NCBI GenBank assembly: GCA_021234155.1
Contig: JAJEKV010000054.1
Location: forward strand, 9,258,655 to 9,322,654
Source of the DNA: Isoetes taiwanensis
Lineage: Eukaryota; Streptophyta; Lycopodiopsida; Isoetales; Isoetaceae
DNA length: 64,000 bases
Direction of reading: 5' to 3'
This document shows positions 1 through 64,000 of the stretch, piece after piece. Numbering within the stretch: position 1 is the first letter of the stretch; each line of letters begins with the position of its first letter. Both the position numbers and the translations under genes were made by a program. The notes below the pieces were generated by a model that worked only from the letters and a program-made list of their open reading frames with translations, did no database searches and was not told the origin of the DNA.

Positions 1-2
1 AT

Positions 3-655
3 GATAGAAGTGAATTTGATTATGAATTCCTAGGCAATGTATCAGGCCAGCCTTACATACTTCAAACCAATATATATGTAAATGGGGTAGGGAACCGTGA
101 AGAACGTATATTTCTATGGTTTGATCCTACAGCAGATTTCCACACATACACTGTTCGTTGGAACGAACATCAGTTAACGTAAGTTTCATCTTAATAGCAA
201 GCAAGCAGACATACTGATGAGCTTTGCCTCTAACTTAAGTTGATGATTCACATTTGTTGTGCAGATTTCTTGTTGATGATATACCAATTCGAGTTTACAG
301 AAACAACAGTGGTTTAGGTATTCCATATCCCTATGAGCAGCCAGTGGGGATTTATTCAAGCATATGGAATGGCGATCAATGGGCCACCCGCGGCGGACTT
401 GACAAAGTTAACTGGACATATGCTCCCTTCATAGCTTCTTACAGGAATTTTGAAATTAGTGGCTGCCAGTGGACAGGTTTCTTAGAAAACTGTCTATCTC
501 ACAAGGGCTGGTGGAATGATGGAAAATATCACTATCTAGATCAGCAACAAATGGAAAAGTTGAACTGGGTGAAGCAGAATTACATGATCTATAATTATTG
601 CACCGACACGAAAAGATTTTCACCCTTGCCCTCAGAATGTGGTGCTAACCCATGA
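3..655 (+). CDS. XTH: Xyloglucan endotransglucosylase/hydrolase, 3' exons (partial gene)
   Basis: Two exons are visible, 3-178 and 265-655, separated by an 86-bp intron with a GTAAGT donor and a TTGTGCAG acceptor; the split codon rejoins as Thr. The 5' exons lie beyond the left edge. The first exon holds the GH16 catalytic strand: the EFDYE stretch keeps the ExDxE pattern (nucleophile, helper Asp, acid/base), followed by FLGN and an N-V-S glycosylation sequon, as usual in XTHs. The second exon carries [13 protein letters not shown], the conserved PYPYEQP and [13 protein letters not shown] segments, and a C-terminal XET_C domain with its cysteines ([22 protein letters not shown]). Family knowledge: these secreted enzymes cut and rejoin xyloglucan in the cell wall. 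Whether this member favours transfer or hydrolysis cannot be judged without the missing part. The visible frame is undamaged and stops at 653-655. Confidence 0.95.
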
Positions 656-1228
656 TAGAACTTCAACTTGACAAACATAACTTCCAGAGTGTAGTATGTA
701 ATTAATAGTTACGAGGCTTAGATATCAGCAGCAATTGATTGGCAAATGAAACAAGAGTGATTTTTTGAACCCAGTGCCACCAGTTTTCTGGAGAATAAAT
801 TGACAGCTTAAAGCTTGATGTAATGCTCAATGTATAAGCATTATAGACTAGTCCACAATACCTCAAAAATGTTTCATCGCGAACATTACAGAGCCCGTTG
901 AAGTATAGTACTTCAACTGTCTACTCTGGATATATTTGCTGCTAAAATGTATTCAAACAATTCTTTAGGCCATGGGACTTCAACTGTCTACTCTGGATAT
1001 ATTTGCTGCTAAAATGTATTCAAACAATTCTTTAGGCCACCCATGGATGTGAAAAATACAAGAAAATATAAAGGCACAAATGGCACACAAATGGTTTAAT
1101 TATGCTCTTTAGAATGGTAACTATACCATAGGCAACTAGATTGAGCGTTTCCTTATTAAAATTCCATTCATTAGGGGAGCGTGGCCACCTATTGTGCGCC
1201 TCCCATCGGCACACGTGGAAAACCCATT
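656..1228. other. XTH 3' flank, no gene seen
   Basis: Probable 3' UTR followed by non-coding DNA. An AATAAA-containing stretch near 795 could serve as a poly(A) signal. No further reading frame with recognisable content was found; the only structure is the tandem duplication at 911-1039. Confidence 0.5.
911..1039. repeat. 62-bp direct duplication
   Basis: The stretch 911-972, starting CTTCAACTGTCTACTC and ending TTCTTTAGGCCA, is repeated without visible change at 978-1039, with a 5-bp spacer. The identity of the copies points to a recent local duplication about 250 bp beyond the XTH stop codon. Confidence 0.9.
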
Positions 1229-1326
1229 ACGGGTGGAAAACCCATTATGGATTTTTTAGGGCTCCGATTAATAAGGTACGGGTGGAAAATCCATTATGGG
1301 TTTTTTAGGGCTCCGATTAATAAGGT
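1229..1326. repeat. 49-bp tandem duplication
   Basis: Two adjacent 49-bp units (1229-1277 and 1278-1326) begin ACGGGTGGAAAA and end ATTAATAAGGT and differ at only about two positions. A shorter related piece (GTGGAAAACCCATTAC) lies just upstream at about 1214. No coding content is evident. Confidence 0.85.
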
Positions 1327-1879
1327 TGCGCACAGGAAGGTGGAGGCTTTTATCACAACCAATCGCCATAGCTTGCTCGGCGTTAGGTATGTCTTCTGGA
1401 GCCATCCGTTAGCTCAAATCAAGCACATAATGCTGCTTCAAAGTCACAGCTTCTATACGAGAGGCCATATCCGGCATCACATGCAGAGGATTCGTAGACA
1501 ATTACTTCACTTCTAGCTGCACGGTCACATTCATAGGAGCTGCTTCATCGGGGCACTTTTTATTGCAGTAGACCATACCATAGTTGCTGCCATGCTAACT
1601 CCAGCTGACACAGTTTTTTCTGCAAGCCTCTCACATAGATCAGTGGCAGCATTCTTAAAGGCAATACTTCATTTCGTTTTTTCTTGCTGGTAATAATTCT
1701 TGCAACTTTATTTCATACTGTAGGTATTAATTCTTTGTAGCTTTGTCTGATGCTCTATTTTGTGTCCATGTTTTGTGTCCATGTTGAAAGTCTTTAAACC
1801 CATTTCTTGGTATTAAGTCATCTTTAATCCATTTGACAATGTTGATATGCTCTTGCAGCTTGTTCCTAGGCAAGATTCA
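1327..1879. other. Intergenic DNA, no gene seen
   Basis: No reading frame with recognisable content or splice-framed exon was found. The composition is ordinary AT-rich plant intergenic DNA leading into a Ty3 fossil. Confidence 0.4.
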
Positions 1880-2640
1880 CCAGACCAAGACTTATTGCTT
1901 CCTGACCGTATGCCAACATAAAAGGAGTAGCTTTCGTGGTGACCTTATGTGCTATTCTATAAGCCCCATATAATAACCTCTTATCCTAGTCAGTGTGGTT
2001 AGCATTACAAATTTTGGTTATTATGTTGCACAAGGTTTTGTTAGTCCGTTCTACTTGGCCATTAGCTTGTGGGTGGTACGGTGTGTTCTTCCTATGAGCT
2101 ATAGCATAACGCTCAGTCAAGACAGCAATTATATCATTTACTAAATGTGAATCCCTTTCACTTACCAATTCTAGAGGACACCCAAATCTAATGGAATGTT
2201 CTCATTTAAAAAAGATGCCACACTTACTGCATTATCATTTCTTAATGCTTTGGTTGCATTATCATTTCTTAATGCTTTGGTTTCGGCCCATTTCGTAACA
2301 TAATCACTGTTGTTTGCCATGAAGGGGGGTTAATTGGCCCTACGAAATCAATACCCCATTTCTCAAATGGTAATAAAGGGACTATAGGGTTTAAAGGCAT
2401 AGAGTCTCTTCTTGTAGGTCTACCCATTCTCTGACAAGGGTCACAATGTTTCACATAGACTGTTACATCATGGTGTGGGGTTGGCCACCAACAACCAGCA
2501 TTTCGGACCTTTTTAGCAGTTATAACTGCAGCAAAATGGCTGCCCGCAGGGGAATCATGACAAGATTTAATGACTTTTTCTGCCTCATGAGGAAATAGAC
2601 CAATTCTATATAAAGTTCCTGCTTATACAGATTACATATG
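1880..2640 (-). mobile_element. Ty3/gypsy integrase-region fossil
   Basis: Translated minus-strand pieces match the Ty3/gypsy integrase region: a zinc-finger tail (CDPCQRMGRPTRR), the catalytic-core start (KWGIDFVGPI) and the diagnostic NTPYHPQANGQVERTNKTL segment. The order on the minus strand is correct for a pol gene. No gag, reverse transcriptase or LTRs were found nearby, so this is an isolated internal fragment. It is broken in several places and looks old. By motif wording it resembles the Tat/Athila side of Ty3 more than the chromovirus at 4939-31156, but that is a judgement by eye. Confidence 0.8.
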
Positions 2641-2689
2641 CTCATACAAAGTAAAAATCCAGTTTATACAGATCCAGCAGGATTCACAT

Positions 2690-4150
2690 GTAAGGTTTCA
2701 TAGCAGGATGCATGTGCTGTAAGTAGTGCTAAGCAGATTGATGTGCTTGAAAAACAATTGAGGGAATTAAAGCTACATGATAGAGATAATATAAATGTTT
2801 TTTTTGAAAAGTTTCTCTATCATTATGGACTTGGAAGGGGCTGGAGTTATACTCAATGAGGAGTACCAACTCTTGGCAATATCAAGAGCAGTCTTTTATA
2901 ATGCTCATAGTGCTACATTTGTTGAGGAATATGGTAGATTCAAAGGAGCATGCTATAAGAATGGTAAGAACAGAATTTGAACAGGAAAGGTTATGATGAT
3001 GAAGATAACTTTGAGGTACTTTATTTATACTGGAAAATATAAAGCTAAAAGAAACAATTATACTAACAACAAAGGAAGGTAGGGCCATGCTTTAATTGTG
3101 ATAGTTATGGACATGTTAAGGCAGACTATCCTAAGGCATGAAAGGAAATAGCGTGTTATAATTGTGAAGGCAAAGGACATGTGGCAGCAATTTGTCCAAG
3201 TCCTAAAGGGCAATGGCCAAGAGGAAAAGCCAAAGAGAAAATTGCAAGAAATAAGAAAGGGCATGATAACAGAGGAAGGGGAGGTGCAAGGAGGAATACA
3301 ACGGTAAATCTTACCGAAGAAACTTGTGCTAAAGAGGATGAACAAAATGAAGATATGGAGGTAAGGGCTTTCGAAGTACATTCCTTAAATAGAAATAAAA
3401 ATGATCATAACATCGTGATATTAGATTCATGAGCGAAAAAATAGTAGCTACCTCTTAACTATTCTCAAAGCTTGCAAAGGAAGGAAGGAAGGACATGTTC
3501 AACTAGGGAATGGAGATGTTAAGGAGATAGAAGATATAGGCATAATAGAATTGTTTGATTTAGAAGGAAAAACATTAATGCGACAATGTACTTCGTGTAC
3601 TAGACCTGGTGGAAAATCTCATATCAATTTCTCAACTGGTGGACCTAGGCTATAAAGTTCTATTTGAAAAGTTGCAATGTAAGGTTTTTCTAAATAAATG
3701 ATAAAGTTATGTTTCTGGTGGACCTAGGCTATAAAGTTCTATTTGAAAAGTTGCAATGTAAGTTTTTTCTAAATAAATGATAAAGTTATGTTTCTGGGAA
3801 AAAGAGTTGGGAACTATTGCACAGTGACCATTTCCTGCCTAGTATCAATCATGTTGGATTTCAAACAATTAAAACTTGGCACCATAGGATGTGTCATGTC
3901 AACTCGAAAACCATTGAGCTGTTAGCAAAGAAGGAAATAATTAATGCCACTGAAAATAATGATGAGGAGTTCAAGTGTGCAGGTTGCATTTTGGGCAAAC
4001 AAAGCAGGCTGTCTTTCAAAAGATCTCTTACCAAAGCCAAAGACATACTGGATCTAGTTTACACAGGCTTGTGTGGACTATGAAATCTAACAAGTCTTAC
4101 ATGAAAAAGGTATTTCATGACTCTAATTGATCATTTTAGTAGAGAGGTAA
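2690..4150 (+). mobile_element. Ty1/copia gag to pre-integrase fossil
   Basis: Plus-strand pieces show a Ty1/copia order: gag-like sequence near 2795-2990, two CCHC zinc knuckles near 3090-3200 (the second reads CYNCEGKGHVAAIC), and a gag-pre-integrase segment at 3817-4083 with TWHHRMCHVNSKTIELL and a CAGCILGKQSRLSF zinc-binding stretch. Most of the integrase and all of the RT region are missing. No LTRs were seen. It is broken several times and is an old internal fragment. It lies in opposite orientation to the Ty3 fossil immediately to its left. Confidence 0.8.
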
Positions 4151-4875
4151 ATGTTTATTGTTTATAAGAATTTGAATCAACGTGCCATTTATTTAAAGAT
4201 TGCATTGAAAAATAAGATGGCCTGGAAGTATCTTTCAAATGGACCATCTAACAATATATTGATGCTTTTTATTTACCTTCACTACTGCCATATTATTGAC
4301 GTATACCTAAAGAATACTAATAAACCAATATTGTCCAGCTTTAAATCTAGCAACCCATCTCCTAAAACAACATTAGGGCTTAATCCGAACATCATCTTGT
4401 AGTCAAGTCCAAGGGTTATATGCCATAAGATGGTAATTGTGCCTTATGCACAATAAAAACAAGTAAATAACCGCGTCCAATTCTTTCAGGGAATGCTTGA
4501 GCAAAATGATCTTTCATGGGAGGTAATGCTTAGCAAGTGTAAACTATAAAAACTACTAGATAATTGCAGTACGGTAAGGGCCCTTACTAACTCAGGAATG
4601 CCCATATAAATTTGTGGGCAGATGCAATATATAAGAAAGTTAAATGCTTACATCTTTTTACAAAGGTAATGCAGAATCCATTGCTTGTATTCTTCTACAC
4701 AGGTCCTGTAAAAAAAAATGATGATGAGTTAGGCTTCAAATAAGGTACGTTCTCTGCATCTTTTGCACAGAAGCCACTATATGCCCATATGATACATGGC
4801 TTGCTGTTCAATTACCATAAGATTCCCCTTATCGATGTCTTCTTAAAATAAAATAATAGGTAATAATAGGAAAAG
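4151..4875. other. Non-coding stretch, no gene seen
   Basis: No convincing coding content. The only structure noted is a 24-bp segment at 4777-4800 that recurs in inverted form at 31762-31787, on the far side of the nested tRNA-like array and LTR element. Confidence 0.4.
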
Positions 4876-4938
4876 ATATCCATCGCGATGGTGGCCTAGT
4901 GGTCAAGCAATTGGTTATGGGCACCCCCCACCCAGGCT
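4876..4938 (+). repeat. tRNA-like repeat unit, left part (split by LTR element)
   Basis: This is the left part of a tRNA-derived unit whose right part resumes at 31157. It holds an A-box-like TGGCCTAGTGGTCAAG (pol III consensus TRGYNNARNGG) and ends in AGGCT, the 5-bp target duplication of the chromovirus. Four further copies lie at 31218-31735. The unit resembles the head of a plant SINE rather than a functional tRNA. Confidence 0.8.
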
Positions 4939-6551
4939 TGTGACGCTCCCTGAATATATACGACCCCCGGCCGTATACATACGGGGACTTTCCCCTCCCA
5001 TGGCGACCATCTCGCCATGAGCAGGGCCCTCCGTCTGACCCGGGCCATCTACGTAGAGATGCTCGAGTGAAGGGCACGGAGGTGTCATTTGGCCCACGCC
5101 TTTGATGGGCTCCTACGTCGCGGAAGCATGAATACAAGGGTTAGCACACAGCATAAATCATATATATATAAATATCCACCACGAAGGGTGGCGCGTCCAT
5201 CCAAATACCAACGGCAAAGAATGTGCATCTAAACTAAGAAAACACCCCAAACCTCAGGTTCTACCCCGGCTCAGACTCCAGTGAGGATCGACTGACGGCT
5301 GGGCCTCAAGAGATCAGCAGACCGAGTCTTGGCATGGCGTTGGCTGGCATAGAACATCGGCTAGGGTTGTCCACTCCATCCGCCCCTCCTGTGCACACCT
5401 TGCAGATGGGTCGATTCACGCTATGGCTTCGCTATAGCCTTGGGATCTGCTTGACTCAAGGTATCACCCTTTATGAGTCTACTCCAGGGTTCATGACGCC
5501 CCGGTCCGATGAGGCAGGTCAGGGAAGCGTCCCCTTCCAAGATCACAGTGGTTCCATGGGTGAGCTAGAGAATACATGCCGCATCAGCGACCCCCGCATC
5601 CGTACCCAACTTACTCACCCTAAATCTACTCAAAGTGCAAGATGCTCCATACGGATCACATCTCTACACCCGGGGAGTGTCGGACCCATACAGACCCTCT
5701 ACGTGGTGGGCTATCGGGTCTAGCCCTTTGTAGGAGTCTCGGGGAGCCTTTTATGTTTGGTGCAAGACCCCACCCCCACTTCACTGCTTGTGTCCCTTTT
5801 CCGGTGCTAAGCCAGACCATAGCGTCTACGACCCGGTGGTCTCTTGCACACAGGCCGCATCTAATGGGAATATTACAGGGCTCTATCTAGGAGCATACTA
5901 TCATACATGAGCTCAGAGATCTCTACCCCCCCTTTAAGTCCCTGTTTAATGGAAGCTACCGAAATACTTCATAGATACATCAACCAATTCCTTAACAGAG
6001 CACCATTCATAATTGAAATGTAATCCTACTTACCGAGAGAAGGATTAATCTCAACAAAAGCGTCGACAAAGAGAGTCTTGAAGTACTATCCTACAATTCA
6101 CAAGCTAATCTACTACTAACCCGTGTTTGTTTGGGCAGATTATCATGGGGTGCTTCCATGGTGCTGTAGGTAGGGCGGCAACAACAGCTAGTGGTTGTTC
6201 AGTGATTTTGGTGAGGTCAAGAATGCGTGCTTTAGGGCTCAAGCTGCTCCTTGGGCCAACCTAGGTTCGATTTTGGGCGATATCACGGGGTGGTGATCCA
6301 CCTAATTGGATCCAAATAGTAGTCACCATGCTGGCCTAGCGCCTTCCCAAACCATAATTGGCTTAATTATCCTTCTTAATTATTAATTTCCTTAATCATA
6401 GGTTATTATCCTTAATGGTTTAATTAACATAGCTAATTAAATCCCTTTTAGGTCAACCCCCTAGGTTACCATACCCCATGGTGGCGTATCTGTACTGGGT
6501 GACGTGTCAATGTATTTATACATATACCGTATAAATACTTGGAACGTCACA
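4939..6551 (-). repeat. 3' LTR of the chromovirus
   Basis: This 1613-bp LTR pairs with 29550-31156 (1607 bp). It begins and ends with the inverted 7-mer TGTGACG / CGTCACA. Most differences from its partner are transitions, with several clustered patches and two small length differences near the right end. The open frames inside it (for example 5334-5723) are not expected genes. On the minus strand a TATA-like stretch (TATAAATACA, around 6510-6540) lies near the LTR start. Confidence 0.95.
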
Positions 6552-6565
6552 TTCTCCCCTCCTTA
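6552..6565 (-). other. Polypurine tract of the chromovirus
   Basis: On the minus strand the bases next to the 3' LTR read TAAGGAGGGGAGAA immediately before TGTGACG. This is the expected plus-strand primer site at the junction of the internal region and the 3' LTR, and it fixes both the element's orientation and the LTR boundary. Confidence 0.9.
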
Positions 6566-7189
6566 GAATTAATGCTGTCCTCAGCATTAGGGTTAGATAG
6601 ACTTATAGGATATGACATTAAAGGAGAAAGGTAATCTCTTATTTCCGAAAGTAATATATATTAAAACTTTAAAGTTGAAACAGTTTAAGCACCAAGGTGC
6701 ATTTTCACATGATTATCATAATCAAAAAGTTCAAGGACCTAAGTCCAATATCAAAATCCAAGTAACAAGAAACAAAACATGTAGACAAAATAAAACTGAA
6801 GAGTTCGGGCCATCAGCAACCCTCTAACATGGGCAGGTCACGTACTGCTCACTGGCCTGCACATGTCAGTATATCAGTATATATAATTAGATTGTGGTTG
6901 AAGGGACCACCCCCTTATAATAAAAGAAAACTCTATCTACCAGGAAACCTATCATGTGTAAGGTTTGCAATTCACTGCAGCATAGGGAATGGTCAAGTTC
7001 CCATTGTAGCCGAAATGAACGCGGCCTATCAACTATATGCTCTCCAAGCAAGTCGTGGTCGTGTCAACATTGACAGTACACCACGTCCTAGAGAACACAA
7101 AGTGATCTCATCATCGGTAACTATTATTATTTACGATGCATCTACCCCTCTAGATCACTACTCTTGGCAATCAAGCTTCCAAGCTTACC
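6566..7189 (-). other. Chromovirus 3' untranslated region
   Basis: Between the distal chromodomain segment and the polypurine tract there are about 620 bp with no recognisable coding content on either strand. In minus-strand sense this is the element's 3' untranslated region. Confidence 0.6.
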
Positions 7190-7300
7190 GCCGGCTGTGG
7201 GGTTGATAGCATCGTTGATGGTGCGGCCTTGAGATTCCCGCATGAAGTCCGGATAATGCTTGTCAAGGTCTATCTTCTTCACCCAAGTAGCATCCTCAAC
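7190..7300 (-). pseudogene. Chromovirus chromodomain, distal part
   Basis: In one minus-strand frame this stretch contains VEDATWVKKIDLD and then HYPDFM, typical of the second half of a chromodomain and the pol C-terminus. The first half lies at about 20431-20560. The two parts are separated by the CACTA element at 7304-20427 and its 3-bp target duplication. Chromodomains on chromovirus integrases are known to steer integration to marked chromatin. Confidence 0.8.
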
Positions 7301-7364
7301 TGGCACAAGGCCCCCAAAAATGAACTAGCATATATAACTAGTATCAAATCATCTCAAAACCATG

Positions 7365-7560
7365 ATATATGTGGTTTTTTAGACATGAATTTGTTTGACA
7401 AAGAAAAACCACATGTCATGGTGGTTTGTCAAAATTGATAATGGTTTGTGACATGGTTATCAATGCTGGTTATCAATGCTATAGTGGTTTGACAAATTGT
7501 TACGCTTTATTGAGATGGTTTTATATATGCTATAGTGGTTCATTAAAACTAGTAATAACT
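7365..7560. repeat. CACTA left subterminal repeats
   Basis: At least seven occurrences of TGGTTT, TGGTTA or the complement AAACCAC occur in about 200 bp, including ATGGTGGTTTGTC, ATGGTTTGTGAC and TATAGTGGTTTGAC. The matching cluster at the other end lies at 19830-20115. Such arrays bind the TNPA-type protein in characterised CACTA systems. Confidence 0.7.
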
Positions 7561-7599
7561 TGTTAAAATCGCTCTAAGAATTGTGGCATATTTTGCAAA

Positions 7600-10500
7600 C
7601 TAGTTTTATATTGCACAATATTAATCAGTGTAAATAACATGGTATTGGAGGAGGGGGAGGAGGAGGACGACGACGATGACTTTAACGTCCATTGGAAACC
7701 AGGCATATCTCACCATTATTAGTCTATAGGTACACTTGATTTATGGTCATTTCAACTGATACCATTTCATCAACCTTTTCATTTCTAAAAGAATTCATCA
7801 AATGCTCAAACTCAACCTCAATGTTTGAATGAGCTAACTTGGTATTGATATTTATATTCCTCTTTTCAATTCGATTTAATACTTCTTCTCCAATATCCCT
7901 AACTCAAGTAATTTGTTGTTGTAAGCATTCTCATTATACGGGAATTAACTCATTAGGAAGTCTTTATACACAACTTGCTACTAAGAGTAGATTAGACCTT
8001 TTAGCCGGCTTCCAGATATATGTCAATTTTGCATTCTTCATTATGATAAGCCTTGGAGGTTTAAGGGTTCAAAGGCTTTTTCAAATTGCTAAAATTAACC
8101 GTTTTATCTAAGTTTTGGAGATGCATCCATATTGGGTTCTCTATCGTAGGTTTAAAAAGGCTACTATTCCAATATGTTATATCACTCACGCGCCAATTAT
8201 GCAAGGATTAACATTTTAATAGTTGACAAGTTAAATCTTTCTCAATTGAATAGTTTTTTGTGTCTAGAAATCAAGGGTATTCAAAAGAATGGGTAATCCG
8301 CAATCTTTCCATCTTATAGGCTCCATAATTGCAACACATCCTCATTACATCCACTTCATATAATGAATGTTGGGTGAGAGACCAATAACTATTCTAAAAT
8401 GCTTGGTCACGACTAATACAAGTATTTTATAAGTTCTTACCACCCCAACATTCTTGCCTTTGTAATACAAATTTAAAATTGTATGCCTAGCAACAACTAA
8501 AATTATGTTTGACATGCATACTAGAAAATGTACAAAAAGTACACATTCATTGTTGCATATCTATCCAATTTATTGCCTACATGTAGCTATGAGATAGAAG
8601 AACGATATCATCTGCATAGACAAATTTGAACCACCATATCCTTTTCGTTAGAGTCAGATTGATTTTTTAAAATCCAGATAGAAAGAACATCATTGCCAAA
8701 TACTGGCATGAAGGTGCTAGTGATAGAAACCAACCTTGCCTATAGAATAGAATAGAATAGAAGTATCTTTGCTTCTCTATGTTGTATCAAAGAAAGAAGT
8801 CTAGCTAGATATGAAAATGTTATATCATTAAAGGGATATGTAAGTTTTATTCATCTTTGTAAATGCATCTTATTTGTAAAGTTTGTTTCATATGCTTAAA
8901 AAAAGAGACATCTTATAACCGTGAATAGTGCTAGGTTATCTTTTTAAGGATAATCTTGGAATAATTACAAACTTGAGGGGTATATTTGGAATTCTCCTTA
9001 ACAATATCTTAAGTTTTATTTATTCTTCGTGGAACATGTCTCATCCCGGTGACTTTGTTCAATCTACCATGAGAACAAGACATTTTTGGGTTGCCCCTAG
9101 GGGGGCAAACCCTTGTTTATGTGGGTTTATGGCATATCTTAGGTATATACTAGAATATACCTAGGATATGTCGGTGACTGCTAAAAACCTACTCTTCTTC
9201 TCAGTAAATTGGCACACCGTGCATTGTGGGCGTGATGTTCGAACCGGATGGCGGCAATACAATGAGCATCGGCTATGGATACTCTCATTAGCATGCGCAG
9301 TTTTGCGACCACCATGTCCTCTCGGTTTCACCTCTTGTCGGTAACTCTTTTACGCCTTCTTCTCTAATCTAGTAAGCCTTGATTTCTTCGCCTCCATTTG
9401 TTGAATAAATTTTACAAGTGTTTGTTTTTGTTTTAGTTGATTGAAACTGTTGGTGCGCCATTGAAGGAGTTCGCGATCACCCATTAGGATCTATAAAAAA
9501 ATTGATCCCATTTTTATATTGCAAATTTTCATTGAGTGATGCGGATTACGTCTTGAGGGCCATGTTGAGTTTACAAAGCCTTGAGGTTGAATATAAAGGT
9601 TTGAGTTATTGTATTTTTCCGGGCTTTGATTTCTTAGAGTAAGGATGGGTTTTGTCATTTCAGAAGAATCATGGCTCGGTTCTATGCTCAACTTATGCAA
9701 AACCCATGTTTGATGGCTATTTCTTTATCTAATATTTGATTACGTAAAACTTGTTTATTCTCTTAATCCATGTCCCCACATGCAAATCTTTGCTTGCATT
9801 TGATCCATCGAGCTATGCCCACCAGAGATAAGATAAAAGCAGAAAAATGATCACAAAAAGCGTGCTCTTGAGGCCAAAGATTTGAAGTAGGATGCACAAA
9901 TATTTTGCTGGCAGTTAAAGGATTTAACAGGGATCAATCATGGCACATCGGGCCACAAAGAGACTCTGAGAATGTACAAAGCACAAAGACAAATCTTGAA
10001 AGAGATTTTGGCACAAGCCTACTTGCATTATCTTACGTAGATGGGTCTTTAATAGTTGCCAAAAGCAAGGCTACAACAAGCTCCAAAGCTGTGATAAGAG
10101 CTGAATGTTATGGATTAAGGGATGTAGCAAAAGCAAAGCGGTTGTAAAACACGAATGAGGCATGCATGGCTTTGAGAGGCGGAATTTGTGCGGCTTTACA
10201 TTTTCTTTTGCGTCTCCATCCATTCACTTATAGTTTTTAGTACTGGTGAGCACATTAGCATAGGATTGCATGAACATTATCTATGTGTTTCATGCACTTA
10301 TAATGCATGTTCACGCCATCTTCTTTATCTTTGCCTACAAAAGCAAGCCTTAAATTTAAAAGGGAACATGCCCAATTTGTTAGCAACCCCGCATGCTTAA
10401 CGAGAAAGGAAAAGAGATATGCTTTAACATCGACATATTACTATGGCTAAATTTTGTTTGTGCAACTAATTGATGCCATGTATTGGTGAAGAAGTTGCTT

Positions 10501-13500
10501 TGTAAACATTATTAACACTTTATAGATAGAAAAGCTTATATTTTTACATCCTTGTGATGCGGCGTTGGAACTGTGAAAGGTTACTCGAATGCCATAAACC
10601 ACTTCAAGGCTAAGAAAAGATAAAATGGTAAGAGAAAAAGGCTGTTGTGTAGTTTTCCTACGTTTCTTTAGAGGGCATTAAAGTGTCCCAACCGTATTGA
10701 AATTTAATTGATTACCTTTCACTTTAAATTGACTTCTAGGTGGCCTCTTGACTTTTCAACTTTGATTGCTAGGCTAAATAGATTCTTTGAATCTTCCTAC
10801 TTGTTGGGGGGATTTGGATTTTTGAAATATCGCTATTTCTTATGCCATCTTTTTGAGGGGAATCGATCAAGGCGGCGTGTACACATCTGAGGGTGTAGTA
10901 ACTTCTCAATCAGCAAACATGAGTTCATCCTAACACTTAAAATTAGTATTTTGGCGTGCCTTGCGGGTTGTCTTGAGTCATCCCATGCGTTGATTGTTTT
11001 CTAGTTTTGCAACTGGATTGGGTGGGGAAATAGTCATTAGGAAATTGCTCCAAGTAAGAAGTCGGGGAAGAACCATTCTAAGCAATCCATCCTTTTGAGT
11101 CATGTAATTGTTTGGTGTAATGTAGTGCGTAAAAAATATTTTAACTTCTTTGAATATGCGGGTCAAGAATTGAGAGATTTGTTAAAAATTTGGAAAGTCA
11201 TCATTATTCCTTTGGTCTTGCGCTTGCGAGGTTGGTTTTCGGTGTAGGAAAGGTTGGATGACAAGCTCTAGTGCTCCAAGCTATTGTTTCTTAAAATTTG
11301 TTATGGCATGTGTATGACCTTTCTAGTTTGACCGGGGAATCCTTAGTAAATGAGAATTCGATTACCATGTGCTTCCTAGTTGGTACAAGTAGCTTTTAGT
11401 GGGTGCTTTTAAAATTAACGGTTTAGGATCACATGGTGTAATCATGTAGAAAAATGCCTAGGAGCGATTTGAGGGCATAGCGCTTCCCCACATGCAACTT
11501 GTATCAGTATCTTGTATCTGCGGTATTGATTGCTTTAAAATCCGTCCATACCTTCTTCTTATCTTCTTCTTATTACTTTACTTCCTTCCTCTTAGAGTGA
11601 TCGGATATATAGAATGTCATGTTCTAGAAAAAAGCATCTACAATTTGAATATGCTTTGCCATCCATGATCTAGAATGCTTGGCATCAAACTCAAAGAATG
11701 TGGATGTTCTGCAGTGAAAACAATTAATTGACATGATATGGAATTCTTTGGGCATAAAACATTGGATAATTTTCGTTAAAAATTTCACATGTACTCAGAG
11801 AGTCATGTTTCCATGTAATTACAATGCATGTGGTAGTCTGGCCTCAACCACCAGCCAAAGCAAATGGTATGTGGATATATGTAAAGCTTACTCTGGAGGT
11901 TGTAATCCGTTGAAAGTGCATTGTCTTACTTAACTAAGCTGCAAGATAAACACTATTTTGGCATGATGCAAGCTGTAGAATTATAAATTCAAATGGAATT
12001 GTAGCTTCTGAAATGTAATTCACATCCTTCTTGGTATATAGCATATAAAACCTTGTAAGCTTGTAAATGTGGAGTCTCATTTCTTTTTATAAGGAATCGT
12101 GTTCTTGTCAACATAGTGTGACCTGGGTTTTCCTTTCATTTTCCGGAGAAGCTTGACAAGCGGATTCTTCAAAACACAAAAATGTGCTTATTCTATTCTA
12201 TAATTTCCATGAGTTACATATCTTTGGTATATATGGAGATGGGGTTTCTTTACATCCCTTGGCGGATATTTGCCGGATAATTTGGAATATTTTATATACG
12301 AGAATGTGTGTTACCTTTTTTCTCCGTTTCCTCGCATGATGCTTAGTCACATCGGATGTTGGTACCAAAAGTACATTATTTTACTTAAGGGGTTCCTTGA
12401 AATGGAAATGTCCCCTGGATGCGATCGCATAGAAAGTTGGGAAAAGTTAATCAACCCCAGCTATTGTAGGACCAGACCACCAGCTATTTTGCAAGCAATG
12501 AATTGCTACACTTAATACTGCAAGCAATGGATTGCTACACTTATAAATTATTAAGGGAGTGTCATTTTTTTTGCCATTATGCAATGTGAGCTGATAAGTT
12601 GAAAGCATGTATAGCCATACATTGGTTCGTTGATTGGTAAACTTGGGGAAGTATAATTCTTTGATGTCAATTCCTTGGTCCAAGGTTTCTACAGTGAAAT
12701 GCCATCTGTTTGCAAATGACATGAACTTTTGTGAATAGATTGGGCGTGTTAGGTCTCAAGAAGGTTAATAACGATCATTTCATTTCCAGACATAGTGATT
12801 GCTTCAGTGCGGCAAGATTCTTGACACTTGATTGTGATACACAACCATTTCACAGGTGGTGTGGTGGAAAGGATACTTAGGTATATAACATGTAGAGCAA
12901 AAAGCAATCTGTGCCGTGATAATTATCCAACGCAATTTATCTTCTATAAATACAGGCTAAAATATGGCTATTGCTATGTGATGAACAACAAATTTCTCAT
13001 TTCTATTGGACATTTTGTTTCATACAAGTAGTCCAACAATTAGACATCACATGTACCATTGAAAACCATGATATGTAGTTCATAATATTTTCTTATTCAT
13101 GTACAAGCAATATCCAGCCTAAAGTTCCATGATTAAGATGCAGCTCCATTTTTGCAACGAAAACAATATGCCCAAATTGTTTTGTAAAAGGGTTCGCAAC
13201 CATCGACAATGTGGCACTTGTGAATGTTGAAGGATAAGTTCCCATCCTGCAAATACAAGAGAAAAGGCACTCTCTTAAGTTGTACAAATTTGCTTATATA
13301 CATGGTTTTGACTTCCAGAGTTGGAGTGGTTGGTGCCTAGTGTTGCTAGTGACATCTTTAAGACAGTCAAAGGTGTGAGTCAACAAACATAGTCTTCTCA
13401 TTACTGAAATTTCAGTTTTCTTACTGCCTTTTGGTTGATTCGGCAGGCAAGTAGTGAACATTCAGTTTGCTTTGCAGCTCTAGAAAAGGAGGTCTAGGTA

Positions 13501-13820
13501 GCGGCAAAGGCTCCAGAAAGGAAGCTCAAGAGGGCCTTAGAAGTTGTGCATATTTCGAGGGTATTTGTATTTGTCTTGAGTAATCTTATTACAGAGTTGC
13601 TTTGTTCACTTGTCCAGAAACTTTGTGCAGATTGAGGTGATTAAAAAATGTAGCATCTTGGCAATAGTTGGACAGCGAATAGCCAGCCAGCACACCTGGT
13701 GTAAGTGCAACCTTGTGATGCACTGGCAAAGGTAATCCGTGGTGCTTGATTCAGATGTATTTGCTAGATGTGTGTGTAAGTAATCTGATCTTCTTTAGAT
13801 GTGTCTTGCAGGCAAATGTT
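7600..13820. other. CACTA interior, left half: no supportable gene
   Basis: I see no transposase and no complete host gene. Short frames exist at 7839-8111, 8928-9164, 9905-10147 and 10708-10890, but none carries a motif I recognise. The 9905-10147 frame is hydrophilic and could be a captured exon. Small features are a TAGAA microsatellite near 8743-8762, a GAGGAGGA/GACGAC triplet run at 7650-7680, and a short GCAAGCAATGRATTGCTACA duplication near 12490-12545. Confidence 0.4.
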
Positions 13821-13827
13821 AATGTCA

Positions 13828-14077
13828 GAGCTATAGCTCAAGATTGCTACGTGTATAATAGTCACGATGGTCATAAATAGAGAGCGCCCTGTGAAAGCAT
13901 GTGTTCAGCTTTGTGCAGGGCCCATCATACACATGTATCAGTCACTTGGTTTGAGCTATAGCTCAAGGTTGCTCTGTGTATAACAGTACGATGGTCATTA
14001 ATAGAGAGCGCTCTGTGAAAGCATGTGTTCGACTTTGTGCAAGCTCATCATATGCATGTATCGATCACCACTGGTTT
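13828..14077. repeat. 125-bp tandem duplication inside the CACTA
   Basis: Two units, 13828-13952 and 13953-14077, both begin GAGCTATAGCTCAA and share GAGAGCGC, TGTGAAAGCATGTGTTC and a CATGTATC tail. They differ by scattered substitutions and small indels, so the duplication is not recent. Confidence 0.85.
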
Positions 14078-14900
14078 GTCTTATTAAATGCTATGTATTG
14101 AATACCATTAAATGCTATATAATGACATTCGGATGTCTTTGCTGAGTTGTAATATTGTATATAGATCGTTTGGGATGTCCTTCATATGGGATTGGCGTTC
14201 ACAAGTGTTAGAAGTGCATCCGGATAATTAGGCATGAAGTTGGCCAAGTTGTTGACGCTACAAAAGAGCTTTGGAAAGCTAACACTTTACAATGTTGTTT
14301 TTATGGCATTTCTACACTAGGGCATTTGCTCTCGAAATGTAATGGGACTTTTTCATTATTGTTCCATGAACACATGATGTAACACTGGAAGTTGGTGGAC
14401 CGTCTTGCACATACAGTTAGTTCTTCTTCTCCAGTGAAATTGACACCTTGCATTGTTAGGAACGATCTGATATCGTGGTTATGCCATATAAGCTTGCATT
14501 TTAACACCTATAGCTTAAAATATTATGAGTACTGGCACGTGTTGTGATTGTGTCTGCAAGACATAAAACAAGTACAGATATTTCTACAACATTAAACTAC
14601 TCAGTTGCATACACAATTCAATCGAGGGGCACATGCGGACGGGCTTGTACATGAATGTAGGGGACCTACAAACTGATTGTAAGAACATGGTAGAGCTCTA
14701 CTTTAATTTAAATATAAATTGTGAAAACATGACTTCACGTTTTGATTTAGGCCACTTCACCCTCAAGAAACTGGAGGGCAACCCTCCGTGCGCAGCACCT
14801 TGTTTATAAAGAGGTAGGCGTATATGCCTAAACGATGAAGTATGTTTATGGAAAAAGTGAAATTAGCTACCTTTGGTAGCAAGATAGCTTATTTATGGAA

Positions 14901-15666
14901 AGGGAAATTTACCAAAATAACCTTAATTGTTCACTTAATTCCCCAAAAGCCCTTGGTATTTTTGAAATTCTCAAAATGCTCTTAATTCTTAAGTATTTTC
15001 CCAAATAGCCCTTTGTTTTTAAAAAAGCACGTTTTTACTATAGACTATTATTTTTTAAAAGGGAAGTGTTTCTCATACATGACAATAATTTGAAAAATAA
15101 ATTTCAGAACATCTCATTATGACAAAAATATACAACGGAAATGTCAAATAGGATTTCTGCAACCTAGATGGGGATAAAGCTTTAAACATTTGTCGCCCAA
15201 AAAGAAATAGAACAACTACATGACCACAAGAAAATTCTAACATTTGCCACTCCAAGCACAAACATCTTTTAGACTCAATATTAACCACAACTGATCGCAC
15301 GGGACTTTCTGCTTCAAAGTGCATCAGAAGGAAGTACTAAGTACCTTCTAGCTCGTTCAGTGACGTTTGTAACGTGTCGTTGAGCATCTTTCACTAGAGC
15401 GTTGCAGCTTCTCCACAAGATGCGCACAAAGCTTCTCCTTCGACACGATTCTTGCAAAGGCGTTGAGCTAGTTGTCTTCGAATATTTCCTACCATTGGAA
15501 TGACATGCTTATATACCGTAAAGAATGATCATCTATGGTGTAAAAACATGTTTTTTAATGATTTTTAAAATACAAAGGGTTATTTGGGCATTTTGAGAAT
15601 TTTAAAAATACTAAGGGCTTTTTGGGAATTAAGCTAACAATTAAGGTTATTTTGGTAAATTTCCCT
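14901..15666. mobile_element. MULE-like DNA transposon with long terminal inverted repeats
   Basis: The ends form inverted repeats about 150 bp long. The left end begins AGGGAAATTTACC at 14901 and the right end is its complement ending at 15666; the arms match closely apart from one indel of about 20 bp. A 7-bp direct repeat, TATGGAA, flanks both ends and is a probable target duplication (MULEs usually make 8-11 bp, so one or two bases may have drifted). Between the arms the minus strand encodes a SWIM-type zinc-finger segment (see 15073-15324). At 766 bp it cannot encode a full transposase. Confidence 0.8.
15073..15324 (-). pseudogene. SWIM zinc-finger fragment of a MURA/FAR1-type protein
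   Basis: This 83-aa frame contains VVNIESKRCLCLEWQMLEFS followed by CGHVVV. The CxC...CxH pattern matches the SWIM zinc finger at the C-terminal end of Mutator transposases and the FAR1/FHY3 family derived from them. Nothing else of a transposase (no DDE core) remains in the 766-bp element, so it is a relic. Its position inside long inverted repeats favours the transposase origin over a captured host FAR1-related gene. Confidence 0.6.
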
Positions 15667-15944
15667 TATGGAAAATAAATCTCCATTTACCCAGTAGCTT
15701 ACCGTGATAACAAATCAAAGTTGCCTGTACGTTCCTTATCTTCGTGTATGTATTATAAAGTTTTAGCATGTGCGTGCCTCCAACCAAAGTGATCCAACAG
15801 TTATTTGATGCCACAATCTGACGGCCAAGATTTCACGCTAGGCTTAAGGTTTAGGTTCGCTGTAGTTTTAGATGCGTGCAGTGTAGATAATAGGTGTGTG
15901 CTTATGTATGGTATACAAGTTTCTAAGCAAAGCACAACAACGTA

Positions 15945-16130
15945 AAAATAGAAAATGGCAAAGAAAAGGGAAAATGAGCTAATGAAAAAGGGAAATGGGG
16001 GAAATGAGATACTAAAAAAGGAAAAATGGGAAAATGGAAAAGGTAAAAGGAAAAAATAAAAAAGGAAAAGTAGGGAAGGATAAATGATAGTATGGAAAAA
16101 GGAAGGGAAGGGGGAAAGGGGAAAGGTGGT
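15945..16130 (+). repeat. Purine-rich low-complexity tract
   Basis: About 185 bp of almost pure purine on the plus strand, built from variants of GGGAAAATG and GGAAAAAG. The proline/phenylalanine-rich minus-strand frame across it is a by-product of composition. Confidence 0.75.
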
Positions 16131-16374
16131 CGTATGGTCTTCATTGTGTAACTTTGTAAATGTGAATTAATTTAACAATCGCTCCAGCGTATCATTTACA
16201 ACTCTTAACTTATGCCCAACAACACTGGATACTGTTTCTAGTTAAGTATACGGCTGATAATGCTGGCAATTTGCTTTTATGTATATATGATAAATGTTAC
16301 CTTCAAATTACTGTTTTATATAAGAAAAAAGAGGTTCCAGGTTTCACAGAGCAGCACCACTAAGTTCCTTGCCA

Positions 16375-16540
16375 GAACCTTTTGCATCCCCTATTTTTCT
16401 TGAAGCTTTTTTCGAAGCTTTTCTGAAGCTTTCTACATCTTCTATTTTCCTTGAAGCTTTTTTAGAGCTTCTGGAAGCATCCCCTGTTTTTCTCAAATCT
16501 CTCTGCATCCCTATTTTTGTTGAAGCTTTCTCAAGGTCCC
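16375..16540 (+). repeat. TTGAAGCTTTT-type short repeats
   Basis: Imperfect repeats of CCCTATTTTTCTTGAAGCTTTT and shorter pieces containing GAAGCTTT recur about six times. This is degenerate low-complexity sequence, and the frame at 16369-16602 is a consequence of it. Confidence 0.6.
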
Positions 16541-16885
16541 AAACACAAAACTCAGTAAAAGACGACGATATTTTGGACGGAATACTGCGCCATCTGGATT
16601 AGGAATGAATGGAAGCCTTTTTATCCTCTATTTTTCTCAATATGCAGGTATCAATCTTCCATTGAAGCAGTTGCTCTGGAACAGATGATCCATCATGTCA
16701 CTGTCGTCCACAATAAGTAATCAGTGCTCCATATTATGGAAAACAGACCTACTGCCGAACATGTACAAGTTATGCAACAGATCTCCAGATCCTGACAGAC
16801 CCATCGTATAAGGGAATGGCCCGTTGGGCTTGATTCCAGTGCAGTCAAACCAGCCACCGCGGATTCCATTAATGTGAAGTTTCGT

Positions 16886-17092
16886 TAGGCTGCATTCAAC
16901 CGTAGATTGCTGCCACGTGGACGGAAGAGATCCTATTTTCGCAGAATGGCGAGTAGTGGGCGAACAAATTTCAGAATGTAGAGTAAGAAAGCTGGAATGT
17001 AGACCAGCAAGCACCGCATGTGAAATCAACAAAAAGAAAAATATACACATCTCAATGTGGCATTCGCAGATAAGGCTGAATGCAGCCTAACA
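16886..17092. repeat. Inverted repeat, possible small MITE
   Basis: GTTAGGCTGCATTCA at 16886-16900 is matched exactly in inverted orientation at 17078-17092, with partial matching for a further 10 bases inward. A 15-bp perfect inverted repeat at about 200 bp spacing is unlikely by chance. No clear target duplication was found, so the transposon assignment is tentative. Confidence 0.5.
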
Positions 17093-17552
17093 GTACTTTG
17101 CGGAAGAAGAAATCATCTCATTTATAATCTGAAGGTAAAATTCATTACATTTATGAATGCACAGAGGTCAAAATTCTGTCACCAAAAATGTCTTGGTGGT
17201 GCCTCTAGACTTGGCGATGCAACGTCTTTGCCACCTAAGCATTGCGTCTTTGGCGGCGTCGCTTTGACAATTTTTTGTGGCGGAATTTTCTCCCTCCTGT
17301 GCATTATCTAATACCTAGTCTAGAAATGGATGGAAATTTTAAAAAATAATAATATTAGAACTATTTTACATAAAAATTGCATAACCCAGATAACATTAGA
17401 CAATTTTTTTTTTCATGTAATGATGATAACCTACGCAACTTAATTTTTCGCCATCAACGACAAAAATCATTTATTCATTTGCCCTTCTTTCTCCTTGGCC
17501 GTTTTCATTCCCTGTTGCCCTTCTTTCTCCTTGGCCGTTTTCTTCCCTGTTG

Positions 17553-18391
17553 CAGGCAGATATGGCTTTGGCATTGGCAACATGGCAGTAAGGGACGATA
17601 TGGCAAAGAGCCGAATTGATGCGGTTTTGTTACTTTAGGTCAAGAAGCGCTGTGGCCAATGTCAAGAGATATGCATATCATGTCCAGCACAAGCAATCCT
17701 CAAGGCTATCGCTTCAGATCTGCAAGGTATTCCTTCGTTTCCAGAAATTTTCAATCATTTGTAAAAATTTCTGCTCAAAATTTTCTACACCTTTCGTTTT
17801 CTTTAAGTTTCTGTAGGAAGTTCTAGAATCACAATGCTTATTATCGTTATTAAGAAAGAAGAAGAACTGTAAACTTGCATGTCTTTATGTTCTTTGTTCT
17901 TTGTCCTTTGTTCTTGCGTCAGAAAGTTTTGTTTGATTAGTGACTGCTTTAGCTGATTTCTACAACATTTCCAGGCAGATATGGCTTTGGCATTCGTAAC
18001 ATGGCAGTGAGGGACGTTTTGGCAAAGAGCCGAATTGCTGCAATTTTGTTATTTTAGGTCAAGAAGCACCATGGCCAATGTCAAGAGATATGCATGTCAT
18101 GTCCGGCACAAGCAATCCTCAAGACTATCGCTTCAGATCTGCAAGCTATTCCTTCTTTTTCTTCTAGAAATTTTCAATCGTTTGTAAAAATTTCTGCTCA
18201 GAGTTTTCTACATCTTTAGTTTTCTTTATGTTTGTGTAGGAAGTTCTAGACTCATAATGTTTATTATCATTATTACGAAAGAAGAAGAACTGGCAACTTG
18301 CATGTCTTTATGTTCTTTGTCCTTTGTTCTTGCATCAGAAAGTTTTGTTTGATTCGTGACTACTTTAGCGGATTTCTACAACATTTTCAGA
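17553..18391. repeat. About 419-bp tandem duplication inside the CACTA
   Basis: Unit A (17553-17971) and unit B (17972-18391) both begin with CAGGCAGATATGGCTTTGGC and include GGTCAAGAAGC, GGCCAATGTCAAGAGATATG and CTTCAGATCTGCAAG. They differ by several percent with small indels. No open frame is shared by both units. Confidence 0.85.
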
Positions 18392-18453
18392 TATCTGCCA
18401 TTGTCGATGCATGGAGGTATGGACTTTCAAAACATTTCCAGCATTTCTTGTTT

Positions 18454-18606
18454 GATGTCATATGATCTGCGCTGCATTTGAGGCCTTAATTGAGCTTTGA
18501 GTTTGGTTCCACTAAATAGTCTTTTCTTTTTTCTTGGATGTCATATGATCTGCGCTGCATTTGAGGCCTTAATTGAGCTTTGAGTTTGGTTCCACTAAAT
18601 AGTCTA
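18454..18606. repeat. 83-bp tandem duplication plus TCTAT microsatellite
   Basis: GATGTCATATGATCTGCGCT begins both 18454 and 18537, and the two units are nearly identical up to ACTAAATAGTCT. A short run of TCTAT repeats follows at about 18602-18630. Confidence 0.85.
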
Positions 18607-18639
18607 TTCTATTCTATTCTATTCTATTTTTTCTTTGAA

Positions 18640-19829
18640 GCTGCTTACCTGATCCACAATTGTGATTTTAGCATGCTTTTGTTGCTTGTCTCATTTTGCA
18701 GACAGTCTCGATTCTACTTGAGAGTTCTATGTTTTTGTCATTTTTTTGCATTTGCACTGCATTACATTGACTTCTTAGATGCTATCTTTTTTGTGTAAGG
18801 AGCAATTTTGTGGCTTATTTGCGAGAGAAGCACAAAACAGTTATCTAGTGAGCATTTCAAAAAAAATTCTATTTCTAGGGACAGGATTACATATTTAGAA
18901 AAGGTTCTGGTTATTTATTGCAACTGTTTTCTCAAGGGTTGTAAAGAAATAAAGTGATTCTGATCAATGGCATTTGTGTAAGCATATGCATGTAAGCAGC
19001 AGTCTAATCAGAGCTACGTGCCTATTTCAGATTTTTTGGGTATACACTAGATTCCAGTTTCAAGATTTCTCCCATGTAAGTTCCTTTTGCAGTTTTTCTA
19101 CAATTTCACAAATTTGATGCAAGAATCAATATTGCAGTTGTAAAGTGGAAATAGAGCAGGGTCTATTCGCTGGTCATATCATGGATTTTATTTGCAGTTG
19201 CAGAAAACATTGCAAAGTGCATAATCTTGCACCGGGGCCCAATTTTGCTTTACAAATTTGTTTGCAGTCCCTCTAGTAAAATAATACAATGTGTTATGCT
19301 ACTCAAAAATAATAAGGGTAAGGTCATTTTGTCTCTGGGGAAAATGGAATACTACCCTGGGCTCTTTGAACTTAATAAACCAATCATGAATGTTTTACAC
19401 ACATATGTTGCTTAAATAAAACAACATTTGGTGTTTTGATATAAAAGCTTGCATTAGTACGGTGGATAGACTTGCATATATATATTATGCGTTTTTGTTT
19501 TAAACCAATGATTGGATGTCCAATGAGCCTTTCTTCGTTTGTTATAGAAACCAATGATAGCTACTAAATGTTTGATGGAGAAACCCACAATAATTATGCA
19601 CTCGGAGTGGCAATGATTTTCAAGTTGCGTACGCCTTACTAATAGTAATACATTGTCTAAAGCACTCTTGATTTATCCCAATACAAAGATGCAAGCCCTT
19701 ACTATTTTGTTAGCTAAATTGTTACCATTTAGCCTATAACATTTTTATAGAAACGTGGCATATTACGTGCATGGAAGAACATTGATTCCTAAGAAAAAAT
19801 ATAGGCAACTTATTTTGAAAACCACACTA
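18640..19829. other. CACTA interior, right part: no gene seen
   Basis: AT-rich non-coding DNA. The longest frames (18580-18798 and 19227-19415) have no recognisable motif. The right subterminal repeat region begins near 19830. Confidence 0.4.
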
Positions 19830-20115
19830 AATTGCACATTCAATGAAAACAAATTTCGCTAATGGTTTATGATTCATATCATTAACTATACCACATATCT
19901 AAGACACACTAAACCACATATCTAAAACACAGTAATAAAACGCTATTATCAACCAAACAAACAAACTACCATAAAGAACCATGAAGGTAAATAGTGGTAA
20001 CAAACTAGAATAATAAACCATAAATAAGCACCACACTATGTAACTAGCAATGGTTATTCAACATATTAACCCACTTAGTGATATCACTTTATTTTAGTGG
20101 TTTCATGTAAAAACT
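19830..20115. repeat. CACTA right subterminal repeats
   Basis: At least eight copies of AAACCAC, ACCACA, TGGTTT or TGGTTA lie in both orientations, mirroring the left subterminal cluster at 7365-7560. Together with the 17-bp inverted repeats they define the transposon's ends. Confidence 0.7.
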
Positions 20116-20135
20116 GTTGTGAAAAACTAGTAATG

Positions 20136-20357
20136 GGTCTAATGGTGGAACAATTCGAGTTTAGTGGAGAAAGCAATCTGAGTAACTGACCAGATAGGGT
20201 CTCTCTACCATTATGTTGTTGTGGAATAGGACTTCCCTTAGTACGCACATCATGATGCATAGAGAACCCATTTAATAGCCCTAATGCTTCCTATTTGTCC
20301 CATTGGGGACTCTCTGTATCTTTATTATTATTATTAATAACAAAAAACACACTCTTA

Positions 20358-20391
<34 letters not shown>
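20136..20391 (+). mobile_element. 5'-truncated LINE insertion (3' tail with poly-A)
   Basis: A plus-oriented insert of about 256 bp ends in TTTATTATTATTATTAATAA, then ACCCTC and a run of about 30 A. It is flanked by a 14-bp target duplication, AAAAACTAGTAATG, at 20122-20135 and about 20392-20405. A long target duplication, a poly-A tail and a missing 5' part are typical of LINE retrotransposition; a SINE sharing a LINE tail is possible. It sits only about 22 bp inside the right end of the CACTA. Confidence 0.85.
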
Positions 20392-20398
<7 letters not shown>

Positions 20399-20430
20399 AG
20401 TAATGATTCTTTTTTGGGGGCCTTGTGTGG

Positions 20431-23400
20431 TAAGTGCTTCCACTTAACCAAGTATTGCAACATTTGAGTCCTTCTGGTTTGTTTATATGCTCGATCAAGA
20501 AGAGCTTCAGGCACTATCTCCAGCTGCTCCTCTGTCATTTCGAGGAGGGTAGGGGTATCCAAAACCTCCTCTGGATCAGGGGTGTGTTGTTTCAGAAGAC
20601 TTACGTGAAAGACCTTGTGGATCTTCAAGCGGGCGGCAGATCCAAGCGATATGCCTGCTCTCCAACACGCTCAATAATTTTGAATGGTCCAGCCCATCTG
20701 GGTGCCAACTTCTTGCAGTTGCCAATCTTAAGCTTGGCTTGTTTCACCTTAATCTTAAGCCAAACTGATTCGCCTACCTGAAAAACGCGTGGGGTTCTGT
20801 GCTTATCGGCTTCCTCTTCTGACGACTGCGTGCAGCTAATAAGTAGCCACAAACTTTTTGAGAAACCTCCACTTTAGAAACAGGGTTATGCCATGTGTCT
20901 GGAGTAAGACATTGATAACCATAATTTATCATAAAGGGAGACATTCTGGAAGACTCCTGTTTCATGCTGTTGTAGGCAAACTCGACCAGATAAATATAGT
21001 CAGCCCATTGTGATTGCTTACTCCACACATAACTTCTTAGCATATCCTCTATAATGCGATTGGTATGCTCTGTCTGACCATCTATTTGAGGATGATATGC
21101 CGTACTCATAGCAAGCTTGGTCTGGATGGTGGCAAAGAAATCCTTCCAGAATGCACTTACGAATTTGGGATCCCTGTCGGATATAATAACTCGTGGCATT
21201 CCGTGTAATCTGAAGATCTCTTTGGCAAATAGCAGAGCAGTATCGAAGGCGGTATCCGTGGTACGACATGGCAAGAAATGAGCCATTTTCGACAATTTGT
21301 CGACCACTACCATTAACGCGTCATATCCACGGAGAGTACGTGGAAGGCCCACTATGAAATCCATGGTTATCACTTCCCATTTAGCGTTGGGCACATCCAG
21401 AGGTTGCAACTCGCCTGGAATCCTTAACTGCTCAGCTTTGGTTTGCTGACATACCTGACACTGCTTAATGTATCTGGCAATATCCTTTTTCATAGAAGGC
21501 CAGAAATAACTGGAGCGAATCTTAAAGTAGGTCTTCATAAAACCTGCGTGTCCAGCTATAGGGCTGTTGTGTGTGTCGTGGAGGATTAGCTTACGCACTC
21601 CCGAAGTCTCAGGCACACACAGCTTATCTTTGTAATATAACAAGTGGCCCTCTTTCTTATATGCACCAAAGACTTCCCGCTCCTTATCCGTGCGAGCTTC
21701 CTTAGCCAAACTATCCCAAACCTCACAGAACTCAGGATCCGTGGCCAAGGTCTGCTCTATCTGTTTCCCAAATTCACTGGTGAGTGTAGAAATTGCATTA
21801 GAATGGGTTCGGGTTACCAAGGGATGGCGTGACAACGCATCCGCAACCACATTGTGCTTGCCAGGCTTGTATATAATCTCAAAATCATATTCCTCCAGAA
21901 ATTCCATCCATCTTCTCTGACGGAGATTGAGATTTGGCTGGGTGGATAAATAACAGAGACTTTGATGGTCCGTATCCAACTGGAATCTTCTACCAAGAAG
22001 GTAGTGTCTCTATATCCGCAGGGCACGGACAACGGCTAGCAATTCATGATCATGGGTAGGGTATCGCTTCTCTGTCTCGTTCATTTTCTTTGAATCATAG
22101 GCAATAACCCTCCCCTCCTGCATTAGGACTCCACCGGTGGCAATCTTACTGGCATCCGTTGCTACTAGTTTATCCTTTTCCGGATCGGGCAATGTGAGAA
22201 CTGGTGCTGACGTTAAGGCATTTTTAAGCTGCTGGAAACTCCCCTGAACTTTTGCCTTCCAATGTTCCATCCAATCCTTCACTTTCTCATGCTTTGTAAG
22301 GTTTGTAAGAGGTGCTGCAATCTTTGCAAAATCCTTTACAAATTTCCGATAATATCCTGCTAATCCCAAGAAACTTCGGACCTCGGAAACATTTCCTGGA
22401 ATAGGCCATTCCCTTACGGCCTGTATTTTTGCTGGATCTGTAGCAATTCCCTCTGCCGAAATGACATGGCCCAAATAATCGACCTTCGGAGTGGCAAACT
22501 TGCATTTAGAGAACTTGGCAAAGAGCTGATGGCGTCTGAGCTTTTCTAGGGCCAATCGAAGATGTTTCTCATGCTCCTGCAGGGTCTTACTATAGATGAG
22601 AATGTCGTCAAAGAAAATAACAACAAAGTCATCCAAGTATTGTCGGAAGACATCATTCATTAACCGCATAAACGTTGCGGGGGCATTAGTTAATCCAAAA
22701 GGCATAACGGTAAACTCATAATGCCCATATCTAGTGCGAAAGGCAGATTTATGAATGTCCTCCTCCTTAATCCTTATTTGATGATATCCGGAGCGTAAAT
22801 CAATTTTTGAGAAAAACTTGGCTCCTTGCAATTGGTCCATTAGATCATCTGCTCTTGGCAAAGCATAGCGATTCTTGATGGTATGCTTGTTGAGTTGCCG
22901 ATAATCAATACACATCCTCAAGGAGCCATCCTTTTTCTTAACAAAAAGAATAGGAGCGCCAAAAGGCGAAACACTAGGACGAATGAAACCTAGGTTTAGT
23001 AACTCCTGAAGTTGCTTCTTAAGCTCTGCCAACTCTGGAGGACTCATACGGTACGGGGCCTTGCTGGTAGGCTTAGTACCTGGCTCTAAAGCTATCTCAC
23101 ATTCTACCCCTCTAAAAGGAGGAAGCTTCTGGATCTCATCCGGAAAAAGATCACCAAATTCTCGGAGAAGATTAGCAATCCCCTCTGGCAGGGTGTCGAT
23201 TACCTGCTTCTGCTTAGCATCTGACTCAATGGAGGCAAGTCTAATGACGCAAAGGAGCTTTTCCTTGCGTATAGCTTTATCTAACTGCCTGATGGGCATA
23301 GACTGCATAATAGGGTTGAATGGTTCACCTTTAATAGTTACGCCCATTAGCTGCGTTGAAGGTAACTTCCCGTTTCTCGCAGTCTATGTTGGCCTTTGCA

Positions 23401-25214
23401 GATGCCAAGAATTCCATACCGACAATAAGGTCGTATTTGCCAATATCCATCAACTCGGTACCCAAAGCAACTGGTGCACCTGGCAGCTGCATCTTGAGAT
23501 TGATGCGACGGCCATGAGTATGTCTAACTTTACCACTGGCTAGAGTGACATGCCTCGGTCGGGACCTCAATGTTTCAAGCTGTAAGACTTGGGCCATTCT
23601 AGGAGAAGCAAAATTATGTGTACTTCCCGTATCCATAAGAATTATAAAAGGCTTACTGTCTACTTGACCTATGGTGGAAATGACAGCAGGCTGACTTTCA
23701 GCATTGCCGGTTTCTATAGCTGCAAGGATATGAGACGCACCGTGAATGTACTCGGGAGCCTCCTCCTCGACAGGTTGTGTTGACTCGAGATCGTCCCAAT
23801 CGAGGTCGGCCATGGCCAGCTGGGCAGTCTGCGTGACATAAGGACAATTCTGCATGAAGTGTCCGGGCCGCATACACCTGTAGCATGCCTTATCTCGGCG
23901 GAGCTGTTCTCGGGCCTCTTTAGGAATAGACTGTAAGAGGTTCCGAACTTCCTTACCGACATTGTTCTGTTTATCGGCCGTGCTGAAGGTGACTTTCTTT
24001 TCCTGGCGGCCATAAGAGTTCTGCTGAGAGGGCCCCGGACTTGGCGAGCGGGGTTTGTAAGGTGTGGACGGCCGTGGCTGCGAGTAAGGAGCAGGACGCG
24101 GATACTGGTTCCTTGGTGTGTCCTCCTCGAGGCTCAATGCCTTAGCCTCAGCCTCCGCAACTGATTTCGGATCTATGGCCTTAACCATTCGTTTAATTGA
24201 TGGGGCCAACCCTTCAATGTAGCCTTCCACTGCCCTCTTTTCATTCATACCTGGTACATACAGCCTCAGGCGCATAAATTCATCAGTGTAGGCCTGGACT
24301 GACATACCCTTCTGCTCTAACCTGTAGAAGGTCTGAATTTGTTGGCATTTGTGCGCACGAGGCACATAATGCGACTTAAAAGCTTTTGCAAACTTTTTGA
24401 ACTTGCACCTGCTTCTATCCAGATGCTTGGCTCTAGCATAGCCCTTCCACCAAATACGGGCAGCTCCTGTAAGGTTTGTGGTAGCAACCTTTCCTGTATC
24501 CTTTTCTGTCATGCCATAGGACTTCCCAAACTCCTTCATTTCGTCCAACCAGGACTCTGCATTCAGTCCGCCTCTAGATTTCCCATCAAACTGGGCCAGT
24601 TTCCTATTCTTCCATATACTAGTTATGGCTGTATCAACCGTCTTGCGGTATTCCTTATCCCGGCGCTTTGCATGGTCACCAGCTGATACGGACGACTCAG
24701 AAGATACAGAAGTGGCTGATTGTGAGGAGGTGGTGCTATCCCTAGAGGAACTGCGACGACGTTTAGAACGGGACCTCCTTTGTGCAGGTACAGGGCTGGT
24801 TTCAGGTGGAGATGGCTGCTGTGCAGGCGGACTTGGCGGTTGCGAAGGTAACTCCAGTCCGTTTTCTGGTGTATGCTGTAGTGGGTTGGAATGCAACACA
24901 TAAGCCTGTAACTCGTCTAATTGTCTTTTCATTAACATCAGTTCCTGTTCAGGTGTTAGCCTACTGGCATTCGAGGGCGTCTGCCAGACGGCGTTGCGTG
25001 CACCGTCTATATCGAGCATACATGAAAGTATAAGCAGAATTATAGTAACATAAAGTCTCACAGAAATATCATTTTGGATAGGGTAGAGAGAGATTACAAG
25101 AAAAAGTACGATGGCAAAGATTCTTATTACAAGTGAAAACTGCCATTCCATTAAAATTCCGTAGATTGATGGTAAACACAAGTTGATACAAAGATACAAT
25201 ACAAGGACAAACAT
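20431..25214 (-). pseudogene. Chromovirus gag-protease-RT-RNaseH-integrase-chromodomain region
   Basis: Minus-strand order of domains: gag capsid region (about 24250-24700, with ARIWWKGYAR and YVPRAHK), a CCHC knuckle CYRCMRPGHFMQNC (about 23880), an aspartic protease with DTGSTHNF (about 23620), reverse transcriptase with the FFDD form of the active site and [13 protein letters not shown] (about 22550-23050), RNase H (about 21850-22200), integrase with an HHCC finger, core aspartates (TMDFIVGLP, IISDRDPKF) and YHPQIDGQTE (about 20950-21600), and the first part of a chromodomain with YLVKWKHLP (about 20430-20560). RT before integrase plus a chromodomain identifies a Ty3 chromovirus. Products would form the particle and carry out reverse transcription and integration. 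As a fossil it is nearly whole but has a few breaks and is interrupted by the CACTA. Confidence 0.92.
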
Positions 25215-25282
25215 TTATACATTGGAGATTGGAAGTCCAACTCACATATAACATAAACAAAACCAAACTAAAGAGACCGGCC

Positions 25283-25771
25283 CTAGGGGTTCGCAAATGG
25301 GTAGAGGATTGAGTAGCGAACACTTTTACGTACAGCCCTAACGAGCTTGTAACGTGCCCAGGCCTGAACGATAACAGGTTGGTAATCCAGCGTTGGGCTA
25401 ATAATAAGGAGATTGAAAAGCCTCCTTAAAGCATAGAAGATTTGCCACAGGTGGTCGTTGGCATCCTCGAAAGCTTCGTGCCTGGACATATCCCAATAGT
25501 CCCATGTGCGGCGAAGAGTTTGCTTTAGGTCCTCGTAGGCTCGTTCCCTGAGAATGCTAACTATCTCCATCCCCTTGGCTGGATCATAGGACTCCCCTGG
25601 TGGTGCAGGTTCTATCTCATAACCTTCGTCCCATTCCGGGTACTCCCCATATCTTTGGCCATAATCCTGTTCTGGCGGCCCTGGATCATCTCTCCTTATC
25701 AGATCGGTAATCCTCTCCTCATATTCTTCGAGTGTTTCTTCTGCAAGACGATAAAAATGAATATAGAACAT
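25283..25771 (-). CDS. Element-encoded ORF3, unrecognised
   Basis: A 162-aa frame lies between ORF2 and gag of the chromovirus. The first part is strongly acidic and rich in Tyr, Pro and Glu (RDDPGPPEQDYGQRYGEYPE); the second part is predicted helical with aromatic residues (LWQIFYALRRLFNLLIISP). No known domain is recognised. The bases just before the AEETLEEYEE segment form a pyrimidine-rich run ending TCTTGCAG, which resembles a plant 3' splice site, so this may be an exon joined to an upstream ORF rather than an independent gene; splicing is known in some large plant Ty3 families such as Ogre. That reading is an inference. Confidence 0.55.
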   Translation of the reverse strand: MFYIHFYRLAEETLEEYEERITDLIRRDDPGPPEQDYGQRYGEYPEWDEGYEIEPAPPGESYDPAKGMEIVSILRERAYEDLKQTLRRTWDYWDMSRHEAFEDANDHLWQIFYALRRLFNLLIISPTLDYQPVIVQAWARYKLVRAVRKSVRYSILYPFANP

Positions 25772-25964
25772 TGAACAATTTCGTTATGCCCTAAACTCTA
25801 ACAGATAGAAGAACACATCATGGAAGAGAACAATCTTAATTGTATTCATTGAGACAATAGTCACAATTGATAAAAAGATGGTATATCATAACTATAGAAT
25901 GGCTAGAAATTGCCAAACCAAAATCCTACATCTATACGCAATACAAAATGTGTAGTACAATTAT

Positions 25965-27365
25965 TTAAGAGCTAGGTCCTCCCCCTTCATTCGTAGACCG
26001 AGGAGGTGGTGGCGGCGGTCGGTGTCGTAGCAGAGTCGCCCCGGGGTCTACTGTGGCAGCCGCAATGGAAGCAACCTCTGGCGGATAAGCAACAGCCAAT
26101 GGGGCTGCCGTAAGGAGCTTCATGCTCATCCAGGGTGCAATGTCTTGTCCCAAGGCCGTTAGGGCAAGATCCCGTCGTACGAGTACATAAGTGAACGTAC
26201 GATAGGGAAGCTTCTTGTGCCCGGCCAATGTGGAGAGAGCACGGAGGGTCCACCATGAAGCTTCAGCCTCCGGCCCTAAATCTCGGGCTATAAAAAGAAC
26301 TTGCCCCTGTCGAAAAGCTGATAAGAAGAAGCGGGTAAGGTGGTTTCCCAATACCTTCCCTTGCGGGGTCTCTGACGTGGCCACCTCCTTGTCTAAGTCC
26401 ATAGGGACTTCTTCTTCCTTGAGTTCTTGCTGCTCTTCCTTCAGATGAGCAGGATTATGGTATAGATCCTCTCCTTTCTCATCCGAATCGGAGGGAACCT
26501 CAACCATATTAATGTTGGGAACATGAGGTCCCATAGCTGTAAAGGCATCCGGTGAGGGCTGAGAGGCTGGATCCTGCATCACCAGTTCCCGAAGCCGTAG
26601 CAAAGTCTCAGCTGGCTCTATGGTGTCCTGTCGGAACTGGAGTAATTGCTGCACCTCCGGGGGAAGCTCAATAGGAGCGAAGTCGATGAAATCATCTATA
26701 CAGTAATCCGCTAGCTCATAGAGCACATGGTCCTTACGCCGGCGCTTAAACCCGGCCACCATGTGATAGGTCCAGATGATATCATCCAAGAGAAGATATT
26801 CTTGCCCTTGGTGATACACAACTGGAAGGGCGTCCAGCCCTGACAAGCGTGCAACTTGTTCCCGGCATGGTGGCATCTCCTCTGCTAACTGCTTCCAACG
26901 GGCGAAGTCGCCCATACCTATATGCTCATCTTCTCCCTCCTCGGAAGATTCAGGGAGTTTGCCTTTCTCTACAGGCAAAGTTTCATCCTCAACGTATTGA
27001 TCCATGAGGATGGCTAGGGCGAAGGCAACCTCAAGATATTGTCGCCCCTGATGCTGCACAACGGGCAGGTGTTTGCCCCATCTGAGCTTTCCTTTCAGCA
27101 CATCATACGCATGGGTGTCGCCCCCTAACATATCCCGGACTACCTCCCGTTCTAGATACAATTGGGGAGGATCCCCAAGAGGGATACACAAAGGAAGCAT
27201 CTCCTCCATGTAAAAGTCTAAAAACCCGGCATAATCTGGGTGCCGCTGCATATTAGTGATGAGGTCTAGGCGTTGGCATAGCAAGGGCCGCAACAGGTCG
27301 AAGGGCACTTGCGGATCCCAATGCTCTCCGTCTTGATACCATGCAAGAAGGTCGGTGGCTGCCAT
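25965..27365 (-). CDS. Element-encoded ORF2, unrecognised 466-aa protein with internal repeat
   Basis: An uninterrupted 466-aa frame, MAATDLLAWYQDG to a proline-rich C-terminus (PPPPPP), lies 200 bp downstream of the histone-H3 ORF on the element's coding strand. I recognise no domain. There is a clear internal repeat: LPVVQHQGRQYL at residues 100-111 and LPVVYHQGQEYL at 180-191, each followed by a hydrophobic helix. Acidic low-complexity segments lie near residues 139-148 and 295-330, and a basic patch (FKRRRK) near 206. The open frame in an element whose gag-pol region is broken suggests recent constraint or chance survival. The role is unknown; position before gag recalls the extra ORF1 of Tat/Ogre-type elements, but I see no sequence resemblance. 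Confidence 0.75.
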   Translation of the reverse strand: MAATDLLAWYQDGEHWDPQVPFDLLRPLLCQRLDLITNMQRHPDYAGFLDFYMEEMLPLCIPLGDPPQLYLEREVVRDMLGGDTHAYDVLKGKLRWGKHLPVVQHQGRQYLEVAFALAILMDQYVEDETLPVEKGKLPESSEEGEDEHIGMGDFARWKQLAEEMPPCREQVARLSGLDALPVVYHQGQEYLLLDDIIWTYHMVAGFKRRRKDHVLYELADYCIDDFIDFAPIELPPEVQQLLQFRQDTIEPAETLLRLRELVMQDPASQPSPDAFTAMGPHVPNINMVEVPSDSDEKGEDLYHNPAHLKEEQQELKEEEVPMDLDKEVATSETPQGKVLGNHLTRFFLSAFRQGQVLFIARDLGPEAEASWWTLRALSTLAGHKKLPYRTFTYVLVRRDLALTALGQDIAPWMSMKLLTAAPLAVAYPPEVASIAAATVDPGATLLRHRPPPPPPRSTNEGGGPSS

Positions 27366-27566
27366 GGCGCTAGAAGGGAGGAGGAAGCAAGGAAAACAGA
27401 TATGACAAATGAAATGAAACTTTGAAGATCCTTTTTAACCCTTTTTATTATGCTGACGTCAGCATTTTCGTATTTAACACAAAATAAAAGGTTCTTAATA
27501 CAAAACAAAAAGTTTTTATTAAATCTCAAAAAAAATATTTACAATGCGGAAACTCAGCAAAATATG

Positions 27567-28769
27567 CTAAGGATGCTCCCCCCGAATCCTGCGGGCGAGG
27601 GCTAAATCCTTAGGCATGATGGTGACCCTCTTTGCGTGGATTGCGCAAAGATTGGCATCACCAAAAAGTGCCACTAGATAGGCCTCCGCAGCCTCTTGGA
27701 GTGCCAAAATGGCAAAAGTCTGGAAGCGGAGGTCGGTCTTGAACTCCTGGGCAATCTCCCGAACCAACCTCTGAAAGGGAAGCTTCCGTATCAGAAGTTG
27801 GGTTGACTTCTGAAACTTACGGATCTCCCGTAAGGCGACAGTGCCCGGTCGGTACCGATGGGGTTTCCTCTGTGGAGCAGGGTTAGGAGGCGGCCCCCTT
27901 TGTGCAGGCACAGTCTTGGCCCCAACATGGGGTCGGGACGCATCCACCCGCTCCTGCCTCCGACTGGAGCTCGCGTTCTTGCCAAAAGCGCTGACAGTCC
28001 TTAACTTTTCCTTGTATTGACTGCCGGACTTCCGGGCGACGGCCTTCCTCCGGTGCTTCACCGTCGTATGCTCTGTTGGGGTTGGGCCCTGCCCACTCCC
28101 AGATGCCCCTTCCCCCTGTGGGTTCGGCTGGTCTTGCCGAGCCTTCTCCTCCTTCTCCCGTTGGATCCTCTCCTGCTCTTCCCGGAACTCCTGGGCTCTC
28201 CTAAGGTCTTCTTCAACCTGAGCGTAATGTTGTGCTACGCTGCGGGGAAGAAGTTCAGCGTGGTACCGGTTGGGCCGCTGACTCATATCGATCTGGATGG
28301 TTATTAAATAATCAATGCTGATATCAGGGATCTGCCCCCATATGAAGCTGCGGGAATCCTCATCCCATCGGTATGGGGGAATCTCGATGGCCCTGCCATC
28401 TATAACGGCAACGCCATCCCCCAGGTACCGATATTCCCTACCCCGAGCCGCCGTATCAGCTCGTTCTATCTCTCGGCGATCATCCTCCCTGGCCAAGTTT
28501 CTGATGCGGTCGGCCTCATCCCTTATGTCCTCCTCCTCGGTGTGTCCTTCACATTCGGGAGGGTAGAACTTAATCAGCATCATGACCAAGTCAGGTTGCT
28601 CGGCCATGGTGTAAGGAAGCTGGCGGAGGTTCAGTCGGATCAAGATTACTAGCTCGTCTAGGAGTATGTCAATCAAAGCAGGGTCGGTAGCCATATTCCG
28701 AGCGATCAAAGCGTAGATCTGGGCTATAGTAAGGTTAGTGGGGTCCGGAGCACTCTTAGTGTTGGCCAT
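27567..28769 (-). CDS. Element-encoded ORF1: N-terminal extension fused to a histone H3 domain
   Basis: A 400-aa uninterrupted frame, the first after the leader of the chromovirus. Residues 1-230 are unrecognised, with a helical start, an acidic region (80-105) and a charged coiled-coil-like stretch (185-212). Residues 235-300 are basic and Pro/Ser-rich, like a histone tail, with one ARKS. Residues 302-399 are unmistakably histone H3: [20 protein letters not shown], then [51 protein letters not shown] and ARRIRGE. The spacing equals canonical H3 with no loop-1 insertion, unlike many CENH3s. H3-equivalent positions 113 (His) and 123 (Asp), used in the H3-H3' contact, are kept. Position 41 is Phe as in plant H3.1, and 90 is Leu as in H3.3. 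Changes from canonical H3 include Gln at 50, Phe at 87, Ala at 102, Gly at 105, and a HP end. Confidence 0.9.
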
Positions 28770-29536
28770 GGCTTATGGCGCTAAGGTCTAGAAGAATAGG
28801 CGGTAGGGCGCTTGCGGCTAGGGAAGCGGCAGTGAGGGCGCTAGGGTTAGCGAGGAACTAGGGCGAAGAAGCAAGGTCGGATCTGGTGGCCATGGCGGGC
28901 GGCGGTTCCGGCAGGTGGAGGCGCTGAAGGCAAGGCGGAGGTAATATCTGTAACGGCCGGCTAACTTTTTAAATTTTAAAATTTTTCTTATTAACTTTTT
29001 ATTTCTTTATTAAAAAGATATTTATACGGCAGAAATACGCGGGGACATACGGTCGGGCGCCGACTGCATTCTACGCGCTCCCACCGCAACTGGGGGTCGA
29101 CGAAAAGCAAGCGGCGCCCGGGTTGACTTTCGGGCCCGTGTTGACTCGCGACGGTACGGTCGGGCGCCGACTGCATTTTTGGGTCTCCCACCTCGACTGC
29201 AAGGCGACAAAAATCAAGCGGCGCCCGAGTTGACTTTTGGGCCTTCCCTTGACCATTTTTCCGCAGCGACGACTGTCCTAGGGTATTTGGGGTACGCCCG
29301 ATCCAGTGGAACCACTTTCTCCTTCATTTAAACTACCTACAAAAAATTTATAACCCCTCCAAACTTGGGGCCTCTAGTAGCCCTAACTTCTTTAAACCTA
29401 CAATTTCTTACTTTAACCTAACACAAAGCCAAGCATCAAAGAGGACTAAGCAACACACTAGATTAGCCTCCTCCTAACTAACGAACTACGAGTTAGGGTT
29501 TGGCCAGTGCTATGATTTCGAGCAACCGAAATCACG
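28770..29536 (-). other. Chromovirus leader between primer-binding site and ORF1
   Basis: Non-coding leader of about 770 bp in minus-strand sense. It contains the GC-rich duplication at 29049-29262 and an AT-rich spacer near 28960-29030. No recognised gene. The far end near 28780-28920 is rich in GGCGCTAGGG-like G/C segments directly upstream of the ORF1 start codon. Confidence 0.7.
29049..29262 (-). repeat. 107-bp GC-rich tandem repeat in the chromovirus leader
   Basis: Units at 29049-29155 and 29156-29262 share ACGGTCGGGCGCCGACTGCA, AAGCGGCGCCCG and GTTGACTTT. They are imperfect copies, strongly GC-rich against the AT-rich surroundings. Each contains the self-complementary cores GGCGCC and GTCGGGCGCCGAC, so stem-loop formation in the leader RNA is plausible. 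Confidence 0.85.
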
Positions 29537-29548
29537 GCTCTGATACCA
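29537..29548 (-). other. Primer-binding site (initiator Met-tRNA type)
   Basis: On the minus strand TGGTATCAGAGC begins one base after the end of the 5' LTR. This is the classic plant primer-binding site complementary to the 3' end of initiator methionine tRNA, used to prime minus-strand DNA synthesis. Confidence 0.95.
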
Positions 29549-29549
29549 A

Positions 29550-31156
29550 TGTGACGCTCCCTGAATATATACGACCCCCGGCCATATACATACGGGGACT
29601 TTCCCCTCCCATGGCGACCATCTCGCCATGAGCAGGGCCCTCCGTCTGACCCGGGCCATCTACGTAGAGATGCTCGAGTGAAGGGCACGGAGGTGTCATT
29701 CGGCCCACGCCTTCGATGGGCTCCTACGTCGCGGAAGCATGAGTACAAGGGTTAGCACACAGCATAAATCAAATATATATAAATATCCTCCACGAAGGGT
29801 GGCGCGTCCATCCAAATATCAACGGCAAAGAATGTGCATCTAAACTAAGAAAACACCCCAAACCTCAGGTTCTACCCCGGCTCAGACTCCAGTGAGGATC
29901 GACTGACGGCTGGGCCTCGAGAGATCAGGAGACCGAGTCTTGGAATGGCGTTGGCTGGCATAGAACATCGACTAGGGTTGTCCACTCCATCCGCCCCTCC
30001 TGTGCACACTTTGCAGATGGGTCGATTCACGCTATGGCTTCGCTATAGCCTTCCGGATACGCAGACTCAAGGTATCACCCTTTATGAGTCTACTCCAGGG
30101 TTCATGACGCCCCAGTCCGATGAGGCAGGTCAGGGAAGCGTCCCCTTCCAGGATCACAGTGGTTCCATGGGTGAGCTAAAGAATATGTGCCGCATCAGCG
30201 ACCCCCGCATCTGTACCCAACTTACTCACCCTAAATCTACTCAAAGTGCAAGATGCTCCATACGGATCACATCTCTACACCCAGGGAGTGTCAGACCCAT
30301 ACCCGGCCCTCTACGTGACCGGCTATCAGGCCTAGCCCACTGTAGGAGTCTCAGGAGCCTTTTATGTTCGTGCAAGACCCCACCCCCACTTCACCACTGT
30401 GTCCCTTTTCTGGTGCTAAGCCAGACCATAGCGTCTACAACCCGTTGGTCTCTTGCACACAGGCCGCATCTAATGGGAATATTACAGGGCTCTATCTAGG
30501 AGCATACTATCATACATGAGCTCAGAGATCTCTACCCCCCCTTTAAGTCCCTGTTTAATGGAAGCTACCGAAATACTTCATAGATACATCAACCAATTCC
30601 TTAACAGAGCACCATTCATAATTGAAATGTAATCCTACTTACCAGAGAAGGATTAATCTCAACAAAAGCGATCAGCAAAGAGAGTACTGAAGTACTATCC
30701 TACAATTCACAAGCTAATCTACTACTAACCCGTGTTTCGGCTGGAACCGTTATCATGGGGTGCTTCCATGGTGCTGTAGGTAGGGCGGCAACAACAGCTA
30801 GTGGTTGTTCAGTGATTTTGGTGAGGTCAGCAACAGTGCTTTAGGCGCTCAACTGCTCCTTGGGCGCTCAACCGGTTCGATTTTGGCTGATACGGGGGTG
30901 GTGATCCACCTAATTGGATCCAAATAGTAGTCACCATGCTGGCCAATCGAGTTTGGCCAGGTGGCGCCTTCCCAAACCATAATTGGCTTAATTATCCTTC
31001 TTAATTATTAATTTCCTTAATCATAGGTTATTATCCTTAATGGTTTAATTAACATAGCTAATTAAATCCCTTTTAGGTCAACCCCCTGGCGTATCTGTAC
31101 TGGGTGACGTGTCAATGTATTTATACATATACAATATAAATACGTGGAACGTCACA
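29550..31156 (-). repeat. 5' LTR of the chromovirus
   Basis: A 1607-bp LTR pairing with 4939-6551, with the same TGTGACG / CGTCACA termini, followed on the right by the target duplication AGGCT (31157-31161). Transcription would start within it on the minus strand. The 184-aa plus-strand frame at 29945-30499 is not supported as a gene. Confidence 0.95.
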
Positions 31157-31735
31157 AGGCTCAAAACCCACTGACTATCATCGGGTGGTCCAAAAGAGAA
31201 AAGAAAAAATGTAGAAGGTATCCATCATGATGGTGGCCTAGTGGTCAAGTCATTGGTTATGGGCAACCCCCAACCAGGCTCAAAACCCACTGACTAACAT
31301 TGGATGGTTCAAAAAAAAAAAAGGGGGTAAAGGTGTAAAAAGATATCCATCGCGCTGGTAGCTTAGTGGTCAAGCCATTGGTTATGGGCAACCTCCAGCC
31401 AGGCTCAAAACCCATTGACTACCATTGGCTGGTTCATTAAAGAAAAGACAAAAGTGTAAAAAGATATCCATCGCACTGGGTGGCCTAGTGGTTAAGCCAG
31501 TGGTTATGGGCAACCTTAAGCCGGGCTCAAAACCCACTGAATACCATTGGGTAGTTGAAAAGGAAACGAGTCGAGAAAAAGCATAGAAACGAAAGAAAAA
31601 GAATGTAAAATATAACCATCACGTTGGCTGCCTAGTGGTCAAGCCATTGGTTATGGATGATCTCCACTCAGGCTCAGGCTCAAACCCCACTGACTGCCAT
31701 CAGATGGTTACAGTAACCAAGTGAAAAGACAGTGA
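31157..31735 (+). repeat. Tandem array of tRNA-like (SINE-head) units
   Basis: After the right half of the split unit (31157-31217), four more units start near 31218, 31342, 31463 and 31611, each about 120-150 bp. Each has GATATCCATC, an A-box-like TGGCCTAGTGGTCAAG, GGTTATGGGCAACC, a B-box-like AGGCTCAAAACCCACTGAC, and an A-rich spacer (AAAGTGTAAAAA). The box spacing suits a tRNA-derived pol III promoter, but the cloverleaf is incomplete. Units differ by about 10-20%, so the array is older than the LTR insertion. Confidence 0.85.
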
Positions 31736-34010
31736 GAATCTCATGGTCGTCGACCATAGCTGCCATATATCATATGGGCATATATAGGAACATGAGGCAA
31801 TAGCGTGGGTTCAAATCCCACATGTTCTCAAACTAATAATTATCCAAGCAAAACTATAATGTAAACAAGTAAGAGCAGAAGGATTGCGAAAAAAGAAAGA
31901 AGTGTTCACGTCCCAAACTCTTCAAGAATATCATGTCCCAAACTCTTAAAGAATAATAGAAAGCATCTATGTGGACACCAAAAAAAGAAAAATATGCTAA
32001 GATATATGCAATCCACATATCCAAGCCAAGCAAATAGAACACTACCAATCTAGGCCAGTAATGTGCATAGTATACATCTGCTTTAGGGGCATGAGAACTC
32101 AAGGTAACAACACGATCTCGAATCCGGTTTGGAACATATGGTAAATCCAACTTAATAGGGTTCGAACTAGAGAAATGTTGGCCGCCGCGATAAATTTCTT
32201 GTACTAGTAATCTATTCAACTTTAGTATCTCATTTTTGAAAATATTCAAAATATAGCCATTTGGTTATAAATAGCCCCTTAAGGGCATCCTTGGCATCTG
32301 ACCCTAGGATGGAAGCATCTGGTGGAAAGGGTTTGAAATGATGGTATGTCATGTCCCCAATGCCTATCATCGCAGTGCTCACAATCTCATCGAACACCTA
32401 TCGGCCCCTTGGACGATGTGGCAGACCAATGAGAGGGTAGTTTCCCTAGAGGACCGTGAGGAGAGGGTGTAGGCTCATATGGACTATCCTTTCTATAAGT
32501 ACCCCTTATCTATGCCAAGTCGTCGGCCAGTTCCTGCTGTCCTAGGAAGTGACCTGCCAACCTTTGCCCAATGGCCCAATCACGCAGGCACAGACTATCG
32601 TCTACATCATCAGGTGTGGCGCACTGCAATAAGTCTCAATTCACTCTGATTCGACACTCCTGCATGGGGTACAACCCAACCTCGGTCTTTATGCCCTGTG
32701 TTGGACACTGATATCATCTATAACTACATCAGAACCCTCTGGAAAAGCCTCCAATCGAGCCTCTAGAGTCATGGTGTAGCACAACAACATGGTAGCAGCA
32801 CCGAGCCTCCCTGTGTCTCTGTGTCTCACTTCAGATGCAAGCGTGCGCGCAGCTCGCGCTGGACCTTGTCAGCATAAAGCAACTCTTTCACGCTCATATG
32901 CTACCCTAGTAGACTCTCTTGGCCACCGGGCCTGTAGATCGGGGTGCCTATCATTGGATCACCAAAGCTCTGAGTGCTGACTCCTGTGGTATTCATAAGG
33001 ACCATCTCGCATTAGCCCAGGCCAAACTAGGTTCTGGAGCAGGTTGACTTCGGGATGGTCACAACCCTCAGCCATGCAGATCCATCTTTGAATCAATAAA
33101 GAGCGCGTCGACTGTCCACCTGCATCTCTCGCTTCACAAGGCACCAATGTCATAGTATCTTCTACAAGAAATCATACCAACAAGATTAGTAGACAATGAT
33201 TTATAACAAAAGGTAGTGAGCATACCACGATGTGGTGCTTCCAATAGAATTTGGAGTATTGATACCACTGGCCAAGGGATATGGAAAATCTCGATCTTTC
33301 ATGTGCATTGCTAACACGGGCTCCGGTGTAGACATCGTGAATGCAAGCTATAGGAGATATAAATAAATTAGAAACCAAATACACTAGAAGATGACTTATA
33401 TAGCATTTAGCTAATTTTCATTATACTATCACATATAAATACATTATATAAGCAACGAGCATTATGGGGGGAGGAGGGCGAAAAAGAAGTTACAAAAAAC
33501 ATATGCAACAAATACTCACCGTTCAACTTAATCACTGCTACCAAAAATAAAAATTTGAAAAAGAGCAACAAAATCTTATATGCAACTAGTACTAAACCTA
33601 CACCTTAATTACCATTGCCAAAAACACAAATTGGGGGTTGGGGGGGGGGGGACATTCAGCCAAATTTTATTTGTATTATAAAGCGAGGAAGATTTGCAAA
33701 AATCTGGTGCATTCATACATTTCAGCCTTGTGGCCGAGCTGGCAAGGCCGCAAATGCATATTCAGGTGCAGGATTTGAAGCAGGAATAGCAGAAACAAGG
33801 AAAACCAACTCGATGGAGCAAAGGCGTGAAGAATTTAAAAAGCAAAACATAGCAAAGCAATTGGAGCACAGACATTAAAAAAAAATAATAATAAAAATTG
33901 AAAGACTTCTTATCTAGACCGACTGTGTTAGACGACCAAAGGACTTGAGAATCTGTTGTTGCTCTCTTGAAAACTAATAACACAGTTCGAGACTAAAATA
34001 GAATGATTGT
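31736..34010. other. Non-coding stretch, no gene seen
   Basis: The frames at 31854-32249 (minus) and 33615-33878 (plus) have no recognised motif. A B-box-like GGGTTCAAATCCCACATG at about 31812-31829 suggests another tRNA-derived remnant. 32280-33150 is more GC-balanced and may be a decayed coding fragment, but no frame can be supported. A G-run occurs near 33640-33650. Confidence 0.4.
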
Positions 34011-34310
34011 GGATTGGCATAAGCCAATCCAATTTCAACATGCTTCTATTTTGGGGCTCGAGGCCATCAAGCATGGTCTGCACTTTTTTGGGGCTCGAGG
34101 CGGCCGTTCTATGCACCTGCAAAGTGGATCGGCTTATACCAATCCATTGCGGGATTTACTTGGTTTAATATAGCCTCATGTATTCTCATTTAATCTATGA
34201 AACATGGCAATCCACCAAGCCACAAGACTACATTAGATTGGCTTATGCCAATGCGCTCTAGTTTTGAGGATTGTCATAAGCCAATCCATAGAATTGGCAT
34301 ATAACAATCT
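34011..34310. repeat. Cluster of five GGATTGGC...GCCAATCC palindromes
   Basis: GGATTGGCATAAGCCAATCC at 34011-34030 is a perfect inverted repeat with a 4-base centre. Variants occur at 34126-34145, 34235-34254, 34268-34287 and 34291-34310, with one to four mismatches each. All five contain ATTGG/CCAAT cores facing each other. Confidence 0.8.
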
Positions 34311-34394
34311 AGTGCACTACTTATGTCAATCCTGTGGTTGCTCAGATTAAAATGGGAAGCCAACAAAGAGGCACATTAGCTTTCCTCTTTGGCG

Positions 34395-34515
34395 GCATAG
34401 GAAAGAGAGGGTATACCGACGAGGACGAGGATGTCTGCTGCAGATGAGGACGAGGAAGAGATTAATTGCTGCAGACGAGGATGCCTGCTGCAGTTGAGGA
34501 GCAGGCCTGATGCAA
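34395..34515 (+). repeat. GACGAGGA / CTGCTGCAG short repeats
   Basis: Imperfect repeats of CTGCTGCAGANGAGGACGAGG occur three times in about 110 bp. Read in frame this would encode acidic residues, but no open frame spans it. Confidence 0.6.
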
Positions 34516-34680
34516 TCGAGGAGGAGTAGGCATGCAAAAATTCCTCCTCTCAGAAAGGATGAAAAAGTTGCTCAATATTACAACGCTTTAGTAGAGGGAG
34601 AATACATTTGTGGTGGCTCCATGTGCAGGAAACTAGAACTGACCAACCTTTAATAACGAGGTGAAAATAAGTTTTTCTTT

Positions 34681-34727
34681 TGTTCCCTCCCTCCCTCCCT
34701 CCCCACCCTCCCTCCCTCTCTCTCGTG
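34681..34727 (+). repeat. CCCT microsatellite
   Basis: A run of CCCT units (CCCTCCCTCCCTCCC and neighbours) followed by CTCTCTCT. A simple pyrimidine microsatellite. Confidence 0.9.
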
Positions 34728-34829
34728 TCAGTACCAAAGTCATATATCTCTTATATATACAAGTGGTTGTACTATGAGGGAGTATAAAAATTCTGAGCCA
34801 TTAAATGAATGTTCTATAAATAACCTCTT

Positions 34830-35180
34830 ACATTCTCCAAGACTGGAGAAAAATTTCCCTAGATTCTCAAAGATGTTATGAAGATTCTTCTAGATTCTCT
34901 TGACATTCCCATAGATTCCTTAAGATACTCTTGAGATTCTCCTAGATTCTCAAAGTTTATCCCAAATTTCCTCTAGATTTTGTAAGATTGTATGTAGATT
35001 CTCCTAGATTCCTTTGTATTCTATAAAGATTCCCCTAGATTCTCTAAGGTCCCATCAAGATTCCTCTAGATTTTCAAGAATTTTATAAAGATTCTGCTAG
35101 ATTCTCTTGGGTCCTCCAAGATTCTATGTAGATTCTCTTAAATTCCCTTAGATTCTCCAAGATTCCATCAAGATTCCCTT
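34830..35180 (+). repeat. Degenerate AGATTC minisatellite outside the tandem block
   Basis: Continuous degenerate repeats of about 12 bp based on AGATTCCCTTAG and AGATTCTCC run up to the first 4.6-kb unit and continue inside it. The minisatellite therefore existed before the large duplication, which appears to have broken within it. Confidence 0.75.
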
Positions 35181-36582
35181 AGGTTCTCAAGCATTTATGA
35201 GGATTCCCTTAGATTCTCAAACATTCCTTTGAGATTCCCTTATATTCCACTAAGATTCCCCTAAGCTCCCTTAGATTCCCAAGATTCTATGTAGATTCTC
35301 TTAGATTCCCTTGGATTCTATAAAGATTCCCTTAGATTCCTTAAGATTCTCAGAGATTATCCCAAATTTCCTCTAGATTTTGTAAAATTGTATGTAGATT
35401 CTTCTAGATTCCTTTGGATTCTGTAAAGATTCCCTTAGACTCTCCAAGATCCCATCAAGATTCCTCTAGATTTTCAAGATTCCCTTAGATCCTCTGAGAT
35501 TCTATGTAGATTTTCTTAATTTCCCTTAGATTCTCCAAGATATCATCAAGATTCCCTTAGATTCTTAAGCATTTTACGAAAATTCTCTTAGATTTCTAGA
35601 TTTTACGAAGATTCTCTTAGATTTCTCTTACGATCATATTGGCCCCAACTGCGACGAAACGATGCTAATGCACCACTCATTAAAAAGTTCTTGATGAACG
35701 GAATTCAAAGGCATGGGCTTCACCTTCATCCGACCACTCTACTCCAAGTTACAATGATTTGAAGGCAGCAAAGGAAGCTTCCTAGAAAGTTAATGTATTA
35801 ATTGCTTCATTAATGTTAAAAAATGCATCTTCCTTGCACCTTCTTATAACATTTCAATGGATGAGATTCTTGCCCCCTTTTTCTAATCAGCGTTCTAGAT
35901 TGCTTGCCCTAATTTTCATACGTACGGATGACCCATACATGGGACCATGCATGCCCCCATGCCTACGTGGCAACATCATAGCCGTTAACCAAGTAATTTA
36001 ACAGCTATGATCAATATTACATATAAATGGGCATTATATCACAAAAAGGCACGATATACCTGTAAATATATTAGTGATATATATATACAAGAAAATTAAT
36101 GTGTCCTACGGTGCATGTTCGAGTTTTAGCATGTTCCTACGGTGCAAGTTCTTGGCGTGCCCTACATTCTAAAAGAATCTCTTGAAAATACTCTAAATTC
36201 ATAGATTCTCTAAGATTCTACCAAGGTTCTCTTAGAGGTTTCGTGGAGATTCCTCTAAATTTTTGAAGATTCCCTCTAGATTCCATTAGATTTCCATAGA
36301 TTCTCCAAGATTCTATGAAGATCCCCTTAGACCCCTTTAGATTTTATGGGATTGCCCTAGGTTCCCTTACATCATATGAGATTCAAAGAGATTCTATAAA
36401 GATTCCCCTAGATACTCTAAGATTTCATCAACATTTTCTTAGATTCCCTTAGATTTTATGAAGATTCCCTTAGATCCCCCAGATTTTAAGAGATTCCCTT
36501 AGGCTTGTAAATATTTTCCTAGATTCTCTTACATTTTATGAGATTTTCTTAAATTCCGTTAGATTCTCCTGGATTTCTTTAT

Positions 36583-36870
36583 ATTTTAGAACTTTTTAGA
36601 ATATTCTAAGACTTTCTGGAACATTCTGAAACTTTCAAGATATCCTAGAACCTTCTGGAAGTATTTCCCTAAATTCTCTTACATTCTCGTAGATTCCCCT
36701 ACATTCTAGAACATTCTAGAACTTATTAGAACAATTTGGAACTTTCTGGAAGAATTTTCTTAGATTCCCCCCAGATTCTCTTATGTTCTAGAACTTTCTA
36801 GAATATTTTGGAACTTTCTAGAAGATTCTAGAACTTTCTAGAGCCTTCCAGAACATTTAATAACTCTTTT
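36583..36870. repeat. GAA/TTC 10-bp periodic array, unit 1 (heat-shock-element-like)
   Basis: GAA and TTC triplets alternate every 5 bp. From 36786 to 36858, 12 of 15 consecutive triplets are exact and the other three differ by one base; from 36704 to 36751, 8 of 10 are exact, including TTCTAGAACATTCTAGAA. This is the grammar of heat-shock-factor binding sites. It may equally be a decayed 10-bp satellite with consensus CTTTCTAGAA. Confidence 0.8.
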
Positions 36871-36947
36871 GAACTAGCTAGAATGTTATACTCTATTTTA
36901 TCTTAATTAGAATGTTACCCTTAAGTATATTTGAAACATAAATTAAT

Positions 36948-37011
36948 GCCTGGTCTAATGGTTAGAATTGGGGGCTGGGGGGCCAATGACTAGGGTTAAA
37001 ATCCCCCACAC
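36948..37011 (+). repeat. tRNA-like remnant, unit 1
   Basis: GCCTGGTCTAATGGTTAGAA supplies an A-box-like core and AGGGTTAAAATCCC a B-box-like core about 35 bp downstream, as in Glu/Gln-type tRNA genes and SINE heads. Copies lie at 41576-41638 and 46536-46597. No complete cloverleaf was found. Confidence 0.6.
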
Positions 37012-37039
37012 AAAAAATTTTAAAAGCCTTTTCTTAAGG

Positions 37040-37660
37040 GATGAGCATTCAATGTGGACCGTAGGATCTTGGATCCGATCAAGGGTCGAGATCTCACCAC
37101 GTGACAATAATTAAAGCAACATGAGCCATAGGATCTATTACATATAGTTCCCAAAGTCACGTGCACCATAGGATATGTACCAAGCCACGTGAGCCGTAGG
37201 ATCCTGGATCGACGATCAGGATCAAAGAATAAATTCAATGTGGACCATAGGATCTTGGATCCGATCAAGGGTCGAGATCTCACCACGTGACAATAATTAA
37301 AGGAACATGAGCCATAGGATCTATTACATATGATTCCCAAAGTCATGTGCACCATAGGATATGTACCAAGCCACGTGAGCCGTAGGATCCTGGATCGACG
37401 ATCAGGATCAAAGAACAATCTGGACTGCAGGATCTATTACACATATCATTCCCAAAGCCATGTGCACTGTAGGATGTGTCCCAAAGCAACGTGAGCCGTA
37501 GGATCTCGGACCGACGATCAGTATCAGATCAACCTGGACCGTAGGATCGCTTATATATAATCTACAAACAAACTCCCAAGCCATCTGGGACGTACGATAC
37601 GCCCCAAAGCCACGTGAGTCGTGGGATCTCGGACCAATGGTCGGATTGAGCGCGACAAAC
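37040..37660. repeat. CCGTAGGATC repeat zone, unit 1
   Basis: Variants of GTGAGCCGTAGGATC, TGGACCGTAGGATC and TCGGACCGACGATCAG recur at about 60-95 bp spacing, many with a CACGTG E/G-box core (for example near 37097 and 37193). A block of about 185 bp is tandemly duplicated here but single in the other two units. Confidence 0.75.
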
Positions 37661-40600
37661 ATAAGAACATATATATGTTATGATATTATACAAGTGTTTG
37701 TACTATGTAGGGCCTGTATGAAGTTGAATGTACATGTTTTGCGGATTGTAGCCAGTCAATTGTACGAGCCAATGTCAATAAGATTCGTGAGAGTACGTGT
37801 GAGATTCCATCAGATTTTAGAATTTTTTACTTCGCTAGATGTTATAAAGATTCATAATTTTTATGAAAATGCATTGACATTTCATAAAGATAAACGTAGT
37901 TTTGATATACTTTCTAGGCACAGTCGTCCTCGCAAAGTGAAGGATTCACTTAATTTCTCTTATGATTAATCATTAAGGATTTATCTAGATTCATTTAAGA
38001 TCCGCAAAGGTCCCCTTCAGATTCCCTTAGATTCAATAAGATTCCTGTAGATTCTTTGAAATTTTATAAGGATTTTGCCTTACATCCCCTTAAGGTTCCT
38101 AAGATTTCACAAGTATTATGCCAGATTCTTTGATATTCTATGAAGAATCCATCGGGCTCTCCAATGTTCCCTCAATATTCCCCTAGAGGTTCCATAAAGA
38201 TTCCTCTAGATTTCCTTAAGATTCCCCAAGAGTCTTATAGATAGCTTAGGATTCTATGAATATTCTCCTAGATTATCTAACATTCTATGAAGGATCCCTT
38301 AGATTCTCGAACATTCCCTTAAAAGATTCTCCTAAATTCCTTCAAGATTCTTTGAGATTCCATCAAGGTTCCTCCAGATTCTCTTTGATCTCCTGAATAT
38401 TCTATTAGATTCCACAAAGATTCCACTATATTTTCTAATACTCTAATGAAATTCCCCTAGATCCAAAGTCCAAGATACATTAAGATTCATTGTGATTCTA
38501 TAGAATCTCTCAATTTCCCCAACTTTCCCTCAACATTTCTCCAAACTCCCTACAATTCTGTGAAAAACTCATAAATTCCTTTAGATTCTAAAAGATTTTC
38601 CTAGATTCTCTATGATTTCCATAGATTCCTCAAGATTCCTTCAAGATTCCTTGAGATTCTACTAATGTTCTATTATGAAAAGTGAAATCAATAAAATGGT
38701 TGATAATCGTTATTGTCTGTTTCATCCATGAATTGCACGTTACATCTTCCAAATTCTTCAGAATTGACTGATATGGTGAATCTCTTGATCCTGAACTCTC
38801 AAACACGTGAGCCCTAAACCCATAAATCCTAAACTGATGAATTCTTCAGAGTTGCATCATATGATGAATCTTTTTATCCTAAACAGACGTGGGCCGTAAA
38901 CCCATAAATCATAAACCGATGTCGAGCAATAATTGTTGTGCCTCGGTTCAGTAAACTATCCCATATAACCATTTTAAAAGGTACAATTTTGGAGAATAAA
39001 TAGACACTTTGGGGGCCTAGTGAGTGCGTATCTGAAGAGTAAGCATAAGACATGTGATAAACACTATCACTAGATGGTTTTGTAGAGTCATTGACTTAGA
39101 ATTTTAAGCAATGGGAGATAATTTGAGAAGCATGAAAGCATAAAGTAGCATCATCAAGAAGAATCTTTTATTTTTTTTTTTTTTATATAGGGGTTTATCT
39201 TGTTTTAGCATCGACTCATAAATTCAATCAAAGTTGCAAATTGTTTAGTTGTGCCCCAAAGACAATTTGTTATGGTTTGCATTGGAACAGTTTAGAATCA
39301 GCTCATAAATTTAATCAAAGTTGCAAATTGTTTAATTGTGCCCCAAAGAGTTTCTTTTGATGGTTGCATCAATCAACAAGGATATGAAGTCTTAATAATG
39401 TTATATGAGCTAGGATCATTACATTGGAACTTTTATGAAATCCAATTGAATTATTGTTATTGAAAAGTACTTGTTGGTCTAACTTTGGCTTTGTGCAAAT
39501 TTTCCCATAGAATATCATGTAATACGGGCATATGTTAAGAAAGATATGAAAACTATATGTATATTTCTTGCAGAATCTTATAAACGCTTGCAAATCTTGC
39601 AATATATGACAAGATACTTCCCAACTCCCTTCAAATTGAACAATACATATCAATGACTGGCAATTCCATATCCTGATTGAGCAAAAAGCATAAAATATTC
39701 TGTAAACTTGAATATTTTATATTGGGCCATGTCTAGCCATTGGCCATGTCATGCAGGACGATGTCAAGACATCATCCTGCATCGGCAAATTCTTCCTGCA
39801 TCAGCAAATTCTTCCGCTCAAATTTGAAGGTTCTCAAGCATTTATGAGGATTCCCTTAGATTCTCAAACATTCCTTTGAGATTCCCTTATATTCTACTAA
39901 GATTCCCCTAAGCTCCCTTAGATTCCCAAGATTCTATGTAGATTCTCTTAGATTCCCTTGGATTCTATAAAGATTCCCTTAGATTCCTTAAGATTCTCAG
40001 AGATTATCCCAAATTTCCTCTAGATTTTGTAAGATTGTATGTTGATTCTTCTAGATTCCTTTGGATTCTATAAAGATTCCCTTAGACTCTCCAAGATCCC
40101 ATCAAGATTCCTCTAGATTTTCAAGATTCCCTTAGATCCTCCGAGATTCTATGTAGATTTTCTTAATTTCCCTTAGATTCTCCAAGATATCATCAAGATT
40201 CCCTTAGATTCTTAAGCATTTTACGAAGATTCTCTTAGATTTCTAAACATTCCCTTAGAATTCGATCATATTGGCCCCAACTGCGACGAAACGATGCTAA
40301 TGCACCACTCATTAAAAAGTTCTTGATGAACGGAATTCAAAGGCATGGGCTTCACCTTTACTCCAAGTTACAATGATTTGAAGGCAGCAAAAGAAGCTTC
40401 CTAGAAAGTCAATGTATTAATTGCTTCATTAATGTTAAAAAATGCATCTTCCTTGCACCTTCTTATAACATTTCAATGGATGAGATTCTTGCCCCCTTTT
40501 TCTAATCAGCGTTCTAGATTGCTTGCCCTAATTTTCATACGTACGGATGACCCATACATGGGCCCATGCATGCCCCCATGCCTACGTGGCAACATCATAG

Positions 40601-41210
40601 CCGTTAACCAAGTAATTTAACAGCTATGATCAATATTACATATAAATGGGCATTATATCACAAAAAGGCACGTTATACCTGTAAATATATTAGTGATATA
40701 TATATACAAGAAAATTAATGTGTCCTACGGTGCATGTTCGAGTTTTAGCATGTTCCTACGGTGCAAGTTCTTGGCGTGCCCTACATTCTAAAAGAATCTC
40801 TTGAAAATACTCTAAATTCATAGATTCTCTAAGATTCTACCAAGGTTCTCTTAGAGGTTTCGTGGAGATTCCTCTAAATTTTAAAAGATTCCCTCTAGAT
40901 TCCATTAGATTTCCATAGATTCTCCAAGATTCTATGAAGATCCCCTTAGATCCCCTTAGATCCCTTTAGATTTTATGGGATTGCCCTAGGTTCCCTTACA
41001 TCATATGAGATTCAAAGAGATTCTATAAAGATTCCCCTAGATACTCTAAGATTTCATCAACATTTTCTTAGATTCCCTTAGATTTTATGAAGATTCCCTT
41101 AGATCCCCCAGATTTTAAGAGATTCCCTTAGGCTTGTAAATATTTTCCTAGATTCTCTTACATTTTATGAGATTTTCTTAAATTCCGTTAGATTCTCCTG
41201 GATTTCTTTA

Positions 41211-41500
41211 TATTTTAGAACTTTTTAGAATATTCTAAGACTTTCTGGAACATTCTGAAACTTTCAAGATATCCTAGAACCTTCTGGAAGTATTTCCCTA
41301 GATTCTCTTACATTCTCGTAGATTCCCCTACATTCTAGAACATTCTAGAACTTATTAGAACAATTTGGAACTTTCTGGAAGAATTTTCTTAGATTCCCCC
41401 CAGATTCTCTTATGTTCTAGAACTTTCTAGAATATTTTGGAACTTTCTAGAAGATTCTAGAACTTTCTAGAGCCTTCCAGAACATTTTAGAACTCTTTTG
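41211..41500. repeat. GAA/TTC periodic array, unit 2
   Basis: Same array as at 36583-36870, carried along in the duplication, with the 5-bp alternation of GAA and TTC intact. Confidence 0.8.
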
Positions 41501-41575
41501 AACTAGCTAGAATGTTATACTCTATTTATCTTAATTAGAATGTTACCCTTAAGTATATTTGAAACATAAATTAAT

Positions 41576-41638
41576 GCCTGGTCTAATGGTTAGAATTGGG
41601 GGCTGGGGGGCCAATGACTAGGGTTAAAATCCCCCACA
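41576..41638 (+). repeat. tRNA-like remnant, unit 2
   Basis: Second copy of the tRNA-like sequence described at 36948-37011, with the same A-box and B-box cores. Confidence 0.6.
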
Positions 41639-43147
41639 CAAAAAATTTTAAAAGCCTTTTCTTAAGGGATGAGCATTCAATGTGGACCGTAGGATCTTGG
41701 ATCCGATCAAGGGTCGAGATCTCACCACGTGACAATAATTAAAGGAACATGAGCCATAGGATCTATTACATATAATTCCCAAAGTCATGTGCACCATAGG
41801 ATATGTACCAAGCCACGTGAGCCGTAGGATCCTGGATCGACGATCAGGATCAAAGAACAATCTGGACTGCAGGATCTATTACACATATCATTCCCAAAGC
41901 CATGTGCACTGTAGGATGTGTCCCAAAGCAACGTGAGCCGTAGGATCTCGGACCGACGATCAGTATCAGATCAACCTGGACCGTAGGATCGCTTATATAT
42001 AATCTACAAACAAACTCCCAAGCCATCCGGGGACGACGATCGCCCCAAAGCCCACGTGAGTCGTGGGATCTCGGACCAATGGTCGGATTGAGCGCGACAA
42101 ACATAAGAACATATATATGTTATGATATTATACAAGTGTTTGTACTATGTAGGGCCTGTATGAAGTTGAATGTACATGTTTTGCGGATTGTAGCCAGTCA
42201 ATTGTACGAGCCAATGTCAATAAGATTCGTGAGAGTACGTGTGAGATTCCATCAGATTTTAGAATTTTTTACTTCGCTAGATGTTATAAAGATTCATAAT
42301 TTTTATGAAAATGCATTGACATTTCATAAAGATAAACGTAGTTTTGATATACTTTCTAGGCACAGTCGTCCTCGCAAAGTGAAGGATTCACTTAATTTCT
42401 CTTATGATTAATCATTAAGGATTTATCTAGATTCATTTAAGATCCGCAAAGGTCCCCTTCAGATTCCCTTAGATTCAATAAGATTCCTGTAGATTCTTTG
42501 AAATTTTATAAGGATTTTGCCTTACATCCCCTTAAGGTTCCTAAGATTTCACAAGTATTATGCCAGATTCTTTGATATTCTATGAAGAATCCATCGGGCT
42601 CTCCAATGTTCCCTCAATATTCCCCTAGAGGTTCCATAAAGATTCCTCTAGATTTCCTTAAGATTCCCCAAGAGTCTCATAGATAGCTTAGGATTCTATG
42701 AATATTCTCCTAGATTATCTAACATTCTATGAAGGATCCCTTAGATTCTCGAATATTCCCTTAAAAGATTCTCCTAAATTCCTTCAAGATTCTTTGAGAT
42801 TCCATCAAGGTTCCTCCAGATTCTCTTTGATCTCCTGAATATTCTATTAGATTCCACAAAGATTCCACTATATTTTCTAATACTCTAATGAAATTCCCCT
42901 AGATCCAAAGTCCAAGATACATTAAGATTCATTGTGATTCTATAGAATTTCTCAATTTCCCCAACTTTCCCTCAACATTTCTCCAAACTCCCTACAATTC
43001 TGTGAAAAACTCATAAATTCCTTTAGATTCTAAATGATTTTCCTAGATTCTCTATGATTTCCATAGATTCCTCAAGATTCCTTCAAGATTCCTTGAGATT
43101 CTACTAATGTTCTATTATGAAAAGTGAAATCAATAAAATGGTTGATA

Positions 43148-43702
43148 CATTAGAGGAAGTTTGAGATCTCATTTCATCCCCATAAGAATCCTCCAATGGA
43201 ATGGCTACCCTCTATTAACTGCAATTAATGCAGCACCAACAACTTCATTGCTGTTGTTTTTCCCCCATAACTTTTGATCCACTTGTCAAAATGTTGCGGC
43301 ATTTGTTGCATTAGATGCGGAATGAAAAGATCTTTCCAATGATATATAGTTATGATGTATTTCAATATGGTCATATGCGTTAACCTTAAAAAAATATGAT
43401 TTTTTGCTTATTTCTTATATATTTATATCGTAAAAGATGTATGAATGGGTTATCACTAGATAGATCTTGTGAAGACGAACCCATTGCTACAAAAAGTTTT
43501 TGAATCGGAGTTCTGGATCAAAAGTTATAATGAAAAAATGATTCTACAGAAGTTAGTTGCAGCTGCATTAATTACAGGCTGCCACATAATACTGGAATGA
43601 GATATACTGGAGCTCTTCTCTTATTGGACAGTTTAAAAAGCTGACATGGCATTTTAAGCATCCCTTAATGGGACAAAATGTGATCTCATTTTTCCTCTAA
43701 TG
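43148..43702. mobile_element. 555-bp non-autonomous TIR element (MITE) in unit 2 only
   Basis: Present in unit 2 and absent from the same site in units 1 and 3, where the uninterrupted sequence is GGTTGATAATCGTT. The ends are inverted repeats of about 35 bp beginning CATTAGAGGAA, then TGAGATC and CATTT in both arms. Comparison with the empty sites places the boundaries uniquely and shows no target-site duplication. No coding capacity. The family is uncertain; TSD-free TIR insertion recalls Spy-type elements, but I cannot assign it. Confidence 0.85.
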
Positions 43703-46170
43703 ATCGTTATTGTCTGTTTCATCCATGAGTTGCACGTTACATCTTCCAAATTCTTCAGAATTGACTGATATGGTGAATCTCTTGATCCTGAACTCTCAAA
43801 CACGTGAGCCCTAAACCCATAAATCCTAAACTGATGAATTCTTCAGAGTTGCATCATATGATGAATCTTTTTATCCTAAACAGACGTGGGCCGTAAACCC
43901 ATAAATCATAAACCGATGTCGAGCAATAATTGTTGTGCCTCGGTTCAGTAAACTATCCCATATAACCATTTTAAAAGGTACAATTTTGGAGAATAAATAG
44001 ACACTTTGGGGGCCTAGTGAGTGCGTATCTGAAGAGTAAGCATAAGACATGTGATAAACACTATCACTAGATGGTTTTGTAGAGTCATTGACTTAGAATT
44101 TTAAGCAATGGGAGATAATTTGAGAAGCATGAAAGCATAAAGTAGCATCATCAAGAAGAATCTTTTATCTTTTATCGGGGTTTATCTTCAGCTTAGAATC
44201 GACTCATAAATTCAATCAAAGTTGCAAATTGTTTAGTTGTGCCCCAAAGACAATTTGTTCGGTTGCGCTTCAGTTTAGAATCAGCTCATAAATTTAATCA
44301 AAGTTGCAAATTGTTTAATTGTGCCCCAAAGAGTTTCTTTTGATGGTTGCATCAATCAACAAGGATATGAAGTCTTAATAATGTTATATGAGCTAGGATC
44401 ATTACATTGGAACTTTTATGAAATCCAATTGAATTATTGTTATTGAAAAGTACTTGCTGGTCTAACTTTGGCTTTGTGCAAATTTTCCCATAGAATATCA
44501 TGTAATACGGGCATATGTTAAGAAAGATATGAAAACTATATGTATATTTTTTGCAGAATCTTATAAACGCTTGCAAATCTTGCAATATATGACAAGATAC
44601 TTTCAACTCCCTTCAAATTGAACAATACATATCAATGACTGGCAATTCCATATCCTGATTGAGCAAAAAGCATAAAATATTCTGTAAACTTGAATATTTT
44701 ATATTGGGCCATGTCTAGCCATTGGCCATGTCATGCAGGACGATGTCAAGACATCATCCTGCATCGACAAATTCTTCCTGCATCAGCAAATTCTTCCGCT
44801 CAAATTTGAAGGTTCTCAAGCATTTATGAGGATTCCCTTAGATTCTCAAACATTCCTTTGAGATTCCCTTATATTCCACTAAGATTCCCCTAAGCTCTCT
44901 TAGATTCCCAAGATTCTATGTAGATTCTCTTAGATTCCCTAAGATTCTCAGAGATTATCCCAAATTTCCTCTAGATTTTGTAAGATTGTATGTAGATTCT
45001 TCTAGATTCCTTTGGATTCTGTAAAGATTCCCTTAGACTCTCCAAGATCCCATCAAGATTCCTCTAGATTTTCAAGATTCCCTTAGATCCTCCGAGATTC
45101 TATGTAGATTTTCTTAATTTCCCTTAGATTCTCCAAGATATCATCAAGATTCCCTTAGATTCTTAAGCATTTTACGAAGATTCTCTTAGATTTCTAAACA
45201 TTCCCTTAGAATTCGATCATATTGGCCCCAACTGCGACGAAACGATGCTAATGCACCACTCATTAAAAAGTTCTTGATGAACGGAATTCAAAGGCATGGG
45301 CTTCACCTTCATCCGACCACTCTACTCCAAGTTACAATGATTTGAAGGCAGCAAAGGAAGCTTCCTAGAAAGTCAATGTATTAATTGCTTCATTAATGTT
45401 AAAAAATGCATCTTCCTTGCACCTTCTTATAACATTTCAATGGATGAGATTCTTGCCCCCTTTTTCTAATCAGCGTTCTAGATTGCTTGCCCTAATTTTC
45501 ATACGTACGGATGACCCATACATGGGCCCATGCATGCCCCCATGCCTACGTGGCAACATCATAGCCGTTAACCAAGTAATTTAACAGCTATGATCAATAT
45601 TACATATAAATGGGCATTATATCACAAAAAGGCACGATATACCTGTAAATATATTAGTGATATATATACAAGAAAATTAATGTGTCCTACGGTGCATGTT
45701 CGAGTTTTAGCATGTTCCTACGGTGCAAGTTCTTGGCGTGCCCTACATTCTAAAAGAATCTCTTGAAAATACTCTAAATTCATAGATTCTCTAAGATTCT
45801 ACCAAGGTTCTCTTAGAGGTTTCGTGGAGATTCCTCTAAATTTTAGAAGATTCCCTCTAGATTCCATTAGATTTCCATAGATTCTCCAAGATTCTATGAA
45901 GATCCCCTTAGATCCCCTTAGATCCCTTTAGATTTTATGGGATTGCCCTAGGTTCCCTTACATCATATGAGATTCAAAGAGATTCTATAAAGATTCCCCT
46001 AGATACTCTAAGATTTCATCAACATTTTCTTAGATTCCCTTAGATTTTATGAAGATTCCCTTAGATCCTCCAGATTTTAAGAGACTCCCTTAGGCTTGTA
46101 AATATTTTCCTAGATTCTCTTACATTTTATGAGATTTTCTTAAATTCCGTTAGATTCTCCTGGATTTCTT

Positions 46171-46478
46171 TATATTTTAGAACTTTTTAGAATATTCTAA
46201 GACTTTTCGAACATTTCAAACTTTCAAGATATCCTAGAACCTTAGGAAGTATTTCCCTAGATTCTCTTACATTCTCGTAGATTCCCCTACATTCTAGAAC
46301 ATTCTAGAACTTATTAGAATAATTTGGAACTTTCTGGAAGAATTTTCTTAGATTCCCCCTAGATTCTCTTATGTTCTAGAACTTTCTAGAATATTTTGGA
46401 ACTTTCTAGAAGATTCTAGAACTTTCTAGAGCCTTCCAGAACATTTTAGAACTCTTTTGAACTAGCTAGAATGTTATA
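46171..46478. repeat. GAA/TTC periodic array, unit 3
   Basis: Third copy of the heat-shock-element-like array; it shows a few more small changes near 46200-46250 than the other two but the main run is kept. Confidence 0.8.
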
Positions 46479-46535
46479 CTCTATTTTATCTTAATTAGAA
46501 TGTTACCCTTAAGTATATTTGAAACATAAATTAAT

Positions 46536-46597
46536 GCCTGGTCTAATGGTTAGAATTAAATTTTGGGGGCCAATGACTAGGGTTAAAATCCCCCACA
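46536..46597 (+). repeat. tRNA-like remnant, unit 3
   Basis: Third copy of the tRNA-like sequence. The region between the boxes differs from the other two (AAATTTTGGGGGCC in place of a G-rich stretch), so any tRNA-like fold is not conserved. Confidence 0.55.
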
Positions 46598-49199
46598 CAA
46601 AAAATTTTAAAAGCCTTTTCTTAAGGGATGAGCATTCAATGTGGACCGTAGGATCTTGGATCCGATCAAGGGTCGAGATCTCACCACGTGACAATAATTA
46701 AAGGAACATGAGCCATAGGATCTATTACATATGATTCCCAAAGTCATGTGCACCATAGGATATGTACCAAGCCACGTGAGCCGTAGGATCCTGGATCGAC
46801 GATCATGATCAAAGAACAATCTGGACTGCAGGATCTATTACACATATCATTCCCAAAGCCATGTGCACTACGTGAGCCGTAGGATCTCGGACCGACGATC
46901 AGTATCAGATCAACCTGGACCGTAGGATCGCTTATATATAATCTACAAACAAACTCACAAGCCATCTGGGACGTACGATACGCCCCAAAGCCACGTGAGT
47001 CGTGGGATCTCGGACCAATGGTCGGATTGAGCGCGACAAACATAAGAACATATATATGTTATGATATTATACAAGTGTTTGTACTATGTAGGGCCTGTAT
47101 GAAGTTGAATGTACATGTTTTGCGGATTGTAGCCAGTCAATTGTACGAGCCAACGTCAATAAGATTCGTGAGAGTACGTGTGAGATTCCATCAAATTTTA
47201 GAATTTTTTACTTCGCTAGATGTTATAAAGATTCATAATTTTTATGAAAATGCATTGACATTTCATAAAGATAAACGTAGTTTTGATATACTTTCTAGGC
47301 ACAGTCGTCCTCGCAAAGTGAAGGATTCACTTAATTTCTCTTATGATTAATCATTAAGGATTTATCTAGATTCATTTAAGATCCGCAAAGGTCCCCTTCA
47401 GATTCCCTTAGATTCAATAAGATTCCTGTAGATTCTTAGAAATTTTATAAGGATTTTGCCTTACATCCCCTTAAGGTTCCTAAAATTTCACAAGTATTAT
47501 GCCAGATTCTTTGATATTCTATGAAGAATCCATCGGGCTCTCCAATGTTCCCTCAATATTCCCCTAGAGGTTCCATAAAGATTCCTCTAGATTTCCTTAA
47601 GATTCCCCAAGAGTCTCATAGATAGCTTAGGATTCTATGAATATTCTCCTAGATTATCTAACATTCTATGAAGGATCCCTTAGATTCTCGAACATTCCCT
47701 TAAAAGATTCTCCTAAATTCCTTCAAGATTCTTTGAGATTCCATCAAGGTTCCTCCAGATTCTCTTTGATCTCCTGAATATTCTATTAGATTCCACAAAG
47801 ATTCCACTATATTTTCTAATACTCTAATGAAATTCCCCTAGATCCAAAGTCCAAGATACATTAAGATTCATTGCGATTCTATAGAATCTCTCAATTTCCC
47901 CAACTTTCCCTCAACATTTCTCCAAACTCCCTACAATTCTGTGAAAAACTCATAAATTCCTTTAGATTCTAAAAGATTTTCCTAGATTCTCTATGATTTC
48001 CATAGATTCCTCAAGATTCCTTCAAATTCCTTGAGCTTCTACTAATGTTCTATTATGAAAAGTGAAATCAATAAAATGGTTGATAATCGTTATTGTCTAT
48101 TTCATCCATGAGTTGCACGTTACATCTTCCAAATTCTTCAGAATTGACTGATATGGTGAATCTCTTGATCTTGAACTCTCAAACACGTGAGCCCTAAACC
48201 CATAAATCCTAAACTGATGAATTCTTCAGAGTTGCATCATATGATGAATCTTTTTATCCTAAACAGACGTGGGCCGTAAACCCGTAAATCATAAACCGAT
48301 GTCGAGCAATAATTGTTGTGCCTCGGTTCAGTAAACTATCCCATATAACCATTTTAAAAGGTACAATTTTGGAGAATAAATAGACACTTTGGGGACCTAG
48401 TGAGTGCGTATCTGAAGAGTAAGCATAAGACATGTGATAAACACTATCACTAGATGGTTTTGTAGAGTCATTGACTTAGAATTTTAAGCAATGGGAGATA
48501 ATTTGAGAAGCATGAAAGCATAAAGTAGCATCATCAAGAAGAATCTTTTATCTTTTATCGGGGTTTATCTTCAGCTTAGAATCGACTCATAAATTCAATC
48601 AAAGTTGCAAATTGTTTAGTTGTGCCCCAAAGACAATTTGTTCGGTTGCGCTTCAGTTTAGAATCAGCTCATAAATTCAATCAAAGTTGCAAATTGTTTA
48701 ATTGTGCCCCAAAGAGTTTCTTTTGATGGTTGCATCAATCAACAAGGATATGAAGTCTTAATAATGTTATATGAGCTAGGATCATTACATTGGAACTTTT
48801 ATGAAATCCAATTGAATTATTGTTATTGAAAAGTACTTGCTGGTCTAACTTTGGCTTTGTGCAAATTTTCCCATAGAATATCATGTAATACGGGCATATG
48901 TTAAGAAAGATATGAAAACTATATGTATATTTCTTGCAGAATCTTATAAACGCTTGCAAATCTTGCAATATATGACAAGATACTTCCCAACTCCCTTCAA
49001 ATTGAACAATACATATCAATGACTGGCAATTCCATATCCTGATTGAGCAAAAAGCATAAAATATTCTGTAAACTTGAATATTTTATATTGGGCCATGTCT
49101 AGCCATTGGCCATGTCATGCAGGACGATGTCAAGACATCATCCTGCATCGGCAAATTCTTCCTGCATCAGCAAATTCTTCCGCTCAAATTTGAAGGTTC

Positions 49200-50950
49200 G
49201 AAAGTAAGAAATCACTTGAGATATTTAAAATCTTCATGTTAAGAGAAACCTCTTTTTAGAGTCTTGACAAAGACTTGAAGGAAAACTAAATTCATGCACA
49301 TCACTCAAAATACAAAATATGAAATGAAGGATATTTCTGACGAACCTTGTCAATGAAGAAGTCAGTCCCTGGCATGAATATCTTTCTTCAGCCTGACATT
49401 GTCACGACTGGCTTGAGAACCTTACTGGCAGATCAAAGAGGTGCCTCATGCTCATCTACCTTAGCATCCTCTTGAATGACGTCAAGCTTCAGTAATTTCC
49501 TCTAATAAGTCATGCACACTGCAAAAAGATAAACCATCATTCAACTAAATTGGGATTATGTCGTAATTTTGGGACAAAAACAATATTGCATGTTTTAAAT
49601 AGCATATTCAAATTCGCACATCTTATGTCCAAAACACAAAAATGTAATATCATATTAATTAAAGAATAGACAATATTTCACAATATAGCATGATAGTATT
49701 ATATAAAGTGGTCGGAGAAATTTTACATAATAATTGAAATTCACATCTTCTGTGGCATTAGTAGAAATAGCTACATGTAAAAGTGAGTTTCATAAAATTT
49801 GATATCACATTAAAACTACGAAGTTTCTTCTCCACCTTTTACCTCAAAAACTTTCACACTTCCCATTTAGATTGATGCACTCAGTAGATGCAATTTCTTC
49901 GGTTCTTCATCTCTCATATAATAGCACCATGTCACTCCAAAGCTACAATATAGAAATGAATATTAGTCATTCTAAGTTGATAGGAAAAGTGAGACTCACT
50001 AAGAAGTTACATATTAAGAATATTTACGCTTTCTAAATGCACCCAAATGAAAATTCTAACTGGCAAATGCTTAAAAAAATGAGAAAGGATTTAATATTCA
50101 TGCTTTCCACATGCATCCAAATGAAAAATGCCTAAAGGCAAGCACATAGAAAAAATGAGAATCTAATCCAACCCAAGAATATGTTAAAATTCAATGTGTG
50201 CTTCTTGATAGTACTACACAAACATGATAATAATTAAGATACAATATATTTTGGAAATAGAAAAGATAGTTTATATCTACCTTAGATAATTTTGTAAAAT
50301 GGAATCCCAATGGCCCAGATTTGCCGATGAATTGGTAATAGAATCTCCAATGGCTATGATCAAGCCACGACATCTTGAGATTAGAAATAGCTCATTTCTA
50401 AAAATAAAGCTGGAAAACTTAAAGAATGCATTTCTAAATAAAAACACAATGGGACAAAAATAATGCACGCCTGGCGTGCCCAAGAGATAAAAAGTTACAA
50501 GCAATAGCTTTTTAGAAAGAAATGCCAACAAGAATGAGTCACTATATTTTGAATGTAGTAAAGAAATGAGTCGCTGACACCTCAAAAAAGCTCAGTATAG
50601 CTTTGGGAAGTCGACGTGTGCTCTGGCAGCGCCTCGACAAAATTAGCGCAGCTTTGAAAAATTCAGGCATAATATACTTCGCCTTTGCGTATTATCTAGG
50701 TTTGTTTGTTGGCATATTCATTCTAGTTGCCAAGCAAAGCGCCGGATGAAGGTGTCGGATGAAGCAACGAAGATGGGGTGCTGGATGCTAAACTAAAATA
50801 GAAGGAACAAAAATGTAGAAAATGCAGTCTTCCGTCACAGAAGAAGCGAGCAGTGGACGGCTTTGAAGCGGTGGTCTGCTGCCAAATCATTGAAGCTTCA
50901 AGATGCACATGATCGCCTAAGATGAGGTAAGATTTTCTTTTATTATGCAC
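49200..50950. other. Non-coding stretch, no gene seen
   Basis: AT-rich sequence with no supportable gene. The minus-strand frames at 50191-50373, 50277-50585 and 50723-50950 carry no recognised motif. A perfect palindrome, GCACGCCTGGCGTGC, lies at 50465-50479 and belongs to a motif set that recurs to the right. Confidence 0.4.
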
Positions 50951-50964
50951 AATAAGAGAGTAAG

Positions 50965-51344
50965 AAAGTTACATTACATACTGGAGCTTTTTTAATAGTT
51001 ATATCCACTCTCGTCGTGTTTTTAGAAGCAGGGAGGCCGGAAACGTGTTTGGCATCGAATATATTGGTCTCTGTAATTTGTCTCAGAGCTTCAAAACTCA
51101 GATTTTTGTCTTGAAGACTTTGCTTAATGGGGCCTTCATTGCCTTTCTTCCGGTGCTCCGTTCGGTCCTTTCCTCTAGTTTTGAGTTTTTGGGTTTCCCC
51201 CCTCTTCGTTTGTCTTTGGTCATCCTTGTTTCCATAGCTGCTCATAAGTAGAAAGCCCTCTTCTTCTGCCAGTCTCTGATAGTCTGTGGTATGTAGACGC
51301 TTCTCATTCTCAGGGATGCTTCTATTGTATGATGTCTGTTGCAT
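50965..51344 (-). CDS. Hypothetical exon, unrecognised hydrophilic protein
   Basis: A minus-strand frame starting MQQTSYNRSIPENEKRLHTT runs as a charged, lysine-rich sequence to about VDITIKKAP. There the DNA reads GCTCCAGTATGTAATG, a plausible GTATGT plant donor site just before the composition becomes intron-like. The amino acid composition looks more like a real exon than the surrounding frames. I recognise no domain and could not find a convincing next exon to the left, so this may be the first exon of a decayed or captured gene. Confidence 0.3.
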
Positions 51345-51936
51345 TTTCCTTTGGACGGAAGCATATGCGAAGGTTCATGATGATTCTCTCCCCAGTTTTT
51401 TTCTTAAGCGGTCTAAGAAAGCACAGATTTGATAGATGTGGCGTTTCGAAAATAGCGGGAATAGGTATTTCAAATTTGTGTTTTTTTGGTGGGCGGAGGA
51501 ATAGATACATTAAGGGCATGCATCATATTGATTTTCTTTCTTTTGTGTCCCATATATTCAAATAAAATACATTGTGCCGCTTTATATACTCTAAGCTATT
51601 ATTTGTTTTGCTTAAAAGCTTTGATGCCGATGCTCACAATGCCGCTTGACGTCGACAATACAAAGAAGGCAACCACTTTTGGTATAAAGGTAAGGATTTG
51701 TTGCTTAAGCATATAGATAGATAGATTAAGAAGTAAGTGCGCAATATTTTTTCATCCCTTTTGAATGTTGAGTCTTGTTATATCTATCTTATTAATTAGT
51801 ATCATGCAAATGACACATTAGTCTTTCTCTGGAATTTCTTTACCGGAAGTGCTTGTAGAGATAAACAACTTGCCCAAATGCAAGTACTCCATTGCATTTC
51901 CGTTGTTTGGCGGAAGACATATTCCCATACTCAAAA

Positions 51937-53040
51937 TCCTTAGATGGTCTTCCTTCTCCTTTTTCATCTAGCTTGGAATATTCAACTTAGTGTGACTCTC
52001 AAATTGGTTTTACTTGAACTAGGAAGTATTCACATACACGCCAGGCGTGAATTCAAAGAACATGAACTACCGTGATGCCATGATAAACTAGATGGAGTTA
52101 CGTTTTTTATTGCCAGTATAGTTTTTTTATTGGGTAGTTGGTTATATAAAATATTATTTGTTTCCAGAGGGCCCTTCAAAAGACCATTCCCCCTTCTACA
52201 TTGCCCCCTTTTGCTTTCTTTTAACAGTTCCTTTGCTATTGTGCATACATTCAAATTATCTCAAATCACGCTAAGCGTGATTGGTACTTATTCCAGAGCT
52301 AACAAATCCTTAGATGGTCTACTTCTTTTCCTTTTTCATGCATTGGAAATATTCAACTTACTCTGACGCTCAAATTGGTTCTGCTTGAACTATGAAGTAT
52401 TCACATACACGCCAGGCGTGAATACATAGAACTTGATACTGCCACGCTGAACCAAATGGTCTTGCATTTTTTATTTGATAACGGAATCAAAGTGGTGGAT
52501 ATAAAATATTGAGTGTTTCCACAAGGCCCTTCAAAGGACTATTCCCCCATTCTACATTGTCTCTTTTTTCTTTGCTACTGTGCATACATTCAAATTATCT
52601 CAAATCATGCTAAACGTAATTGGTACTTGTACTAGATCTAACAAAACATTAGATGGCCTACTTCTTTTTCTTTTTTCATACATTGGAAATATTTAACTTA
52701 TTGTGACTCGCAAATTGGTTTTGTTTGAAGAATGAAGTATTTACATACACGCCAGGCGTGAATTCAAAGAACTTGACATTGCTATGATGAAGCAAACAAA
52801 GCATTTTTATTGCCAGTAAAGGTTGGTCGTGACTCTCAAATTGGTTCTGCTTGAAGAATGAAGTATTCACATACATGCCAGGCATGAATTCAAGGAACTT
52901 GACATTGCTATGATGAAGCAAACAAAGCATTTTTATTGCCAGTAAAGGTTGTTTGTGAAGACTAGATAACAGAATCAAATAAGTGGATATAAAATATTGA
53001 TTGTTTCCATAAGGTCCTTCAAAGGACCATTTCCTCATAA
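51937..53040 (+). repeat. 340-370 bp tandem repeat carrying short palindromes
   Basis: Units begin near 51937, 52307 and 52648 with the sequence around TTAGATGGTCTNCTT. Each contains TATTCAACTTA, TCAAATTGGTT, ACATACACGCCAGGCGTGAA, AAATATT and GCCCTTCAAA(A/G)GAC. The third unit has an inner duplication of about 125 bp (roughly 52700-52825 and 52826-52950). Units differ by scattered substitutions. Confidence 0.8.
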
Positions 53041-53408
53041 CTTCTAGACTTCAGATGTATAAGTCCTCGTAATCTGAACCATATTGAGTTTTGCTTCATT
53101 GGTGTGCAGCAATGTCATAAACCACAAGAGGGTATTTCATGGAATCCAAGAGAATTATATGGTATCCATATTTTAAAGGAAACCACGCTAAGCGTGTTTT
53201 CATGGAAATTTGGAACAACTAATTGTCTGATTGTACTAATAATGTTATTTACTTTTTGCTAAAATGGTTAGTGGCCCTATCCTTTGTGTGCTCGAAAGGG
53301 CATTAATCTCATGAGTAGACTACTTTCTTAATAGTTTTATATTTTAAGTTGTGCTTCATATAAGCTTACATTGCCTCTTTTGCTTATGTAATATTTTTAT
53401 TTCATGCA

Positions 53409-53721
53409 GGATTTCATGGCCATTTGCCAAACACTTGACAGTGATGGACCAACTGGTTTCGAGAATAATGATGATATAATCATAATAGAGGCCAATCTTC
53501 AAGTGCTTCTACAATCAAATGCATGCCTTGAACCACCATCTTATGATCCAAACAACTTAGTGACAGATGATTTCCTGGTCCAGTTCATGGCTCTTACGAA
53601 TGATCTGGCTATGAGGATGACAATGCATGAAGTGTTAAAATCGCATCCAGAACTAGACAAAAAGGCAAAACAACTGATATGGAACCACACCTTGTTTTTT
53701 ATATGGATAAACATGGATTGA
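53409..53721 (+). CDS. Hypothetical exon, unrecognised acidic protein
   Basis: A plus-strand frame follows a good acceptor, TTTTTATTTCATGCAG (ending at 53408), and encodes DFMAICQTLDSDGPTGFENN, then an acidic helical stretch and MTMHEVLKSHPELDKKAKQ. A possible upstream exon in phase ends at 51689 (TTTGGTATAAAG before GTAAGG), and a possible downstream one follows TTGCAG at 53900 with a lysine-rich segment (KKYRKNKN). I do not recognise the family. The acceptor and phase agreement support a real or once-real gene, but the 1.7-kb intron would contain the tandem repeat at 51937-53040. Confidence 0.35.
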
Positions 53722-55158
53722 TCCCTTAGTGCTTTCTTGAAATATATTATTGTTTTCAATGATATTCATTTTATATACCATAATTTTGAGGTTGTTTCAA
53801 ACAAAAATGTAATATGTTTATCAAATTATATATTATTTTCATCTCAGTGCTCCATGATTATGATGTCATGATTATGATGTCTTTATTTTACATATTGCAG
53901 GTATCATATAAAAGGCAGAAGAAAAGTGCAATGTTTATGAAATTTGTCAAGTACAAAAAAAAATATAGAAAAAACAAAAACCCTCTAGAAACAACCACAA
54001 GATAGCGTGATTTTGGAATTGACATAATCCCAATTTAATTGGATGATGGTTGATAGCAATTCAACCAACAAAGACATGAAGTTGGAACTACTTAAAAATA
54101 GCAGCTTATGCAACCAGAATTTACGCTAAAAGTATCTAATAAGCTACAAACGCTTATCTTGTTAAGCGATGGCAATGGTGGTTTGTGATTTACACTGCTA
54201 GGTTTAGCACAATTGTAGTTCTTGTAAGCATATGAAATGAAAACAACATTTGCTGCATTATCAAGGCCCAATATCATTGCAGTATATAAATGTAAACATA
54301 TGAAGCCATATAAACAATAAGCCATATACATGCTGGGCCATATAAGCCATATGAAGCCAAATAAACAATAAGATGTATACACACCCAGAATGAAGCAGCA
54401 AAATCACTACAACTTCAATGCATTTTAGCAGTTCTTAGTTAGATGCTCCAATGGCAACGGATGTGTTCAATTCTCCCCTGCACAAATACAGACATCACAA
54501 ACCTCAATTTCAGTGCATGAACAGGAAACGGAAAAAATAACTCCAATTTACTTCAATTGTATAATTAGCTTATTCTCTCTCTAAATCTATTCATGATAGA
54601 TCTCAACAGAATTCGTGAGACCATATTTAGGGTTTAAACCTGAACAGACAGAATATCCTAGCCATCTCTTTATATTAATCCAATAAGAAGATATGTCCAT
54701 CCTTAGCCTCAGGATCCAATGCATGACAGATTGGGTTGGAATTATTGAACTGAATGCTTTTTGCAAGGTCCTGCAATATCAAAGGACATTCAACATATAT
54801 CCACGGATCCAAACATCTGGGCTTTTACATTCAACATCTTAAGCCTGCTCTCTTGATTTCCTCCAGAAGTAGGATCAGAATGGATTTGTTTCTAGGTTGC
54901 AAACAGATCTGAGCATGTCATATAAAATGGGAATAACTTTCAAATCTGAAACTGCAGAAGCAAAAACGTTTACCTTTCTGGGCTCCAGAAGAGAACGTAC
55001 AATCTTTAGCACTGAACTGTTGCCGCAATGACAAAGGACTATAATCCATTAAAAAAATAGATGAGCAAACCCATGCCACAGCTCAAAGTTTCTTATGTTA
55101 TTGCAAGGAACCCGAGAACATTAAAATATGATTGTGGCAAATTGTGGCTTTAAAGCCC
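53722..55158. other. Non-coding stretch, no gene seen
   Basis: Apart from the possible lysine-rich last exon near 53901-54005, no coding content was found. CATATAAGCCATAT-type short repeats occur near 54290-54370. Confidence 0.4.
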
Positions 55159-55601
55159 TGTTAATTTTATGTATCACTATATCAACACTTGCAAGTATTC
55201 AATCAATGATCAAGATAAAATGATCAACCACTAGATACACAACCACTAGTTATTGTATGAGCGAATAAGTTCAATGACATGTTTAAACCGTTAACTCATA
55301 CTCGAGCTCAACAATATCAATACAGAAAGGAAACTATCTAGATGAATTCTTCATTACCAGTCGATCTCGACCTTGATCTCTGTCCCTCGTGCTACCCATT
55401 GCACAGAGTTCCACTATTTATACATTAATGTTCTGTATGGCACTGAAGGGCCAACAGCCGGAAACAGAAGGCCAAAGGCCAGAGATGTACATATGTACTT
55501 CCAATGTACTCTAATGTACATCAATGTATCTAATGTATATCAATGTACTCTAAATGTACAGCTTGAATTCCACACATGTGATGATACCACATTTTCTAAC
55601 A
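55159..55601 (-). repeat. 3' LTR of the copia element
   Basis: 443 bp; TG...CA termini; nearly identical to 59948-60390. It contains a run of AATGTAC-type short repeats (about 55500-55560) near the transcription-start side on the minus strand. Confidence 0.95.
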
Positions 55602-58600
55602 TTCCTCCTTCATCACATGTGTCAGCAGATTGTTTTCAAGCACCTGTTGTTTGCAATTTCTATTGAATATTCATCCTGTTCTTGAACTGTGTAAACTTTG
55701 CTTCAGTGAGTCCTTTAGTGAAAACATACGCTACTTGATTTCTTTGTCTTGACATACACCATCTCAGATAATCTTCTTTCTTTGCCAAGTCCCTTATAAA
55801 ATGCATACTAAGTTCTATGTGCTTGGTTCTTTCATGGTCAACTGGATTTTCGACTATTGCCATGCAGACTTTGGCTATCTGTAAAAGATGTTTGTAGGAC
55901 CATTTTGTATGCATCCAAGTTCATCCAATAGTCTTCTTTAACCAAACTGTTTCCTTTGCCACTAGAGAAGATGCAAAGATACTCGCCTCGCGAGGAAGAC
56001 ATGGCCATTTGACTCCGCTTCTTGCTTCTCCATGTGATTGGACCTCCCCGCTAGAAAAATTACATATCCGAAGTTGATCTCCTCATGCTCAAGTCTCCCG
56101 GTCGGCATCACTATATGATTCAAGCTTCAAATTCGCGGAGTCATATGTTATTCCATTTTTTGTCGCCTTTCAAATACCTTAGTATCCTCTTTCCCGCCAG
56201 CCAATGAGCTTTGCTTGGATTATGACATCTTCTACTAAGGATATTTACAAAGATAGGATATATCAGTCGTGTATTGTTAGAGCGGATACAACAGCATGAC
56301 CAACTAATGCCCTATATGGCACCCTTCCATTTCAGTGATTTCCTCCTTGCTCATAGCCACATCATTTGTTAATTTGTGCCTGGAACAATTGGGGTTTTAA
56401 CTGGTTTGCCCTCGACCATATTAAACCTTTTTAGCATATTGTCAATATGCTTGCCTTGCTTTAAATGTAATAAGTTTTTCATTTTTTGTCTCTTGTTACC
56501 TCTATTCCTTAAATTGATGTAATTCACCAAGGTCCGTCATATGGAACCCGTGTTCTTGAGAATTTGTTTACAATTGTACCAATATCTTTTCACAATTTGT
56601 TTGCCATTATACAATCATCTACATAAAGAGCAATAATGCAAAATTTTTCTCCTCCCAGAGTATCTATAGAGGTTACCATCATTTTGAGTTTTTCAAAACC
56701 CCGATCTCTAAGAAAATTATCCATGCATCTAGGTACCATTCCACAGGAGCTTGTTTCAATCCATAAAATGACTTTGTTCAGCTTCCAAAACTTGTTTTCA
56801 TCTACTTCATACAGAAGGTGGCTGCCTCATGTAAACATCCTCATCCAATTTTGCATTCAGGAAAGCTGTTTTGACATCCATGTGGTGTAATTCCAGATTC
56901 AAGGCTGTTCCCATTGCTAGCAGCACTCTAATGCTCGTGAGCTTTACAATTGGTGAGTAGGTCTCATCATAGTCTTTTCCCTTTTTCTGAGTATATCCTT
57001 GAGCCACAAGTCTAGCCTTAAATTTTTACTCCCATCAAGATTATTTTTTACTTTAAAAATCCACTTGCTCCCAATGGCATTTCTTGGTTTGGTAACAAGG
57101 TCATATGTTTCTGTGGTTTTGAAGGATTCTAATTCCTCCTCCATTGCTTTTACCCATCTCTCCTTATCTCCAGAGTCCAGTGCTTCTTCATATGACTTAG
57201 GAATTATTACATCCTCCAAAATGGCCATGATCTGCTCATATTCATGCTCAGTGTCCAGCAGTTCTAATTTTTCAAGTCTTTTACTTCTTCCAGTTGCTGA
57301 CCTTCCATATTCATTGTTATTTATTTGTGCATCTTCCAAAAGTCTTTCTACCTGAGTCTTTCTCCTTTTCACAAATGCATCCTTTACTACTTCTTTATTC
57401 TCTTGCTCTTCCATGGGTGTTTGATCATTATTTTCTTCTGCATTTTCACTATCCGACTCAGAATCATAATGTGTTGTCTCCATTTCTCGGCCATGCAGGT
57501 ATGCGCCTTTTACAGGTCCCTGTAGTGACTTCTTTTTTCTATCTTTATTTCCGAGCTTTACATTATGTCTATCTTTGTAATGAAATTTCTTCATAAAAGA
57601 TTACATCCCCGCTTATAATTATGGATTTATCCTTTGGAATAAATAGCCTATACCCCTTTGATTCTTCATCATATCCAACCAGAAACCCATTTGGCCTTTG
57701 TCATCCAATTTACTTTTTAGTTCGGAAGGTACATGTGCTACTCTTGCTAGGCAACCATATGTTTCGAGCATCTTTGAAGTCTACTTTCCTTTTGAGTCCG
57801 ACCAAATTAGGTGCGGCACATTTCCTTTTAGACTAGCTGATGGCAACTTGTTTTGTATAGTGATGGCAGTTTTTAAGGCTTCTTCCCATAGGTAGTTTGG
57901 CAGCCCTGAATGTTTAATCATAGATCTTATGGCATCAAGAACAGTCCTATTTTTCCTTTCTGCAACTCCATTCTGCTGAGGGCTATACCTGCATGTCAAT
58001 TGTCGTTTGATTCCATTTGCTATGCAAAAAAGTTTGAATTTTGCAGAGAGAAATTCCCCTCCCCTATCTGACCTTACACACTTAATTTTCTTTCCAGTTT
58101 CTCTTTCAACTTCTTTCACATACTGTTTAAATGCAACAAATGCTTGTGACTTCTTCCCAAGACAATATATTTTGCACTTTCTGCTATAGTCATCTATGAA
58201 AGAGATGAAATATCTCTTATTTGTTCTTCCCCTCACATTTAGGGGTCCACAAATATCAGTGTGTACAAGCTCAAGAATACCATTTGCTCTTTTTCCAGAT
58301 TTTGGAAAGGGTAATCTGTTAATCTTCCCAAGCAAACACCCTTCACAAAAGAACTTTTGATTTCCTGCTTGCTCACAGTCCAGCCATCCTTTTTTGCTCA
58401 AAAACTTAATATTATTGCAATGAGTATGAGCCAACCTATTATGCCAAATTGTCATTTCTGAAACATGCATTATTTTCTCACTGTCATTTTGTGTGCTATT
58501 CAATTGAAACAAGTTTCCAACACGTTTTGCATAAAACTTTAATTCATTTCCAAGGAAAATAGTACATGCTTTGGTGTCAAAAGTGACCTTGTAACCCAAA

Positions 58601-59947
58601 TCAACTAGTTGGCTAACAGAAATAAGATTCTTTATCAAAGTTGGTACACACAAAACATTTTCAATATCCACTATTTTTCCTTGAAGATCTGTCAGCTGCA
58701 GCAGACCTCTTCCTTCTATGCTTTGGAGTTCTCCATTTCCTACTTGGATGTTTTTGGCATAAGATCCTTCCAAATTCTTGAGCAGATCAGAGTTTTGAAC
58801 CATCGATCTCGGCTCCACTATCAACTACAAGCACACCCGGTTTTAACATTAGCTTCTTTTCTACAAGAGATAGACAAAGCACACTTTACCTCTTCCTCAT
58901 CTTTAGTTTCATGCATTTCTTTCTTTTCCATCTCTGTTGCCACAAAGGCTCCAGTGACTCTTCTTCCTCCTTGATTTGTGCTTGGATTTACGCCTCCCCT
59001 TACGCTGGGGCCACTTTTCCCTCTTCCATAATCTTTTGGAGTTGGACATTTGGCTGGCTGAATGCCCCTTTCCTCCACAATTGAAGCAATGGAATTCTTT
59101 TTTCAATTTTGGGCATGCATTCTTATAGTGACCAGGTTCATGACAGTAAAAACATGTTTCTTTGTTCCTTTTTCCAGCAAAGAGAATTTCTGCAGCCTCA
59201 TCATCGTCACCCTTTAGCATTTTCTTTTTTGTTCGCCTCGGTCCTTATGATATTTTTGCTTCCTCCCTATTTTTAGCCATGTTTCTTATGAACATTGCAA
59301 GTTGCTCATTTTCACTAATGAGGATCTAGCAATAGCTAACACTTGATATCTTTCGGTTAGATTTACCCCCTCGCACCACTTAGGATGCGCTACAATATTA
59401 TCAAAATTGTTAAAGAAGTGAAACATCATTTTCTTCCTTCAATTTTAGCTTCCTTAACTCATTCTCTAATAGGTCAATTTTGCGAGGAGCTTTTCTCTTC
59501 ATAATGTTTGAGCAAGAAAATCCACATCTCTTTGGCATTTTTATTTCGAAGCTTCAATCTTATAGTGGCACTAACCTTTACGGTGATAATGCCTTGTGCC
59601 TCCATTTGTCTTGCATGTTGGATCTACCTCCACCACCGCTCCTTTGCACGAAGTTCCTCCGGAGGTTGTACTGCAGATCCTGCGGTGCAAAGAAAACTTC
59701 AGTGTTTGGGGAACCAAGATTACTTGACCTTCTTTGGTGTAACATTTTTCGCACTGCATCGTGCTACTCCTCGCTCCTAGTGGATCAACAAGATCCCATA
59801 ACTCTTCTACCTCCAAAATATGCTTGATAGCATCCTTCCACACCGAAACCGGGTCCTCCTTTATACACCTCTATTTACTCGGTAGACTTGCTCCAAAGCG
59901 GCTTGACATGATTTAATGTCAAGCGCAAGGTGGCTCACGATACCAAA

Positions 59948-60390
59948 TGTTAATTTTATGTATCACTATATCAACACTTGCAAGTATTCAATCAATGATC
60001 AAGATAAAATGATCAACCACTAGATACACAACCACTAGTTATTGTATGAGCGAATAAGTTCAATGACATGTTTAAACCGTTAACTCATACTCGAGCTCAA
60101 CAATATCAATACAGAAAGGAAACTATCTAGATGAATTTTTCATTACCAGTCGATCTCGACCTTGATCTCTGTCCCTCGTGCTACCCATTGCACAGAGTTC
60201 CACTATTTATACATTAATGTTCTGTATGGCACTGAAGGGCCAACAGCCGGAAACAGAAGGCCAAAGGCCAGAGATGTACATATGTACTTCCAATGTACTC
60301 TAATGTACATCAATGTATCTAATGTATATCAATGTACTCTAAATGTACAGCTTGAATTCCACACATGTGATGATACCACATTTTCTAACA
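59948..60390 (-). repeat. 5' LTR of the copia element
   Basis: 443 bp, the partner of 55159-55601. The only difference I find by eye is a C/T change in the GAATTCTTC / GAATTTTTC segment. Confidence 0.95.
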
Positions 60391-60395
60391 AGCCC

Positions 60396-61960
60396 CCACT
60401 TAAACAGGGCAAAAAATTGATGTCGTTGCCATACATGCTCAGTTTTTATTTTGAAGCTTTCTACCATGACAAATGTTCCTGAAATATCTTACTTAGCTCC
60501 CTGGTTCACAGAACCTTAGTCAGCATCACGTTTCCCCTTGACAAAATTGCATGATTAACTGTTAGTAAATCAAATAACTCCTGACTGGAGCTACACATGA
60601 AACAAACTCAAGAATAAACAGGAAGAAAAAAGGCCCTTGAATGTCTGTACAAGTTTGCTTCAGGCAAATATTAAATCATAACAGAGTTCGCTTACCAGTC
60701 ACAGACCTTCGGCAAAACTTTGGCTCCTCCTTCTGTCATTATTCATGCCGAAATGCTAGCCTATGTCTTTTCGGCTAGTTTAGAGCAGGAAAAAATCATT
60801 TTGAAGTGCAAAACCACGATCTTGCCCTAAATCGAAATTGCTCTGCTTGTTTTAAGGTAAACGGATCTCGAACAGACACATCGAAAATCAAACTGACAGT
60901 ACCGGGTAAGCTGGACAAAATCGTGTATGGCCCAAATATCTCCGCCTATGGCATCGTTTTATCTCATCTGATGTTTGTCCTGTAGACTAGAAAACAACCA
61001 GTTTATGCAGAAGCCAGTTTTGGCACCACAAATTAAGCACATTTCGGCCACATCGAATCTGGAAATAGGGTTAAATAGTTAGTAACTCTTCTAGCTCATT
61101 TCTGAAGTTATTCTGAACCATCAATCTAACACAGCAAGGCACAACCATTTCCAAACCAGTAGAACAAAGGGCATTTTTGGACATCGATTTACCTATTGCT
61201 ATCCCTGTAAACCTGATTCTATGCCATATGTTTTGGCACAGAGACCCACTAGCATCTTAGCCGATTGAACACAGGCGGCTCCCTGAGAACAATAATAACA
61301 CTGAACCATCGGTGCAAATTGCCACTCAAATTATCTTCAATACCCTTGAATGCGCACAACACTAATAGTAGAAATCGGATTCCCCAGATCCATATTTGAA
61401 CAGAGCTATAAAACTGATTGCCTAAACATCCAACCATGATTATACTCATGCATTGCATCGTAGCTCTGCCCGAGTTCTGCCGTTGTCGCCTATAGGGGAC
61501 GCAGAAAAGCGAAGAGAAAAAAAAATGGCTAGCACTTCAAAATTTTAGACGATTCCAAAGAATAAATAATTAATAGTTAATAATCAACACTAAATTACTT
61601 ATACTAGTCTTATCCTCCTTGCAACGTTATGGCACGTCATAGCGTGCATTAATGAAATTAATAAATATGATTTGCCACGTCATAGTATGCATTAATGAAA
61701 TTAATAATGGGCAGACTTTTAAATAATGGTCTAGATAGATGCCCTAAATTGAAGGAGATTAAATGCCCTAAAAATTGCACTTTCCTTGCAGTTTCTCAAA
61801 AAACTCAAGGGCTAGGATTTCTCCTCCCCCTTGATCCGACGATTCAGAGGCATGGTGTATGCCCACATGCATGCCCATGCATGACACACATAAAGATCAA
61901 ACGGTCAAAGGTGCCACCTCACCGTCCTCAAAACAAACGGCCTTGATTGGGTACATATAT
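60396..61960. other. Non-coding stretch, no gene seen
   Basis: No supportable gene on either strand. The short minus frame at 61249-61458 lacks any recognised motif. The right-hand flank (CCACTTAAACAGGGC) continues directly from the DNA left of the copia insertion. Confidence 0.4.
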
Positions 61961-61961
61961 T

Positions 61962-62285
61962 ATGATATGACATGTATGAGGTATGTCATATATATGTTAC
62001 AGAAGGTGGACATATGTCATATATATGTTACAAGTGCCATATATCTCTAATATATGAGATATGTCATAGTATATATCATATGTCATACTATATATATCAT
62101 ATGTTACAAGTGTCATATATCTTTAATATATGAGATATGTCATAATATATATTATATGTCAAGTGTCTCTTATATATGCATTGTATACATATGAGATAAA
62201 TACGTCATAATATATATCATATGTCATATATTAATGATATATATCTCTTATCTCTTATTATCTACTATATTGTATACAATTATAT
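61962..62285. repeat. AT-rich degenerate ATATGTCATATATATGTTACA repeats
   Basis: About 320 bp of short repeats around CATATATATGTTACA, TATGTCATA and ATATATGAGATATGTCA. Many pieces are self-complementary. Simple AT-rich repeat DNA with no coding content. Confidence 0.75.
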
Positions 62286-63552
62286 AAACTGCCCCCTTGT
62301 ATGTAAGGATTTGGATGTCGCAATCTGGGCCGTCCAGATCTGAGATCGACGGTCCAGATAGACGGTCCAGGTAGCGACACCAAAATCTTTATAAAAGGGG
62401 GCAACTTAAGTCAAATCGATTTCATCCGTTGAATGTGCAAGATGAACGGCCCAGATAGAGCCAACTTTATTTGGGGCTTTTGATTTGGGCCGTCGAATTT
62501 GAGGATATCATCTCGGCCATCCATTAGTAGCTCATTGAAGTTAATGCATTTGAAGAGGTGGCACCATCTCAGGTCACGTATCTGACTCCACACCATAGAC
62601 GTGTCAAAGACCATTAGTGGATATGCCAAAAAGCCGATATTCATTTCTTGATTTCTTGAAGGCAACTTCTTCGTCTGGGCTCCCGAGGTGCAGGGATTTT
62701 CGAGCTCCTCAAGGTTCTCCAGCGCAAGAAGAAAGCCGACATTCCATAGTATTCGATTCTGGTGACGGCCTCTCCTTTTATATCCGAGTTTCCTCCTTAT
62801 TCCTTTTTGTGTTTCCAAAGGCGTTAAGGGGTCGGACAGCCATAGTTACCTCTAATGCTTCTTCATGCGAATGGACAACAAGAAAGCCCATATGCCAAGT
62901 AAGGCAGGTTGCCTTTCAATCTGGGCCCTTCAACTGGCAAATCCAGCAGTATCAAATGGCATATTCCATCAACACAACTCCAAAGTATTTCCCCTTCGAG
63001 CAACCCAAAAAATTGAAATAAGCAACATTGTTCCTTAAGCACCTTTGTCTGACCATTTGCATGTTTGAAGGAAGCCTATTGCACCCTCTTATGATAGTAT
63101 CAGGGGCCATCCAAGGGCCATCCAAATGCTTAGGGTGGGTACACATGTGAAAGTCGTTGTTTTACCCTTTGCTAATTGACAATGTTTTGTGACGGTCTGT
63201 GTAAAAAGGCAAGGCATTCTATATGGCAGTGAAAAAGAGGACATTGAGAAGAATTTACCCAACATCGAGTACGCGACAAGTACATAGATCTGAAATTGGG
63301 CGCTCGCCGGATTTCATGTCGTATATTATGTTAGTTTTGAACATTTGTGTTGCCAGCAGCTTATTGGCTATATCGTCCCTGGTGCAATAAGGGTGCAGCA
63401 GGTGGGGGAGAAGTTTTCGTGCAGAATCAGTTAGAGTCGAGGACGTGCACCTATCTAATACAAATATTGATGATGGAAGGTTGTACTATCTTAGACACAT
63501 ATGATAGATATATATACTGCGTGTGATACTCGTATATACCCAATAATGTTGC
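62286..63552. other. Non-coding stretch, no gene seen
   Basis: The start has short GGTCCAGAT / GGGCCGTC repeats (62320-62520) similar in style to the CCGTAGGATC zones of the tandem block. The overlapping frames at 62411-62818 (minus) and 62617-63021 (plus) cannot both be genes, and neither has a known motif. Confidence 0.35.
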
Positions 63553-63757
63553 TGCAGTGGACATCAATAACTCTATAAGTATAAGTGTAGTTGCATCCGA
63601 TGGCATAAGGCATTCATTTGCTACGTCTCGATGTCCTGCTAGAGTTCTTAAGAGGTCACAATTACCTCCTCCTGCTGAACATCTGGACTCCGTTACTTGC
63701 TCTAGCTTTAAAGATCTATATGCATGCAAGCAAAGAGGTATCATCCTTGATCTCTAG
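63553..63757 (+). CDS. Hypothetical terminal exon, unrecognised
   Basis: An open stretch follows an acceptor-like TTGCTGCAG (ending near 63557) and encodes a segment with SVVASDGIRHSFATSRC and KDLYACKQRGIILDL before a stop. No family is recognised and no upstream exon was found, so support is weak. Confidence 0.2.
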
Positions 63758-64000
63758 CTGAAAGGTATAGCAGAGGGTCGAGAGAGAGATTCCCCCAGTG
63801 AGTACCGTGTTGTTATCAATCTTGTTTGGGTTCCAGAGCGACACTTATGAGCTTGATAATATCACCAATGCCTATAATCTATGAATCATGTATGCTATAA
63901 GAGTATTATGCATGCTGAATAAATAAATGTACGATATAAGTGTATGGAGCAGTTATTAAAGATGTAAGCATTTCTACGTGATCTAAGTTATAGTAATGTA

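Follow-up and report, generated by a model that had tools for sequence, protein, structure and literature searches.

The window, that is, the whole 64,000-nucleotide stretch of Isoetes taiwanensis DNA that was analysed, carries on its minus strand an LTR retrotransposon whose ORF1 (27567-28769) is open over 400 codons from ATG to stop, while the plus-strand reading of the same bases holds stops. ORF1 consists of an N-terminal domain (N-domain, residues 1-190; 28200-28769, minus strand) that we could assign to no family and that has related N-parts in the lineages B, C and D described below, a variable tail, and an H3 histone fold (residues 302-399; 27573-27866, minus strand), which was studied by Pfam and PDB matches, dN/dS and residue comparison. 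The 5' LTR (29550-31156, minus strand; 1607 bp, TGTGACG...CGTCACA) and the 3' LTR (4939-6551, minus strand; 1613 bp) were paired by blastn; both have TG...CA ends, and they diverge by a K2P distance of 0.053 over 1586 aligned sites. A perfect 5-bp target-site duplication, AGCCT, lies at 31157-31161 on the 5' side and at 4934-4938 on the other. The primer-binding site TTGGTATCAGAGCC... (29531-29549, minus strand) directly follows the 5' LTR and presumably fits the initiator tRNA-Met, and a polypurine tract, AAGGAGGGGAGAA (6552-6564, minus strand), read from the sequence, adjoins the 3' LTR. The LTR pair, the duplication on both sides and the primer-binding site bear out the claim of an earlier, sequence-only reading of this DNA that the frame lies between two LTRs of a bounded element. 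ORF1 starts 0.78 kb downstream of the 5' LTR end, and no other long frame lies between it and the primer-binding site.

Further along the minus strand, ORF1 is followed by ORF2 (25965-27365; 466 codons), also of no family known to us and placed after ORF1 in all four lineages, and by ORF3 (25283-25771; 162 codons), which begins with a splice-acceptor-like ...TTGCAG and is perhaps an upstream exon of gag. Next come a gag and protease frame with Pfam matches to Ty3_capsid, Retrotrans_gag and RVP_2 (23331-25214) and, by domain matches, reverse transcriptase (RT) with the start of RNase H (22010-23347), the end of RNase H with integrase (20774-21979), and the integrase C-terminus running into a chromodomain that is cut by an insertion at 20427 (20428-20628). 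The order gag, protease, RT, RNase H, integrase is that of Ty3/gypsy elements, and gag-pol of the window copy is split over several frames. A pyrimidine tract with (C/T)AG stands 4-5 bases before the ORF2 start in all 21 lineage-A copies compared, and a CAG is found at the ORF3 start in 18 of the 20 rows compared. From these signals we infer spliced subgenomic RNAs, and ORF3 would be a gag exon.

The outer LTR ends span 26.2 kb, and a 26 kb element was considered and rejected, as 13.1 kb of this span (7304-20427) is a nested insertion that is not element sequence and is absent from the other copies compared. In all eight fetched copies that reach this point, position 20428 joins directly to about 7303, which gives an element of about 13 kb, and all eight copies that extend to the 3' end run into the same LTR. 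The chromodomain at the integrase end falls below the Pfam cut-off in the window copy, where it is cut (E 8.9e-5), and lies above it in two scanned copies free of the insertion (E 4.6e-9 in L016 and 3.1e-8 in L014), so that the name chromovirus, given to the element from its sequence alone, holds at the level of the family. The family is a Ty3/gypsy chromovirus, about 13 kb long, in which two additional genes precede gag.

The insertion itself begins with CACAAGGCCCCCAAAAA, ends with the inverse TTTTTTGGGGGCCTTGTG, lies between TGG triplets (7301-7303 and 20428-20430) and includes a stretch of poly-A (20363-20396); the ORFs wholly contained in it are all shorter than 110 codons. By what we take to be the hallmarks of such elements, it resembles a DNA transposon of the CACTA type. 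Five family copies (L027, L026, L012, L025 and L028) carry additional insertions within or between genes, seen as interruptions of their match with the window. Elsewhere in the window, direct repeats 99.8% identical (55159-55601 and 59948-60390) bound a minus-strand stretch (55159-60390) with an integrase-like frame at 57781-58824 and an RT-like frame at 56944-57594, both named by eye, which looks like a young Ty1/copia-type element. The segment 34800-49200 is a large tandem duplication whose units, about 4.4-5 kb long, mostly share 95-99% identity and hold many short AGATTCC-type repeats. The H3-bearing element adjoins a small array of roughly 120-bp repeats at 31199-31709, and another piece of this repeat is found beyond its opposite end, at 4871-4938.

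The histone fold that had been read at residues 302-399 of the 400-codon frame was recovered by Pfam (Histone, residues 280-396, E 2.8e-41) and by H3 chains in the PDB, the best of them an H3.3 chain (E 5.7e-53). These matches and the codon-position bias given below rule out a chance open frame. A canonical H3 tail with the K4, K9 and K27 contexts was not found in ORF1; the tail is replaced, with traces such as PATGGK, the last part of the canonical tail, recognisable in lineage B. The lineage C ORF1 (L067, 6102, minus strand) starts with MARTKGT, near the H3 start MARTKQT, and lineage A with MANTK; the lineage C start is possibly a relic or a mimic of the H3 tail tip. CENH3 has a longer loop 1 and a strongly diverged fold; an identity with it was rejected, since the fold has no insertion and, compared by eye, is identical to a host H3 at 87 of 97 positions. 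For the N-domain and ORF2 no convincing match was found in Pfam or PDB (weak PDB matches at E 0.5 or more), and profile comparison, at a probability of about 0.1%, rejected ORF2 as a further histone or a duplicate of the N-domain. Structure models made from single sequences, with no alignment, reached a mean pLDDT of 42 and 35, too poor to search with. Among viral contigs the sole relative found was a 4 kb contig (IMGVR_UViG_3300033144_007251) with an H3-like stretch 38% identical to the fold.

The frame had also been described as undamaged. It is open, as said, and yet the window ORF1 lacks a 19-residue block that is present in full in 12 of the 13 aligned relatives covering the site, in an alignment from which L021, L022, L026, L027 and L029 were left out (L029 alone for a stop, the others dropped with no such test) and in which L025 and L028 were cut short.

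The search of the window's own genome (1.658 Gb, 1110 contigs) with ORF1 gave 178 matching stretches in at least 104 scored candidates, many of them with open frames; the best of 12,317 first-look candidates were scored, so that all copy numbers are lower bounds. In all 20 copies fetched from the ORF1 list, ORF2 comes after ORF1, separated from it in L027 by a 5 kb interruption, and 18 of the 20 also contain ORF3 and gag. In 11 of them 4.3-4.6 kb separate RT from the H3 fold upstream of it; the others have insertions, deletions or no RT. Two further samples were picked by ORF2 and by RT so that copies were not chosen by ORF1. Among the ORF2-picked copies (at least 91 on the list), 11 of the 12 read have H3 pieces, several with frame breaks, and the twelfth, L033, keeps only the last 22 codons, beside a misplaced RT piece. 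For the RT sample, 20 of at least 95 RT matches were chosen down the list among those not seen beside listed ORF1 or ORF2, and short upstream stretches were read. Fourteen have the H3 fold in this stretch, and in a fifteenth (L056) it appeared once the reading was extended (L067). In L048 the stretch read contains the beginning of ORF1 but does not take in the H3 part. For L062 and L046 the listed H3 matches include one upstream of RT in the same orientation, at a distance of 2.3 kb and 10.6 kb, respectively. The remaining two of the 20, L053 and L057, gave no sign of H3 there, which we count against the explanation preferred below.

The earlier reading had named two findings that would speak against it, an H3 ORF in one copy only and a chance histone retrocopy absent from related elements. 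Neither agrees with the 178 matching stretches or with the presence of H3 upstream of RT in 15 of the 20 RT-picked copies and in four lineages, and a single histone retrocopy was rejected on the genome-wide matches, the fetched copies and the RT-picked copies alike. A search with canonical H3 returned, among the best 150 places scored, 15 H3 genes of full length, at 96-98% identity, and 135 further places, and all eight of the latter that were read are of the element type. H3 annotations in this genome therefore need care, as 135 of the 150 best-scored H3-like places are not ordinary H3 genes. The assembly was built with Nanopore reads (PMC8566536), so some of the frame breaks may be sequencing errors.

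The copies fall into four deeply diverged lineages, A to D, in which N-domain, H3 and ORF2 stand in the same order at near-saturated synonymous divergence. Lineage A is that of the window. Lineage B comprises seven RT-picked copies, one of which (L060, read further as L066) has both ORF1 (442 codons) and ORF2 open. Lineage C is represented by L067, with the H3 fold in a broken ORF1, and L051 is alike in the fold. Lineage D is the locus C1014 (L079, L073, L080), where H3 stands between a frame-broken match to the N-domain and a match to ORF2; the reading there covered the ORF1-ORF2 part as distinct from gag-pol. ORF1 is one open frame in A and B, and its frames are broken in the C and D copies read. 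Identity to lineage A is about 26-42% in the N-part (in tblastn about 26% for B, 31% for C and, in pieces, 35-37% for D), about 50% (B, C) and 38% (D) in ORF2, and, in the H3 part, 88% for B, 91% for C and, measured over a longer stretch, 81% for D.

The synonymous differences from the window are unevenly spread along the element. In L067, pS is 0.23 for RT, 0.37 for gag and 0.41 for ORF3 against 0.79-0.83 for ORF1, H3 and ORF2; in L066, it is 0.40 for RT and 0.54 for gag against 0.82-0.88 for ORF1, H3, ORF2 and ORF3. This contrast indicates that the front cassettes ORF1-ORF2 are much older than the pol that carries them, and recombination has presumably put old front cassettes on a younger, shared pol.

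A comparison of synonymous and non-synonymous change across copies had been suggested from the start, and in it the H3 fold shows the lowest pooled dN/dS of the element segments, 0.033 (NG86, 23 copies, 253 pairs). The other segments, mostly with fewer usable copies and pairs, gave 0.119 (ORF1 1-150), 0.199 (ORF1 tail), 0.153 (ORF2), 0.106 (ORF3), 0.132 (gag), 0.107 (RT) and 0.171 (integrase); pairs that reached 0.7 in pS or pN, segment coverage below 60% and matched pieces below 60% identity were excluded. The lineage A copies were mostly picked by ORF1 similarity, which biases their ORF1 dN low, and we therefore give more weight to lineage B, whose copies were all RT-picked, and to the values between lineages. 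In lineage B the median dN/dS of the fold is 0.048 (21 pairs of seven copies). Between A and B the fold has a pS of 0.83 and a pN of 0.10 (196 pairs). Incomplete or stop-bearing folds were dropped for this comparison and for the lineage B median, and from lineage A only folds sharing at least 88 residues with that of the window entered, which again lowers dN. Representatives of A, B, C and D differ by a pS of 0.75-0.94 and a pN of 0.055-0.111, and two host H3 genes differ from the lineage representatives by a pS of 0.82-1.05 and a pN of 0.085-0.119. Differences in the fold are distributed 11/7/82% over the three codon positions, and its translations are 96.5% identical in frame versus 74% out of frame. 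Judged by these values, the H3 fold has been kept by purifying selection since its capture; the family appears to make a histone of its own and to hold it under stronger selection than its polymerase.

For the residue comparison we used complete folds only, in 49 rows (39 of them different): 35 from lineage A, six of the seven from B, one each from C and D, three of the 15 host genes, and three references, among them the Arabidopsis and human H3 folds. At 75 of 97 fold positions the three host genes and the four lineages agree in their majority residue. Using lists of contact residues that we take to be the relevant ones, the element has a full H3 fold with both H3' and DNA contacts, as all nine listed H3-H3' residues and 18 of the 21 listed DNA-contact residues (the exceptions being 41, 64 and 86) are kept as majority residues in host and lineages. 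At the alpha-2 chaperone site (H3 87-90), where the three host genes read have SAVL or TAVL, lineage A has FAIL in 34 of its 35 rows, lineage B has FAIL in four of its seven copies with FAVL or FVIL in the others, lineage C has HAIL and lineage D has LGVL. Differences from the host were found at positions 86, 102 and 107 and in part at 105, 124 and 125, through which chaperone or tetramer contacts could be weakened.

Positions 86 and 102 set each of the four lineages apart from the host, and T107A and I124L are majority residues common to them. E77 and L90 are common to the element and the three host genes read and are absent from the Arabidopsis and human reference folds used. The protein tree splits host and reference H3s from all element lineages with a support of 96/92; it is built on a short fold, with 25 of 36 inner branches open, a support of 61/22 for lineage A and a bootstrap that has not settled. 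This split, the common residues and the related N-domain fit one capture before the lineages separated. Most likely, H3 was captured once, before the A-D split; given such a tree, several independent captures are a less probable alternative.

The gene, its fusion, the selection on the fold and the kept contacts are observed, and from them we propose how such a protein could act. Once expressed, the ORF1 protein would enter the nucleus, pair with host H4 through its little-changed H3 fold and be placed in nucleosomes by H3 chaperones, whereby the H3 tail, the substrate of silencing marks, would be swapped for the element's own tail and N-domain. Such an element-made label, borne by nucleosomes at selected sites or on newly made element DNA, could hinder H3-tail-based silencing, offer a landing site to integrase or ORF2, or both. 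Packaging, deposition and decoy had all been raised in the sequence-only reading as possible roles, and deposition fits the kept residues best. We consider a captured H3 fold, fused to the N-domain, deposited with host H4 and exchanging the tail, to be the best explanation, held with slightly more belief than doubt. It is favoured by the kept H3' and DNA-contact residues together with the alpha-2 site comparison, and the low dN/dS, the absent canonical tail and the chromodomain on integrase also count for it; against it stand the changed contact positions and the lack of a convincing Pfam or PDB match for the N-domain and ORF2, which leaves no tethering partner to name. Conservation of the fold would also fit a soluble decoy that needs to bind H4 and chaperones, that is, an ORF1 protein that titrates H3 chaperones or H3-modifying silencing enzymes with no deposition intended. 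The changes at the alpha-2 site (86-89) and at positions 102-107 agree with such a role, as does the near-canonical start of lineage C; a pure decoy would have no need of the 18 kept DNA contacts, and most of the tail recognised by modifying enzymes is missing, so we regard it as unlikely, if still worth weighing. Those same DNA contacts, the place of ORF1 as first long frame past the primer-binding site, and the marseilleviruses, which package with their own histones (PMC9145170), would suit a role in which the fusion and host H4 coat the element's cDNA or RNA in the particle or pre-integration complex, the cDNA reaching integrase as chromatin. A lone H3 has to borrow H4, H2A and H2B, however, and the element fold is near the host histone, whereas the virion-packaging marseillevirus H3-like fold has no kept alpha-2 chaperone site (PMC9145170); we find packaging quite unlikely.

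Two further accounts dispense with a function for the element. The many broken copies with often interrupted frames could be taken for a functionless captured fragment in a few related copies, a view made very improbable by dN/dS values of 0.03-0.05 in two lineages, the third-position bias, near-saturated synonymous divergence between lineages whose pN stays at or below roughly 0.1, and gene neighbours that are alike in all four lineages. That the fold matches host H3 at 87 of 97 positions could likewise suggest a host H3-variant gene family lying beside retrotransposons by chance, to which we give hardly any credence, considering the regular distance of H3 from RT in 11 of the 20 fetched copies, the presence of ORF2 after ORF1 in 20 of 20, and the common LTR met by all eight copies that reach the 3' end.

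Returning to deposition, a broader and distinctly more tentative model, in which we place less than even trust, would have the element-made H3 with its 300-residue N-domain replace host H3, which would let new copies evade silencing through the H3 tail or flag them for the chromodomain integrase, while ORF1-ORF2 cassettes of several ancient types are swapped onto one pol in an arms-race-like contest with host chromatin control. The data suggest a jumping gene that may shape chromatin with its own histone, and the family offers a direct test of whether a transposon can evade silencing or direct its integration by altering the nucleosome itself.

In the open-access literature searched, no retroelement-encoded histone was found. 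The word 'histone' does not occur in a review of plant extra ORFs (PMC7264820) or in a paper on rotifer ORF3 (PMC5408684), nor 'retrotransposon' or 'retrovirus' in a review of viral histones (PMC9145170); a Phalaenopsis study (PMC9289625) has 'histone' twice, never as an element gene. That study describes Gypsy_Pa_2799, Gypsy elements of about 25 kb with an added AlkB-like m6A demethylase ORF, and also states that chromoviruses read histone marks via the chromodomain. As in our family, a domain of host type became fixed in this plant Ty3/gypsy lineage and persisted while the lineage diversified; unlike in our family, the domain is a 2-ODD enzyme instead of a histone, and its authors liken the element to Ogre (PMC9289625). 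Grande, RIRE2, Retand and PvRetro13 also have family-wide additional ORFs whose function is not known, some of them nuclear, but these lie more often between pol and the 3' LTR, in sense or antisense (PMC7264820). LTR retrotransposons of bdelloid rotifers have likewise gained non-envelope ORFs, also common to element types, though their captured ORF3s are exonuclease-like or esterase-like (PMC5408684). Among viruses, the bracovirus CvBV-H4 is a captured histone with an extended tail that enters host nucleosomes and alters transcription, but it is an H4 on wasp-borne, virus-derived segments with another life cycle (PMC9145170). The single viral H3s of xenomavirus, DSLPV1 and Sylvanvirus resemble the element protein in being one H3 with a fold 73-87% identical to host H3, some with N-terminal extensions, and an alpha-2 site of, for example, SAIL or TAIL; they belong to DNA viruses, and the extensions named for them have 35-68 residues, whereas that of ORF1 has about 300 residues with a conserved domain. 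These viral H3s are expected by the authors of the review to assemble into nucleosomes together with histones of the host (PMC9145170). The family described here would place retroelements among the few genetic parasites with host-derived histones.
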